Source: Siderastrea siderea | Lineage: Eukaryota; Cnidaria; Anthozoa; Scleractinia; Rhizangiidae | Assembly (NCBI GenBank): GCA_964030785.1 | Contig: OZ034975.1 | Span: 40,864,569 to 40,928,568, forward strand | Length of the DNA stretch: 64,000 bases | Direction of reading: 5' to 3' | Part shown: one piece after another, positions 1 through 64,000 of the stretch | Numbering within the stretch: position 1 is the first letter of the stretch | How the letters are laid out: every line of letters starts with the position of its first letter | Position numbers and translations under genes: made by a program | The notes under the pieces: generated by a model | What the model was told of the DNA's origin: nothing | The model's database searches: none | Seen by the model: only the letters and a program-made list of their open reading frames with translations

Positions 1-109
1 TTCTCGGTTGATGTGTTCTATTATTGGTCTTTTCTTTTGATCTTGTTTACGAGTTTTTTTCGGTACACCAGGGCGGAACGAACGGCTTTCAAACAACTCA
101 TTCATTTGG

Positions 110-562
110 TTGTGCTCTGCTATTATGGACATCACGGACAGCGAAGAAGAGCTTTTCCTGACCCAAAATAGTTTTTCGCAAGATATACTACAACCCAATT
201 TTAGTTTTGGTTCTATTTTCGACCCAGTAGTAGGCAGTGATGAGCCTGCTCCAAGAAATTCGTGCGCGGAAGAATTAAGCAAAATAGTTTCTGAGGGAAG
301 CTTCAAGGATAAACCGAAAGCGACACACAGGCAAATTTGCATAGTGGACGATGAAGAACTTAAGAAGAGGAAGGGCAGTTCGTACTTGGGCTGAATGGGC
401 GGAGGAGCGAAACGGAATGATAGCAATCGAAGGCGAAAGTGGAGTTACACTTCCCCAAGTCAATCCTGACATTCTCAATGAAAAACATTTGCAGATGAGT
501 TTATTGTTGGAATAAATAAAGCCGGAGGGATTTCAATTTCTCGGGACGAGCAAGGTTAAATT
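110..562 (+). pseudogene. Decayed N-terminal fragment of a possible KIAA1958/Crypton-like recombinase-related gene
   Basis: An open frame of 94 codons starts at 110 with an acidic N terminus (ITDSEEELFLTQNSF) and runs to a stop at 392-394. A +1 shift near 370 continues as RAVRTWAEWAEERN, then PQVNPDIL. A second shift near 495 gives INKAGGISISRDE before a stop. The order 'acidic start, DDEEL, W-x-EW-x-ERN, PxxNPDIL, INKxxG' resembles the N-terminal half of KIAA1958/DUF3504-type proteins, which are common in cnidarian genomes and related to Crypton tyrosine recombinases. The catalytic C-terminal domain is absent. The two frame breaks favour a pseudogene, although an unrecognised small intron could explain the first one. 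The family assignment rests on recollection of the motif pattern only. Confidence 0.35.
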
Positions 563-591
563 GAGTTATTTCTGTAACTCCTTCAAATGAG

Positions 592-669
592 GGATTTATC
601 TGAATAAATCCCTGAAAGGAGGGATTTATACAGATAAATCCCTGAAAGGAGGGATTTATACGGATAAAC
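592..669. repeat. Tandem 30-bp palindromic repeats
   Basis: About two and a half copies of a 30-bp unit (GGGATTTATACAGATAAATCCCTGAAAGGA) stand in tandem. Each unit is itself a hairpin: GGGATTTAT pairs with ATAAATCCC across a 4-base loop. No gene is associated. Confidence 0.8.
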
Positions 670-672
670 CGT

Positions 673-1777
673 TATTCATATTCGGAAATTCAATTCATAA
701 GCCCCGCTCTTCCCTGCTGCATAATCAAGCCCTCCCCGGACTTCTAGTTAGTTAATATTCATCAGGGTTGTTAGTTAAATAAAGGTTGTTGAATAACAAA
801 TGAAAATGTGTCAATCATGAATAACTATTGTTATTTTTCCGTTGTTAAGCCTTGTCAATAGTTCGAATCCATGATCACAATCGCGGAAGAGATTTCGTTT
901 CCGGTTGGCTTACCATCTTATATTTGATTGCAAACGAGATCCGTTTCACTCATTTGCAACATCATTTGCTGACAAACATCGACAGAAAATGTAATTTTTG
1001 ACGAAGGGGGGGGGGGATGCTTGGCAGCGTTTGTTGATGATGGTAGCATGGTTTTGTCCATGTTTCTTTATAAGGTTGGTTTTGTCCATCCTCTCTTTGG
1101 CTCTGCGAGACATCAACACGACACTTGGACTCTCGACCTCTCCAAGACACGTGATGGCGTGATTTGGTGGGGGTGCGTCCTCGTTTAGGGCTTTTAACAG
1201 AGTGCACGGGTATTTTCACGGCATTTTCGCCATCTTGCTATGCCGTAGTGATAAGCTCTAAGAAGAGCGAAACAGCAGTCTACGGCTGCAACCCTGCTCT
1301 GTTGAAGTTCTATTAGTGTCGTGTTGATGTCTTGCAGTAGTCAGATCACCCTTGCTGCTATGTTTGTCATTTGAGTATTTCTTTGGCTGATTAGGTCTGG
1401 TTTACTAGATCCTACTTACACGTACAGCATTTTCGTTTGCGGTCCTTTGCTTATATTGTTCTACTGTTTGTTGATGATGACTAGACTGCTTTGCATCAAT
1501 TTTCTTTTTTCATAAATTTGCAAGTTTCTTTTGCTTTGCTTATCTGTGCAAGTTTATTTCTGCCGAATCGAATATTTTTGCCATATTTTTCTACAAAACT
1601 TTTGCTTTGCGACTAATATAAACGCCGCGGCACTTGACATGGCATTCAGGCTATGTCTATAACGGATAGCTCTTGGGCCGGCACGAAAACCATATCGGAT
1701 AGGGCTTTTGTTCACACTTAAAATGCTGATTTCGGGGCGGTTTCTGTAAAGGAGCAAAGCTGAGCCTCGTCGGTCTT
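673..1777. other. Non-coding stretch, no recognised feature
   Basis: There is no convincing coding frame or repeat family here. A G-homopolymer of about 9-10 bases sits near 1007-1016. Short minus-strand open frames occur but have no recognisable composition or domain. Confidence 0.5.
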
Positions 1778-1786
1778 GAAAACGAT

Positions 1787-2949
1787 TAGCCTGTTCCAGG
1801 CGTTCAGATAGTGGAGCGCGAGCGAAAAATAAAGCGAGCGAAAGAGCGGGAAAAAAACGAGGGGAGACTGGGGGAGAGGACGAGGGAACGCCTGTGAAAT
1901 TTTCTCAAAGGAGGCCGTTCCGGTATACCAAAATCTGGTATACCCTCTGATTGGCCAAATTTGACACCTCCTGTCAACATCAGAGGGTTGTTGACGCAGA
2001 CAAGAAATGCGATATGGCGTGCGCGGGTGGAAGGAAATAGGAGACGTCTGCACGCAGGCTAGTGCGAAGGTCATCCTCCATCGAGTCACGCACGGTTAAA
2101 TATCTGTTTACGGCAAGCACTTAACTATTTAACAAATGTGGATACTTGCAAATGGAATAAAAAGATTGTCTTCAAAGCGTGTTTCTGGGAAGAGGTCTCA
2201 TCGCCATTCTTCCAACAGGATTGGAAATAGGTTGATCTTTCAACTATTTCCAAGGTTAATCAACGCATTGCATGAAACGCTGTTTCTAAGATAATTGTGG
2301 TCACTCCGCTTGTCGTAATCATGAAAGACCAAGTAGAACAGCTTCAAAGCATCGGAATTAGAGCGCTGGCTATCGAAGTAGTCGAAGAAGAAGCAGGAGA
2401 AATGGATCGGCTAGATTATTTATGAAAGTCATGAAAGCCTTCTGTCGAAGGAGTGGAGGAAAGAACAACAACAAACATATCGTAGCCATCGCAATCGATG
2501 AAGACGACGAAGTTCATTCCGTCACAGAGTAAAAGCTTTCTATTCATCAATTTGATAAACCGATGTGTATATAAAGTCGTCTGTGATTCTCGTTACCTTT
2601 CAGGTCCAGTAGTGGAGATGACATTTGCGTTTCCGTACCGCAGAAAATTTTGCAATGTCCATTCGGCATGTCAGATTTCTTAAAGTACTTTTCTCAACGC
2701 TTCAAACTCGGGAGAAACCTATTTCGGTGAGCATAATTACATAACTTTCTTGTTTACTTTGACCTGACCTTGGGTTCATGTTTCTCTGCCGCTGTCGGCG
2801 GTCTAAAGTGGGCGGCATGGGCTTTTTAAAATTAATTTCACAGGCGTTCCCTCGTCCTCTCCCCCAGTCTCCCCTCGTTTTTTTTCCCGCTCTTTCGCTC
2901 GCTTTAGTTTTCGCTCGCGCCCCACTATCTGAACGCCTGGAACAGGCTA
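1787..2949. mobile_element. Mutator-like (9-bp TSD) element with ~110-bp terminal inverted repeats
   Basis: The element begins TAGCCTGTTCCAGGCGTTCA and ends with the reverse complement of the same sequence; the inverted repeats extend about 110 bp (1787-1900 and 2840-2949). It is flanked by the exact 9-bp direct repeat GAAAACGAT at 1778-1786 and 2950-2958, which gives precise boundaries and a length of 1163 bp. A 9-bp target duplication with long terminal repeats is typical of the Mutator (MULE) superfamily. No transposase is present, so the copy is non-autonomous. The interior carries a helicase-like fragment, so it may be a gene-capturing (Pack-MULE-type) element. Related terminal sequence recurs at about 4449-4475 and inside the palindrome at 4477-4742. 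Confidence 0.75.
2140..2700 (+). pseudogene. RecQ-like DNA helicase fragment inside the MULE-like element
   Basis: Pieces in several + frames line up in the order of a RecQ helicase core. GRGLIAILPTG at about 2186-2222 is a degraded motif I. A frame-shifted LIFQLFPRLINALHE follows, then IIVVTPLVVIMKDQVEQL at 2290-2345 matches motif Ia of RecQ proteins. IVAIAIDEDDEVH at about 2480 looks like a broken motif II (DEAH). Stops and frameshifts throughout, and the missing Walker lysine, show it is not functional. All of it lies between the terminal repeats of the 1787-2949 element, so it is either captured host sequence or cargo of an ancestral element. Confidence 0.5.
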
Positions 2950-3293
2950 GAAAACGATCGTCACCTATCGGATAGGTTCCTGTGCCACTCTTTGTGGCAG
3001 TGTGAGTAGTAGCGAGGATTGGAACCCACTGAAACGGAAGTAAATATTAATTAGTGAGGATTGCACCTGAGTGCAAAGATGACGGCCTTACTTTTACACA
3101 GGACATTTCTCTGGATAGGCTTTTCTGAATTTACATTTCTGTATTATGAGTTTAATGGCTTTAAATCATTGGAAAAGACGACGACAAAAATACAGCTATT
3201 ACCAGTTTACTGATACTGAAAGAAACTACGAAGAGAACCAAGAGAAGGAGGTTGTAGCGTGCAAGATTATTTTGGATCAGGTCTGGACGATGC

Positions 3294-3467
3294 AGTGATT
3301 GGTGGGACAACTTTGTTACTGGAAGGGTCGCTGCAGACGAATTGAAAGAAAATTTCCCTATGAATCGCGAGAAGTTTATGAAATTAGCTGAAGAGCTTAG
3401 GCCTAGAATCCATGGACAAGCTACGAAAAATTCTTGGAAGCCGCATATTGAAAATGTACTAAAATAA
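3294..3467 (+). pseudogene. PIF/Harbinger transposase N-terminal fragment
   Basis: A short open frame reads SDWWDNFVTGRVAADELKEN, then FPMNREKFMKLAEELRP, and stops at 3465-3467. The pattern WWDNF...ELKENFRMSRENFxxLxxELRP is characteristic of the region just before the catalytic domain in PIF/Harbinger (DDE_Tnp_4) transposases. The DDE catalytic part does not follow; the sequence after the stop is unrelated. It is a truncated relic. The family call is good, but the exact 5' limit is uncertain; basic residues in another frame at 3170-3290 may belong to the same relic. Confidence 0.6.
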
Positions 3468-3807
3468 ACCGCTGTAGGAGCGTAAATGGTATTTTCAGCA
3501 CCAAACCCTCTTCGGCCAACCGCTCTGGTACGATCTGTTGGACTGTGTGAACGACTTGTTCCAGTTCTGAGCCGTTTCTATTCATACCAGGCCGGAGTAG
3601 TTTTCATGTCGACATGATAACCTGTCCGATATAGTGTAGACACAGCCTCAATTTTCTCATAAGGCAAAAAGCCGGGATCATTTGCTAATAACCTGTGTTT
3701 GAATGTGTAAATCACTGAGAAAGCTAGAAATTCAACAAATGAGATTGTGATGATGATGATGATGATTTATTATTATTTTTTTCTGAATACAAGGCAAGCG
3801 GGGGGTA

Positions 3808-4095
3808 CGGTGGCAGTGGTGTAGTGGTTAGCGCTTTGGACTGAAGTTCGGTGGTTCGAGGTCCAATCCCTCCAAACCGGTTGTTTCCTTAGACAAGAAA
3901 CTTTACCCCACATTGTCTCTCTTCAACCTGCGTATATAAAATGGGTGCCGGCGACATACTGCTGGGGGGTAACCCTGCAATGGACTAGCATCCCATCCAG
4001 GGTGGAGTAGCAATACTTTCAGTTGCTAAATGCTACAGAAACCGTGTTAAGCTCCGGCCGTGGGGGCCCCTTTGGCTCGTGTGCGACTTTACCTA
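3808..4095 (+). mobile_element. tRNA-derived SINE
   Basis: The head contains an RNA polymerase III A box (GTGTAGTGGTTAGCG, about 3819-3833) and a B box (GGTTCGAGGTCCAA, about 3852-3865). The body contains the motif GGACTAGCATCCCATCCAGGG, found in a widespread class of animal SINEs. The anticodon arm is not a proper tRNA fold, so this is a SINE and not a tRNA gene. The exact 3' end and target duplication are not clear. Confidence 0.7.
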
Positions 4096-4476
4096 CCTAC
4101 ATATCGACTTATGGCAATATACCGACACTGTCCTAGGGGAAGAACGGAGCAAGTCGCGGTGCAGGGAATGGGAGGGTGATTGGCTCTTGATATCCAGACA
4201 ACAGATGGTCAGTTTATTAACAACAAAAAGCTTTCTAGGGCTCAAATTCCCCAGGAAGCAGGCCAAATTAAAATGCTTGCTAGCTATACGCTGTTCAACC
4301 TTACAATTTGGTCTGAATGTGTACAACCTTGACGAATCAAGTGGTTTGAAATTTAGCTTCCACCACGTTTGCTCTGATGATATTTCAGTCCAGAATCAGT
4401 AGTGAAGGTTTTCACTTGAAAGACCTCTAATTAACGCCATTGTTTGTAGAGGAATAGCCTGTTCCAGGCGTTCAGT

Positions 4477-4742
4477 GAAATTGCTGAATTTAACAGAGTC
4501 AACTGACCATCAACGGTTACTCGAAAGTAATGGTCTTAACTGTTTTCCTCTATTAGCCTGTTCCAGGGGTTCAGATAGTGGAGTGCGAGCGAAAAAAATA
4601 ACGAGCGAAAGAGCGTCGCTATATTTTTCGCTTGCTCTCCACTGTCTGAACGCCTGAAGCAGGCTAATAGAGGAAAACAGTTAAGACCATTACTTTTAAG
4701 TAGCCGTTGATGGTCAGTTGACTCTGCCAAATTCAGCAATTT
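4477..4742. repeat. Fold-back (long hairpin) element
   Basis: Two arms of about 125 bp are inverted copies around a centre near 4606, with a loop of about 20 bp. The inner half of each arm (TAGCCTGTTCCAGGGGTTCA...) is the terminal sequence of the MULE-like element at 1787-2949. The outer half (GTCAACTGACCATCAACGG...) is also palindromic, so the whole unit folds into one hairpin. Another truncated terminus lies just upstream at about 4449-4475. Confidence 0.75.
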
Positions 4743-4964
4743 TACTACAATTGCAACGGATTCTGAGTCTTCCAGCGCCCATTAAACTTGCTCCTGAGTA
4801 AAAGTAAAGGCAAGTGGATGTGCATTATGTTCTCGGGGCAATTTTTAACACCATTATATTTAAATGTTTGTTTTTATTGTTTAGAGAAACATTATCGACT
4901 GACCATGCCCTGCCGCCACATTTCCAGAGTCTCCTAGCTTATGATATGTCATTTTTCTGTCTAG

Positions 4965-6396
4965 AATCTCGAGCACTGTTTACTTCAACGCCTTGCAACC
5001 CATCGTTTGCGTTGGAAGGGCAGAACATCACTCTTGTGTGGAACTACACTCTTTCTGATCATGTTTACTCTGCCCGGTTTTACAATGTCACCGAAGGCGG
5101 AAGTATGCGAATTGCCATTGCATCTGGAGGAAGCACATTTGTGGAGTCCAATTTCCAAAAACGATTTAGAGCAGACATATCAGACACCCAGGCAAGGCTG
5201 ATCATTCTTAAAGCGCAAACATCGGACCAAGGAAGATACCGTTTTTATCTGTTTTCCTTGTTATTTTTCGAGAGACTGAGACACACGGTGGAGTTAATTG
5301 TACAGTGTAAGTAAAAAAGGGAACAGAAATGGACTTCTTTTTAATGTTTAATTTTGGAAGCTTGAGATCACATTAAATTTTACGAACATTATACCTTTGT
5401 AATTTTACCATCAAAGTTTGCGCGATAATAACAAACTAGTTCTCCTTTTGTTAGCCCCAGCAAAGTTCACTAATGTTAGCGGTGAACAAAAAGTGCATGA
5501 AGGCCTAGACCTGCAGTTGTATTGTGAAGCATCTGGTAAACCAGCACCAAATATCACCTGGACCAGAGTGTTTGACAATGGAAGTGAGAGCAAAGTACTG
5601 CACAGGGAAACCACTTGGAAAATTATGAACATTAACCGAAAGAATGCTGGAACATTCCACTGCACAGCCAATAATGGAGCCGGAAATCCAGCTAGTCATG
5701 CGATTGAAGTGAATGTCTTATGTAAGTCATGTAATTTTAAAAAGGGTAGTTAATTAGAATTATTCTGGGGGGCAGGAGACGGGATTTCATAGGTGTAACG
5801 GCTTACAAACAGACCACAGTTTTAAATAAACCTCGGAAACATGAATCGCCATAGTTGGAAGGTCTTGGAATGTAAACAGATGTACAAGAAGGATTCAGCA
5901 GATTAAGGGAACCTAAGTCATCGAAACGCAACTCTGAATGCTGTTTTCTAACGCTCCTCAAAGTTATAACGGAAACTGAACAGGGTAGCATTGGACAACC
6001 GGGCTTAGTTCGCCGAACTGAATGAAAACAGAGTGCCTGTTACAGGCCTATGGTTCATAAACCACTACTGAAGCAAACATAGGAGCAAAGACGTCCCGCG
6101 TATGATTTAACTTTCGGTAACATTTTCCATTTTTCACCTAGATCCTGCAAAAATTATAAGACGTCCTCAAAATAGCAGCATTGAAGTTGGAGGATTCTCA
6201 GCTTTTTTGTGTGAAGCAGAGGGAAATCCCACTCCAGTTATAACTTGGACACGCGATAAAACGAATGAGATTATTGGTTACGGAAGGACGATAGTTTTCT
6301 GTTCAGCTCAGCTCTTTGATGAAGGATGGTACACCTGTGGTTCAAACAATGAATTAGGTCCTGAAGACAGGGCGAGTGTCTACCTTGAAGTCACAG
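4965..6396 (+). CDS. Receptor A exons for Ig-like domains 1-3
   Basis: Three phase 1-1 exons each encode one Ig-like domain. Exon 4965-5306 is a V-like domain with the buried Trp (ITLVWNYTL) and a DQGRYRF F-strand, but it lacks both canonical disulfide cysteines. Exon 5455-5721 is a regular I-type domain ([19 protein letters not shown] ... GTFHCTANN). Exon 6142-6396 is also regular ([16 protein letters not shown] ... GWYTCGSNN). Several N-x-S/T sites are present. The acceptors end in CTAG, TTAG and CTAG, and the donors are GTAAGT, GTAAGT and GTAAGA. Together they form the ligand-facing ectodomain. Confidence 0.85.
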
Positions 6397-9300
6397 GTAA
6401 GAATGATAATCTGTTGTCAGCCCCCAAACTTTCTGAACTTGTAATCCCTCCCCATGTTTGAATATTGAACTGTTATAAGGGATGCATTGGTTAAGCATAT
6501 CGAACGAAATTAAGACGCTCGAATACAATTGAAGAGTAGCGCATAGTCACTGAAGTCTTTCAAATAGCTCTATTTTAGAGGTGGTTTACTTTGGTAAACG
6601 CTTGCTTTTTAAATATATGTATACGTTGCAACATTTTTTAGCTTTGTTATGTCCTTCTTTTTTCATCTTGTCTCGTCCTTTCCTTGGGTGTCATTTTTAC
6701 CTAAAGAGCAACGACATTGAAGGACAATGTAATGTCGTTAATTATTCATGAGTTCATCTCATGTAAACGTAGCTCACGTGATCAGACAGTGAAATTACAG
6801 AATAAGTTTTACCGTTCATGTTACACTAATGCTTTGTCAAAGAGGAAACCTTTGCTTTCGTCATGTTTCTTCACCATTTCCTGGGATGCAATTTTTCTAC
6901 TCTTGTACTTTCGTACTACGTATGGTTTAAACTAATGAATTTGTAATACTAAATAGTCTTCCGGTGAAGTCAGGCTTGTTTATTCACTTTCAAGGAAGAA
7001 GGAGTGGCACACTGATCAATGCAACCATGAAAATAAGTAACGTGGAATATCATGAAAGTCTTAGGTACCTTGAGGGTGAAAGATCTCAATCCTTGATAGC
7101 AAATGTTAGGAAGGCGGTAAGTGCTACATTCAGCCGTTTTATGAATGTAAAACAAGCAATAAATACACCGTATTCGGAGTTTTTGGTCGATAATAGGCGC
7201 CGATATTTTACGAGTTGTGTACTATTTTTCCGAGACCCACAGTGGCGAAGGAAAAATGCTGGCAATGAGTAAAATGTCCACTCATATTAGTAGTATTGTC
7301 CGCCCAACTGGGCCACTGCGTCCGCATCTATTGGATGACGAAGTCTTTTGGGTAGAAAGAGAAAAAAAGGAAGGTGGGTCAGCCGGGATTCGAACCCGGC
7401 ACCTCTGGATTCCCACTTACGAAACCTACCAGAAGGTTTCGTAAGGGTAGTGAATAGGTTCTAGTCATGCGTTATGACTCGGTACCAGACCCTAAGCCGC
7501 CGCCTATTGTTCTATTGTTTTGATTGACAGCTGTCAGCCGCCATCTTGGTTGACCCTAATCCTAGGGTTATTTGCATATTAAGGTCCGCCATCTTGGATC
7601 CGCCATCTTGGATTTAGCCGCCAGCTCAACCTCGTCCCCAGGGCCTTCTCCTCGTTCAAAATGGCGGTCGGAGAAACCCCTGGGCAAGGCTGCTGAAATA
7701 CTCCAAGAATCGTGGAGTATTTTGTCACGTGACACATGATGAAACGGCTTTTTCGAAGGTTGGCTTCAGCGTCTGGCGGCCCTCTTTGTCTTTTTGCAAT
7801 CTGAAACTGTTATTCAAACGGAACGAATACATTTCAAAGTGTTTACGTGACAAAATTCTAACGAATTTTTGGAGCCCTTTTGGCAGCCTTGGCCAGGGGT
7901 TTCTCCGACCGCCATTTTGAACGAGGAGAAGGCCCTGGGCACGAGGTTGCCGCCATCTTGGATTTGGCCGCCATCTTGGGTTTTCATACTCCTATATATT
8001 CTTTTAACCCTGAGTCTTATATGTTCTAAGTCTTTTTTGATGTCTAAGTGTTTTGAAATAGTTTTTACTAAGAAAAAGGAAGGGGGGTCGTCCGGGATTC
8101 GAACCCGGCACCTCTGGGTTCCCACTTACGGAACGGAGTAGCAGAACGAGGTTTCGATCCTTGGACCTCTGGGTTATGAGCCCAGCACGCTTCCACTGCG
8201 CCACTCTGCATTTCATGAAGGAGGTGAATAAAAAAATAAAATAGAAATTGACCCAACCAGGACTCGAACCTGGAATGTTCTGATCTGGAGTCAGATGCCT
8301 TACCATTAGACCACTGGGCCCATTTGTGGGTAGAGTAAGGGAAATGGTTCTGTCTTTTAGGTCCCAGTTTCCCACGTTTGAGATTGCTTGAACTCAAAAC
8401 AAAACGAGATCTACGAGGTGCCCGCAACGATCTCTAATCAATGAATACCTGATGGTCATCAACCGAACCTGCTCAACCGGGAGATAGAAAATGGGTTACG
8501 TGATGCTATGAATGACACCCTTGACCCCACGTGATAGGTTATTTTCACAATCGAATCCAATCGTCTGACTTCCAACTACCAAGGATGGGGATTGCAACGT
8601 TTGGGGGAGTCGAACCCACTACTTTTGGTTTTGAAATTTGTTACCTTAACCACTGAGCTGTTCACCCAAGTGGCAAAAAACTAAGGATAATAAGTGAAAG
8701 TCTTTCCTACCCACCCCTAGTTGCTATGGAGGCAATGAACCAATCATGATTTAGCTTTACTAATATTTTATTTACATGACTGTCAAACATCTAGACGAGG
8801 TGTGTAATACTGAGCTGAAAAGATTCATTCTCCATCCATTGATCAACAGATACAATTATTATCTACTCATTTTGAACTGTTGCTTGAGAACCCTTTTGTT
8901 TTTGGTGTGGACATGTCCGGGCAAAACCTATCTAGGGTGCCTCTTAAACGAGTAATATCTAGTGGTTGTGCGAAAGTGCTCCTCATGATCCTTGATCTTT
9001 TTCCTCAGATCCCATGTTATCTATCTTAGCCTGACTCTCATCGGGTTTATTTGTGACAGACTCCACTTTTTCTGTTGAGACAGTAGACATGACCGGTGTG
9101 ATTGTCGCTTGTTTCCAACAGCTTGCTTTGTCGTGGCGGTCATTATTGTATTTACGACTAAAGGGTCTTTGGCAATATTGACAAAGATGGGACATCCTAA
9201 CCCCTGTGTTTCAGTTGCTCTTCTACTCGGAATGAGTACTAAATGCTTGACATCAGTTTATATAGGTAACCAGGCTAATTGACAAATGGTTCACCATATG

Positions 9301-12300
9301 CTCCAAAAGAGTAACGTCAACAGACAAGTTGTTATGACGTCATCATGTGGTGAGCATTACTTTTGTTGAGCCACTCTTTCTGTCAATCCTCTGTAGTTAG
9401 CTCAGGGTAGCTTCGAGTAGCTCAAACCAACTTGATTCAGTTTCATACCAACCTTCTTTCTCATCCAACCTTCTTTCCCTCCTCCTCATTTCCTCCTCAT
9501 TTTACTCCTTCTCATCCCTCCTCCTCATTCCCTCCTCCTCAAACTAACCATTTAGGAACATACAACTTAACTATCCACCCGAGTGGTGAAATGGGTAGGG
9601 TCATTCTACTCGAGGAAAAGGTTTACTATGGAAACCTTACTCAAAAACTTTTGTTCAACCACTCTCTCTATAGCTAACTCTCTCTCTCTCTCTATAGGTA
9701 ACTCAAGGTAGCTTCGAGACAAGACAATAATTGTGACAAAATCAACTTTGGAGAGTTTACATGACAATTTTATTTGCATTCGTTGCAATACAATTGAACA
9801 AATTGGTCTCATAACCAACTTTGTTTGCTTTCCACCTCTTCCGTAGGTTCCCCTACGTCTTCATTCTCTTCAGTGGCTTCGCTGTCTTCGTCATTCACCT
9901 CCATGGTTTCATCTTCATGCTCTTCTTCATCAGTACTTTCTTCTTCAGGGACTGGTCGGGGCTTAAAAATTCTGTTTAATAAAAATTTTCTCCGATCCAC
10001 AGCAGCTTCTGCAGCTTCCTCGTAGTCCATTTCATCCTCCTCATTCATAAACCTCTTTAAGGTTTTCATCACTTCTTCATGTATAGGATCCTTTTTCATT
10101 TGTCGAGACCATTTCAAATATTGTAGGTAGAGTCTCCTTAATTTTGCTCTGAAAAACGGTAACAAATCGTTGAAGGCCTTAGCTTGAGCCACTACTTCGG
10201 AGGCCCCCTGTTTCATTAACAGCTCCACCTGTGTGGCGTAGCGCTTACTAAGAGCTAGTTTTGCTTTTTCACGGAGATCTTCCCATGGATCATCGATTTC
10301 ATCTTCCACTTCACTACCGCTTTCGATTCCCCTGTCAACCGTTTCATTATCTTTATCATCATTTGAAAAGATGTCAGTCAATTCATTTTCTGGGGAGATA
10401 GTGGTCATGGTTGTGTTTTCTTTTGGTTGGTAAGCTAAACGACAACCCTGCTTCTTGTGACGGTTTCTATTGTAGCTCCGTTTGAATGATTTTAGACAAT
10501 ACTGACAACTGTAGGCCATACAAGAGTTCCTACTGGTTTAATGGTCATTTACTCAATGCGAGCATCAAACGTTTGACACTCATTTATATAGAGTAAGTTA
10601 CTATACAAGATCCTATGATGTGAGATGGGTAATATTTAGGACTCCTCCTCATTTGTGCTCATTTTTGTGCTCATCGTGCTCATTTTTGTGCTCATTTGTG
10701 CTCATTTGTGCTCATCGTGCTCATTTTTGTGCTCATTTGTGCTCATCGTGCTCATTTTTGTGCTCATTTGTGCTCATCGTGCTCATTTTTGTGCTCATTT
10801 GTGCTCATCATGCTCATTTGTGCTCATCATGCTCATTTTTGTGCTCATTTGTGCTCATCGTACTCATTTTTGTGCTCATTTGTGCTCGTTTTTGTGCTCA
10901 TTTTTGTGCTCACTTGTGTTCATTTGTGCTCATCGTGCTCATTTTTGTGCTCATTTGTGCTCATCGTGCTCATTTTTGTGCTCATTTGTGCTCATCATGC
11001 TCATTTTTGTGCTCGTTTGTGCTCATTTGTGCTCATCGTGCTCATTTTTGTGCTCATTTGTGCTCATCATGCTCATTTTTGTGCTCATTTGTACTCATTT
11101 GTGCTCATCGTGCTCATTTTTGTGCTCATTTGTGCTCATTTTTGGTGTTACGCATTTTGACGTTAAACATTTTGGTGTTACACATTTTATGTATTACGCC
11201 TTTTGGCGTTACGCATTTTGGCGTTATGCATTTTGGCGTTACGTCACTGCTCCTCCAGTACGCTTCCACTGCACCACTCTGCATGTCATACAGATATATT
11301 TTTTAATTTTTTCTATGAGTTTACCATGAATTGGGGGTGTAGCTCAGTGGTAGAGCATCCGCTTTGCAAGCAGAGGGTCCGGGGTTCGAAACCCTGCACT
11401 TCCATTCTTTAGATTAAGTGTTGTGTCTATATTTTTAATTTTTTCTATGAGTTTACCATGAATGGATATCAATATCTTCAGCCTTGAGTCTGCAGGTGTA
11501 GACAAGTTGGCGTGAGGACGCTATATGAAGAAATGATCTATTGTGACGTCATAGGGCAAGTCTGGGCAAGATGGGTTAAAACAAAGGGATGACGTCAACG
11601 GGCAAGTGTAAACATGTTAGCGTGGGGACGCCAACTTGTCTACACTTGCAGACTCAAGGCTGAAGATATTGATATCCATTCATGGTAAACTCATAGAAAA
11701 AAATTAAAAATATACACACAACACTTAATCTAAAAAATGGAAGTGCAGGGTTTCGAACCCCAGACCCTCCACTTGCAAAGCGCATGCTCTACCACTGAGC
11801 TACACCCCCAATTCATGGTAAACTCATAGAAAAAATTAAAAAATATATCTGTATGACATGCAGAGTGGTGCAGTGGAAGCGTACTGGAGGAGCAGTGACG
11901 TAACGCCAAAATGCATAACGCCAAAATGCGTAACGCCAAAAGGCGTCATACATAAAACGTGTAACACCAAAATGTTTAACGTCAAAATGCGTAACACCAA
12001 AAATGAGCACAAATGAGCACAAAAAATGAGCACAAATGAGCAGAAATGAGCAGAAATGAGCAGAAATGAGCACAAATGAGCACAAAAATGAGCACGATGA
12101 GCACAAATGAGTACAAATGAGCACAAAAATGAGCATGATGAGCACAAAAATGAGCACAAAAATGAGCATGATGAGCACAAATGAGCACAAATGAGCACAA
12201 AAATGAGCACAAAAACGAGCACAAATGAGCACAAAAATGAGCACGATGAGCACAAATGAGCACAAATGAGCACAAAAATGAGCATGATGAGCACAAATGA

Positions 12301-13731
12301 GCACAAATGAGCACAAAAATGAGCATGATGAGCACAAATGAGCACAAAAATGAGCACGATGAGCACAAAAATGAGCACGATGAGCACAAATGAGCACAAA
12401 TGAGCACAAATGAGCACAAAAATGAGCACGATGAGCACAAAAAGGAGAACAAAAATGAGCATGATGAGCACAAATGAGCACAAATGAGCACAAAAATGAA
12501 CACAAAAACGAGCACAAATGAGCACAAAAATGAGCACGATGAGCACAAATGAGCACAAATGAGCACAAAAATGAGCATGATGAGCACAAATGAGCACAAA
12601 TGAGCACAAAAATGAGCATGATGAGCACAAATGAGCACAAAAATGAGCACGATGAGCACAAATGAGCACAAAAATGAGCACGATGAGCACAAATGAGCAC
12701 AAAAATGAGCACGATGAGCACAAATGAGCACAAATGTGCACAAAAATGAGCACGATGAGCACAAAAATGAGCACAAATGAGGAGGAGTCCTAAATATTAC
12801 CCATCTCACATCATAGGATCTTGTATAGTAACTTACTCTATATAAATGAGTGTCAAACGTTTGATGCTCGCATTGAGTAAATGACCATTAAACCAGTAGG
12901 AACTCTTGTATGGCCTACAGTTGTCAGTATTGTCTAAAATCATTCAAACGGAGCTACAATAGAAACCGTCACGAGAAGCAGGGTTGTCGTTTAGCTTACC
13001 AACCAAAAGAAAACACAACCATGACCACTATCTCCCCAGAAAATGAATCGACTGACATCTTTTCAAATGATGATAAAGATAATGAAACGGTTGACAGGGG
13101 AATCGAAAGCGGTAGTGAAGTGGAAGATGAAATCGATGATCCATGGGAAGATCTCCGTGAAAAAGCAAAACTAACTCTTAGTAAGCGCTACGCCACACAG
13201 GTGGAGCTGTTAATGAAACAGGGGGTCTCCGAAGTAGTGGCTCAAGCTAAGGCCTTCAACGATTTGTTACCGTTTTTCAGAGCAAAGTTAAGGAGACTCT
13301 ACCTACAATATTTGAAATGGTCTCGACAAATGAAAAAGGATCCTATACATGAAGAAGTGATGAAAACCTTAAAGAGGTTTATGAATGAGGAGGATGAAAT
13401 GGACTACGAGGAAGCTGCAGAAGCTGCTGTGGATCGGAGAAAATTTTTATTAAACAGAATTTTTAAACCCCGACCAGTCCCCGAAGAAGAAAGTACTGAT
13501 GAAGAAGAGCATGAAGATGAAACCATGGAGGTGAATGACGAAGACAGCGAAGACACTGAAGAGAATGAAGACGTAGGGGAACCTACGGAAGAGGTGGAAA
13601 GCAAACAAAGTTGGTTATGAGACCAATTTGTTCAATTGTATTGCAACGAATGCAAATTAAATTGTCATTTAAACTCTCCAAAGTTGATTTTGTCACAATT
13701 ATAGTCTGGTCTCGAAGCTACCTTGAGTTAC

Positions 13732-13777
<46 letters not shown>

Positions 13778-16700
13778 AGCTATAGAGAGAGTGGTTGAAC
13801 AAAAGTTTTTGAGTAAGGTTTCCATAGTAAGCCTTTTCTTCGAGTAGAATGACCCTACCCATTTCACCACTCGGGTGGATAGTTAAGTTGTATGTTCCTA
13901 AATGGTTAGTTTGAGGACGAGGGAATGAGGAGGAGGGAAAGAAGGTTGGATGAGAAAGAAGGTTGGTATGAAACTGAATCAAGTTGGTTTGAGCTACTCG
14001 AAGCTACCCTGAGCTAACTACAGAGGATTGACAGAAAGAGTGGTTCAACAAGAGTAATGCTCACCACATGATGACGTCATAACAACTTGTCTGTTGACGT
14101 TACTCTTTTGGAGCATATGGTGAACCATTTGTCAATTAGCCTGGTTACCTATATAAACTGATGTCAAGCATTTAGTACTCATTCCCAGTAGAAGAGCAAC
14201 TGAAACACAGGGGTTAGGATGTCCCATCTTTGTCAATATTGCCAAAGACCCTTTAGTCGTAAATACAATAAGGACCGTCACGAGAAAGCAAGCTGTTGGA
14301 AACAAGCGACAATCACACCGGTCATGTCTACTGTCTCAACAGAAAAAGTGGAGTCTGTCACAAATAAACCCGATGAGAGTCAGGCTAAGATAGATAACAT
14401 GGGATCTGAGGAAAAAGATCAAGGATCATGAGGAGCACTTTCGCACAACCACTAGATATTACTCATTTAAGAGGCACCCTAGATAGGTTTTGCCCGGACA
14501 TGTCCACACCAAAAACAAAAGGGTTCTCAAGCAACAGTTCAAAATGAGTAGATAATAATTGTATCTGTTGATCAATGGATGGAGAATGAATCTTTTCAGC
14601 TCAATATTACACACCTCGTCTAGATGTTTGACAGTCATGTAAATAAAATATTAGTAAAGCTAAATCATGATTGGTTCATTGCCTCCATAGCAACTAGGGG
14701 TGGGTAGGAAAGACTTTCACTTATTATCCTTAGTTTCTTGCCACTTGGGTGAACAGCTCAGTGGTTAAGGTAACAAATTTCAAAACCAAAAGTAGTGGGT
14801 TCGACTCCCCCAAACGTTGTAATGACGGCATACACTCCCCGATAGTGAGTTGTAATACATTGTTAATAAAGTTGAAATTGTTTCAATCCCCATCCTTGGT
14901 AGTTGGAAGTCAGACGATTGGATTCGATTGTGAAAATAACCTATCACGTAGGGTCAAGGGTGTCATTCATAGCATCACGTAACCCATTTTCTATCTCCCG
15001 GTTGAGCAGGTTCGGTTGATGACCATCAGGTATTCATTGATTAGAGATCGTTGCGGGCACCTCGTAGATCTCGTTTTGTTTTGAGTTCAACCAATCTCAA
15101 ACGTGGGAAACTGGGACCTAAAAGACAGAACCATTTCCCTTACTCTACCCACAAATGGGCCCAGTAGTCTAATGGTAAGGCATCTGACTCCAGATCAGAA
15201 CATTCCAGGCTCGAGTCCTGGTTGGGTGAAATTTCTATTTTATTTTTTTATTCACCTCCTTCATGAAATGCAGAGTGGCGCAGTGGAAGCGTGCTGGGCT
15301 CATAACCTAGAGGTCCGAGAATCGAAACCTCGTTCTGCTACTTTTTTTGTCGTGAGGATCTTCATACAATCAACCATCTCGATTGTTGTCATCCATTTCT
15401 AGCTTTGTTTTTGGAAACTGAGCTCCATGGTGGGTAAGCTATCACTTAGTGAAATTTATGTCAGTCTTTCGCCACTTGGGTGGACAGCTCAGTGGTACAA
15501 TTCTCAATTTCAAAAACTCAAAGTTTCCAAAAATGTTAAGGGTTCGACTCCCCGTTGTAGAGTTGTAATGACGGCATGCACTCCCCGATAGTGAGTTGTA
15601 AAATTCGTGACGATAAATCTCTTAACTCTTGATGATTTGGTACTCCCGCGGTTTGTCCAACAGGGTTGAATGATTTCACAGCATACCCATGTTCAGCGTC
15701 GACGATAATGATCTCATAATCTACAAGATGATCTTGAAACAAGTGTCCCGCATGAATTCATAGTTCAAATATTCCTTGCCTTCAACATTTGAGTTCAACG
15801 AAAAGAGATCGTTGCGGGTTACTCGCAGATCTCGTTTTGGAGTCTGGGTCCGAGTCCTAACCCATCACTAGAACCCATTCACTTAGTCTCTCAATCAACG
15901 GGTCGATGGCCCTCTGGTATGTTCCGTAAGTGGGAACCCAGAGGTGCCGGGTTCGAATCCCGGACGACCCCCCTTCCTTTTTCTTAGTAAAAACTGTTCC
16001 AAAACACTTAGAACATATAAGACTTAGGGTTAAAAGAATATATAGGAGTATGAAAACCCAAGATGGCGGCTAAATCCAAGATGGCCGATCGAAGATGGTG
16101 GACCTTAATATGCAAATAACCCTAGGGTTAGGGTCAACCAAGATGGCGGCTGACTGCTGTCAATCAAAACAATAGAACAATAGGCGGCGGCTTAGGGTGG
16201 GAATCCAGAGGTGCCGGGTTCGAATCCCGGCTGACCCACCTTCCTTTTTTTCTCTTTCTGCCCAAAAGACTTAGTCATCCAAAAGACTTAGAGTAGGGTT
16301 AAAAGCGACATATAGGAGTATGGCGGATCCAAGATGGCAGCAAACCCACGTGTAGGAGTATATTAATGAGATGCACCCTTTCTCAGAATCCAAACAATAG
16401 AACAACCCACGAAAACAATAGATGTGGACGCAGTGGCCCAGTTGGGCGGACAATACTACTCATATTATCGACCAAAACACCGAATAAAAGGTTAATTTCT
16501 TGTTCCACTGCATTTTGTTTTTACTTTATCCTCCTTCAGCAAAAAAAAAAAAAAAAAAAGAAGCGGATCAAACCGAGATTGTACAGTGTAATACGCTGGC
16601 ATATTTTGAGCGTTATCTTGACCTTATACGGTAAAATAACACAACAGTGGAATTATAAACATTAGTGTTACAATGGAATTTCTCAGGAATGACAATTCGG

Positions 16701-19700
16701 TGGTATCAATAAATCTTTTTCTTTCAAATGTTTCACTGGTTTAAAATTAACATTGATAATCTCTATCTCTATCAGGTTTTGGTGTCCATTGCCCGTAATA
16801 TAAAGGGGCACTGAAGTAAAGCATTAAATATAGCTTTTTATTTATAATTAAATAAGAAAGCGTCGTTTTGAAAAGGTAACTATAGGACAGGCCAGACTGT
16901 GTAAAGTCTTTTATATATAAGATGTTGTTAAATTAAATGAGCTGCGAGTTAAGGTATGACAAAAGTGATCGTTCCGCAGTTTCGCAGAGAAGCAGTTGTT
17001 AAAAGAGATTACAAAGAAATGATAAAAAAATAATCTTTGAATGTTGTACTTCAATAGCATTTTCAATAACACTTTATAAAGGTTCAAATGAGGCCTAACA
17101 CTATTGTAAAAATTAAAATCTAAAATCCAAGCTTTCGCCGATCAACGGCATCATCAGGGATAAGAAAAATATTCCGCGCAGGCCTATATACAAATGTAAA
17201 GTAAGATGTGAAAAAAGCGTAAGAATAAAGCAAGTATGTAAAATGTATAAAACAATAGGTACAAATATGAAAAGGAAACGAATAAAATGGTCTAATGAGC
17301 GAGTGTCACTATACAAAGGGTATATCCAGATATGTTAAAATTAGTCACTAGAACAAAAGGTCCGCGAAGTTGCTGCATTCCTCTCGGGAGTTGAGGGTAG
17401 GTCTGTATTTCCTTATGTAAAATGCTTCAAATAGGCGTAGATTTACGGGGCCGTTTTCCAGTACAATGGTCTTGATTTTAATGCCTTTGTAGTCTTTGTT
17501 TTGGCATGTGGAGATTTGTTTCTTTACTGACGAGTTTTTACTATTGAGATGTTCTCTTACACGATCGTGGATGAAACGTGTAGTACCGGAATATTTTTCT
17601 TATCCCTGATGATGCCTTTGATCGGCGAAAGCTTGGATTTTAGATTTCAATATTACAATAGTTTTAGGCCTCATTTGAACCTTTATAGATTATTATTGAA
17701 CAAAAAAACGATGTAAGGTTTTTTTCTTCTAACGGCTGCAAGTCAGAATTAGCGCCACCAGTGAAATTGTGAAATTTACTGAGTATAAAAGCTAATCTCG
17801 CATCGAGATCTCACTTGTATGCACTGAAAAGTGGCCATAGCAGAACTGGGCACAAGATTAGGCACTAGCTGGGAGACCGTTGATAGCGGATTCATTTTGT
17901 ACCCGTGAAAAGATGAATTTTACTCAGACTGTGACAATGCAGCCTGCAAGCCTCCTCAGCTTCATTTCAGAATTGGTTGTATCGAGTAAAGTGCTTCAGT
18001 TACTCCACAACTAACATATCAATTAGTAAGTGTTGTTATTCTTCAGATGAAGACAGCATTTCAGGGTGACAGCACTTTTGAAAGCATTCATGCTGTAGGA
18101 TTTAGGTAGGAGAAATGATCTTATGAAAATTCCTCCAGTCTCACTGCACGCATACAATGGAATTAACCTGTCAACCGATCTGAATCTCAATATCAACCAT
18201 AATTCCTCCAATTGTAATTAATAAATTAGTTAGCCACTCAAAACCATGGGGTTTAAATGTTATCAAGCGCACGATGAACGAGACCCAATTAGCTGTAAGG
18301 GCCGGACATGAGTAAAAAATGGCCTAAATTTTAACCGTCGACCGATATACGAGAAGAACTTTTACCATCAACCGTCAAAGGGGGATATTAAACGAGTGAA
18401 GCGCCAGGAGCCTTATATAGTGCTGACTCAAATTTCAACTGTCCAGCTCAATCGACAAATTAGAGTAATTGTTACCGTTGGACATGAACCTTTCGCTTTT
18501 TCATCGACTGGCCCAGTGATTGGAGATTGAGAAGCCTCCATCGTTATCCTGTGAATAGGCTCCCTGGTGGGAACTGGTGAGGAAGAGAGAAATATCTTGA
18601 ACGGAGCAAGTGCTCAGAGAGGCTTGGAGCCTGTTGACAGGCTTCTCTGCCGTATAAAAGTTTATGACAGGCTTCTCCACCGTCTAAATGCTATATCCCC
18701 ATCAAGACCCCATATATAATATAAACAATCATAAAAGATGAGAATTTTTAAATCATTGTATATATTATAAGTGCTGATTCTTTACTCAAGGAATGAACTT
18801 AAACATGACTGACGATCAGTGGAAACGTCGTTCGTTTTTGACGGTAGTATTTATCTCTAAAAATGTATTTCAAAGAATTTACCTACTTATTTTGATCACT
18901 GTATTTCATCCATATTAAATATATTTCTCTATTTAAATTTCAGACCGGGAAGCTTAATAGTTATTTTCGTTCTCACATTTAAACGAGCTGTTATTGAAGA
19001 ACAAGCGATCGCAATTTTGAGAAAAGCTGCAGATACTGGGAATCTTGGAAGCTTCGAAGTCGTTAGCTCTTCTATCACTGCAATCTCGGAAAAGGGCTTT
19101 AAAAGTACTCCTGCAACAACTAGATCTATACCAGGTAATCCTATAATTTGTTCGCTATCTCGAAAATCAGAAAGTATAATAGTAATTTTCGTTCTGACAT
19201 TTAAACGAGCTGTTACTGAAGAACAAGCGATCGCAATTTTGAGAAAAGCTGCAGATATTATGAATCTTGGAAGCTTCAAAGTCTATAGCTCTTCTATCAC
19301 TGCAATCTCAGAAGAGGGCTTTAAAAGTACCTCCTGCAACAACTAGACCTACACCAGGTAATCCTATAATTTGTTCGCTATCACGACAAAATGAAAACAA
19401 AAATTAGAAAAAGAAAAATATTTAGGCTAGGGGTATAATGGCCCTAACATGCAGCGAGTAGGAGCAATACGACTTTGCAACAAGAACTTTCTTTGATTTG
19501 TCGTGGTATAGTCAGTCGCACGTTAATTCAAAACTGTTATGTCAGATTTATACACCTGATACCCTTGCAGTATAATGTCTTTAATAACTAAGGACATTAC
19601 ACATGGGCGACTCTCTTCTGTAACGTTGAAAACGTGTTTCCAGGTTCCGAAGAGATTTTTTTTTTTAAGTCTTAAAAGTGCTTCGATGCAATTCTAAGGC

Positions 19701-22700
19701 CTGAAAAGTATGCGTTTAGTATGACATTATATCTTGCAGCATTTTATTTAAGTCCGTATCAACTGAATTAGCAGAGTTTCAATTAAGCTCAGAGTAGTAG
19801 TTTGGTTCTTGACCTTCTCAAAGAGTTTGATTTAAAGGCTTTGAGACAATCAGGAAACAACACGTGTACAATATTTGATCTGGTGTATATTAAACGCTAT
19901 TAGCTGTTCATTGTCGTTTTTCGTCTCCTGACTAATTTAGCCATCAAGTTCTATACCATTACTTTTATTTTGCCACCGGAGGATCTGCGCCTGAGCCTGG
20001 GGCCCTGTGGGAAGAAAAGTATTAACGGTTTACTTTGACAGCAATAAACGGCTAGTACAAATTGCTCTGTTAAAAGAAAATGAATATCCAAGTCATGATT
20101 TGTTTATCTGAAATTTACTAGCATGGTATTCTTTTCTATCAAATTGCAGTTGAGATTTGTTCTGGATGTTCCTGTAACTGCACCATATTAATTTCTATCG
20201 TTGGTATACTTGTTGCAATCATCATTGCCCTCATTATTTACATTATATGGCTACACAGAAAAGGTAAGCAATGCCTATTGCGTTAATCAGACTGACCTTG
20301 CAAAAAATTTCTTTAAATACTAATAGTCTTGGACTTGTCCTATAGGTGCAGGGAGAGGCGAAAGGTAAGCTACCTCATTCTTGCCAATTCTTTGCCTTTT
20401 TGATTCTCCTTTTTAGTTCACCCCTCTGGGACAGAACTGGTGAAACCCATATGTGTGTGTTAACAATTCGATAAGAAACTCACCAGGGTAGATTAAAATC
20501 CACTTGGTTGTCTCAATTCGTCACCTGCATTTAGAGAATGAAGAAAGAAATTTAAAGGTCTTCATCAATTGCGTAAGCCTCCTTTCTATTTAGAATGAAG
20601 TATGAGATGATGAAACCATTGGAAGTTCAAAACCTTTATTGGGTCCAATCTCATGATTCTTCTATAACGACAGAGTCAACAACAAGCAAAAGTGATACAA
20701 CGTCAAGTAATAAAAAAAAAAGATATTGCAAGTAAAACCGAGTTTGTGTTCTTAAGTAAAAAAAGTGATGTTTGCAATTTATTTTGTTATCCTTATTGTT
20801 TAAGGTCACATGAACGAACAACCATTGAGGCAAGGGGAAACACAAACGTAAGGTTTTTTTAACATAGTGAAAAGAAGAAATTAATTTTACAGAAGATCAA
20901 CGATTAGCCTCAAATTGTCTAATTTTGTCAGCAAAAAAATTAGAGTAAGGTTAATTTATTAAAATATTCTAATTACCTTTTTAGCCGCTATCACACATAA
21001 ACAAGCACGCGGTTGAGCTATATATGGAAGATAGCTGTTTACAACACTGTTTTTACTTCTAAAATGTGTCATCCACATTTTAAAAGCAAAAACAGTCTGT
21101 TACAACAGCCAACAGATCTTTGGTTGACACATTCATATCAACAGGTGACGTCAACAACGCCTTTACCATATACCTATGTATCGATACGTTAGCCTAACTT
21201 CATAGCTTCTCTGGAATAGCTCATTGTAAATGAGAGAATCAAGACTATTGAAAACTACTTGCAAAATTTTTATCTGTTTATATATTTTTGTCAGTTTGCA
21301 CTGGAAATGGAAGCTCGTGAGCCGGATTGTCTTTCATCAAGCCAGCAACCGTCTGAAGTCTCTCCTCAACTGGATGAGGCACGCCGTTTACATGACTTGC
21401 CAAAACTCTCCAGTACGAATACTTCATCAATCAGCCAATATGCATCTCTCCTTCAATTAACACCGTCTTGGGAGATTCCTAGAGAAAACGTGACAATTGA
21501 AAGGGTCATTGGCAAAGGTGCTTTTGGTCGGGTTGCCAAAGGAACAGTCATAGGTCTCCGAGGAAGACCAAAGAAAACACCCGTAGCGGTGAAAATGTTG
21601 AAAGGTGCCAATTATACCTATATTTATCGCTATATTTAACGTTTTACTTTCAAAGCCAAACCTTAGGTCATCCATAAAATGTACTTCTATCTTTCCAGTC
21701 TTTTATTAAAAAAAAATATCAAAAACATTGGTAGATATCTAGCAGCCTATGTGGCATTGTTAGGTGTTGAAATATGGGATCCCTTTAGGGGGTTTCCCAA
21801 TTGGACATTGATTTGCATCAATGTAGGGGGTAAAATGGGGTGTATGTATTGGGGTGGTTGTTGTGAGTAGTAAAATAAACATATAAATTTATTAAGGTTA
21901 TATGTTAATTTAGGGAGCGATCTCTGCAAAGCAGCACACTGCCAGCTCAATACAAAAGAAATATAAAAAATTCAAAAATTAAATTAAATTTAAGGGGAGT
22001 TAAGAGTTAGGTGAGCTATATAAGTGTAATGGACCAGTCATAATATTTAGAGGTAGTGGTAAAGGACCTGTGGTTTTAGTTTGTGTGGATGAGATCTGGT
22101 AGACATGTGGTAGTTGCGTGAAATTTGGCTTATTGTGTAGCGTATGCAGTTTCGTTTGTGTATTTTTTGCTTGTAGAATAAATATTGATTAGGTGGATAA
22201 TTTTCTTAGAGTGAATGATCTATAAAAATGTGTAATTATGTGGTCTTTTTGGGGATTTCAGCATTCTTTCCTGAGGAACCACTATAATATATAAAGTATC
22301 AGCGTAAAAGATTTTCGTTCTTAAGTTTGTCTTAAGTTTAATTTTCATCTACATGAATAAGTTTTGTACATTAATTATTTGCTGAGTATCTCTTTCGTCC
22401 ATTTAAAATTCGCCAGTTTTCGTGTAAGATGTCAAAATAAAACCAAATGTCTGCCTTTCTTTCTCTGTTGCTTAGTAAAAAATCCAGTTGCCGGGCTCTT
22501 TTTTCTGCTTTTTGTTCATTCCCCCAATATTGAAACGTGAGTACTAGACTACGAGTAGTCTCTAATTTTGTGGGGCGGACGAAATGTATTTCGCCCGCGC
22601 CACAATCGCCATCGCCAAAATTAGAGACTACTCGCAGTCTACGTAAGTACCCATTCGGCTATGATATTTGGGGAGCCTCCATTGCCAATGAAGAATAGAA

Positions 22701-25700
22701 ACAGCTTGAAGGTATCTTTATTGGTAATCGGTTTTTGCCAGAAAATACGGTTGATGTCGGAAGGCCAGGAATTGAGAGGATAGAATGTATCGCCGTTGAT
22801 AGAGTGGAAGAGGTCTTGTTGTTTCAGGATTGTGGTAGATTTGGAGTTGTTAGAGAAGTTTGATTGGTAGAAGTTGAGGAAGAAATGGTTGTCTTTCAAA
22901 GGGTCGCTCATATCACTCAAGTAGCCTGTTTTCAAAGCGCTCTCAAGATTCGCCGTTTCGTTTGCCCCAAAATGTTTTTCGGCCGATGTTTAGTTGAAGT
23001 GATTGCTCTTTCCCGGAGTATAGTCTCATTGTGTAAAGCCATGTACCAGAGTGCTTTTTTGAGCCTTGAATTTAGCCTAAATTGGGTTGTCGGTAACAAC
23101 CGTTGTTGGGTATAAATTTTAAAGTTCGTAAAAAATTCAAGTTCGCTTTTCATGAAACTTTGACACTGCTAATAAACAGAGGAAGTAAGATCTTTTAACT
23201 CCCCGGGTTAATCTTTTTTAGGATGCTTTCAATATTTGAACAAGAGCTTCCGAAAAAAGTCCTGATTTTGGCGTTGATTTTGACTGCTGCGAAGGGCAAA
23301 ATACGAAAATATTCACTAAAAAATAAATAAAAATCTAAACGACCTGAAACTTATATTTTTAGAACCAGTTCACCAAAGCCTTTATTCTGGCAGATTTTGA
23401 GAAAATCAGATTTTTCTATCTTGCATACCTTAGTCGATTCTTACAGCAAACCGCTCTTAAGGATTGTTGCAGGAAACTCAAGTATCGTTGCAGGATTATA
23501 GGCAAAGATCCTTAAGAGGCCCTCTCAAGATCTTCAAGGGTCCTTATAAAAATCTTCAAAGATCCTTGCAGTATTTTCACCAGGGATTCTTATAGTAATT
23601 TTAGCATTTCGCAAAGTAAAATTGTTAGTAACTTCGCGATCCATGGAAGTGAAACGTTTAAGAGTTAAAAGAACACAAATACAATGGAAAAACGGATTAT
23701 ACTTTTGTGGCTTTAAATAAATTTTGATGATAATACAGATACAAAGTACTGTAATTGCTATTAAAAAGTTCAGAAAGTAAGATTATTACCATGGTTTTCA
23801 CAGTTCATGAACCCCAAAACATTACGACGCGTTGCGAGCGTGATGGGACGTGTTAATTGGCATGTAGTCGTGCTTACTCAAACGTAATACAATAGAATCT
23901 GGACAACTCGAACCCTAACATCTCGAAGTTCTCGCTAACTCAAATCAAGAGCAGTTGCCCTTATTTTTACTTTCATTTACACTTCCGATAACTCGATATT
24001 TCCAAACGTTTTACACATGTTTTACGTAACGGTTCGAGTTATCAGGATTCTACTGTAGTACATATATATCTTTTGGAACTTACAAAAATTGTTTGAAAAC
24101 TAGAAAGAAGCGTGACTTGTTATAAACGTCATTATGTTGTGTTAAAACTCGTAATAGCAAAAAAAAAAAAGAAGCTTAAATGGCCAATCTTGACAAGTCA
24201 CATTTTGTGTGACTAGTACATTTCGTTTTTCTTACGTGACTGGTTCGTCATGCATGACAAATGTGCATGTGAGCGCGCTTTTCCAGAAAACGTCAGTTCT
24301 GCACTCATTGCATGCCTACGATTAGGTCACAGAGCAAAATGTCAAAAATAAAGAGATAAAGCCAGAGACAACGCACATACTGACATAGAACGAGGCCCAC
24401 TCATCCAAAAAGCACACAGAAAATGATAACTTTTTTCTAATAGTAAAAACTCAGAAAATTATCTTTTCAACAGAAACAGTTTCCTCAAAGATGGGAGCAC
24501 GTGTGATATTTTCAATACTTTCCAGCTCATCTCACTAGTTATTGATGAATCAGTTGCCCATAGCTCTCAAACATAAAGGACTCACAAAATAAATAATTGC
24601 TGGCAAAAAGCACACTTTGCAAAAAGAGGTTTAACCTTTCTTGCGGAATTATACAGGTAACGCTCCTGAGTCAGACAAGAAAGACTTGTTATCAGAACTT
24701 CACGTGATGAAGACGCTTGAACCTCATCCACACGTCATTAAACTACTGGGGTGTGTTACTAAAACTGGTAAGGCATTGACAGAAATTTGTAGACATTTAC
24801 CGTAGCATATATCATAAGGGCAAATGTGATTCCCTCAACTATCATTGTATATTCCCTACTGGTAAGCTCTCACCGTGATCTTTAGTGAATACGTAAATCT
24901 GATTGGCTAAGTTGTCGCTATCTTTTCACTGTTTCCAAACATTCACTGTGGTCTATTGAAAATACGCGCATCTGATTGGCTCAAAAGACCAGTTTACGTG
25001 TTCACCTTGACCGCTGAATAAAAACTGGGCTATCGCAATTGTCTCTGTGCTATTAGTAGACAATCATTGTGGCCTATAGAAAATATGCAAATCTGGTTCA
25101 ATTGTTACTGTTTATCAGCTTTCTTCTTTGTTACTCTTTCTGAATATTTTTGTGTTTCCGTTGTAATCCTTCATATGTCTACTGAAACAATTACACCACT
25201 CGTTGTAGCTTTCTGTGAGTGTTGGTCATCTCGGCTGCGTCTCGAACAACAGGCTTAACTTCACCATTTGTTATTGATGATAAAGTATGTCCCGTTTTGA
25301 GACCTTGCAGTTTCACGTGTGTTTCGTTTTTTTTATTCTTAGAGCCTCCTTTGGTGTTGATCGAGTATGTGCCCTATGGAGATCTACTGGGTTACCTTAG
25401 GAAGAGCCGTGGATTAAATGACACTTATTACAAAGACCCAGATATCAAACCACAAACTAGTCTGACGTCACAGCAGCTGATGAGGTTTGCTTGGCAAATC
25501 GCTGATGGGATGAGTTACCTCTCATCAAGATCTGTGAGTTCAGGCATCCTAATCTAAAATGTAACCCTTCCGTTGAATTTATTCCTTTTGTGCCCATGGA
25601 TTGAGAGTAATGGGCTAGAATAACGTAAAACCAAACGGTGATATCATATTTCCACATATACATCTCGCCAGCCAAAGCAATAATCAGGGAAAACGTTTAG

Positions 25701-28065
25701 GTTACAATTCCTGCTATGCAAGTTCCAGTGGATTTCATCTTGCATTGCCTGTACTGTTCGTCTTTGTCTTTTCAAACGACATTTCCTTATCTAAATTTAA
25801 ACAAACAGTTCTCTTCTAAGTATGTGACACAAAAATAGATAATAGTGTAAAAGACGTAGTCTGCCTCCTACATTGTCTTCTGTTATAGATCATCCATCGT
25901 GACCTTGCTGCTCGTAATGTGCTTGTGGGAGATAAAGAAATGTGCAAAGTAACAGACTTTGGGATGGCTAGAGATGTGCAACAAGAGAGTATTTACGAAA
26001 GGAAGACTAAGGTATTGGACAAAGAAAATGAAAGATGAAGAGAATTACTGTGGTTCAATTTTCATGCAAGGTGCGTGCGTTCGATTGGACACACGCACCC
26101 TGTACAGTGTGTGTGTGTGTTTTTTTTAATTAACCTGACTTCCTGGATTTCAAAGTATATCTTGAACATAATATCATGGGTGACAAATTACTCCTTAATT
26201 TTGGCGCGAAATTTCAGCGTTAATTTACAATTTCACATGTGAAATTACAAAATTGCTATGGCAACGGGTCTATAGCTCAGCGCCAAGATGGCGTCGAGGT
26301 TAATGATGAAGATGTTTTGTGCAGAACTAAAGCTATTCTGGAAATATTCATTGAGGACTCAACGGGTAATCTGTAAAGTTTGACTTTTAATTGACTGAAC
26401 TTCTCAGAAATCAACTGCGAGTCAAAAAGAAGAGATTATTTTTGATAGTGTGACAGCGAAAGTTTTTGAACGGCGAGCCAGTTGCTGATCGAGTGATTGA
26501 CCGCGAACTCAGAGAAGTAATTCAGTGGATTTGGGCACTTCTTCGAATGAAATAAAGGTCAGTTTTAAATACAAATTTGCTGCCGAAGTTTACTTTCGTT
26601 AAAACAAGCTTTCTGTACGTATTTTGAATGCATTTGTGAAGCCTTCTGAGCCTTGCTCGATGGAGCAACGTTGTGCTAGCTCGATTCAGTGAATTTGCCG
26701 GATAAAACGCGGATAACCTTTGCCAAGCGATTTGCTCTGGTACTTTTCAAGTAAAAATTCAGAGTCTGGTGTATTTTGCTGTCGGTTACAAATACACGAA
26801 ATCGTCAAAGCTTGGTAAAAACTTCCCACAAGAGTTTTTCATTATTTCACATAGACAAATGTGAACTTTAGCCAATCTGTGTGCTTTTAACTTTTCAATG
26901 CTTGGAGTTCTCGACGCGATAAACAAGTCAAAACCCTGACGATTGTGAGCGTAATTTGTCACCCATGATATTAATAGGTAATCAAATGGTATACTCGTGA
27001 AATTAGGAAATAATTTCACTTTAATTTCCCTCGCCTAAAGGCTCGGAAAATTATTAGAATTTTGACAAAACGCGCGTGAAATTATTTCCTAATTTCACTC
27101 GTCACCATTTGATCACACATACTAATATATTGTGTAACAAAACATTTAGTGATGGTACTTTTTGTCCCTGATAGACAAGTTTAGAGGTTGCCTGTTCATT
27201 TTTTTTCTAAAATACGATCAATGGAACACGTTCATGGTAGCATTAAAACCTTTTTTGCTAACGTCAATGCATTAGGCGATTTGCTCCACTGGCAACCCAC
27301 TGAATGTTTTTCAGTGGCTTTGGATTTCAGTGTAGCAATTTTTTGTTTATTCAATGGACTGTTGATATTCCACTCTATTCATCGTCACAAGTTTGTCTGC
27401 TAATTTTTTTTAAGAATTTTTTTTTATCCAATCTTAGGGTCGTCTGCCAGTTAAGTGGACCGCGTATGAAGCCCTGATGTATGGAACGTATACCACCAAG
27501 AGTGACGTGTAAGTATCTTGAAGTGCACAAACACATACGTATAGTTTGCAATTTGCTAGTCTAGTGATCTATGTATGTGATCTATGTATACCACAAGAAG
27601 AGATTAAGTGGTCCAAATCTTGTTTTCAATCTTTGTTTTGTATTGGTTTTGCTTTTCTTTGTGTCTAGTTCTCTATCTTCGTTTTGCCCGAAATTCAATG
27701 TCCAAATCTTCTCTACCTTTTTTTTGACAAAATACCTGATACTTCTCATTTAAACTCCCTTTGATGATCCTAATTGCACCCAGCAAGCAGTGGGGAAACC
27801 AAAAAAATAGCAGGATACGTACGCCCAGTGTGGGGCATTACGCATGACATAAAAGAGAGTGGATTAAGGACTACTCCCAGTCTCGTCATGTCACGGTACC
27901 TGGGGTCAAAAGAAAGTCCAATGTTCTGGCCGCCATACTGCCAAACATGCAAACAAGTGCAAAAAAATAAAATGGCATCAGTGCTCGATTGCCACTACTG
28001 CAGGTGGAAAGTTAACGAAGGTTTTTGTTTCAGTTTGAAAGCAGCGAAATAAACTGAAAAAAAAT

Positions 28066-28096
<31 letters not shown>

Positions 28097-29924
28097 AAAC
28101 AAAACGTAGGACAAAAGTAATTGAAGGTAATGTACATCGTTAGCTATGAAACTGTTTTGTATTTCAAATTTACGCTAACACTGGGTGAGTTAAGGCTAAT
28201 TTTAACACTCGGGACCAGATGTGAAGGCATCAATTTGTAACTTCAAGGTAAGTGCTCTTTCTTTACACAGGTGGAGTTATGGTGTTCTCCTTTACGAGAT
28301 TTTCACGATAGGTAAGCTTATACATGAGATAGATTAATGTCTTTCTTCGTCTTTTGTCCGTTATGCAAAAAAAAAAATCTTTTTACTGGAGGAAGTCATT
28401 TTTGCGATCGGGAGGGAAACGTTTAGTAATAAAACGTCACACGACGTTACACTACGCCGTCATGATTTCTGAATATCTCCATTCCTAGATCCGCCAATTT
28501 GGATTTCTTCATTTGTTTCCTTGGCGTTAAAAAGCAACCATATTCAATGACCAGTATTTAAAACCAGTTAAATGATTCCAAATAGTTTAGAGGAGTGAGA
28601 ATTACACCAAGGAAGTACACAATTCTTACCAAGATTATAATGATACTGAAGTAGCTGTCTTGAAAGATTTCAGAACCTTTAATAAGATCTAAGATTTCAA
28701 AATCTATTTCAGGTGGCCCACCATATCCACGGATGGATGGCAGGAAAATAGCAAACTTACTTCAAGAAGGATACAGGATGCCTAATCCACAACACGTGGA
28801 CAATGAACTGTAAATAAAGTTTTGTAGGCAGCATACTGGGCATCAATTTTGTTGACCTGTTTCACGGCTGCTAAACGGCTCCTGATCATAAAAAAAGCTC
28901 AGTTTCAAAACAACTGTTTTAAATTTCTCGGACATGTTTTGACGGTACATCCGTCATCAACCGTGTATTTGAAATGGCTGTTCAATTTATCGCGTGGCTG
29001 TTTTAAAATCATAGCACGTTTTTCTCAGTTACGACATTCAGGTTTGGGACGTAACCACCAGAAAAATAAAACACAAGAAAAATATTAATAAGGCCAAAAA
29101 GAAAAATGATAAGCGTGCAAACAGTAATAACAAGGTCTTGTTTACTACAGCTATGAAATAATGATGGTATGTTGGCAGAATGACCCCGATGCAAGACCAA
29201 CATTTGCTGATTTGAGAAACAAACTGAAGGAAATGGAACGTCAACACAAGGTGCGTCTTTTAACCCTAAAACCTTCATTGGATAGGGATGTCTGTATATC
29301 AGTTTTTAATTGATACAAAGGAAGGATTAAAATGCTAATCTTTTAGCCCTTGTAGTATCTAACATTAAGATTTAAGGCAAAACTTCTTATTCAAACGAAG
29401 CGCCTTTGGGCTCGTGGTCTGAGTAACCGAATCCCCGGTTAAAGCGTCAAGTAAAATGTTTACTTCAGTAATTGTGTCGAGTTAAATTTCAAACTTCAAA
29501 ATCCCAAGGCCCGCAGGGACTGAAGGTAATTTCGATGTGCATTGACAACAGTTACATTTAGCCTCCTTTTCAAATCGCGGTTAGAGAGAAGCAATCTAAC
29601 TATATAAGGCAACTCAGAAATAACCTATTTGTTCAAGGAGAACAAACGAGACCAAGCAAATTGATCAGGAGTAATACCCAGTAACTAGTCACTAGTGTTT
29701 TCCCAACGCTTGGCTTTGGCTGCATGTTCCTCAAAGAAAGTCCTGATTGGCTCATGGCTTCGTTTTTGTTTGCTTTGTTCATAACTACTGCCGTACTCTC
29801 AGGACGAAAAAGGTAAAATTTAACGGACCATTCTTTACTCATTTTTGTTTCTATGCAGAGGTTTATCAACATGAAAATATATGACAACCAGCTTTACGCA
29901 AACGTAGAAGATTTGGTTGTGTAG
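4965..29924 (+). CDS. Receptor A: three-Ig, SEA-domain receptor tyrosine kinase (5' exon not seen)
   Basis: This is a single-pass receptor tyrosine kinase, about 840 codons from the first visible exon. Exons placed by splice sites and phase: 4965-5306, 5455-5721, 6142-6396, 6995-7116, 18047-18105, 18944-19134, 20150-20263, 20346-20364, 20805-20847, 21295-21604, 24657-24767, 25343-25533, 25889-26011, 27438-27508, 28271-28311, 28713-28809, 29151-29250 and 29859-29924 (stop TAG). All junctions keep frame. The order is three Ig-like domains, SEA domain, transmembrane helix, juxtamembrane segment, kinase and short tail. The kinase resembles the FGFR/VEGFR/RET branch but I would not name it. The signal-peptide exon found in receptor B has no counterpart visible upstream, where 1-4900 is full of transposons; it may lie outside the window or be lost. 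AATAAA signals occur at 30300 and 30527. Confidence 0.85.
6995..19134 (+). CDS. Receptor A exons for the SEA domain
   Basis: Three exons (6995-7116, 18047-18105 and 18944-19134) rebuild a SEA domain: a first strand [12 protein letters not shown], a middle [11 protein letters not shown], then [13 protein letters not shown] and [10 protein letters not shown]. Phases run 1-0, 0-2, 2-1 and match receptor B exactly. The GSLIV motif sits where SEA domains of mucins and adhesion receptors self-cleave between Gly and Ser. The intron between the first and second SEA exons is about 10.9 kb because it hosts the large palindrome and a Penelope relic. The exact base of the middle exon boundary could be off by one. 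Confidence 0.75.
7373..7425 (-). tRNA. tRNA-like 3' half (pseudo-tRNA), left arm
   Basis: On the minus strand this reads GTAAGTGGGAATCCAGAGGTGCCGGGTTCGAATCCCGGCTGACCCA (shown here as its key parts: GTAAGTG loop and the T arm CCGGGTTCGAATCCCGG). The 5' half is replaced by unrelated sequence. The mirror copy in the right arm is about 16196-16242. Confidence 0.5.
7627..7950. mobile_element. MITE inserted in the left arm only
   Basis: The element has about 65-bp terminal inverted repeats (CAACCTCGTCCCCAGGGCCT ... and its reverse complement ending ACGAGGTTG) around a 200-bp core. The corresponding place in the right arm (about 16070-16100) lacks it, so the insertion postdates formation of the palindrome. 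The same type of terminus (CTCGTTCCCAGG) forms a small hairpin at about 57940-58013. Confidence 0.7.
8085..8134 (-). tRNA. Truncated tRNA-like (AAG) sequence, left arm
   Basis: This is the 3' part of the full tRNA-like unit at 15900-15970: anticodon-arm remainder plus T arm CCGGGTTCGAATCCCGG and acceptor ACGACCC. The 5' half is missing at a junction directly against the tRNA-iMet 3' end, where the right arm has about 570 bp more. Confidence 0.55.
8139..8210 (-). tRNA. tRNA-iMet (CAT), left arm
   Basis: A 72-nt cloverleaf with A box TGGCGCAGTGGAAGC, anticodon loop CTCATAA on a GGG/CCC stem, and a T arm GGATCGAAACC. The AUCGAAA-type T loop, in place of TTCGAA, is the signature of eukaryotic initiator tRNA. 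The three G-C pairs of the anticodon stem also fit an initiator. The first acceptor position is T facing T, where initiator tRNAs normally have an A1-U72 pair. The mirror copy is at 15269-15340. Confidence 0.75.
8249..8320 (-). tRNA. tRNA-Trp (CCA), left arm
   Basis: A 71-nt cloverleaf plus discriminator A. The acceptor GGCCCAG pairs with TTGGGTC, the anticodon stem-loop is TCTGA-CTCCAGA-TCAGA giving anticodon CCA, and the T arm is CCAGGTTCGAGTCCTGG. A and B boxes are intact. The mirror copy at 15158-15228 differs in the D stem, the B box and the last acceptor base. Confidence 0.75.
8597..8674 (-). tRNA. tRNA-like remnant, left arm
   Basis: On the minus strand it has an A box (ACAGCTCAGTGGTTAAGG) and a B box (GGGTTCGACTCCC), but the anticodon arm (AATTTCAAAACCAAAAG) does not form a normal stem. 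It is a degenerate tRNA or tRNA-like pol III unit; the mirror copy is 14741-14816. Confidence 0.5.
8983..9195 (-). CDS. Small CCHC zinc-finger protein (70 aa), left-arm copy
   Basis: The 70-residue protein has a single N-terminal finger C5-x2-C8-x12-H21-x4-C26 ([22 protein letters not shown] in part) followed by a short acidic tail. The start is at 9195 on the minus strand. A TATA box (CTATATAAA, reverse of 9257-9265) lies about 65 bp upstream. The right-arm copy (14219-14431) differs at two residues (N/K and D/E in the finger). The finger has the same spacing as in the 236-aa neighbour, so the two genes probably share an origin. Likely nucleic-acid binding; no function is established. AATAAA follows downstream in both arms. 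Confidence 0.6.
   Translation of the reverse strand: MSHLCQYCQRPFSRKYNNDRHDKASCWKQATITPVMSTVSTEKVESVTNKPDESQAKIDNMGSEEKDQGS
9257..9265 (-). promoter_or_regulatory. TATA box of left-arm 70-aa gene
   Basis: The minus strand reads CTATATAAACTGATGTCAAGC; the 236-aa gene has the matching CTATATAAATGAGTGTCAAAC at 10583-10591 (minus). The shared TATA plus TGTCAA block suggests common regulation. Confidence 0.55.
9809..10519 (-). CDS. CCHC zinc-finger protein with acidic tail (236 aa), left-arm copy
   Basis: Residues 1-26 form a C5-x2-C8-x12-H21-x4-C26 finger. A helical middle (about 76-185, beginning [19 protein letters not shown]) contains ...[20 protein letters not shown] and the block [19 protein letters not shown], and the C terminus from about 190 is strongly acidic. 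From memory, similar DPW...AFxxLLP...AAVxKRKFLLNR proteins recur in animal genomes near polymerase-bearing viral elements; this was not checked. The start at 10519 is preceded by CTATATAAA about 65-70 bp upstream, sharing the promoter block of the 70-aa gene. The right-arm copy differs at about six residues and both frames are intact, which suggests retained coding function or arm homogenisation. Confidence 0.65.
   Translation of the reverse strand: MAYSCQYCLKSFKRSYNRNRHKKQGCRLAYQPKENTTMTTISPENELTDIFSNDDKDNETVDRGIESGSEVEDEIDDPWEDLREKAKLALSKRYATQVELLMKQGASEVVAQAKAFNDLLPFFRAKLRRLYLQYLKWSRQMKKDPIHEEVMKTLKRFMNEEDEMDYEEAAEAAVDRRKFLLNRIFKPRPVPEEESTDEEEHEDETMEVNDEDSEATEENEDVGEPTEEVESKQSWL
10583..10591 (-). 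promoter_or_regulatory. TATA box of left-arm 236-aa gene
   Basis: CTATATAAA on the minus strand about 65 bp upstream of the start codon, within a block shared with the 70-aa gene. Confidence 0.55.
10650..11146. repeat. GTGCTCATTT minisatellite, left arm
   Basis: About 500 bp of tandem GTGCTCATTTTT, GTGCTCATTT and GTGCTCATC variants of 9-12 bp, arranged in higher-order groups. The mirror array in the right arm (12001-12782) is longer. Open frames across it in all three frames are composition artefacts. Confidence 0.9.
11147..11246. repeat. 16-17-bp GCGTTACGCATTTTG repeats, left arm
   Basis: About six degenerate copies of TTTTGGCGTTACGCA follow the minisatellite. The mirror set is 11896-12000. 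Immediately inside is a 5' fragment of the tRNA-iMet sequence (minus, about 11262-11284). Confidence 0.8.
11333..11404 (+). tRNA. tRNA-Ala (TGC), left arm
   Basis: A 72-nt cloverleaf: acceptor GGGGGTG/CACTTCC with discriminator A, A box TAGCTCAGTGGTAGAG, anticodon loop TTTGCAA (TGC) on a stem with one C-A mismatch, B box GGGTTCGAAACCC. It points toward the palindrome centre, opposite to the other tRNAs of the arm. Confidence 0.75.
11526..11617. other. Unique centre of the palindrome
   Basis: About 95 bp that is not inverted-repeated. It contains a direct repeat of TGACGTCA-x2-GGGCAAGT form: GTGACGTCATAGGGCAAGT near 11550 and ATGACGTCAACGGGCAAGT near 11590. TGACGTCA is the CRE/ATF consensus. 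Confidence 0.6.
11738..11809 (-). tRNA. tRNA-Ala (TGC), right arm
   Basis: Mirror copy of 11333-11404 with the same TGC anticodon. The anticodon stem carries a G-G mismatch and a G-T pair, so it is slightly degraded compared with the left copy. Confidence 0.7.
12001..12782. repeat. GTGCTCATTT minisatellite, right arm
   Basis: About 780 bp of the reverse-complement array (AAATGAGCAC units), longer than the 500-bp left-arm array. This shows independent expansion or contraction of the two arms. Confidence 0.9.
12838..12846 (+). promoter_or_regulatory. TATA box of right-arm 236-aa gene
   Basis: CTATATAAA 64 bp upstream of the ATG at 12910, followed by the TGTCAAAC block shared with the 70-aa gene. 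Confidence 0.55.
12910..13620 (+). CDS. CCHC zinc-finger protein with acidic tail (236 aa), right-arm copy
   Basis: Same length and architecture as the left-arm copy at 9809-10519: N-terminal CCHC finger (C5, C8, H21, C26), helical centre, acidic C terminus from about residue 190. Differences are few and scattered (for example K22E, and Ala to Thr, Val and Asp at other sites) and none breaks the frame or the zinc ligands. Transcription would run outward, away from the palindrome centre, as for its mirror copy. A (GA)n microsatellite of about 40 bp follows at about 13737-13776, much longer than in the left arm. Confidence 0.65.
   Translation: MAYSCQYCLKSFKRSYNRNRHEKQGCRLAYQPKENTTMTTISPENESTDIFSNDDKDNETVDRGIESGSEVEDEIDDPWEDLREKAKLTLSKRYATQVELLMKQGVSEVVAQAKAFNDLLPFFRAKLRRLYLQYLKWSRQMKKDPIHEEVMKTLKRFMNEEDEMDYEEAAEAAVDRRKFLLNRIFKPRPVPEEESTDEEEHEDETMEVNDEDSEDTEENEDVGEPTEEVESKQSWL
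14149..14157 (+). promoter_or_regulatory. TATA box of right-arm 70-aa gene
   Basis: CTATATAAA 62 bp upstream of the ATG at 14219, followed by CTGATGTCAAGC. Confidence 0.55.
14219..14431 (+). CDS. Small CCHC zinc-finger protein (70 aa), right-arm copy
   Basis: Mirror of 8983-9195. The start at 14219 follows a TATA box at 14149 and is the first ATG after it. The finger C5-x2-C8-x12-H21-x4-C26 is intact; the two differences from the left copy are conservative and lie between the zinc ligands. The short size and acidic tail leave only a DNA- or RNA-binding or protein-binding role to suggest. AATAAA occurs near 14642. Confidence 0.6.
   Translation: MSHLCQYCQRPFSRKYNKDRHEKASCWKQATITPVMSTVSTEKVESVTNKPDESQAKIDNMGSEEKDQGS
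14741..14816 (+). tRNA. tRNA-like remnant, right arm
   Basis: Mirror of 8597-8674 with A and B boxes but no proper anticodon stem. It is followed by GTAATGACGGCATACACTCC, which recurs after a second degenerate tRNA-like unit at about 15475-15560, pointing to a tandem duplication found only in the right arm. Confidence 0.5.
15158..15228 (+). tRNA. tRNA-Trp (CCA), right arm
   Basis: Same anticodon arm as the left copy (TCTGA-CTCCAGA-TCAGA). The D stem has GTAGTC for GTGGTC, the T arm has GGCTCGAGTCC for GGTTCGAGTCC, and the last acceptor base is G rather than C. It is possibly a weaker or decaying copy. Confidence 0.7.
15269..15340 (+). tRNA. tRNA-iMet (CAT), right arm
   Basis: Mirror of 8139-8210. 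The initiator-type T loop (ATCGAAA) is kept. One anticodon-stem base has changed (CCTAG for CCCAG after the loop). A T7 tract at 15342-15348 would end pol III transcription, a signal that the left copy lacks because of the deletion next to it. Confidence 0.72.
15475..15560 (+). tRNA. Second degenerate tRNA-like unit, right arm only
   Basis: GACAGCTCAGTGGTACAA (A box) and GGGTTCGACTCCCC (B box) with an over-long middle. It is related to 14741-14816 and has no counterpart in the left arm. Confidence 0.45.
15900..15970 (+). tRNA. tRNA-like gene with AAG anticodon loop, right arm
   Basis: A 71-nt unit: acceptor GGGTCGA/ACGACCC (six pairs), anticodon stem GTTCC-GTAAGTG-GGAAC giving AAG, T arm CCGGGTTCGAATCCCGG. 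AAG would be Leu, but there is no long leucine-type variable arm and the A box is poor, so it may be a tRNA-derived unit and not a working tRNA. A T-rich tract follows. Confidence 0.45.
16488..17076. other. Intron sequence, no recognised feature
   Basis: Contains an A-homopolymer of about 19 bases at about 16541-16559. AT-rich, no coding frame or repeat family recognised. Confidence 0.5.
17077..17690 (-). mobile_element. Penelope-like element relic with GIY-YIG endonuclease C-terminal part
   Basis: The minus strand from 17588 to the stop at 17348-17350 encodes [20 protein letters not shown], then [10 protein letters not shown] and [20 protein letters not shown] sequence (here [20 protein letters not shown]). 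This matches the end of the GIY-YIG nuclease domain of Penelope-like retroelements. The N-terminal GIY...YIG part is missing. The fragment is flanked by inverted copies of about 100 bp (17077-17185 and 17589-17690; ATCGGCGAAAGCTTGGATTTTAG), which resembles the pLTR arrangement of such elements. It lies in the receptor A SEA intron. Confidence 0.65.
18106..18943. other. Intron between SEA exons 2 and 3
   Basis: No recognised gene or repeat; AT-rich. A short direct repeat, GACAGGCTTCTC(T/C)(G/A)CCGT near 18635-18690, is the only local pattern. Confidence 0.5.
19166..19356 (+). pseudogene. Tandem duplicate of the third SEA exon, disrupted
   Basis: A segment of about 222 bp containing the third SEA exon is duplicated in tandem. 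Copy 1 is the working exon 18944-19134. Copy 2 starts near 19166 and keeps the sequence of the domain ([20 protein letters not shown]) and the CCAG/GTAATC donor. Its acceptor region is shortened, so the phase no longer fits, and an extra C near 19330 creates a stop (CNN then TAG). It is probably a dead exon copy, although alternative use of part of it cannot be excluded. Confidence 0.7.
19357..20149. other. Intron between the SEA and transmembrane exons
   Basis: No coding frame or recognised repeat. Confidence 0.5.
20150..20847 (+). CDS. Receptor A transmembrane exon, 19-nt microexon and juxtamembrane exon
   Basis: Exon 20150-20263 encodes a Cys-rich stalk ([10 protein letters not shown]) and a hydrophobic helix ([20 protein letters not shown]) with a basic stop-transfer HRK. 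Exon 20346-20364 is only 19 nt (GAGRGE, phase 1-2) and is followed by exon 20805-20847 (43 nt, [15 protein letters not shown], phase 2-0). Receptor B has the same two small exons with the same lengths, which strongly supports both. The microexon would add or remove charge and frame, so skipping it would truncate the receptor. Confidence 0.8.
21295..29924 (+). CDS. Receptor A tyrosine kinase exons and C-terminal tail
   Basis: Nine exons encode a complete kinase. The glycine loop is [12 protein letters not shown], the ATP lysine VAVKML, the catalytic loop [10 protein letters not shown], the metal site DFGMARD, and the tail of the C-lobe [11 protein letters not shown]. The activation loop has one tyrosine ([16 protein letters not shown]). 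The APE motif reads AYE (KWTAYEAL), the same as in receptor B. The last exon (29859-29924) ends [17 protein letters not shown] fits the pYxN consensus for Grb2-type SH2 domains, and the LVV end fits a class II PDZ ligand. The last two points are inference from motif rules. Confidence 0.85.
22543..22647. repeat. Short fold-back element
   Basis: GACTACGAGTAGTCTCTAATTTT is matched by its near reverse complement about 60 bp further on, giving a hairpin of about 105 bp. It abuts the decayed gene at 22648-23153 and may be its terminus. Confidence 0.65.
22648..23153 (-). pseudogene. Decayed protein gene of unknown (probably transposon) family
   Basis: Two minus-strand frames join across a one-base shift in a G run near 22970. 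The upstream part begins with YFTNF-like [19 protein letters not shown] (23140-23080) and continues to NILGQTKRR. The downstream part contains [35 protein letters not shown] and [12 protein letters not shown]. The frame is otherwise open, which indicates a fairly recent break. I do not recognise a catalytic motif. The hairpin terminus next to it and the intronic position suggest a mobile origin. Confidence 0.45.
23154..24656. other. Long kinase intron of receptor A, 3' part
   Basis: No gene seen. At 23450-23590 there are repeated AAGATCCTT / TTGCAGGA words in both orientations, consistent with a decayed fold-back repeat. A homopolymer A run is near 24160. Confidence 0.45.
26169..26973. mobile_element. 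MITE with 23-bp inverted ends
   Basis: It begins TAATATCATGGGTGACAAATTAC and ends with the exact reverse complement at 26951-26973. It is about 805 bp with no coding capacity, in the intron between kinase exons 4 and 5 of receptor A. The matching intron of receptor B (50006-50614) is 609 bp and lacks it, so it inserted after the duplication. A second palindrome (CTCGTGAAATTAGGAAATAA and its inverse) adjoins at about 26988-27115. Confidence 0.75.
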
Positions 29925-31216
29925 ACAACCAAAGGTCAATTGGGAGATGCAGTCCCGAGGAGGAGAAGCTGAAAGTAAAATTGACTGAAAATTTAGGGCT
30001 GAACTAAACAATCCTGCGGCTACTGTATAGAGAAGTCAGTGATTTTGCTAGTGGTAATATAGATATTGTTGGCAAATGAATGGGAACTTACTTAGCCAAT
30101 AATTTTCGTAGTTATGGTAAGAGTACAGTCGAACTCCGCTTATATGCGGACGCCAGTAACCGGTTTGACATGAAAGACATCACTTAAATATTTAGCAGTA
30201 TAGCAGTAAGAAGTATTATTTTTGATACGAAAATAAGGAGAATATTGAGGGGAATTTAAAGAGGGTAATTACAAAAAGGTAATAATAGTAGCTGTGAAAA
30301 ATAAAGAACAGGGCACTATTTTGCAGATTTTTGTTATTATTTCTTTAGTCCTACTTTTTAACATGATCGTTGGCGTTTTAAAATGACCAAGAATGTGACA
30401 TTTTGAGAAGGAAGCAAAGTGGCCTGTTTCATCTGCAGAAAAAAAAAACAGTCAGACTGGATGTGTGGAACTTAGTCAACTGTCTTAATGTGTGAGCACC
30501 TTTACAAGCCCAAAGCATTTTGACTTAATAAATCTACTCAACATGCATGCTGACAGGTCTCATTGGCATCATTCATAATTATTCTAAATAATTAAACGAA
30601 GTTCCAAAGAAACAAATCAGTCAAAGCGACGTGAAAGTTGCATAATTCCTTTAAAGTTCTTGGCTGCTGGAATAACTGAAAATCAAATGCCATAATGGAA
30701 AAATATTTTGTCAATTTATATATAATATTCTCGATATTCTCGCATGAAGGCCTAGTATATCAACGTTTAATACGTTTGATGTAATGAGCTGCAGTAAAAG
30801 TTTTGTTGTCAAATGTAGCCACGGCAGAGGTGTTTTTTTTGTTTTTTTTTTTTCGTTTTCAATTAATTAAATGCTGCTATATGACATGATTAACATAATT
30901 TTACTGTCGTTCCTAGTGAAAAATAAATAAATAAATAAATACATAATTGATGAAGTGTGTGTGTTTAACTAAGGTGGGAATTGTTTTCCACTGACCTTTG
31001 ATTTCTGTTCAAACGGTCGAAAAGAGACGTACGTTTTGACGAGGACTCACACTACTTCACAGAGCAACCCACCCCAATACTTCAGTAATAACCTTGCAAC
31101 TCCCTGGCTGAAGCTAATTATCTCGACAGGTCAGTTTTTGTTCCTTTACTTGCCGCAAATCAACAACATTTAAAATGAAGATCAATGTTAGCGCGCTAGG
31201 TGACCTAAGACCATGT
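29925..31216. other. 3' flank of receptor A
   Basis: Probable 3' UTR with AATAAA at 30300-30305 and 30527-30532. No further gene. An ATAA microsatellite is at about 30920-30940. Confidence 0.5.
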
Positions 31217-31239
31217 TTATATATGTGCTTCGTTTATGA

Positions 31240-31640
31240 TCGCCGGAGCCGGAGGTACCACTGAATTAGTTGAAGGTACAGGTTGATCAGTGGGAGTTAC
31301 CGCTGCATAAGTGGCTTGTGGAGCTTTATAATTAGCCGGAGGTATCACTGAATTAGTTGAAGGTACAGGTGGATTAGTGGGAGCTACCGCTGCATAAGTG
31401 GCTTGTGAAGCTGTAACTGGAGGTACCGCTGCATTAAATGAAAGTACAGGTGGATAAGTGGGAGCTACCGCTGCATAAGTGGCTTGTGAAGCTGTAACTG
31501 GAGGTACCGCTGCATTAAATGAAAGTACAGGTGGATAAGTGGGAGCTACCGCTGCATAAGTGGCTTGTGAAGCTGTAACTGGAGGTACCGCTGCATTAAA
31601 TGAAAGTACAGGTGGATAAGTGGGAGCTACCGCTGTGGGA
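31240..31640. repeat. 81-bp in-frame minisatellite (27-aa units)
   Basis: Three near-identical 81-bp units (CTGTAACTGGAGGTACCGCT...) and two diverged ones at the outer (3' coding) end. The length divisible by three and open minus-strand frame across the array suggest it evolved as coding repeats. Confidence 0.85.
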
Positions 31641-31871
31641 GCTACCGCTTTCTTCCTCCTTTTTTGCTGGTGTCTAGTTCACTTTCTTGATCCAAGGTTT
31701 CCCTCATCGTAGCAGTCGTTTTCCTTTTCCTTTTTTTTCGGGGAACTTCTGCCTCCGCCTTTTTTCTGAATACCCGTCGATGCAAACTCTTGCAGTGACA
31801 GCTGTCAAAGGTCTTGCAATATAACATCTTCAGAGAAGCCATCCTCCTGTCTTTTTCTCATTGTCTGAACA

Positions 31872-32558
31872 TCATCATCGTCATCATCCGGGCAACGTGG
31901 TATCAAGATACCAATAGTGGGCTATCTGTCCGGCCTATGCGGCGCATCCCCGGGTGGTGGATGTGGGACCCCCCTGATCATCCTTAAGGTGGATCACTGA
32001 AGGGTCGGTTGGGGTACCTGTGAAATAACCAATAAACAGGCGCGGACCAAGACGGGCTAAGTGGGCGGGGGCATAACCGGCCTACCCTCCCATCAGGGAG
32101 TATAAATATGATGAGCAGAAGAATTGGAACCCCGTTGGCTGCAGCATGCATGACCCACCCCGGAGTGTGGATACGCTCTGCTACTCAGCGACCCCAGTCC
32201 CAGCTATGGTTCAAATAGACCAGACTTGTTAGCTGGGTGAAGGTAGCTGCTCTAGGAGATGGGTACTACGAAATCAAAACCAAGCTATGGCGGTGGAGTT
32301 TAAAGGAGGCATCCCCCCCACGTTTGCCGGCCGACAGAGGGCTAACAACCCCCTTCGGTGCTATTACTATGTTACTGAAACAAGCACTAACCACCATGTT
32401 TGTTCTTCGCCGGGGCAACTCTCCTGTGGTACACCACATATGACGGATGATGCTGAAAGCCGAGAGGAAGGCATTGTCTTGAAGAGGAAGCTGCTTCGGT
32501 GTAACCTGAAGATAGGAATGTGGAATCTGTTTGAGAACCGGGAGGAAAGCTTAAAGAG
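31872..32558 (+). mobile_element. 687-bp retroposon with 13-bp target duplication, carrying a LINE 5' end
   Basis: Flanked by the exact 13-bp direct repeat CATTGTCTGAACA at 31859-31871 and 32559-32571. The interior resembles a LINE 5' UTR, and near its 3' end (32509-32532) it reads NLKIGMWN, the usual beginning of an APE endonuclease in non-LTR retrotransposons (KIGTWN). The rest of the LINE is absent. A LINE-mobilised 5' fragment or a LINE-5'-derived SINE would explain it. The 3' end (GAAAGCTTAAAGAG) has no poly(A) tail. Confidence 0.7.
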
Positions 32559-32662
32559 CATTGTCTGAACACAATGTTCCTCGAACTTGTCGAGGGCTTT
32601 CTTTTCCTCTGTTGGAGAGAACAGAAACATCAGACTGAGTGCAGCTATAACCAGGCCAGCCA

Positions 32663-33525
32663 ACACAGTTATTAACTAGCACATGATCACACTAGATGAA
32701 TCAGAATTAAAACAATCCAGCAACATTATTCGAGAGATGGTATCATTCCTTTTGCAAAGAGAGGTCGACGTTCTAAATCACACTTACTTTTGTCCCCTAT
32801 TTGCACTAGTTTCCGATGTATGCTTGCTTGTTGTTATCCGGTCCTCTCCAAGTGACTTCGACGTCTTCCCCTACCTTAAATCCACCTCTCAAAGCACCGA
32901 TGGAGTTCCGGTTTTCAAATCGTCAAAAGTATCCATATGCCTCAGGAAAAAAGGATGGCTAAAGAAAACGTTATTTTCGCAGGGCTCTGGACCGCTGTTA
33001 TCCGCTTTATACTTACCGATTTGGCGTTAAGGTTATTCATGAAAAGGCCATGAATGCTATGCTTCGTAAATTTTGTCCTCTCCATTTTGCTTTTCGCAGT
33101 GAGGCAAAGCGTTTAATGCAAATTCTCAAACTGAAAATTTTCACGTGCGCCCCCTCGTTCCAGGTACATAACCTTAGGATCACGTTTAGTCCTGTTGCCA
33201 GCAGGACATACCTCAACCCACCCTAAACCTAGTGTTCGACATTTTCAACACGTACTATACATAGTCTAGTGCACTATTATTCAAATAAATCGTATAACGT
33301 ACAGCAGAGAAGGACGAGACTGATGGATGAAGCGACGCGAATTGGTGGGTGCGATGTGATACGATGTGATTCGAGCAATACGCAGATACACGTACGGTTA
33401 AAACTTAAATAAATAGGGATAAACAAAACGATACAAAATAAATTGAACAGAAAGCAACAAACTGAACATTAAACAAACGATAGAAGAGAAACTTGCATTT
33501 GTTTAAAGGTGCTGGGACAAAGCAC
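32663..33525. other. Non-coding region downstream of the split gene
   Basis: A frame reading RFGVKVIHEKAMNAMLRKFC at about 33015-33075 looks protein-like but is isolated and unrecognised. Nothing else is supported. Confidence 0.35.
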
Positions 33526-33529
33526 TTAA

Positions 33530-34176
33530 GGTGATTCCATCGAAAAAGAAGTTGTAATGAGAGTTTGTTGAAACTTTGCACAGTTACTAATTACACCTAG
33601 TACATTAAAAAAATAAAATAAAAAGAGGGGGTCACCGTGTCTGATTTCACGCTACGGGGCTGTAGTATATAGGTACTTTGCTATCTTTAGACAGCAATAT
33701 TAAAAAAACCTATCCTTGTACTAGAGACACCCATTACTTCAACAAAGGTATAACTAGCAATGAAATATAAGCATTATTCTTATGATAGAAGTACAATGTT
33801 ACAGTAAAACGTCTTAAAATTGCTGTAACAGTGAAACTAATTTGAAATAATAGGCAAATCGAGCGTCCGCACAGTTCCAGTGAAACGCCTAAAATCTGGC
33901 TGTACTAGTGAATCAACCGGAATATTTCAAAACTGAATAACGAAAAGTTCTTCAAATTTGAATATATCATGTAAAGTCGTATTTTGCTTAAATAAATGGA
34001 ATAAAAAAGTGGGGTCACCGAGTTCGTTTAGGAGAAAACGACCATTTATTTCTCTGAACAGCTCAGCTTCCATAGAAAACCTATCAAGTGCCGAACGCGC
34101 ACGCGCTCGTGCACGCGCTATTCACGCAAAAAATGATGCGCAGAAAGGATGCGCAATGCAATTGAATGGAATCACC
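33530..34176. mobile_element. piggyBac-like MITE (TTAA flanks)
   Basis: TTAA at 33526-33529 and 34177-34180 bracket inverted ends GGTGATTCCAT / ATGGAATCACC. Length 647 bp, no transposase. TTAA target duplication with short inverted ends is the piggyBac pattern. Confidence 0.75.
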
Positions 34177-34180
34177 TTAA

Positions 34181-35672
34181 ACTCAAAAAAAGTGCTTAGA
34201 TGACTGCGTTAAAGTGCACTATAACAAAACTAACTGTCCGCTGCCAAACGGCGAAATTTTCTTAGAAAACTGTAATAACTGAGAAAACGATGTTGCATAA
34301 ATTTAGGTTGCCAGGAGTAACGCCGCATACCACGCCTGGTGATTGCAAAAAAACTGTTAATAAAACAATAGCCCTTTATACTTATACTTATATACTAATA
34401 CTTATATTACAAATACTACATCAATGCACTGTAATTTCCCTTTTGATTTCCTTTGATTTCTTTTGTAAATATGTATTAAATATGAAATCACATTATTATT
34501 ATTATTATTGTTATTATTATTATTATTATTATTATTTTTAGTCTATAATTTTGAATTGATGTGTATTTATTTTTTAATCTATCTTCTAATGTAATTCGTA
34601 TGTGGTGAAATAAATAAATAAATAAATAAACATTTACATGCATTACATGCATTTTCTCGGCAGTCATCAGCAAAAAAGAGAAAGAAAAATAAACGGGTTA
34701 AGGCAAATGAGAATCAAGGTTTACAAATTTCGAACTGCTATTATCCCCAATTTTCTGAATGTCCAAAGGAAGCTAGTTATTAGATGTAAACTGTTTTATT
34801 TAAAAAGGCACTATACCTAAAATCAGCTCAACGTGTAGAAAGGTTGCACATGCATAATCTACGGAGTGTTAATTAATATTCACTATCTTTTTGTAAAACT
34901 AAACAAAAGAAAGCACAAGGAATCAGTGCCAAATATTGTTTAATTGTCTAATAGCATTACCATGGGATTTTCTGCCAGATACTAATGGCCGTTCATTCTG
35001 TAACAGAGTATACAGTTTCTTACTACCGTGACAAAAGATCAGTATATATTCCTTATTATTCCTGCCTGGAGAACAATTTCGTTTTTAAATGGGGAACAAT
35101 AACAAATTGACATTTTTTCAAAGCAACTGAAGGGAACATTCCTTCCCCTTCCCCTAGGAGGGTCTCAAAGCTGAAGCAACTGAAAATTAAAGCCGACATT
35201 TCGTATTGAACTATATCAATTATGATCACGAAACCTAATTTTTGAGGCAAAACAAAAGCTTGCTTGCTTTGCAGTCTTCTATGGTGATGCGAATTTCACA
35301 GTCTCTGATGAATTAGACTTGTCATAGCCATGAGCCCAGATGTACACTGTTTCCCAAACGCACCCCTACCTTGCCTCTACCCGCCTGTCGACAGACCAGT
35401 ATGGTTCGCTTCGACTGCCACACGTCAAAAACACTCAAAATGAAGTGCTGTCGGTGACCAAAGATCCATTCCTTACCTAAGAGCCTTCGGGCTAACTGTG
35501 CATGATGCTCAGTAGTACGCAAAACAGAAGGGCTCTTGGGTCGAGAATGACCAAAGGTCATGTTTATACAGATCATGTTTATATATGCAATTTATATGTG
35601 AATTAATTATCAGTGCTGCTATAAATTCGTAATTATAAGTTCAATGATTTTCGAAGCAATTACGTCGTAGCA
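34181..35672. other. Upstream region of receptor B
   Basis: Contains a TTA microsatellite (about 34492-34536) and an AAAT run (34606-34630). Small open frames here are repeat-derived or unsupported. No TATA box could be tied to the receptor B start. Confidence 0.45.
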
Positions 35673-35721
35673 ATGGTTAGGGTTCTACTTTTGTGCTTGA
35701 TTTTTAATCTAACTTTCTCAG
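35673..35721 (+). CDS. Receptor B signal-peptide exon
   Basis: The 49-nt exon reads [16 protein letters not shown] plus one base, then GTAAGT. Basic n-region (R3) and a hydrophobic core fit a signal peptide; phase 1 fits the first Ig exon, giving the junction SVLEATV. Confidence 0.75.
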
Positions 35722-38700
35722 GTAAGTCTAGAAACGCAGTACAATCGGGTATTCGAAACAAATGCAACATCACACTTACATGAACCAACGAATTAAGTGG
35801 AACAAACACAATTCAGCAATTCAGTAACTGCCCTCAGTCTATGAGGAAGCCAGGAGAAGTGATAAATTTGGTCACTTCCAAAGGAGTTTTATCCAAACTA
35901 CTAGGTATTTTCGCTGTCCTTTAGTTGTAAAACCAGTGACGTGCTTGGTCCATGTGTTTTGTGCTTCTTTGTTGTTTGTAGCTAAGCGGTATCAGTATCA
36001 AATATTTCTTGCCATTTTCATCGGCCTCGTTGTAGTCTGAATACTGCCGTTCCTCGTCGCTCCCGGCCGCTGACGGTCAAGATGTAGTTATCTTGCCAGG
36101 GATGTGATAACCTAAAATGGTAACTTGATCTCAGTATTAGTCATTCAGGGCATCGCTTCTTCTCCTTACGATAATTTAGGTGTTGTCGGTTTTTTAATGT
36201 GGCCTTTAGATGACGTCTCTGTCGCTGCAGCCCTTTCGTTTCCGGTTGACTTGACATCTCTTGTAATGGTGAAATGTGAAATTTAAACAAATAGCCTCAC
36301 TTAAATATGCAACCTTTGCAGCAAACAGGGTCGAAGAGTACCAAAGCAAATACTTTCTATTCCTTTTAATAGCTTTCATTCAGTTTGAAAGCTACATTTT
36401 AGGTTTATCTCAAGTTGTATTTAAGTATCTTTTAAGTTTAATTTCACCCACGAGGTCAAAATGTTAAGATCGGCTCGTATTTTCATCTAAGGCAACAGGC
36501 AATATTTAAAACTAAAATGCATACTTGTCTAATAATTCTACCGGCACTCAAATCAACAAGTTATCGTAGGTGCTTAGTTTGCAATAAATGGTAATTCTCC
36601 TTTTAAAGTAAGAGCTTTATTGACCTTTGCGAGCTCACTTAAGATAAATACGTTTGAGTTTATAGGACAAGCACCCAGTAGAAGGAGAGTAAATATGTAT
36701 GTCCCCGCCTATTTTTTTAGCAGATTTGGCCAGGAAACGGCCATATATATTGACTATTTTGGTTTGAAAATAGTTATGTTTCACCTTCTAGTCTGGGATT
36801 AGGTATAAACGTTTGTTTAACATTTTGGCTCGAAAAGAAAGGAAATTTTGCGTGTAAGGTCTGAACATTGGTAGGAAAATCGCATACAAGTTTGGTCTGA
36901 AGAGGGAGGCGCAAGGTTTTAAACAAGGTGGCCGCACACCCTCACCAAATCGTTTAAGGATTGGCCCAAAGAGTACCCATCCCTGGGTAAAGGCCAGGCA
37001 GGATAATTAGCGAAACGTTTAACCTTTCCCCGCACCCGCCGGGGAGAGCACATGACACGTTTGGATGTAGGGGTTCCGCTGAGGGTATGAAACTCTGACC
37101 CTGTTTAGGACAAAAAATGCCCTAAGATACTAACCCTGTTCGGGACAACACGTTCCATTTTAGGTTCCTGTTTAGGACAAATGGCAAAATGCACATTATC
37201 TTGCATGTTTCACACTTAAGTGTTTTAGAAACCGACAAATGTTACCGATCTAGGATTGCTGAATGCTGTATGAGCCGTATTTGACGGTAATCGTGCAACC
37301 ATACCCCGTGTAGGACAAGTGCAAACCCTGTTTAGAACAGACTAACATAAAAGTACATGCCCTGTTTAGGACAGAGACGCCAAAAACCATGCCATATCCA
37401 GCGGCACGTATAAGGGAGTACACCCCCTTCCGCCCCACCATCACCACCACCACTACTAACAAGAGTTGAACCGTCAACCGAAAAAAATATCAGACAAGTT
37501 ATAATCGTCAAATTGCAACTAAGGGTGAGGCGTCTAAAGTTAAAACGGTAAATATTCACTGACTGCAAAGTTTAGCCCCCCGCCCCCGTAAGTCATTCTT
37601 TGGGAGAGAGGGGTTTTTTTTATTGGTCGTTTGTTCTTTATTTACTTTTTTTTTGTTTTGTTTCTGCTTGCCTGTGTTTGTCAAGCCAACTGTAAAAGCC
37701 ATAACATATGAAACGTTCATTTTTTGTTCAACCTTTTGTTTGTTTGTTTTTTTTTTTAGTTCTAGAGGCTACAGTAACTGAATTCACTTCAAGGCCTCCA
37801 AACAAGTTGTCTGTACTGGAAGGGCAAGATATCATCCTTGTGTGGAGCTACACTCTTGATGGTGGAGTTGGCCTAGCCAAGTTTACTAATGTCACTGGCG
37901 GTGTGAGAGATGAAATTGGAAAGACATTTACCACTGGAAACGTACCTCTAGGATCCAATTACCAAGTAAGGTTCCGTGCAGAGGTATCTAACACCCAGGC
38001 AAAGCTGAGAATTCTTGCAATACAAATATCAGACCAAGGAAAGTATGAGTTTGACATCACTGCCAGTGCTGTTGGAGGTGGTGACATCATACATGTAGTG
38101 GAGGTGATTGTACAGTGTAAGTACTTTCAGACCAGTAGAAAAGTAGTCAGTATCCCTAGTTTCTTATTGCCATTTAGAGTCGTAGTTGGAATCCTACAGA
38201 CTCCTAAAAGATCTTACAAGATCCAACAAAATTATAAAGGACACTGTGTAAGTAGTGTAAGTTATGAAAAGTTTAATAGTTCACATGGAGTCCCTTTTTT
38301 GCACGGGCTATTTTCCAAGTTAATCGTACCTTATTTACCTAGCGCGCTAATCCGAAAATTTTCACAACTGTCGCGGTGAAGACAACTGTAGAGACAGGTG
38401 TAGGGAATACTTTTCATTAAGATTAAAAGTCACTGGGTTCAAAATCTGTAACTTAAATCCATTGTTAGTTTTTGTGTTCTCCGGTTGTTCCTTAGACAAT
38501 GAATTTGCAATTAATCTATTAGCCAGGAGTATTTGTAGTTAAAACATCCTCCCTGAAAGCCAAAACAGTCTATCAGTCGCCTCGCAACTGTTAGATTCTG
38601 GGCACGGACCCCTAATGTACATATGTCCTCGGCAGTTTAGTAATTGGCACCTATCATCTGAGTTGGACAGTCTAGCCCGTTTGATATCGCGGGATCGCCT

Positions 38701-41700
38701 TCTAACTGTGCAATCAATACCACGGTATATGGAACCTTACTAGTAATAAGTCGTTCAAGACATTTCCTCTACTTTCGCGGGCAACATGGTGTACGTACTG
38801 CGGCATTGTTAAGTGGTGTGGTACTAAACACTACTCATTCATTCATTTGTTTCAGCTCCAGCCAATTTCACTAATGTAAGTGGTGACCACATTGTGACTG
38901 AAGGCTCCAATCTTCAGCTGTTCTGTCAAGCAGCTGGTAAACCATCTCCAAACATTACTTGGGTTCGAGTGTTACAGGATGGCAGTGAGAGTGAAGTGCT
39001 GCACAGGGGGCCCACTTGGAATTTTTTAAATATCAGCAAAGTCGAGGCTGGGACATACCGCTGTACAGCTTACAATGGAGTGGAAGATCCAGTTACACAT
39101 ACACTTACAGTGAATGTTTTATGTAAGCATATGTAAAAATTTCAGTTGATTATAAGTATCAATCGCAGTATTGCTAAATGGTTTTAAAGGTGTCTTGCAT
39201 CATTTCAGGTAATGCCACAAATCTTTCTAGCGGAAAAGTTGAAAATTTGTCACTTTTTTTAATACTTACAAAACCATACTTTCGTTACTTACAATATAAT
39301 TCTGACTCTACGTGCAATATGTTATTTACACTACCTACAATACAAGGCTTTACACTAATTAGAATATGATACTTACATTACAAAAAAAACTCACGGGATA
39401 CAACACACGGAATTGTGAAAACTAGAACTGAAAGCTTACATCCTACTGCCAGTATACAAGAAAAGAGCTTGCCTACTTATCAATTAACCCTTTCCCGTCC
39501 GATTTTTTTCCTTAAAAAACGCATTTTTTACCGTTAAAACGGTTTTTTGAGCGCTATGTTGCCAAATGCCACTAAACTTTGCTACAAAAGCGTTTTCTTA
39601 CAATTTAGCTAGATTTTGAGCCAGCTTCTGTTGTAAATTGTACAATATTTTGATTTCACGCTGATTCATTTCCAATTTTTTTCTCGCTTCTTTTGCTTTC
39701 CTTTTTCTCTCCCTTTCTTTTCTCTTTATCTTCTACACCTTATCCCCTTTCTATCCACTGGAAAAGTTTTGGCCTCAGTCCTTCAAAAAACCTGGAAATG
39801 GAACATTGATCAACTAGGTGACTTGGCCTGTTTTCCCCCAACTTTGCACCCAAAATTGGAGACGTTTTTTCTGGTATAGCTCTACCAGAATTTAGTCGAT
39901 ATTCAAAATGGACACACATATTGATGGATCTGTCCTTGCTGTAGTAGCTGCTTATCAAAACAATTTGGTAACGTCAAAAATGATGACATCAGGAGTGGTT
40001 CAATGGTTCCCGACGTTAACGTCGGGAAGATACTAGTCTTGACGGGAAAGAGTTAACTAAAATATCTCAAATCGTTTATCATGACAAATCTTACTCGTTT
40101 GAGACTGATTTTGGTTGATTTATCAGGTTTAATGAAAAAAAAAACATATTTGAAACAAAATGTCCTTTTCGTTAACCCTTTCCCGTCCGATTTTTTTCCT
40201 TAAAAAACGCATTTTTTACCGTTAAAACGGTTTTTTGAGTGCTATGTTGCCAAATGCCACTAAACTTTGCTACAAAAGCGTTTTCTTACAATTTAGCTAG
40301 ATTTTGAGCCAGCTTCTGTTGTAAATTGTACAATATTTTGATTTCACGCATGCGCATAAGCCAAAATTTGGACTTCTTTTTTTTTTTTTTTTTTTTTTGC
40401 TGATTCATTTCCAATTTTTTTCTCGCTTCTTTTGCTTTCCTTTTTCTCTCCCTTTCTTTTCTCTTTATCTTCTACACCTTATCCCCTTTCTATCCACTGG
40501 AAAAGTTTTGGCCTCAGTCCTTCAAAAAACCTGGAAATGGAACATTGATCAACTAGGTGACTTGGCCTGTTTTCCCCCAACTTTGCACCCAAAATTGGAC
40601 ACGTTTTTTCTGGTATAGCTCTACCAGAATTTAGTCGATATTCAAAATGGACACACATATTGATGGATCTGTCCTTGCTGTATTAGCTGCTTATCAAAAC
40701 AATTTGGTAACGTCAAAAATGATGACATCAGGAGTGGTTCAATGGTTCCCGACGTTAACGTCGGGAAGATACTAGTCTTGACGGGAAAGAGTTAACAAAA
40801 CTAATACTATATAATGCAGTACAGGTACACGTATTGGAAAAAAGAAGATAGATATGCTAACACACACATGCTCTATGTAATAAAAAATGCAGGCAGAAAG
40901 CAGTTAGGTTGGAGACAATGAAATCAAGTCGCTTACTGAATAAATAAACGCCATTTCATTATTTCATTATTTAATTTACATGTAGATTGCTATGCTTTCC
41001 ATTTATGAAAGCACTTTACTATTTTGGTTAAAGGGAGGGGATCTGGGATGAAAGATGTATGAAAAAAATTTCCTCGGTTTGACTGGTATTTTCTTTTGTT
41101 TCAGATATATTGCATTTATAAGAATTATAAATAACAATAAAAGAGCAAAGGAGAGTCAAAGCAATCATTCCTGTTACTCTGACTGATTAGTAACACGCTC
41201 ATGATGAGCGACTAAGCTGGCAGCCAAGAACAGGTTTCTACAGAAATACTTTGCAGTATAATGGTCATTGTCCTAAGTCTAATCTTATTTTACTCAGTCA
41301 AGATGTGCAATACTTATTGTTTTTAATGATTTCCCATTTTTTTCTCTGTTAGTTGCTCCAAGGGTAAATCTCCAAGATAAGTATTACGTTGATAGAGAGC
41401 GACCAGTATCCCTTCACTGTCGCGTAGAAGGAAATCCAACTCCGACGATTGAATGGACTCCATGCAATCCCCAGGAACATACCCTTGATAAAAGCTTCCT
41501 AAATATTTCAAAAGTGCAGAAGAGTGTTGAATATACCTGTACAGCTGAGAATAGTTTGGGCAAAACATCTACAAGTACCAACCTTAGTAAGTTGACATAA
41601 GCTACACCATAAATGTACAATAGTTATTACATAGCTGAGGTGGCTTATGATGATAAGGAGAACTCTGATTGGCTCACTGAGCAGTCTGAATTTTCGTCGG

Positions 41701-44700
41701 CGGACTGCGCAAAGAATTTGTCCTTTGTACCCAAACGTCGCACAAGTTAAAACACACCAACAGGACTGTTAGTAAAGGCCAGTGGCTGGGTTTTCCGCTA
41801 GCTATTACAACTAGTTTACCACTTGTTAATACTACTATATTCTCTCTGCTACTTTCTCCATTGCCCGGCACCTGCTCCGAAATATATCATTACTAACAAC
41901 ACAGTTGTGTAATTAAAAAAGCAAAAAGATTTCTTGCGACTAAAAGTTCGTTGCATGCAGATAACTTTAACGAACTTTTCTGTGATGAATTTGTTACATG
42001 AACTGTGTACTGTGTGGTAAGTCGGTAATTATGCATTGCCTGCATTATGTTTGACTAATGTTTGCTTTGTTACTCTAACTTTTTAAATCCTTTTATTACC
42101 TTAAATTATGTAAAATGAATTCCGCTTACGATTTTCATTTCTGAATCAGTGGTAAGGGTGCGTCAAGCTATTAAAATTTTCCTTAATCCAGGCTTCAGTT
42201 TCGCTGTAAAAAATTAGCTCATTGGCTCATGTCTTGTCTGCTCCTTCCAAAAGTAAGGCTGAACTTCCGTTAACGTGATTTAAAGTTATTATTTACATAT
42301 AGAAAATGTCTTCTTTTTATTTTGTTACAGTCGTTGGAGGCAAAGTGATTTACTTGAGAATGACAATAACAAGCGGAAAATGTGTGGATGGAGAAGATGA
42401 TGACTCCTTTTGGAACAAGCTAAGAGAAGGGGTAACTATTGTGTTTAAATGCTGGATGATTCTCTTAGTTTTTTTGCAGATCTAGATTATGATTTCCGTT
42501 TCGGCTGTTAATGTAAACACCTCAAATTACATTTTGTTTACTTGTTTGGTTAAGTGCAAAGGCGTGACTATTGTTAGTTAAACTATATCTCTTGGCAATA
42601 ATGTACATTTAGCAGCTGTTAAAGAGCTAAGTGTCCAAATATCCTATTAGAGTCACTCCAGCTTGTGATTTACTTGTATTTTTTACACGTTATGTAAAAA
42701 AATCAATTAAATTAAAAGCAACATTAATACCGTAATTTGATTTTAGGTGGACAAGCTCTTTGAAAACGAGAATGCCTATACTGAGACAACACTGCTAAAA
42801 GTTAGGCGAGTATCCTTTACTACTTTAGCTTTGCTAAACGCGTAAGTCTCCAAATTTGAAGTTTGAACTGGACGCCCACGCTTCCTCCTTCGCTGTGGGT
42901 TCCATTTAAGGACTCCCTTTGCAATGGTCCCTTTGCTTTGTCTACCGTGATAGAAAGAAAGTTCTCTATACTGGTCTCAACACTGAGCTTTTACGTTCCC
43001 ATCTGCCCTTCCTGCCCCATTTACAACACTCCCTAGGTACCCAAACATTTCTACTTCTTCTATTATCTTCAGAATGATTACCATTTCCATTCTTGTGAAG
43101 ACATGACTATTATCAACTTCGTTTTCTCAGCGTTTGTGCCCAGCCACCTTCAGGTCTTCCATCTTAGTGCAGGTCGTCTGCATATTCCGAATTTTCCAGC
43201 CTACTGTGAATTCTTCTCGCTGAGGACCCAAATGCCTTCCTAGTCACCCAATCGGGAACTACGTGAAACAAAACGGGGGACCGCCTTGTCTGACTCCTGG
43301 TGACATTTTGAATGGCTCGGTTAGTTGCCCATTACGCACTGCCTGAGCTGTAAAACGTTCAAAGAACTTTACTCATAACATAATCGAGGGGGGGGGGGGG
43401 GTGGCGTTTCTTCGAGGAGAGGCGCTTATTTCAAATTTCATGTTCAAGTGAGGCGCTAAATCGAACGGGGGGCTTATTCGAGAGAGGGCGCTCATTCGAT
43501 CAAATACTTATCCTCCCTGGCACCAGTAATGCCGGAGCAGCCTCCACAGGACGTCCAAGACCAGTTTCAAGCCTATAAACACCGAGGACTATCATTGGAC
43601 TGATTGTTTCCGATGAATACAGAGGGTGGTAATGTAATCTATGCAATTCAGCCCCTTTCTAAACCCGGCCTGTCCTTCTCTAAGATTCACATCCAAGGCA
43701 CCTCTCTGCCTGTCCAGCCTCTCCACTCAAGACCTTACTTGTAACACTTAACGACATTATGCCTCGCCAATTCTTGCAATAGCTAAGGTCTCCTTTCTTA
43801 ACCATCTTAATCAAGAGATCACTCATTCACTATTTCAACTTTATCCCAGATCTTGCTAGAACTTATGTAGTTCAACTTCTCTTGAGGGAGGGTGCCTTAT
43901 TTTGTAACTGCGCATACATTCTGCGCATCTCGGGATATTAGGGTTTCTTAAGGAATCCCCCCCACCCCCATTAAATACAACAATATTTTCGCGCGGTTTG
44001 TGTCCCGTAGAAAAAAAAGCAGATCTTAGCAAGGGTAATCTGAATCGAAAAACAAAATAGGGAGTAACCACTTATTCTTCAGAGATAATTGAGCTTAAAT
44101 TTGGAAAGAAAGTGCCATACATTCTTTGTATTTTAACGTATTTTTAGAATTATGGTTGCTTAATTATCTCTGAAGAATGGGTGGTTATCCACATTTTTCT
44201 TTTTGGATTCCAAAAGCCCTTGCCAAGATCTACTTTTTCCCCATGGTCATGACTTTGGCAAAAATACTTCTGTATAAGGAGGCACCGTTCTTAAGCGCGC
44301 GTAACTCAACTGTCTTGGATCGGGCAGTCTAAGTTTACACTTTAACGTTGGTGTGTTATTGAAAGGTACAGTACACAAATGTGTGAATTTAAAAAACCCA
44401 ACTGATTTCGTTGTAATTTTGCTTTTTAATTTCTTCCTACAGTTGTGGAAGTCTAATCGTTGATTTGGCCGTGAATTTCTCATCTATTGTTACAGAAGAT
44501 TGGGTTCTTTCGGTATTTCGTAATGCTATCAAGAGTAAAAAACTAGGAGAATTTTCTGTCAATACTACGTCTGTAGTTGGAATTGCACCTGTTAGTCGAA
44601 GAACAACCAAGCCATCCTTAAGCAAAACTGCGCCAACTCCTGATGGTATGTATATGTATAAAAATACGACCCATACATCGTCTGGGAAGCGCGCGAGAAC

Positions 44701-47700
44701 TTGCTTCCATTTTAATCCACAGTGTTATCTACTCCAAAATCTTTGTGGGAATGAAAGGACGAATATCTTATGCTTTTGCTATAAATCTACGCTTAAACAA
44801 AATGATCCCGTCTGAACAATAATAGTACATGGGTCTAATTTCAGAATAACAATCCAAGTAATTCATGCTAGCCTCCTCCCTTCCCTTGGGGGGAAGATAC
44901 TCTATAAAGTGGGTTATACAGAGAGTTCTCACCCGAAGGGACTACCTTCTTTTGGGCTCGCATTATACGAAAGAGTACGGACGTTTGTTATTATAGTATT
45001 TTGAAAAGTTGCCGAAATATACCTTGAAGTGAAAGGAATAGCAGCTGCATGAAGAATAGCAACTTCATATCTCTAACTACTAAAACAGGTTGTGAAATGT
45101 TTGTTCGTTGGTTTTGAGAACTTGAGAAATGAAGTTCATTTTTAGAAATTCCATAGCTATGGGCAAGAAAACAGTTCGAAACTACTGTTATCCTATTTTC
45201 AATTTCGACATGTTCCTACAAGGTTTAACACAGAGTATTTTGCAGTGTTATAACGCGTGGGAAAGTGAAATTCTCGTTATCTTGCTTTTTGATGATCGTA
45301 AATTAAGTTACTTCGACCACGTCAACCGCATTATATTGTGGTTTATATTTTGTCCTTGGCTCAATTTTTACTTTCCGTTGTTTTAGTCTCATTTTCATTT
45401 CATTACATTACCATGCACAAAAACAAAGGAAAAGGAAAATTGAACCAATGATAAAATTGAAACACAACAGATACATTCAAGAGCAATGTTTTTTTTTAAC
45501 AATATCGACACCACCACCGAGATGTGCTTTGTCTCGTTCAGTGGTGTGACTTAACCAGACGATTCAGGTTTTTAAATTTAATACTGTTATTTACGTTTTT
45601 ATAAGTCATTTGGGCAGCAGGATTGTGACTCTAGTTGCTCTTTGAGAAACATACCCAAGTAAGGAACGTGGATGATTGATTATGGAACCAAACATTCAAT
45701 GGAAGGTCTCTTAGGCTGAGGTAGTTAAAAGTTAAAACAAGAGTGCTTGACTCAGATAACCGGGACAGGACAAAGACAAATAAAACATTGGTAATCCACA
45801 GATTCTCCGCTCGCTCTTTGCAACAAACTACTTTAAGACAAGGAAAAGTGTGATGTTTAGTCGACATAGAATAACCTCTGTCAGTTTTTTTTCTTTTAAC
45901 GGATGTGCAACAACTCTATAATGAGGGTAAGAAGTCATAGAATTACTGTTTACTTTTTCACCTCTAAACCCGTGAAATTTTTTACTTGGGTTTAATGTAC
46001 GGTTCTTAAAACTTTGCCTTTGTTAGGTACATTGAAATTCCGGTAGTCAACACAGTCAGACGTGGAACGTATTACTCTCGCTATCAGCCCACTTGAGGTC
46101 CTTAACTTACACGAGTATGGTTTTCTTTTGTATCATTGCAGTTAAGATTTGCAGAGAATGTTCATGTAACTGCACCATACTGAATGCTGTAGTCGGCGTG
46201 CTAGTTGCAATCATCATTGCCCTTATTATCTACATTATATGGCTGCACAAAAAAAGGGGTAAGCAGTACCTCGTCAAAAGTAGACGGTTGATTTTTGGGC
46301 ATAGCACTTCCACTTTTATCTCTCTTTTTTTTTTGAAATTTTGTTACCATTTGCTTTAACTTAGGGTTAACAGTATGTTCATTTTAAATCGACTCTCGTT
46401 CCTGTCCTGGATTCATCAGCTTATTATCTTTTGATGTCATCGTTCCCGTCGTAGTAAGTGAAAATATATATAGATAAGAAAACAGCCTTGATGCTACCAG
46501 TAAACTCATTTTTGCGAAGAGCGGAATGTCATTGATCAATGATTCTGCCAACAGGTTTATAAGGATTTTATAATAAGAAGGTAAACAGAATTGAGACTAA
46601 AAAGCAGCATTTACTTATTTATCGGACAAATCTATTAATTGTAACTTCTTTTCTAGGAGCAGGAAGAAAAGAAAGGTACGATCACTGCATGCTTGCAATG
46701 CACTCTGTTACTAAAAACCAAGAATACTGGGAACGTTAAAAATTATTAATACTTCTCTCGTTCTGTTCCATCCAAAATGTTGCCCGATACATTTCAAGTA
46801 AGAGCAGTGTAGTAAATGACATCAAAGAATTCTGGTTTGTTTGCTTTGTGACTTATGTTTTGTCCTTATCATCTAAGGTCATATCAAAGGAAATCTCCGG
46901 ATGAAAGGGAAAACAGTAACGTATGTTCTATTTTTTTACATGTTGTACTTTTCTATAATAGTGGACTTCACACGACCAGTGTATATATTCTATGCTTGAA
47001 ATTTGAAACTGTTTAACGATTTTCTTTACAGCGGTTTTCTCTAACACGCACCCTTCAAGGAATTTTTCCCAACGGCCAAATGTGTTTTTAGTGGATGTCA
47101 ATAGATAAATCTGTTTCTCTGACAATGTTTTTTCGAATTCTCGCGCGCTGATTGGCTCTTGCTGATTGTCACATGTAACACAATCATGTCTGGAGCCGTG
47201 GATAAATTGAAGCTGTTGTGTACGGTGGTCCACAACTGTCACATCAAAACAAAATGCTTACATCAAATTCAATCTTAAATCTTTTGTGACCTCAGTTAGA
47301 AATACACAAAATCGTCAAAACATGGTAAATACTTCCCGCAAGATTTTTTTTACTTTCTCACTTTTTTTTACTGCCAAACTGTTTTTCATTTAGCGCGCGT
47401 TCTTGAATTGTCATAGAAACAGATGATTGACATCCACCAAAAACACATTTGGCCGTTGGGAAAAAATCCTTGAAGGGCGCGTTTTAGAGAAAACCGCGGT
47501 AAACTGGTCAGGTTAACTCTTCTGATCCGTCCAGGTATTGGATGTCTTCACACTAGGTACCAAACGCTGAGAAAGGTTCCAGAGATATTGTACCTCGTGG
47601 TGCAGAATCAGCCTTAATAAAGAAGCAGGTGCACGAATAATATAAAGATAGATAGGTTAGCCTAAAAACGAAGCTCCTGAGAGATAGCTAACTGTAACAG

Positions 47701-50700
47701 AGAAATTCAAGACCATTCAAAACTTTTCGACTTATTTGTTATCAATGGACTTATTTTTACTAGTCTGCCGTGGAAATGAAAGATCGTACACTCTCAAAAC
47801 AACAAACGTCTGAGGCTTTATCTCGAAGCCAATACATGCCACTAGATGAAGCCCGTCGTTCGCACGACGTGCCAGTGGCCTCTTCAGCAAATACTTCACA
47901 AATCAGTGGGCAATATGCACCTCTCCACGCAGCAACACTCTCTTGGGAGATTCCTAGAGAACACGTGACTATTGAAAAGGTCATTGGTAAAGGTGCTTTT
48001 GGTCAGGTTGCCAAGGGAACAGCCATGGGACTCCGAGGAAGACCACAGAAAACACTTGTAGCCGTTAAAATGTTAAAAGGTGACTAATATATCCATATAG
48101 TCCCCTATTTAACTTTCTTGAGTTTCTGTAAGAAATTTTATAGTCAGAGTGACATTCCCAATAGAGAGTGTATTGGAGCTTTTTGTTTTGCGTAAACCAA
48201 AAAACCACAAACAAAACGGAAGAAAAAAACAAAATTGAATTATTTTTCTTCATGTTTGATCGGGGGAATCGTTGAAGTGTTAAGGGAAAAGGGGTTAAAG
48301 GGAAAAACTTCAAATTTGAAAGAACAAGAAATCCTTTGAACAAGAACAAGAAAAGGAGAACTGCTTTTGGTTTATGTCAGGTATTTTCTCTAATAATCTT
48401 CTTGCTCTAGGTTAAGAATAAAAAATTGCTCTCGTGATGCCATAACGTCACATAAACAAACCTCCACCAATTTGGGCGCACATATAGGATTTACATATAC
48501 AACTCATAGAATCGATAACCACTAAATAATTTAATACTTTTCCGAAAAGAGTTAAACCTTTTTTGTGGAAATTTGCAGGTAGCGCTCCTGAGTCAGACAA
48601 GAAAGACTTGTTATCAGAACTTGAAGTGATGAAGACGCTTAAACCTCATCCACACGTCATTAATCTACTGGGATGTGTTACTGAATCTGGTAAGACATTG
48701 ACAGGATATTGTAGACATTCACCGTAGCATATCGTCTCAACTATCATTGTATATTCCCTACCAGTAAGCTCTCACCGTGATCTTTGGTGAATACGTGAAT
48801 CTGATTGGCTCAGTTGTCGCTATCTTTTCATTGTTACCAGACATTCACTTGGTCTATTGAGAATACGCGAAACTGATTGGCTCAATAGACCAGTTTTCGA
48901 ATTCACCTTGACTGCTGAATAAAAACTGGGGCTATCGCAATTGTCTATGTCCTATCAGTAGACAATCACTGTGACCTATTGAAAATATCCAAATCTGGTT
49001 CAATTGTTACGGTTTATGAGCTTTCGTTTTTGTTTCTTTTTCTAAATATTTTTGTGTTTCCGTTATAAACCTTCATATGACTACTGAAACAATTACACCA
49101 CTCGTCGGAGCTTTCTGTGAGTGTTGGTCATCTCGGCTGCGCCGCCAACAACTGGGTTAACTTCACCATTTGTTATTGATGGTAAAGTATGTCCCGTTTT
49201 GAGACCTTGCAGTTTCACGTGTGTTTCGTTTTTTGTTTTATTCTTAGAGCCTCTTTTGGTGTTGATCGAGTATGTGCCTTACGGGGATCTACTGGGTTAT
49301 CTGAGGAAGAGCCGTGGATTAAGTGACACTTATTACAAAGACCCGGATATCAAACCACAAACCAGTCTGACGTCACAGCAGCTGATGAAGTTTGCTTGGC
49401 AAATCGCTGATGGGATGAGTTACCTCTCATCAAGATCTGTGAGTTCAGGCATATTAATCTAAAATGTAACCCTTGCATTGAATTTAATCCTTTTGTGCCC
49501 ATGGATTGAGAGTAATGGGCTAGAATAACGTAAAACTAAAGGGTGATATCATATTTCCACATATACATCTCGCCAACCAATTCCCAACATGGATGATTGA
49601 TGGTACACTCTACAGTCACCTTTTTGCAAAGCAATAATCAGGGAAAACGTTTAGGTTAAAATTCCTGAATGGAATTGCTTGATATTAACAGCACAATTTC
49701 GTGCTATGCAAGTTCCAGTGCCTTTCATCTTGCATTGCCTGTACTGTTCGTCTTTGTCTTTTCAAACTACTTTTCCTTATCTAAAATTAAACAAACACTT
49801 CTCTTCTAAGTATAAGTGACACAAAAATAGATAATAGTGTAATAGACGTATAGTCTGCCTCCTACATTGTCTTCTGTTATAGATCATTCATCGCGACCTT
49901 GCTGCTCGTAATGTGCTGGTGGGAGATAAAGAAACGTGCAAAGTAACAGACTTTGGGATGGCCAGAGATGTGCAACAAGAGAGTATTTACGAAAGGAAGA
50001 CTAAGGTATTGGACAAACAAAATAAAAGATGGAGAGCATTATTGTCGTTTAATTTACACACAAGGTGAGTTCGTTCAATTGGATGGACGCACCCTGTATG
50101 TGTGTGTTTTTTTAAGTAACTGGACTTCCTGGATTTCAAAATAGATCTCGAACATGACATATTGTGCTTAAAAACTAAAACTTTTGCTGATGCTCCTTTT
50201 TAAATATGTTTAATGGACAAATTTAGAGGTGATTGCGTTCATTCTTTTTTCTAAAATGTGGAATTTTTTGGCTGATGTCGATGCATTAGGCGATTTTAAG
50301 TTTTCAAATTTTAAAAAAGTTTCAGCCGGAAAAGCATAGATATTCACTTTCAAGTTAAATTTGAAAGGTGCAGGCTGGGATGAATTCCTTCTTGTTGCAA
50401 CATTTACATTATCATCATTATTATTTTAGAACTTTATAAACGTGTCTAAAAATGCTTCTAACACAGGAAAATCCCCCTGCGAATAGGGGACACCGACTCG
50501 TTATTGATGTTACTGTTTAGTTGTGTGGCAACCCTTGATATTCCATTCTGTTTTCTTCGTCTCAGGTTTGTCTGCCAATAGATTTTAAGAGAATTTTCTT
50601 TTATCCTATGCTAGGGCCGTCTGCCCGTTAAGTGGACCGCTTATGAAGCATTGATGTATGGAAGGTATACCACCAAGAGTGACGTGTAAGTGTTTTGAAG

Positions 50701-52080
50701 CACACAAACGCAAACTGTGTTTGCTAGGGATCTATATGTCTACCACGAGAGTAGACGTAGTGGTCCTGTGTGAAGCCAACCAAATTAAAAGTTTGAAGGT
50801 CGGCGACCAAATCTTGTTCGCTGTCTTCGTTTTGTGTTGGTTTTGCTTTTCTTTGTGTCTAGTTCCGAACTAGACAGGTAGAGTCTACCTTCGTTTTCCC
50901 TGAAATTTAATGTCCACCTCTTATTGTCTCCCTTTTTTTTCCAAAATACATAACACTTTGCATTCAAACTCCCATTGATGACCCTAATCTGCCCCCAGCA
51001 AACAGTGGGGATACCGAAAAAATAACAGGGGTACGTAAACCCGGTGTTGGACAAAAGCGGGTGAATAGGACTTCTCCCAGTCACGTCATGTTACGGTACC
51101 CGGGGTTAAGCGAAAGTCTAATGTTCTAGCTGCCATACTGTCAATAATATACATGCAAGCAAGGCCAAAAATAAATTTGCATCCGAGCTCGGTTGTTTAG
51201 AAGGGGATTAGCACTAGGTAAGGAAACGCTGGAAAGTTAACCAAGGGTTTTGTTATAGTTTAAAGACAGTAAAAAACAAGGCAAAAACAAAACAAAACAA
51301 AAATAAAACAAAACGTAGGTCAGAGGTAATTGATAGGACTGTACATCGTTAGCTATCAAACTGTTTTGTATTCAAAATTGAAGCTAATACTGGGTTAGTT
51401 AGCGCTAATTTAAAAGCACCCGGGACCAGAGTTGAAGGCATCAAGTTGTAATTTCAAGGTACGTGCTCTTTCTTTGCACAGGTGGAGTTATGGCGTTCTC
51501 CTTTACGAGATTTTCACGATAGGTAAGCTTATACGTGAGATAGATTGATGCTTTCGTCATCTGTTGTCTGCTATGAAAAAACACTGTATTTTGTAGTTGC
51601 AGGAAGTCACTTTTGAGATGTGGCGGAAAACGGAAAACGGAAATGTTTGATTGAGTCAGATTGACTCAATCAAGGCAAAACTATTTATCTAATTAACACC
51701 CTCTACAATAATAACATATTGTATTTCTTTTAATCACGTGGAACAAGAATTAATCACGCGTTTCATAAGGATCTCACAAGAATCTGACTTTTGGTTACAA
51801 GAATTTGAAAATTATGAGTGAGTCATCGAAACGTCATTCGAAACTACTATCGCTAATTTTTATTCTGGATTATAATAATATTGAAGTAGCATGTTGTACT
51901 AATTTAAGATTTCAGAATCTTTAATAAGATTTCAACATCTTACTTTCAAATTCTTAGATCTAAGATTTGAAAATCTCTCTCAGGTGGTTCACCATATCCA
52001 CGGATGGATGGCAGGAAAATTGCAAACTTGCTTCAGGAAGGATACAGGATGCCTAAACCACAACACGTGAACGATGAACT
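35673..52080 (+). CDS. Receptor B: three-Ig, SEA-domain receptor tyrosine kinase (3' exons not seen)
   Basis: Tandem paralogue of receptor A. Exons: 35673-35721, 37760-38116, 38856-39122, 41353-41586, 42331-42431, 42747-42805, 44443-44645, 46142-46258, 46657-46675, 46878-46920, 47764-48079, 48579-48689, 49248-49438, 49883-50005, 50615-50685, 51482-51522 and 51984-52080. The first exon encodes a signal peptide ([16 protein letters not shown]) with G at -3 and +4 of the ATG and ends in phase 1, as every ectodomain exon requires. About 800 codons are placed. The two terminal exons (homologous to 29151-29250 and 29859-29924) are not found in 52081-59500; they may lie beyond the window or have been lost to rearrangement. 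Confidence 0.85.
35722..37759. other. First intron of receptor B
   Basis: No gene. At 37097-37375 about six loosely spaced copies of CCCTGTTTAGGACA occur, a degenerate dispersed repeat. The region ends in a T-rich acceptor tract. Confidence 0.5.
37760..41586 (+). CDS. Receptor B exons for Ig-like domains 1-3
   Basis: Exon 37760-38116 is the V-like domain (IILVWSYTL ... DQGKYEF), without the disulfide cysteines, as in receptor A. Exon 38856-39122 ([19 protein letters not shown] ... GTYRCTAYN) and exon 41353-41586 ([17 protein letters not shown] ... VEYTCTAEN) are regular C2/I-type domains. All are phase 1-1. Domain 2 is the same length (267 nt) as in receptor A and about two-thirds identical by eye. 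Confidence 0.85.
39488..40052. mobile_element. piggyBac-like MITE, copy 1
   Basis: TTAA at 39484-39487 and 40053-40056; ends CCCTTTCCCGTC / GACGGGAAAGAG. Length 565 bp. Compared with copy 2 it lacks an internal block of about 55 bp that includes a T-homopolymer. Confidence 0.8.
40176..40791. mobile_element. piggyBac-like MITE, copy 2
   Basis: TTAA at 40172-40175 and 40792-40795; same ends and orientation as copy 1, nearly identical sequence, 616 bp. Both copies end with the sub-terminal palindrome CCCGACGTTAACGTCGGG. Confidence 0.8.
42331..44645 (+). CDS. Receptor B exons for the SEA domain, one with a GC donor
   Basis: Exon 42331-42431 ([12 protein letters not shown]), exon 42747-42805 ([19 protein letters not shown]) and exon 44443-44645 ([14 protein letters not shown] ... 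[10 protein letters not shown]). The middle exon is 59 nt, as in receptor A, only if it ends at 42805 before GCGAGT, that is, a GC-AG intron. The alternative GT donor four bases on would put the next exon into a frame with an early stop. The GSLIV motif is conserved. The domain ends in a Thr/Ser/Pro-rich stalk joining the membrane helix. Confidence 0.75.
42880..43870 (-). pseudogene. LINE (RTE/Jockey-like) reverse transcriptase relic
   Basis: On the minus strand, [14 protein letters not shown] sequence near 43790 matches the start of an RT domain. EYADDLH near 43190 is the YADD catalytic box, and [13 protein letters not shown] near 43035 matches the segment downstream of it. Frames shift repeatedly, so it is a dead copy. 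It lies in the receptor B SEA intron. Confidence 0.55.
44646..46141. other. Intron between the SEA and transmembrane exons of receptor B
   Basis: No gene or repeat recognised. Confidence 0.45.
46142..46920 (+). CDS. Receptor B transmembrane exon, microexon and juxtamembrane exon
   Basis: Exon 46142-46258 encodes [10 protein letters not shown] and a helix ([18 protein letters not shown]) with HKKR. Microexon 46657-46675 (19 nt, GAGRKE) and exon 46878-46920 (43 nt, [15 protein letters not shown]) match receptor A in size and phase. Confidence 0.8.
47025..47505. repeat. Fold-back element in receptor B
   Basis: Arms of about 120 bp (AGCGGTTTTCTCTAACACGC ... and its inverse ending AAAACCGCGGT) flank a core of about 200 bp. 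The core phrase AATACACAAAATCGTCAAAACATGG is related to AATACACGAAATCGTCAAAGCTTGG inside the MITE at 26169-26973. Confidence 0.7.
47764..52080 (+). CDS. Receptor B tyrosine kinase exons (C-lobe end missing)
   Basis: Eight exons carry [34 protein letters not shown] and the AYE variant ([11 protein letters not shown]). Sequence stops after [11 protein letters not shown] at 52080, before the conserved WQ-x-RPTF segment, so without the missing exon the C-lobe is incomplete. The kinase exons are more similar to receptor A than the ectodomain exons are. Confidence 0.8.
50686..51481. other. Intron between kinase exons 5 and 6 of receptor B
   Basis: Similar in sequence to the corresponding receptor A intron (27509-28270), including the final GTGCTCTTTCTTT acceptor tract. 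No gene. Confidence 0.5.
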
Positions 52081-52243
52081 GTAAATAACGTTTTGTTTTT
52101 AACCTTGTGCTTTTATTTTTCTGGTGGTTATGTCCTAACCCTGTTCTGAATGTCACACCTGAGAAAGACGTGCTATGAATTAAAAACAGTTACAGAAATT
52201 GAGTTTTTTTCTATGAACATAGGCCATTTAGCAGCCTTGAAAC

Positions 52244-54030
52244 CGGTGTGCGACACATGCAGACTGCAGACTTGCAGACTGCAGACTTGCAGACTTGCAT
52301 ACTTGCAGACCTGCAGACTTGCAGACTCGCAGACCTGCAGACTTGCAGACTCGCAGACTCAACATACTGACCTTTCCTAATTCATTGTGAAACTAATGTT
52401 GAGCAAACTTCGCTGTTTTCCACATCATTGTGGTGCGATTCCGAAGCTTGTTAGTCATGTAAATCTACGGATTTGTGCTATCTAAAATTAATAAAACACT
52501 ATTTGAAAGTTGCATGCACGGTTCTATGTCCACTATGTATAACAACTGTGTAAGCGAGTTGACTGGTGTGGCTCAAGCTTATTTGACCCCTAAAAGATAC
52601 CATTCCAAACCAGGCAGTCAAATAAGCTAATATATAGATTTAGCCAAGCCTAAAAGCGGAGCCCCCCTTTTTGTTTTGTCTGTTTTTTGTTTTTTTGTTT
52701 TTTTGTTTTTGTTTTTTTGCTGGCAGTTATTAATTTGTGAAAATACTCTCATTCAAGTCGTTAAATTTATAAAAAAAAAACAAAGAAAAAAAAGAAAAAA
52801 GTACCTGCCCCCGCTGAATGTCGAACCCGGCTCGTCGGCGTGAGATGCCGGGACTAGTCCACTAGGCCATGGGCGTTTAACGTTATTTCAGAAGTTAATT
52901 TTAATACTTATTTCTTTCTTCGTGACAAGCTGCCTATCAACATGAAAATGCTGGAAAAATGTGTTCGAAACGCCGTAAAAACCATGGTTGTGGACAGAAA
53001 AAACCAAAAAGCACTAGCTCTGCTATATTTGGCGTCGAAACCACTGCGAAAAGCTGCGAACTCAAGCGGTGTCCCGACCGAGTTTGAACAGAACCGACGA
53101 GACAAATTTGAACTTTTTGCCTGAACTTTATCGTCTAATTTCTTTCGCCTAAATTGAACTTTTCCCCTTCCACCAAAAAGACAACTAAGTGTTCTTTTGA
53201 ACTTTTTTTTTCCATTAACAAATTTGTTTTTGACTTGTGTTGTCTTTGCTTGTTTTGCTACAACGCGGGTCAACATGCGATTTCACGCCAAAAACACACG
53301 GGATTCAGCACAGGGTTATATCCAGTGTATGAAGTGTATTGGTAGCCATGTGGTGCGGACGGACGGATGTACGGACGTACGGTCACGTGACTATTACGTC
53401 ACTACCAAAATTTTTTGGCTTCATAGGTTACCAAATTTCCTTAGCAATGGAGCTCCGCTGACGCGCTAGCGCGCTGGCTCCGCTATTAATTTTAATTCCA
53501 ATAACGCCGTTTCTTACTTCTACTTTATTTACTTCCTTACTCGCAGCACTAAGCGAACCTCAGTTGGTAAAAGCATTGGCGTTCCGTCCTAAACACCGTA
53601 CTGGCCAGCCCGTTTCATATGGAAGTCCCTTTTTCGGGCGTTTTTCAAGGTGGCTAGCAATTATTGCTGCGAGATGCCCTGAAAACTATCAATATTCAAC
53701 TGGTCTGCTGTAAATCCTATTCTTTATATTTAATCGCCGAAACTGAGCACAGAGATGAACTCAGGGGGGGGGGGGGGGGTCTTTGGTATATTTGTCTAAT
53801 GATTGAAGAGAGGCGAATGTTGCTAAGTTCAGCCTTCAGAAAAACGGCCTATAAAGGCTTTCTTTTAAAGGGTCATTTAAAGCATACCGAGCGACAAGCA
53901 CGCGATGTGGAAACAGCGGAGTTTGCTCAACGTTAGTTTAAAAATAAAATAGGAAAGGTCGGTATGTTGAGTCTGCAAGTCTGCAGGTCTGCAGGCCTGC
54001 AAGTCTGCAGTCTGCATGTGTCACACACCG
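52244..54030. mobile_element. Mutator-like non-autonomous element (9-bp TSD, GCAGACTTGCAGA termini)
   Basis: Flanked by the 9-bp direct repeat CCTTGAAAC at 52235-52243 and 54031-54039. Ends are inverted copies starting CGGTGTG(C/T)GACACATGCAGA, with arrays of GCAGACTTGCAGACCT that differ in number, then CTCAACATACTGACCTTTCC; total inverted repeat about 190 bp. The 1787-bp element has no transposase. The interior includes a tRNA-like pol III unit on the minus strand (about 52808-52876, A box TGGCCTAGTGGA, B box GGGTTCGACATTC), probably a nested SINE. Confidence 0.75.
52808..52876 (-). mobile_element. tRNA-derived SINE head nested in the Mutator-like element
   Basis: The minus strand reads GCCCATGGCCTAGTGGAC ... 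GCCGGGTTCGACATTCAGC; both pol III boxes are present but the acceptor stem does not pair, so it is a SINE head and not a tRNA. T- and A-rich tracts follow downstream. Confidence 0.55.
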
Positions 54031-54660
54031 CCTTGAAACAGTTAAGAGCTAATGTCTGCAATTATCGAGAATCGGGCGTCAGTCGTGAAATTTCGAATTT
54101 CTTTTTATTTTGCCCAAGTAACCTCTATAGTGAAGTATTTTCAAAGATAACATTAAAAGTTTCAACAGCTTTTTATTTTTTCCGAAATCGGGCAAAGTTT
54201 GAAAATACGGCATATCGGCCACCTTTGAATAGTGAAATTGGCGGAAAATTACACATTTTTATCTCGCTCGTACGTTAAAACGCGGTGTCGTCTGCCAACA
54301 AAACACAAACACAGTATAAACACACTTAAGCCCTTTACAACACTCTAATTTCCTTTGGATAAGCTGTTGAAATGAGAACGTTTCGGCCGTTTGAAGAAAA
54401 CCAGTTTCAGGTATTTCAAAAAAAAATAGCAAATTTCACCCAACTTCCACACTACAGAAACCCAATTGGTACGTGGATTTTGGACATTGAATAACAACAG
54501 GTTTGAAGAAACACCTTTGTTAATTACTGTGTTAAAATTTTTCTGGCGGCAATGAGAAATTACCCCGTCGAGAGACCAAAATGTGAAGGGTAGTTTGACA
54601 CCAATCGCCGACTGAATTTATGACACAAACCGCCGACTGCCTACGCAAAGCAAACGGTAG

Positions 54661-55790
54661 CCGTTTTCATTGAGAGAAATGCCGGAAAAACCTTCGCAAA
54701 ATTACTTAAGGGATTGCAAAATAATTTCATATAGTGTCTGCTGAAGTTAAGTGTTGTTTTTGAACTACGATCAACACACGCACCGCTTGCTTAATAGTAC
54801 ACGGTTCGGTCGATCGAAACCGCAACATATGCATGACATTAATCTTACCGTGTTTTTAAAATTCGCCATTATCTGTCTGATTAAAATAGTCCTCTACTCC
54901 ATCGTTGTCATTGGTACTGTAATAGCTGTAGCTTGCTGGACATGTGAGAACGTTGTTTTCCCGAAATTTGGCATCACTTAGCCGCAAACAAGCTGACAAA
55001 ATAACATTCCGGAACAGTGCAAGAACAAGATTGTGTGACGCATGACATGGGCAAAGGTCAAGCGATCTAATCGCATTTTCAGATGTTAGCTTTTCGAGGT
55101 ATAAGCGTATTAGTTCTAGAAATACTAGTTTTGCAATCCATGTTTTGAAACAGCAAAGGTTTCATGCATTGATGTCGTGTCGCTAGTTTTTTTGGCATTT
55201 CATTGCATCGCATCTTGTGGCTATACAAGCATCACGATGATAGTCCTCGTCAGGACGTCCTCGTTGGTGTACCGGCCTGTGGCCCCAGTTCATTTAACCT
55301 GGCGAATGTTGAATGTGTGGCAATAGGCGAGTGAAGCAAAAATGTCTAAAATCACCTCGTGTATTGGAAAATCGGCGACGAGTCGACATTGCACTGGACA
55401 GTGAATCTAAGCAATTATTTACTCGAGCAGGTAGGAAGTTTCCTCTACGACACTGCAAATCCAAGAGAGTGAATTGGACATTTTAAAAAAACTATAATAA
55501 TAAATCAACATTTTTATTTCAGGCATTTTTGAGACAGAACGGGTCTCACTTAAAAATAACAGTGTGCCCACGACATCGGTATTTGTTTGGGACTAGGTGG
55601 CGGTGCAGTAACTGGCGGTGTTCGATCCCCGCAGAAGTGGCCATGGTGGCTGCCCGCAAGAGAACATCCTCAGCCCCAAAGGCTCATTGTGGATTAAAAG
55701 AGGCGGATTCAACCCATGTTATGAGCGCCACAAATATACTTGCACAAATAGGCTCGCGTATGTATTTGGATAAATGATTTTTGTTGATAA
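54661..55790. repeat. Left arm of a large inverted repeat
   Basis: About 1.1 kb that recurs inverted at about 58130-59090 at perhaps 80-85 percent identity by eye. It includes an open frame (54751-54981, +) with a hydrophobic segment FAIICLIKIVLYSIVVIGTV and the phrase VVFPKFGIT. The inverted copy conserves this phrase (VVFPKFVIT) and the stop. The interval between the arms is 2.3 kb. Confidence 0.7.
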
Positions 55791-58129
55791 TAAATTATCC
55801 GCAATCTGTTTACGCGGTTACTCTGGGGCTCTTTCAACAACAACAACAACAAGAAGCTTTATTTGCATGACTATAAGTACATACAGTATTGCAAAAGCGT
55901 AAAACTTAACTAAAGCGACACTTATAACAATCATAATCATGTAATAGGAAAAAAAAGCAATTATCATGCGTTACATTATTTTCATTCGATAGAAGATTAT
56001 TTCGTAAAGATAAGCATTTCAAAATGAACTTCATCAGTTGAGTATTTAACTAATAATTATCAGAGGTCATTAATTTTTTGGTGGGTTGCATATGAGGTAA
56101 TTGTGTTGTGTGTGTGTATTTGGTTCTCTATTTTTTTGTAAAATTCTTGTTCTTGGGGGAGAGGGTGGGGGAGAGGCTAATCAAAGGCATACTTATGTGG
56201 GTTTGTTGTATTTTCCACAAAGTTGACACAAAAAACCGCTGCTCAAACACACTTTACTAACAGAAAGCCGTTACTGCAGTGATTTAAAAAAAGTAGAAAC
56301 AAAAACAGAAAAACCGTGTCCCACCGTTCCCAAATCTTACATGGTTTATTAGCTCGTGCCCAAACAACTCAAGCCGCATGTAATATACGTAAGTAAAACA
56401 TGTTTTTTTGGGATCAGTTCACAACTGTATGTTTATTTAGTGTTTTAGATACATGAGTGCACGAGCGCGAAAAGCAAAAAAATGTTCTCATTCCCCCCAG
56501 ACAACCTCTCACTCCTTGTGTGCTCTCGTGAAAACCCCGTCTTACGCGTTGAAGAAGTCTTTTTGACAAAAAATGTTGATTAAAGTAGGGTGCTGGGGGT
56601 TTCGTTAAAATAGTTTTGGCCTTGTGAAATTCCACTAGCTACGTATACCCCTCCGCGGACATTGTGAATAGGGTCAGTTGTTATCTTCTTGCGATTTTCG
56701 TATTTCCCCTGCGAAGTAAATTCTTTTTCCTTAGGGAAGCAATGTTTTTTTTATGTCCTAAAGATTACTTAAAGATTACAGCATAAAGAATTACCGTCCT
56801 TAAATGTTTTAAGGTTTACTTGTTGTGGTCACGTGTATGATGTCATCAAAATTAAAGCAAGGAGATGTTTTGAAATGGGCCAAGGATGGTTAACTTTAGC
56901 TAAAAAAAAGAAACATTCGCTAGCGTTTGTCTTACTACGTGGAGGCAATCCGTGTCCTGAATGGTGAAAATGGTTCTTGTATTAAGTAGATATTAAGGGG
57001 CAAACTGTGTCACGTGACCCTTTTTATAAAATACCCCTTAAACTGTACATCGTAGTCAACCATTCCGGACAGATTCAAATTAAGGAGACCCATACAAACA
57101 CGTTGACATGTCAATTTGTGCCCATCATATGCCATCTCAGCGGCCCATTTTTAATTTTCTTTTCGCGTAAGTAAACAAAGATAAAAGGTCACGTGACGCA
57201 AATATTTGACACGTTATGTAAACGTTGGTTTAAGGTCATTAAGATTTATGCTGCTACCAAGTTGGGGACTGTTTTGGTATATTTCTTGAAAGTTATGACT
57301 GCTTTTAGATTTTATGCAAATGAGGGACTGAGCCATGCCTTAATACGCTTGAGTCAGGGATAGTCTACTCATTGAAAAACGAACAAGCGAGCTGACGAGC
57401 CCGAAATCGCCTCCGGCGTTCAAATGTGACTCGCGTGTGGAGCCGCTATTTTTAAAAACAACAGAGTTCTTCTGTCGAAGGCACTACCGTGTAATAGGTT
57501 GCCTGAACAAATATTAGCCCGAGAACGCAGTTTGAACATCAAATTTCCGAGGGTACTTATCACACATAGGGCCTGAAACAGAAGGACTCTATTTTGAGCG
57601 AAAATTGCCAAAAACGGTCACTATGCGCTGAAAGACGCCCGCTGAGGAAAGACACTATCACTTCACGTGTTCGATTTCGACCAATGACAGCAAGCCAAAA
57701 TTTAGTGTTGTGCTATAAATGTATTTATTAAAAACTGGACTAGGTATATTGGATTTCTAGCATTTTGATTGGCTGAACGGAGCTAGGCTATCAGGTCATA
57801 TACCCTCGTAGAATAATTGTTAAATATGGTATGCGCTAGTGTACGCTAGTGTACTAGAGCCAGCTCAAAAGTAGGCGGTTTGGCACGCGCGTCACGTTTC
57901 AACGCCGTTTTCGCGCGGGCTCCACACGCGCGTCACGTCAACCTCGTTCCCAGGAGTTTTTCCCTTTTTTAATCAAATAGAAAATAGGGGAAAAGCCCTG
58001 GGAACGAGTTCAACGCTAGAGGCAATTTCGCGCTTGCCGGCTCCCTTGTTCGTTTTCCTCGACTACCCGTGAGCGGAAAAAGAGAGTGCTCGAAGCCCAA
58101 AGAGTTGAAATTTGACGGACACTGATCAC
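55791..58129. other. Interval between the inverted arms
   Basis: No gene. At about 55837-55870 CAACAACAACAACAAGAAGC plus TTTATTTGC looks like the reverse of a LINE/SINE 3' tail. At 57940-58013 a small hairpin carries CTCGTTCCCAGG ends. Confidence 0.45.
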
Positions 58130-59090
58130 GCAGATAAAGAATCTTTTTTCCAAAAAACCATTTAAACAAATACGCGAGCATTCTTGTACAAGCATATTCG
58201 TGGCGCTCATAACATGGGCTGAATACGCCCTTTTTAATCCATATTGAACCTCTGGGGCTGAGGATTTTCCCTTGTGGGCAGCCACTTCTGTGGGATCGAA
58301 CACCGCGAGTAATTGCAGCGCCACCTAGTCCCAAACAAATACCGATGTCATAAGCACACTGTTATTTTTAATCGAGGCTCTTCTGTCTCAAAAATGCATG
58401 AAATAAATACGCCGATACACTCTAGGATTTGTAATGCCTAACAGTAAACCCCCTACTTGCGCGAGGGAGTAATAGCTGGGATTCACTGTGCACTGCAATG
58501 TCGTCGTTGATTGACAGATTTTACAATACACGATGCGACTATAGACATTTTTAGGGACGCAATATCAATGCATGAAAGCTTTTTTTCCATCAAAAGGTGA
58601 TTTTACAAAGTATTTCTGTAGAACTTTATGCTTTAATACACCTAAAAAAAGTATTACCTACAATATGCGATTACATCTATTGACTTTGCCCATGTCATGC
58701 GTCACGCAATCTTGTTCTTGTAACATATTCCGATACTGTTCCGGAATGTTACTTTAATCAGTTTGTTTGCGGCTAAGTGATGACAAATTTCGGGAAAACA
58801 ACGCTATCATATGTCCAGCAAGCTACAGCTAATACAGTACCAATCATAACGATGGAGTAGAGGATTATTTTAATCAGACAGAAAATGGAAAATTTTAAAA
58901 ACACGGTAAGATAAAGCTTAATGTTATGCATATGTTGCGGTTTCGAGTACTAAAACAAGCGGTGCGTGTATTGGTCGTAGTTCAAAAACAACACTTAACT
59001 TCAGCAGACACTATGTAAAATTATTCTGCAAGCCCCTTAAGTAAATTTGCGAAGGTTTATCCGGCATTTCTGGCAGTGAAAACGGAGTAG
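58130..59090. repeat. Right arm of a large inverted repeat
   Basis: Inverted copy of 54661-55790. It ends less than 500 bp from the 3' end of the viral-type polymerase gene. A truncated version of the hydrophobic open frame is on the minus strand with a frame break near its start. Confidence 0.7.
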
Positions 59091-59569
59091 TAATGTCGGC
59101 CCATATGGGTAATTTTCCCACGGTAATTTGCATACACACCCCCTGTTCTGATGTGTGATTGGTTATGGGGTTGCGCATAGTAACGCCACGGACCAGAAGG
59201 ATCGTGGGCTCAAGGGGAAGGGACCGGAAATGACGTCACCGGAACCGGAAGTGACGTCACTGTAAGTGACTAAAACCGGAAGTCACGTGTTTTGGGATGG
59301 GAAACCGCTGACCAGTCGGAAAAATGGATCGTGGGCTCAAGATGGGACAAAACCACGGAGAAACGCGGGCTCAAAGTCCAAAGTCCAATTTGAGCATCGG
59401 GGGTGGTCCCTGGACTCCAAAAAAAAATAAAAATAAATTAAAAAAAAAACGCCATGTTGGAAAAAAAAACTGAGTGTTACATGTCTAACAAAGAGTTCCA
59501 ATCCAGACGACCGCAGGGGGGTCCTTTACTGGCAAACTCAAAAGGCTCTTCCTACGTGGAATGACTGTC
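59091..59569. other. 3' flank of the polymerase gene with short repeats
   Basis: GGATCGTGGGCTCAAG occurs twice (59199-59214 and 59327-59342), with three ACCGGAAGT(G/C)ACGT blocks between them. TGACGTCAC occurs twice. A-rich tracts follow at 59418-59470. The virus-like element probably ends within or just left of this stretch, but no terminal repeat was identified. Confidence 0.45.
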
Positions 59570-62500
59570 TCATTGGTATCCGTACGGATAGGTGCGGAAA
59601 GTGAGGGGATCGACCACTCTCTTATCGTACACCAGTCGGTATTCTTTCTTTTGCGGATACGTGTACAGTTCATAGGTTTTAGGATTTCGCACGATGTGGT
59701 GGGTTTTGTAGACGGAGGTCTCACGCGGTTTCAGGAGTGGCTTTTGGATTTCCTCCAATACGTTCTGCTTCATGACATTGTAGTTTAACTGGGTTTTTCC
59801 CTCACTGTTGAGGCGAAAACCTCGGACTTTACACTCCACTTTGCCTTTCTTTGTGGTGTAACCATAATTCTTGGGACCACCCGACACGAATTCCAGAATG
59901 TAGTCTTTATCATCTAATTCACTCGTAAAATCGCCGAGGTAAGGACCCAAGTCTGGGTTGGGTTGTCCCTCGTCTGTGTAGTAGATGATGGAGTCTGTGT
60001 CGTAGTACAAGACCCGTTCTCCTAAGGGTTCCAAGGTCTCGTAGAGTTTGAGCCGGGCGTGACAGGTCGTGAAACAGGCGATGAAGATGTTGAGGTTGGG
60101 TGAGACGGGGATGTCTTCCTTTTGGTGCTGATAATGCACCTCCACTATTTGGTCGTTGATAATGGACACGTGACGTACATCCAAGCTATCGGTGTCCAAA
60201 AACCGATGAAAGGCTTGGGGGTCATCAAATTCTTGGACTTGGGTCTTGTTGAGTCGTTGTCCAAATTTACCCCACATCGAATTGAGCATCATTTTAGCCA
60301 GGGTACGCAACCCTGGATTCTTTTTGATCTTGTCGTACTCCAGTTGGATGCCCTCATGCTCGTAATAATTGTTGATGTAGGCCTGTCTTTGTTCTTCTGT
60401 TTTTACATCGGCGGGCCACCCACTGGCTTCCTGTTTGATTTTCAACCAAGTGTTGACATAGTCTTCGAAGAGTCCTTGACACGTTTCTTTAAAATGCCAG
60501 ACCTCATAGATGTACAGGACTTCGTACCCGAGCTCGACGGCTTTCTCTAATTCTGGTGTGCACCATGTACTTGTCAGGGCGCGTTCCTCGTCGGTGTGAG
60601 GGCAATGATATGATCTGTCTAGAAGGGGTTTGTCCATTTCTTCTTCCACACAACGGGCACAGAGAGGAAAGAGCAGTTTGCTGTCATGGCGGTAAGGCAG
60701 GACGGGATGGTACAGTTCACGTGGAGGGAGGACTTGACATTGGATCAACCCAAAGTACTGGTGGATGTCCGTGTGACCCAGATGTGTAATAAAGGTTGGA
60801 TGTCCTTTACGGTAGACAGAGGTTTTGTTGACCCAAGGGTACAAGGAGGTCACATCGATGTAATGGATCTTTTGGTTGGGGGTGACCTCATGGTACAGTT
60901 TCACCGCATTGGTACGTCCTCCACAGAAAGCGTCGCGTGCATTCAGGGGTTTTGTGCTTTGAAGGTTAGCTACAAACGTACGGATGTCAGGTGAGGTGTC
61001 TTTGAGACTGGCCCAATCGCATCCCCACATTTCCACCACGGTGTATCCTTGTTCTCTTAAATGTTCGGTCCTTCTTTGGGTGGCCTCGTAGACATCTTGC
61101 ATGGTGCGATCACAGTGGCGTCGATGTGTTTCGTGACGGTTGGGGAAACAGCGAGTACATCCATGCCAGAAACAACCGTGATATTCGTAGATAGTGTGGG
61201 TCGTGACATCGAAACCGTCCACATGGAGCTTGGTGCCAGGGATGCGATACTCGCCGGCATTTTTCGCATGTTGAATATGGGGGGCTTGGTGTTGTTGGCA
61301 CCAGGTTAACCATTCGATGGCCTCGTGGGATTGATTGACGTTATTCTTCTTCCAACCAAGGGTGGGTTCACTGGCAATACTGTTGGGGATCATCCGGTTC
61401 ATGCGTAAATCCATGTTGCAAGCAGAGGCAATGGTGATGTGGTCAAAGGGGTTGAACCCCGCTTGAGCTTCAAACAATCGTTTGAAAGTCAGACATCGTT
61501 GTTTCAAGAGACGTACATCGGATTTACAGTATTCCAGCAATTCTTTTTGGAAATCAAACACGACGTTATTGGCACGCTGCTCTTGATGCCATGTTTCCAG
61601 GGCTTGCTTGCCTTCGACAGACATGGTTTCAGGCATGTAGTAATCGAGGGCCGGGATGGGTCCCACGTACGTTTGGTTGCCCACGATATTGAACGTGTGT
61701 GGGAAGTAACCTTTTTTCACTTCCGTTAATCCAAAGGTTTTGGGAAAGGCGGACAAAGGCATCTGGAAGAAGCTGAGTGAATCGATGAAACGAATCCTGT
61801 CATGCTTGACTTCTAGTAGTTTACACCCGTTGCGGAGCTGCTGGACGATCCGGTTGTCACTATGGTATTGACGCACGACAAAGTACCCATCACATCCCTG
61901 GAAGTTATGGGCAAGGACATTGACTTGGCGGGTGTCGTTCAACGTGAGGGTATCCAACCATTCGAGAAAATCTCGGGTGCAATAGGGGCCTGGGAAACAC
62001 ATGGGTTGATCGTTGTCTTCGGTTTCGGCCACGAGGAGATTAGCAATGTGTTGTTCGTTGGGTTGCATGGCTTCAATATCAAAGAAGACATGCAAGGGTG
62101 GCAGGTCCTCCTCCTCCTCCTCTGGGGTGGTTTCTGGCTCCGTGGTTGCTGCCCCTCGTTTGGCGCGAGGCCCTCCTTGGTGTTTCCTCTTTCTTTTCTT
62201 CTTGTCTTGAGGCTTGGGGGCTCTTTGAATAAAACAAAGATGAGTTTCACCGTGCACGTACTCATGGCAAGACGGGCAGTCCACGAAGTAGCATTGGTGT
62301 CTGGCAATCTGTTGTAATCCAACGTCCAGTTTAAGACAGGTAGGACAGCGACGGCGACGAAAGCACACGGAGGACTCTAGGTTGGTCACGGGTTTGCCAG
62401 CGTGGTCCTTGACGAGATGTGCTTGGAAGCAAGCGTCTCCGAAAAAGTCGCGATGACATTGTTGGCAACGTTGAGTGGCTTTGAGATGTCGAGGGTAAGC

Positions 62501-63724
62501 ATGAAGAAAATCAGGGCACTCTTTTTGGCAACAGGCCCTGCAATGACCTTTTTGTTGGGTGCATCGATGTCGTCCCTCATCGTTATAGGGTTTCCAACAG
62601 TAGGCACAGACGTAACTGGACCCGAAAAACCCAGGCAAACGCGTAATGACGTCATAATGGCCTTGGCCGTGCAGTAGGATCAGTTGTTTGTGTTGTGGGT
62701 CTCCATAGGTGGTGATGTGAAACGACCGTTGAGCATCCACCAGGATGATCTGGTAGCCAGTCAGGGACGGGGCTTTACTGAAGGCCGTCAACGCCTCGTA
62801 GCTGCAAGGACCTGGAGGGACGCGAGCTTCTTCATGGAGCTGCAACGCGAGTTCCCTTTTAAGTTTCCCTCCTTTTCGAATCGATTCCCATTTCGGGTGT
62901 TGGTCCAGGCGAGTTTTGGCGACCACGAGGGCTCTGGAGCAACAGAGTTCATCTTCATTTTGAATTCTGATGATGCTTCGTTTCTGACTTGTTAATAGTT
63001 GCATGGTGGGGTGACCTGGTTTGCTACGACGCGGTTTGCCAGTTCCCTGAGGAGCATGTTGAACTTGAGTAATGGATAATTGAAAGGAGTCATCCATTTC
63101 AAATTGCTCGTTGCTGTTGAGGGCTTGCGCTAGACGGTGGAATAGGGCCTCCACACGCTCTCTGTCTTGACGCCATTCACCAGCACGTAATCCCCAGCCC
63201 TGAAAATTATTGTGCAGGCGATTGGAGGCGATGGTGAAGTAGAGGCGATCTTGATCGTGGAGCTCAGGCGTGGTGGCTAACACTTGATTCACCGCTCGAC
63301 GTAAAGCATCTTGTAGGGCTTCCGTGATGTTTTGACCTGGAATCAAGTTCCCCGTTTGGCGTAAACGGGTGTTGAAATGACGTTCATGAACACCCATACG
63401 CGTGCTCCGACGGTTGACATAATTGCCGATTTGAACCTCGAAGGCGCCCTCTGCACTGGCATCCAAGCCTCCACCAGTTTGTTGAAGGAGATTGGTTTGA
63501 AAGGCACGTTGCCGTTCGAAACGATCCAAGACCTCTTGACAGATGTCATCCTCGTCACGGCAAGCCATCTCTTCGCTGTCTCCCATCTCTTCAGGACATA
63601 ACAGGTTTGTCTCTTCTGGCTCTGAATCGGACATCTCTAGACCAAGCAATGGTAACAATTCTTGGCGGCCGAGACCGCTTGGCCCCGCCGCCTCCTCCTC
63701 CTCCTCCTCTTGGTGAGAGGACAT
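59570..63724 (-). CDS. Protein-primed-type family B DNA polymerase of a Polinton/Maverick- or adintovirus-like element
   Basis: Intact 1384-residue frame. Residues 5-11 are poly-Glu; 373-500 hold a run of Cys/His pairs (zinc-binding); 507-523 are a basic, NLS-like patch. Exonuclease motifs: FFDIEAM (547-553), AHNFQGCDGYF (605-615), YCKSD (732-736). Residues 828-905 form an insertion with VDGFD, YEYHGCFWHGC and a closing WGCDW that looks like a Vsr/PD-(D/E)xK nuclease fold. Palm motifs: DVTSLYP (957-963), KMMLNSMWGKFG (1144-1155), YYDTDS (1240-1245). All catalytic acids are present. It would replicate a linear element from a protein primer. No integrase, ATPase or capsid gene is in view; they would be expected beyond 64000. 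TATAAAA lies about 35 bp upstream of the ATG on the minus strand. Confidence 0.85.
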   Translation of the reverse strand: MSSHQEEEEEEAAGPSGLGRQELLPLLGLEMSDSEPEETNLLCPEEMGDSEEMACRDEDDICQEVLDRFERQRAFQTNLLQQTGGGLDASAEGAFEVQIGNYVNRRSTRMGVHERHFNTRLRQTGNLIPGQNITEALQDALRRAVNQVLATTPELHDQDRLYFTIASNRLHNNFQGWGLRAGEWRQDRERVEALFHRLAQALNSNEQFEMDDSFQLSITQVQHAPQGTGKPRRSKPGHPTMQLLTSQKRSIIRIQNEDELCCSRALVVAKTRLDQHPKWESIRKGGKLKRELALQLHEEARVPPGPCSYEALTAFSKAPSLTGYQIILVDAQRSFHITTYGDPQHKQLILLHGQGHYDVITRLPGFFGSSYVCAYCWKPYNDEGRHRCTQQKGHCRACCQKECPDFLHAYPRHLKATQRCQQCHRDFFGDACFQAHLVKDHAGKPVTNLESSVCFRRRRCPTCLKLDVGLQQIARHQCYFVDCPSCHEYVHGETHLCFIQRAPKPQDKKKRKRKHQGGPRAKRGAATTEPETTPEEEEEDLPPLHVFFDIEAMQPNEQHIANLLVAETEDNDQPMCFPGPYCTRDFLEWLDTLTLNDTRQVNVLAHNFQGCDGYFVVRQYHSDNRIVQQLRNGCKLLEVKHDRIRFIDSLSFFQMPLSAFPKTFGLTEVKKGYFPHTFNIVGNQTYVGPIPALDYYMPETMSVEGKQALETWHQEQRANNVVFDFQKELLEYCKSDVRLLKQRCLTFKRLFEAQAGFNPFDHITIASACNMDLRMNRMIPNSIASEPTLGWKKNNVNQSHEAIEWLTWCQQHQAPHIQHAKNAGEYRIPGTKLHVDGFDVTTHTIYEYHGCFWHGCTRCFPNRHETHRRHCDRTMQDVYEATQRRTEHLREQGYTVVEMWGCDWASLKDTSPDIRTFVANLQSTKPLNARDAFCGGRTNAVKLYHEVTPNQKIHYIDVTSLYPWVNKTSVYRKGHPTFITHLGHTDIHQYFGLIQCQVLPPRELYHPVLPYRHDSKLLFPLCARCVEEEMDKPLLDRSYHCPHTDEERALTSTWCTPELEKAVELGYEVLYIYEVWHFKETCQGLFEDYVNTWLKIKQEASGWPADVKTEEQRQAYINNYYEHEGIQLEYDKIKKNPGLRTLAKMMLNSMWGKFGQRLNKTQVQEFDDPQAFHRFLDTDSLDVRHVSIINDQIVEVHYQHQKEDIPVSPNLNIFIACFTTCHARLKLYETLEPLGERVLYYDTDSIIYYTDEGQPNPDLGPYLGDFTSELDDKDYILEFVSGGPKNYGYTTKKGKVECKVRGFRLNSEGKTQLNYNVMKQNVLEEIQKPLLKPRETSVYKTHHIVRNPKTYELYTYPQKKEYRLVYDKRVVDPLTFRTYPYGYQ

Positions 63725-63967
63725 GATCAGATGAACTTGGTGGTGATCGGTGTTCGTTTTTTATAGAGAAAAAAGGTCCCGTGGGAGAATGGGGTGAACC
63801 AATCACCAAACAGGACACAGGGTGCCCTAGAGAGGGGGTGCCCTAGGGAGGGGTGGGAAGGGGTGGGGGGACCCCCCTCCCCCCTCTCTAGTTGGGGTCC
63901 ATGGGGCATGACGGGAACGAATGAGAGACTATAAAACAGATCGACCCTCGAGGTGAGTCATCCCAAG
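63725..63967. promoter_or_regulatory. Compact divergent promoter between polymerase and a rightward gene
   Basis: A minus-strand TATA (CTCTATAAAAAAC, about 63754-63766) serves the polymerase. A plus-strand TATA (CTATAAAAC, 63929-63937) serves the gene at 63968. Between them is a C/G-rich stretch with GGTGCCCTAG(A/G)GAGGGG repeats and a GGGGGGACCCCCC palindrome. Both TATA boxes stand 30-40 bp from an ATG, as in compact viral genomes. Confidence 0.6.
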
Positions 63968-64000
63968 ATGGACTCTGTTCATGAGAAGCTGCTCGAAGCA
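63968..64000 (+). CDS. Start of a gene running off the window
   Basis: ATG at 63968, 31 bp after a TATAAAA box, opens a frame (MDSVHEKLLEA) that is still open at the window edge. Too short to identify; position and orientation suggest another gene of the same element. Confidence 0.4.
   Translation, partial: MDSVHEKLLEA

What the first reader, a model, noticed from the sequence alone, without database searches (positions are those of the whole stretch)
7166..16487. A 9.3-kb palindrome carrying two zinc-finger genes and several tRNA genes per arm inside a receptor intron
Two arms of more than 4 kb are inverted copies around a centre of about 95 bp. Each keeps intact small CCHC-finger genes with TATA promoters, tRNA genes for iMet, Trp and Ala, and a large minisatellite. 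I know of no named transposon with this gene set. The layout suggests fused long terminal inverted repeats of a linear DNA element whose interior is absent, or a self-sufficient paired-arm element.
Basis: partly seen in the sequence, partly recalled or inferred. Interest (0 to 1): 0.9.

Follow-up and report, generated by a model that had tools for sequence, protein, structure and literature searches.

The report
Palindromic satellites of Polinton virus-like elements
The 9-kb palindrome is one insertion of a family of mirror-image mobile elements that bear the ends of Polintons (virus-like elements that also live in this genome) and probably borrow their copying and integrating machinery, while carrying zinc-finger genes of their own.

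Summary
It is not a one-off. The genome (831 Mb, probably a stony coral) holds dozens of paired copies of the same zinc-finger gene, in at least four subfamilies. In the 8 elements seen end to end, the ends read AGTAGTA or AGAGTA; the flanking 6 bp are duplicated exactly in 7 and at 5 of 6 positions in the other. These are the published end motif and duplication of Polintons/Mavericks. The same window holds a Polinton starting at 59086, whose first 24 bp match the palindrome at 20 positions. Three relatives carry, in both arms, the last 112 codons of a Polinton DNA polymerase, reading outwards as in the Polinton. In 15 sequences tested, the next 500 polymerase residues, integrase, ATPase, protease and capsid-like queries found nothing. 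Six copies share one asymmetric centre, so the palindrome moves as a unit. Best reading: gene-bearing Polinton satellites, born as snap-back genomes and dependent on Polintons in trans. The trans supply and the snap-back step are inferred, not shown.

The parts
7289..16460 (.). palindromic element, 9172 bp, ends AGTAGTATTGTCCGC on both sides
7283..7288 (.). left copy of 6-bp target duplication CATATT
16461..16466 (.). right copy of 6-bp target duplication CATATT
7289..11522 (+). left arm
11523..11618 (.). unpaired centre, about 96 bp, axis 11570.5
11619..16460 (-). right arm
9809..10519 (-). 236-aa zinc-finger protein with acidic linker and helical DPW domain, left copy
12910..13620 (+). 236-aa zinc-finger protein, right copy (8 codons differ from the left copy)
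8983..9195 (-). 70-aa single-finger protein, left copy
14219..14431 (+). 70-aa single-finger protein, right copy
8138..8210 (-). tRNA-Met (initiator-like by my reading), left
8249..8320 (-). tRNA-Trp, left
11332..11405 (+). tRNA-Ala, left
11737..11810 (-). tRNA-Ala, right
15158..15229 (+). tRNA-Trp, right
15269..15341 (+). tRNA-Met (initiator-like by my reading), right
10648..11141 (+). minisatellite rich in GTGCTCA between zinc-finger promoter and centre, left
12001..12781 (-). the same minisatellite, right, longer
11140..11243 (+). 15-bp repeats TTTTGGCGTTACGCA; similar repeats in centres of subfamily C
11899..12002 (-). 15-bp repeats, right
7627..7949 (.). 322-bp dispersed repeat inserted in the left arm only (not part of the element proper)
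59086..64000 (+). start of a Polinton (runs past the window end; its other end was not found): probable helper type, end 20/24 identical to the palindrome
59570..63724 (-). family B DNA polymerase (DNA_pol_B_2) of that Polinton

Best explanation
It is a non-autonomous, gene-bearing satellite of Polintons (Mavericks). A Polinton end folded back on itself during protein-primed, strand-displacement replication and was copied into an inverted duplication with two identical Polinton ends. Such a molecule keeps the replication start (AGT repeats) and the integrase recognition ends, so a resident Polinton can copy and integrate it, giving the 6-bp target duplication. Between the ends it carries its own cargo in both arms: a zinc-finger protein with paralogous single-finger proteins, in A and C minisatellites between the divergent promoters, and variable extras (tRNA genes; a DprA-like SLOG gene; a 182-aa gene). 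Passage through a hairpin or snap-back form would keep the two arms identical while preserving the asymmetric loop. Shown: Polinton-type ends and target duplications, polymerase-gene remnants in both arms of three relatives, movement of the palindrome as a unit, arms (nearly) identical when copied. Likely: constraint on the zinc-finger gene. Inferred: supply of enzymes in trans, the snap-back step, and the zinc finger's role (my guess: binding the repeats to control transcription or replication).
For: 6-bp target duplication exact in 7 of the 8 elements with both ends in view, 5/6 in the eighth. Ends AGTAGTA (6) or AGAGTA (2), against published Maverick ends (AGT)2 or (AG)3 with 6-bp duplications (PMC8097293, section 7 read, passages). 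Window Polinton end matches the palindrome end at 20/24; the next-best site in the window has 16/24. Polinton identity: PolB, integrase core above its cut-off, chromodomain just below, and adenovirus-protease and Pox_A32-type ATPase matches below cut-off. The genome has many PolB genes: 74 of 2638 candidates scored, 204 matches. Last 112 PolB codons in both arms of L011, L014 and L015, reading outwards; in L015, where both ends are in view, about 730 bp from the end. Six B copies share one asymmetric centre at 98.7-99.8%, with 0 fixed differences between arm types in 798 columns. Variants shared between copies lie on both arms of every carrier in 4 of 5 (B) and 25 of 27 (C, 1-kb run; 6 of 6 in the 2-kb run). 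dN/dS 0.13-0.25 for the six A-B and A-C comparisons.
Against: No copy was caught moving and no extrachromosomal form was seen. The PolB remnant was found in only 3 of 15 sequences; the window element, L052 (B) and L050/L051 (D) show none. Zinc-finger hits are not near a polymerase (0 of 150 within 25 kb of 75 PolB places, nearest 46.7 kb; both lists truncated), so the cargo's source is unknown. In B only 1 of 6 elements (L032; L024 ties) has arms closer to each other than to other copies. dS is near saturation, and not computable in 12 of 21 comparisons. Chromosomal gene conversion between arms could also homogenise them. Subfamily D has only two AG units, not three.
Confidence: 0.75

Rival explanations
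1. Dead-end defective copies: each palindrome is a separate accident of Polinton replication with no lineage of its own.
For: PolB remnants in some copies only and outer arms with different ORFs from copy to copy suggest repeated capture of ends.
Against: Six copies on six chromosomes share the same asymmetric centre, and the same zinc-finger family recurs in all four subfamilies with few amino-acid changes relative to silent changes where this could be measured.
Confidence: 0.12
2. A self-sufficient palindromic element whose zinc-finger protein is itself the replication or integration enzyme.
For: Present in every subfamily; many copies.
Against: No catalytic domain by Pfam (matches only to zinc-finger and weak unrelated models); the model is a finger, a disordered linker and a helical domain with no fold match at E <= 0.001. 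Ends are like those of a helper type present in the same window.
Confidence: 0.06
3. A fold-back DNA transposon (FB, TU or Galileo type) with unusually long inverted repeats.
For: Long inverted repeats with minisatellites.
Against: Target duplication length and ends are those of Polintons, not the longer duplications I recall for FB (9 bp) and TU (8 bp); PolB remnants in the arms of three relatives.
Confidence: 0.03
4. Misassembly, or a host palindromic gene cluster kept identical by gene conversion.
For: Very similar arms; tRNA genes.
Against: Target duplications at the outer ends of unrelated sites, several independent copies, arm-specific indels and an arm-specific 322-bp insert.
Confidence: 0.02

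Closest known systems
Polinton/Maverick elements
   Same: (AGT)2 or AG-type ends, 6-bp target duplication, inverted terminal repeats, PolB 3' end reading towards the terminus in three relatives
   Different: Queries for the rest of the polymerase tested, integrase, ATPase, protease and capsid-like genes found nothing; the arms make up almost the whole element; own zinc-finger genes and, in A and one D copy, tRNA genes. Vertebrate Maverick inverted repeats are 46-1447 bp (PMC8097293 section 7), against about 4.2 and 4.8 kb here
AAV snap-back subgenomic particles (PMC8235507, abstract and outline seen)
   Same: Snap-back derivative of one genome end that keeps a promoter and part of a replication gene; the abstract reports that it regulates the parent's rep expression
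   Different: Parvovirus replication (recalled: hairpin-primed, not protein-primed), no separate conserved gene set, not known to me as a germline family
Hairpin/duplex deletion derivative of the kalilo linear plasmid (Vierula & Bertrand 1992; seen only as a reference title in PMC11071308) and palindromic adenovirus defective genomes (recalled)
   Same: Hairpin or palindromic derivative of a protein-primed linear DNA
   Different: Not a family integrated in a host genome with conserved genes, as far as I know
Virophages (recalled)
   Same: Dependent element with its own genes
   Different: They carry capsid genes; here the capsid-like queries found none

Membership tests
Polinton/Maverick | 6-bp target duplication | tested here: met
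   7 of 8 exact, 1 at 5/6; 6 further loci of the 14 in hand did not have both ends in view
Polinton/Maverick | (AGT)2 or (AG)3 end motif in inverted terminal repeats | tested here: met
   (AGT)2 in 6 of 8; published motif. The two subfamily D elements read AGAGTA, only two AG units, so not strictly met there
Polinton/Maverick | protein-primed DNA polymerase B | tested here: not met
   tblastn with the window Polinton's PolB: the last 112 codons in 3 of 15 sequences; the preceding 500-residue piece in 0 of 15. The N-terminal 384 residues were not used
Polinton/Maverick | retroviral-like integrase | tested here: not met
   0 of 15 sequences, one query integrase only
Polinton/Maverick | capsid, packaging ATPase and protease genes | tested here: not met
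   0 of 15 sequences for ATPase, protease, a 479-aa and a 349-aa protein of one Polinton; the last two have no Pfam match and are capsid candidates by size and place only
snap-back / defective genome of a protein-primed replicon | inverted duplication of one parental end | tested here: met
   PolB 3' end in both arms of L011, L014 and L015; both Polinton-type ends in view only in L015. Not met for the window element itself, which shows the end motif but no PolB remnant
snap-back / defective genome of a protein-primed replicon | replicates only with the parent's enzymes | not testable with these tools
   needs cells or expression data
fold-back (FB/TU/Galileo) transposon | longer target duplication and family-specific ends | tested here: not met
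   6 bp and Polinton-type ends; FB/TU values recalled

The most novel reading that the evidence does not exclude
These elements are an old, independent lineage of DNA satellites of an endogenous virus family. They are mirror-image genomes that live in animal chromosomes, use Polinton ends to be copied and integrated, exchange outer arms with one another, and keep their own zinc-finger regulator and tRNA genes to steer the helper or their own replication, comparable to virophages but without a capsid.
Probability: 0.45. Interest if true: 0.85.

Novelty: new variant of a known kind. Interest (0 to 1): 0.75.

Why it matters
Polintons are seen as close to the root of several DNA virus groups (recalled), yet my searches (open-licence papers, showing 10 of 193) listed no paper on satellites that depend on them. 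A palindromic, gene-bearing dependent family would show that the snap-back genomes seen as by-products of DNA virus replication can become long-lived genomic elements with genes of their own. It would also give a natural record of Polinton activity in animals: young copies with perfect target duplications mark recent helper replication.

Tried and rejected
Rejected: misassembly (target duplications, arm-specific insert); termini at 7166/16487; self-sufficiency (no enzyme found by the queries used); host palindromic gene cluster.

Led nowhere: the viral contig collection gave no relative of the zinc-finger protein (alignment of five), of the 226-aa protein as a single query or of the 169-aa protein. 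An alignment of the 226-aa family found 9 distant loci at 25-38% identity, not followed. Structure model of the zinc-finger protein: mean pLDDT 70.9, confident helical core, no fold match at E <= 0.001 in PDB or viral models. My own pattern for histone stem-loops found none. A first B-arm identity matrix included part of the asymmetric centre and was replaced. A search with the outer left arm was swamped by the 322-bp repeat. Three more places with an end nearly identical to the window element's (C5:20432477, C6:3645282, C6:4125435) could not be read. Not run, because the genome search did not complete: whether the 226-aa and 182-aa genes also sit in true Polintons, the outer-arm DNA without that repeat, and the empty insertion site.
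Full report
What is there. The window element runs from 7289 to 16460 (9172 bp). Both ends read AGTAGTATTGTCCGC and the flanking six bases are CATATT on both sides. The arms pair at 96-99% in long blocks, the axis is at 11570.5 and about 96 bp at the centre do not pair. In the global arm alignment the blocks from 8143 inwards are 95.5-99.5% identical; the outermost block is 85.5%, and the blocks at 7551-8142 align at 45-53% because the outer arms are rearranged. The left arm alone carries a 322-bp repeat (7627-7949) with many relatives elsewhere in the genome (40 of 1135 candidates were scored). Each arm holds a 236-aa and a 70-aa zinc-finger ORF pointing away from the centre, a minisatellite, and genes for tRNA-Met (initiator-like by my reading), -Trp and -Ala. 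The 236-aa copies differ at 8 codons (3 silent, 5 not) and the 70-aa copies at 3 (1 silent).

It is a family. A protein search of the window's own genome (831 Mb, 402 contigs, 14 of them 42 Mb or longer) gave 150 scored matches of 684 candidates. Of these, 104 fall in neighbour pairs less than 12 kb apart, 54 pairs; 46 are single (the pairs include tandem hits on contig C169, so not every pair is a palindrome). I fetched 11 stretches and 3, and used these, the window and short loci. Self-comparison shows mirror-image arms in L010-L018 and L050-L052; L019 carries a single gene and is no palindrome. I name four subfamilies. A: window and C12:21648553-21664239 (L009/L010). B: L052 and short loci L024, L028, L030, L032, L034. 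C: L011-L018. D: L050, L051. The arms of L052 carry four ORFs each: 182, 84, 226 and 237-238 aa. The 226-aa protein matches a DprA-like phage family (PHROG 768, E 1.6e-10; Pfam DNA_processg_A E 2.5e-5, below its cut-off). The zinc-finger protein has 122 relatives in public protein data; the only ones with an organism named are from the corals Orbicella, Oculina and Stylophora (120 listed). That, and 14 large contigs, suggests a stony coral as host (inference).

Polinton ends. Of 14 loci in hand (window, C12, L011-L019, L050-L052), 8 show both ends. Seven have an exact 6-bp target duplication and one (L013) matches at 5 of 6. The ends are AGTAGTA in six and AGAGTA in two (subfamily D). Vertebrate Mavericks have (AGT)2//(ACT)2 or (AG)3//(CT)3 ends and 6-bp duplications (PMC8097293, section 7 read, passages). 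The same window carries a Polinton from 59086 to beyond its right edge: PolB 1384 aa (Pfam DNA_pol_B_2) and, 10-17 kb further in on the next stretch (L054), an integrase core (E 1.5e-11, above cut-off) with a chromodomain just below cut-off, plus adenovirus-protease and Pox_A32-type ATPase matches below their cut-offs. Its other end was not found in the 20 kb fetched, so its own target duplication is untested. Its first 24 bp match the palindrome's at 20 positions; the next-best site in the window has 16. The genome holds many such polymerases (74 of 2638 candidates scored, 204 matches).

The arms of some relatives contain a Polinton end. Two PolB pieces, integrase, ATPase, protease and two further proteins of the window's Polinton were searched against 15 sequences (window element, L009-L019, L050-L052; some loci do not hold their whole element). 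Only the C-terminal PolB piece hit, in three: L011, L014 and L015, each in both arms. The match is the last 112 codons, 61% identical in L011 and L015, split into two frames and with a stop in L014. It reads outwards, as in the Polinton: in L015 it lies about 730 bp inside the end at 751, in the Polinton about 480 bp inside 59086. In L011 and L014 both ends are not in view. This is what an inverted duplication of the PolB end of a Polinton would leave. The other six queries hit none of the 15. The queries came from one Polinton and the N-terminal 384 PolB residues were not used, so a diverged enzyme could be missed. The window element itself shows no PolB remnant.

The palindrome moves as a unit and its arms are nearly equal when copied. 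Six B copies on six chromosomes share one asymmetric centre at 98.7-99.8%, three in each orientation, with no fixed difference between the two arm types in 798 columns. Variants shared by two or more copies lie on both arms of every carrier in 4 of 5 cases for B; for C in 25 of 27 (1-kb run) and 6 of 6 (2-kb run). The other variants seen on one arm only are private to one copy (16 in B; 16 and 19 in C). Sites private to one copy but on both arms: 3 in B, 82 and 123 in C, the latter partly because the outer arms of L018 are a different sequence. In C, arms of one element are closest to each other in 5 of 6 elements with both arms compared (L016 is the exception; L011 and L014 had one arm listed). 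In B this holds in 1 of 6 (L032), with L024 a tie. A hairpin or snap-back intermediate explains near-identical arms plus a preserved loop; gene conversion in the chromosome remains possible.

The cargo. dN/dS of the zinc-finger ORF is 0.13-0.25 for the six A-B and A-C comparisons. Within subfamilies it is 0.77 (A), 1.37 (C) and 0.16 (D), and dS could not be computed in 12 of 21 comparisons, so purifying selection over long times is likely but rests on near-saturated values. The predicted structure is a finger, a disordered linker and a helical domain (about 78-190) without a fold match at E <= 0.001. GCTCAT or ACTCAT sites are frequent between the divergent promoters in A and B, and CTCAT sites in most C copies, not in D (no statistical control), which makes autoregulation or origin binding a guess, not a result. 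tRNA genes vary: A has three per arm; the D element L050 has tRNA-His in both arms while L051 has none; L052 (B) and L012, L013, L015-L018 (C) have none; the Polinton itself holds a tRNA-like gene.

Relation to known things. By its ends and duplications it works like a Polinton; by gene content it is not one. Hairpin or snap-back derivatives of viral and plasmid DNA are known: AAV snap-back genomes (PMC8235507, abstract and outline), a hairpin derivative of the kalilo plasmid (reference title only), adenovirus palindromic defective genomes (recalled). A phrase search for non-autonomous or defective Polintons/Mavericks and Maverick satellites found 0 papers. The listings (5 papers; 14; 11; 10 of 193) show none whose title or abstract start describes such elements. 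These searches cover open-licence papers only, and Repbase was not searched.

Limits. Mobilisation in trans is inferred. Zinc-finger hits lie at least 46.7 kb from any PolB place I listed (0 of 150 within 25 kb of 75), both lists being truncated. Whether B outer arms are also Polinton ends could not be tested: after the genome search answered only.

Noticed in passing
L050:3854-3898 and 6105-6149, L051:4111-4155 and 5767-5811: A histone-type 3' stem-loop (Rfam RF00032, 35.6-36 bits against a cut-off of 34) lies just behind the end of the 169-aa reading frame in both arms of both D palindromes; the full frame is present in one arm only of each. The stem departs from the consensus as I recall it at one base. 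It may tie that gene to S phase.
   Followed up: partly
L052:1240-1920 and 7240-7920: A DprA-like SLOG-fold protein (226 aa) is carried in both arms of L052 and has 149 relatives at E <= 0.001 in public protein data, some in large clusters.
   Followed up: partly
L054:2045-2129: A tRNA-like gene (called Gln by ARAGORN, 50 bits in Rfam) sits between the ATPase and protease genes of the window's Polinton.
   Followed up: no
window 37705-49459: A second set of Ig-like and kinase-like frames follows the first, with very similar kinase exons: probably a tandem duplicate of the receptor gene (ORF list).
   Followed up: no
C169:10636-38966: Seven hits to the zinc-finger gene lie close together on a small contig, perhaps an amplified cluster.
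   Followed up: no
L014 right end 9046 and L011:9301-9649: Two subfamily C palindromes carry, on one side, sequence and a tRNA-Trp like those of the outer arms of subfamily A, which suggests exchange of ends between elements.
   Followed up: partly
window 31251-31635: An 81-bp tandem repeat lies in an open frame with proline/alanine-rich repeats.
   Followed up: no
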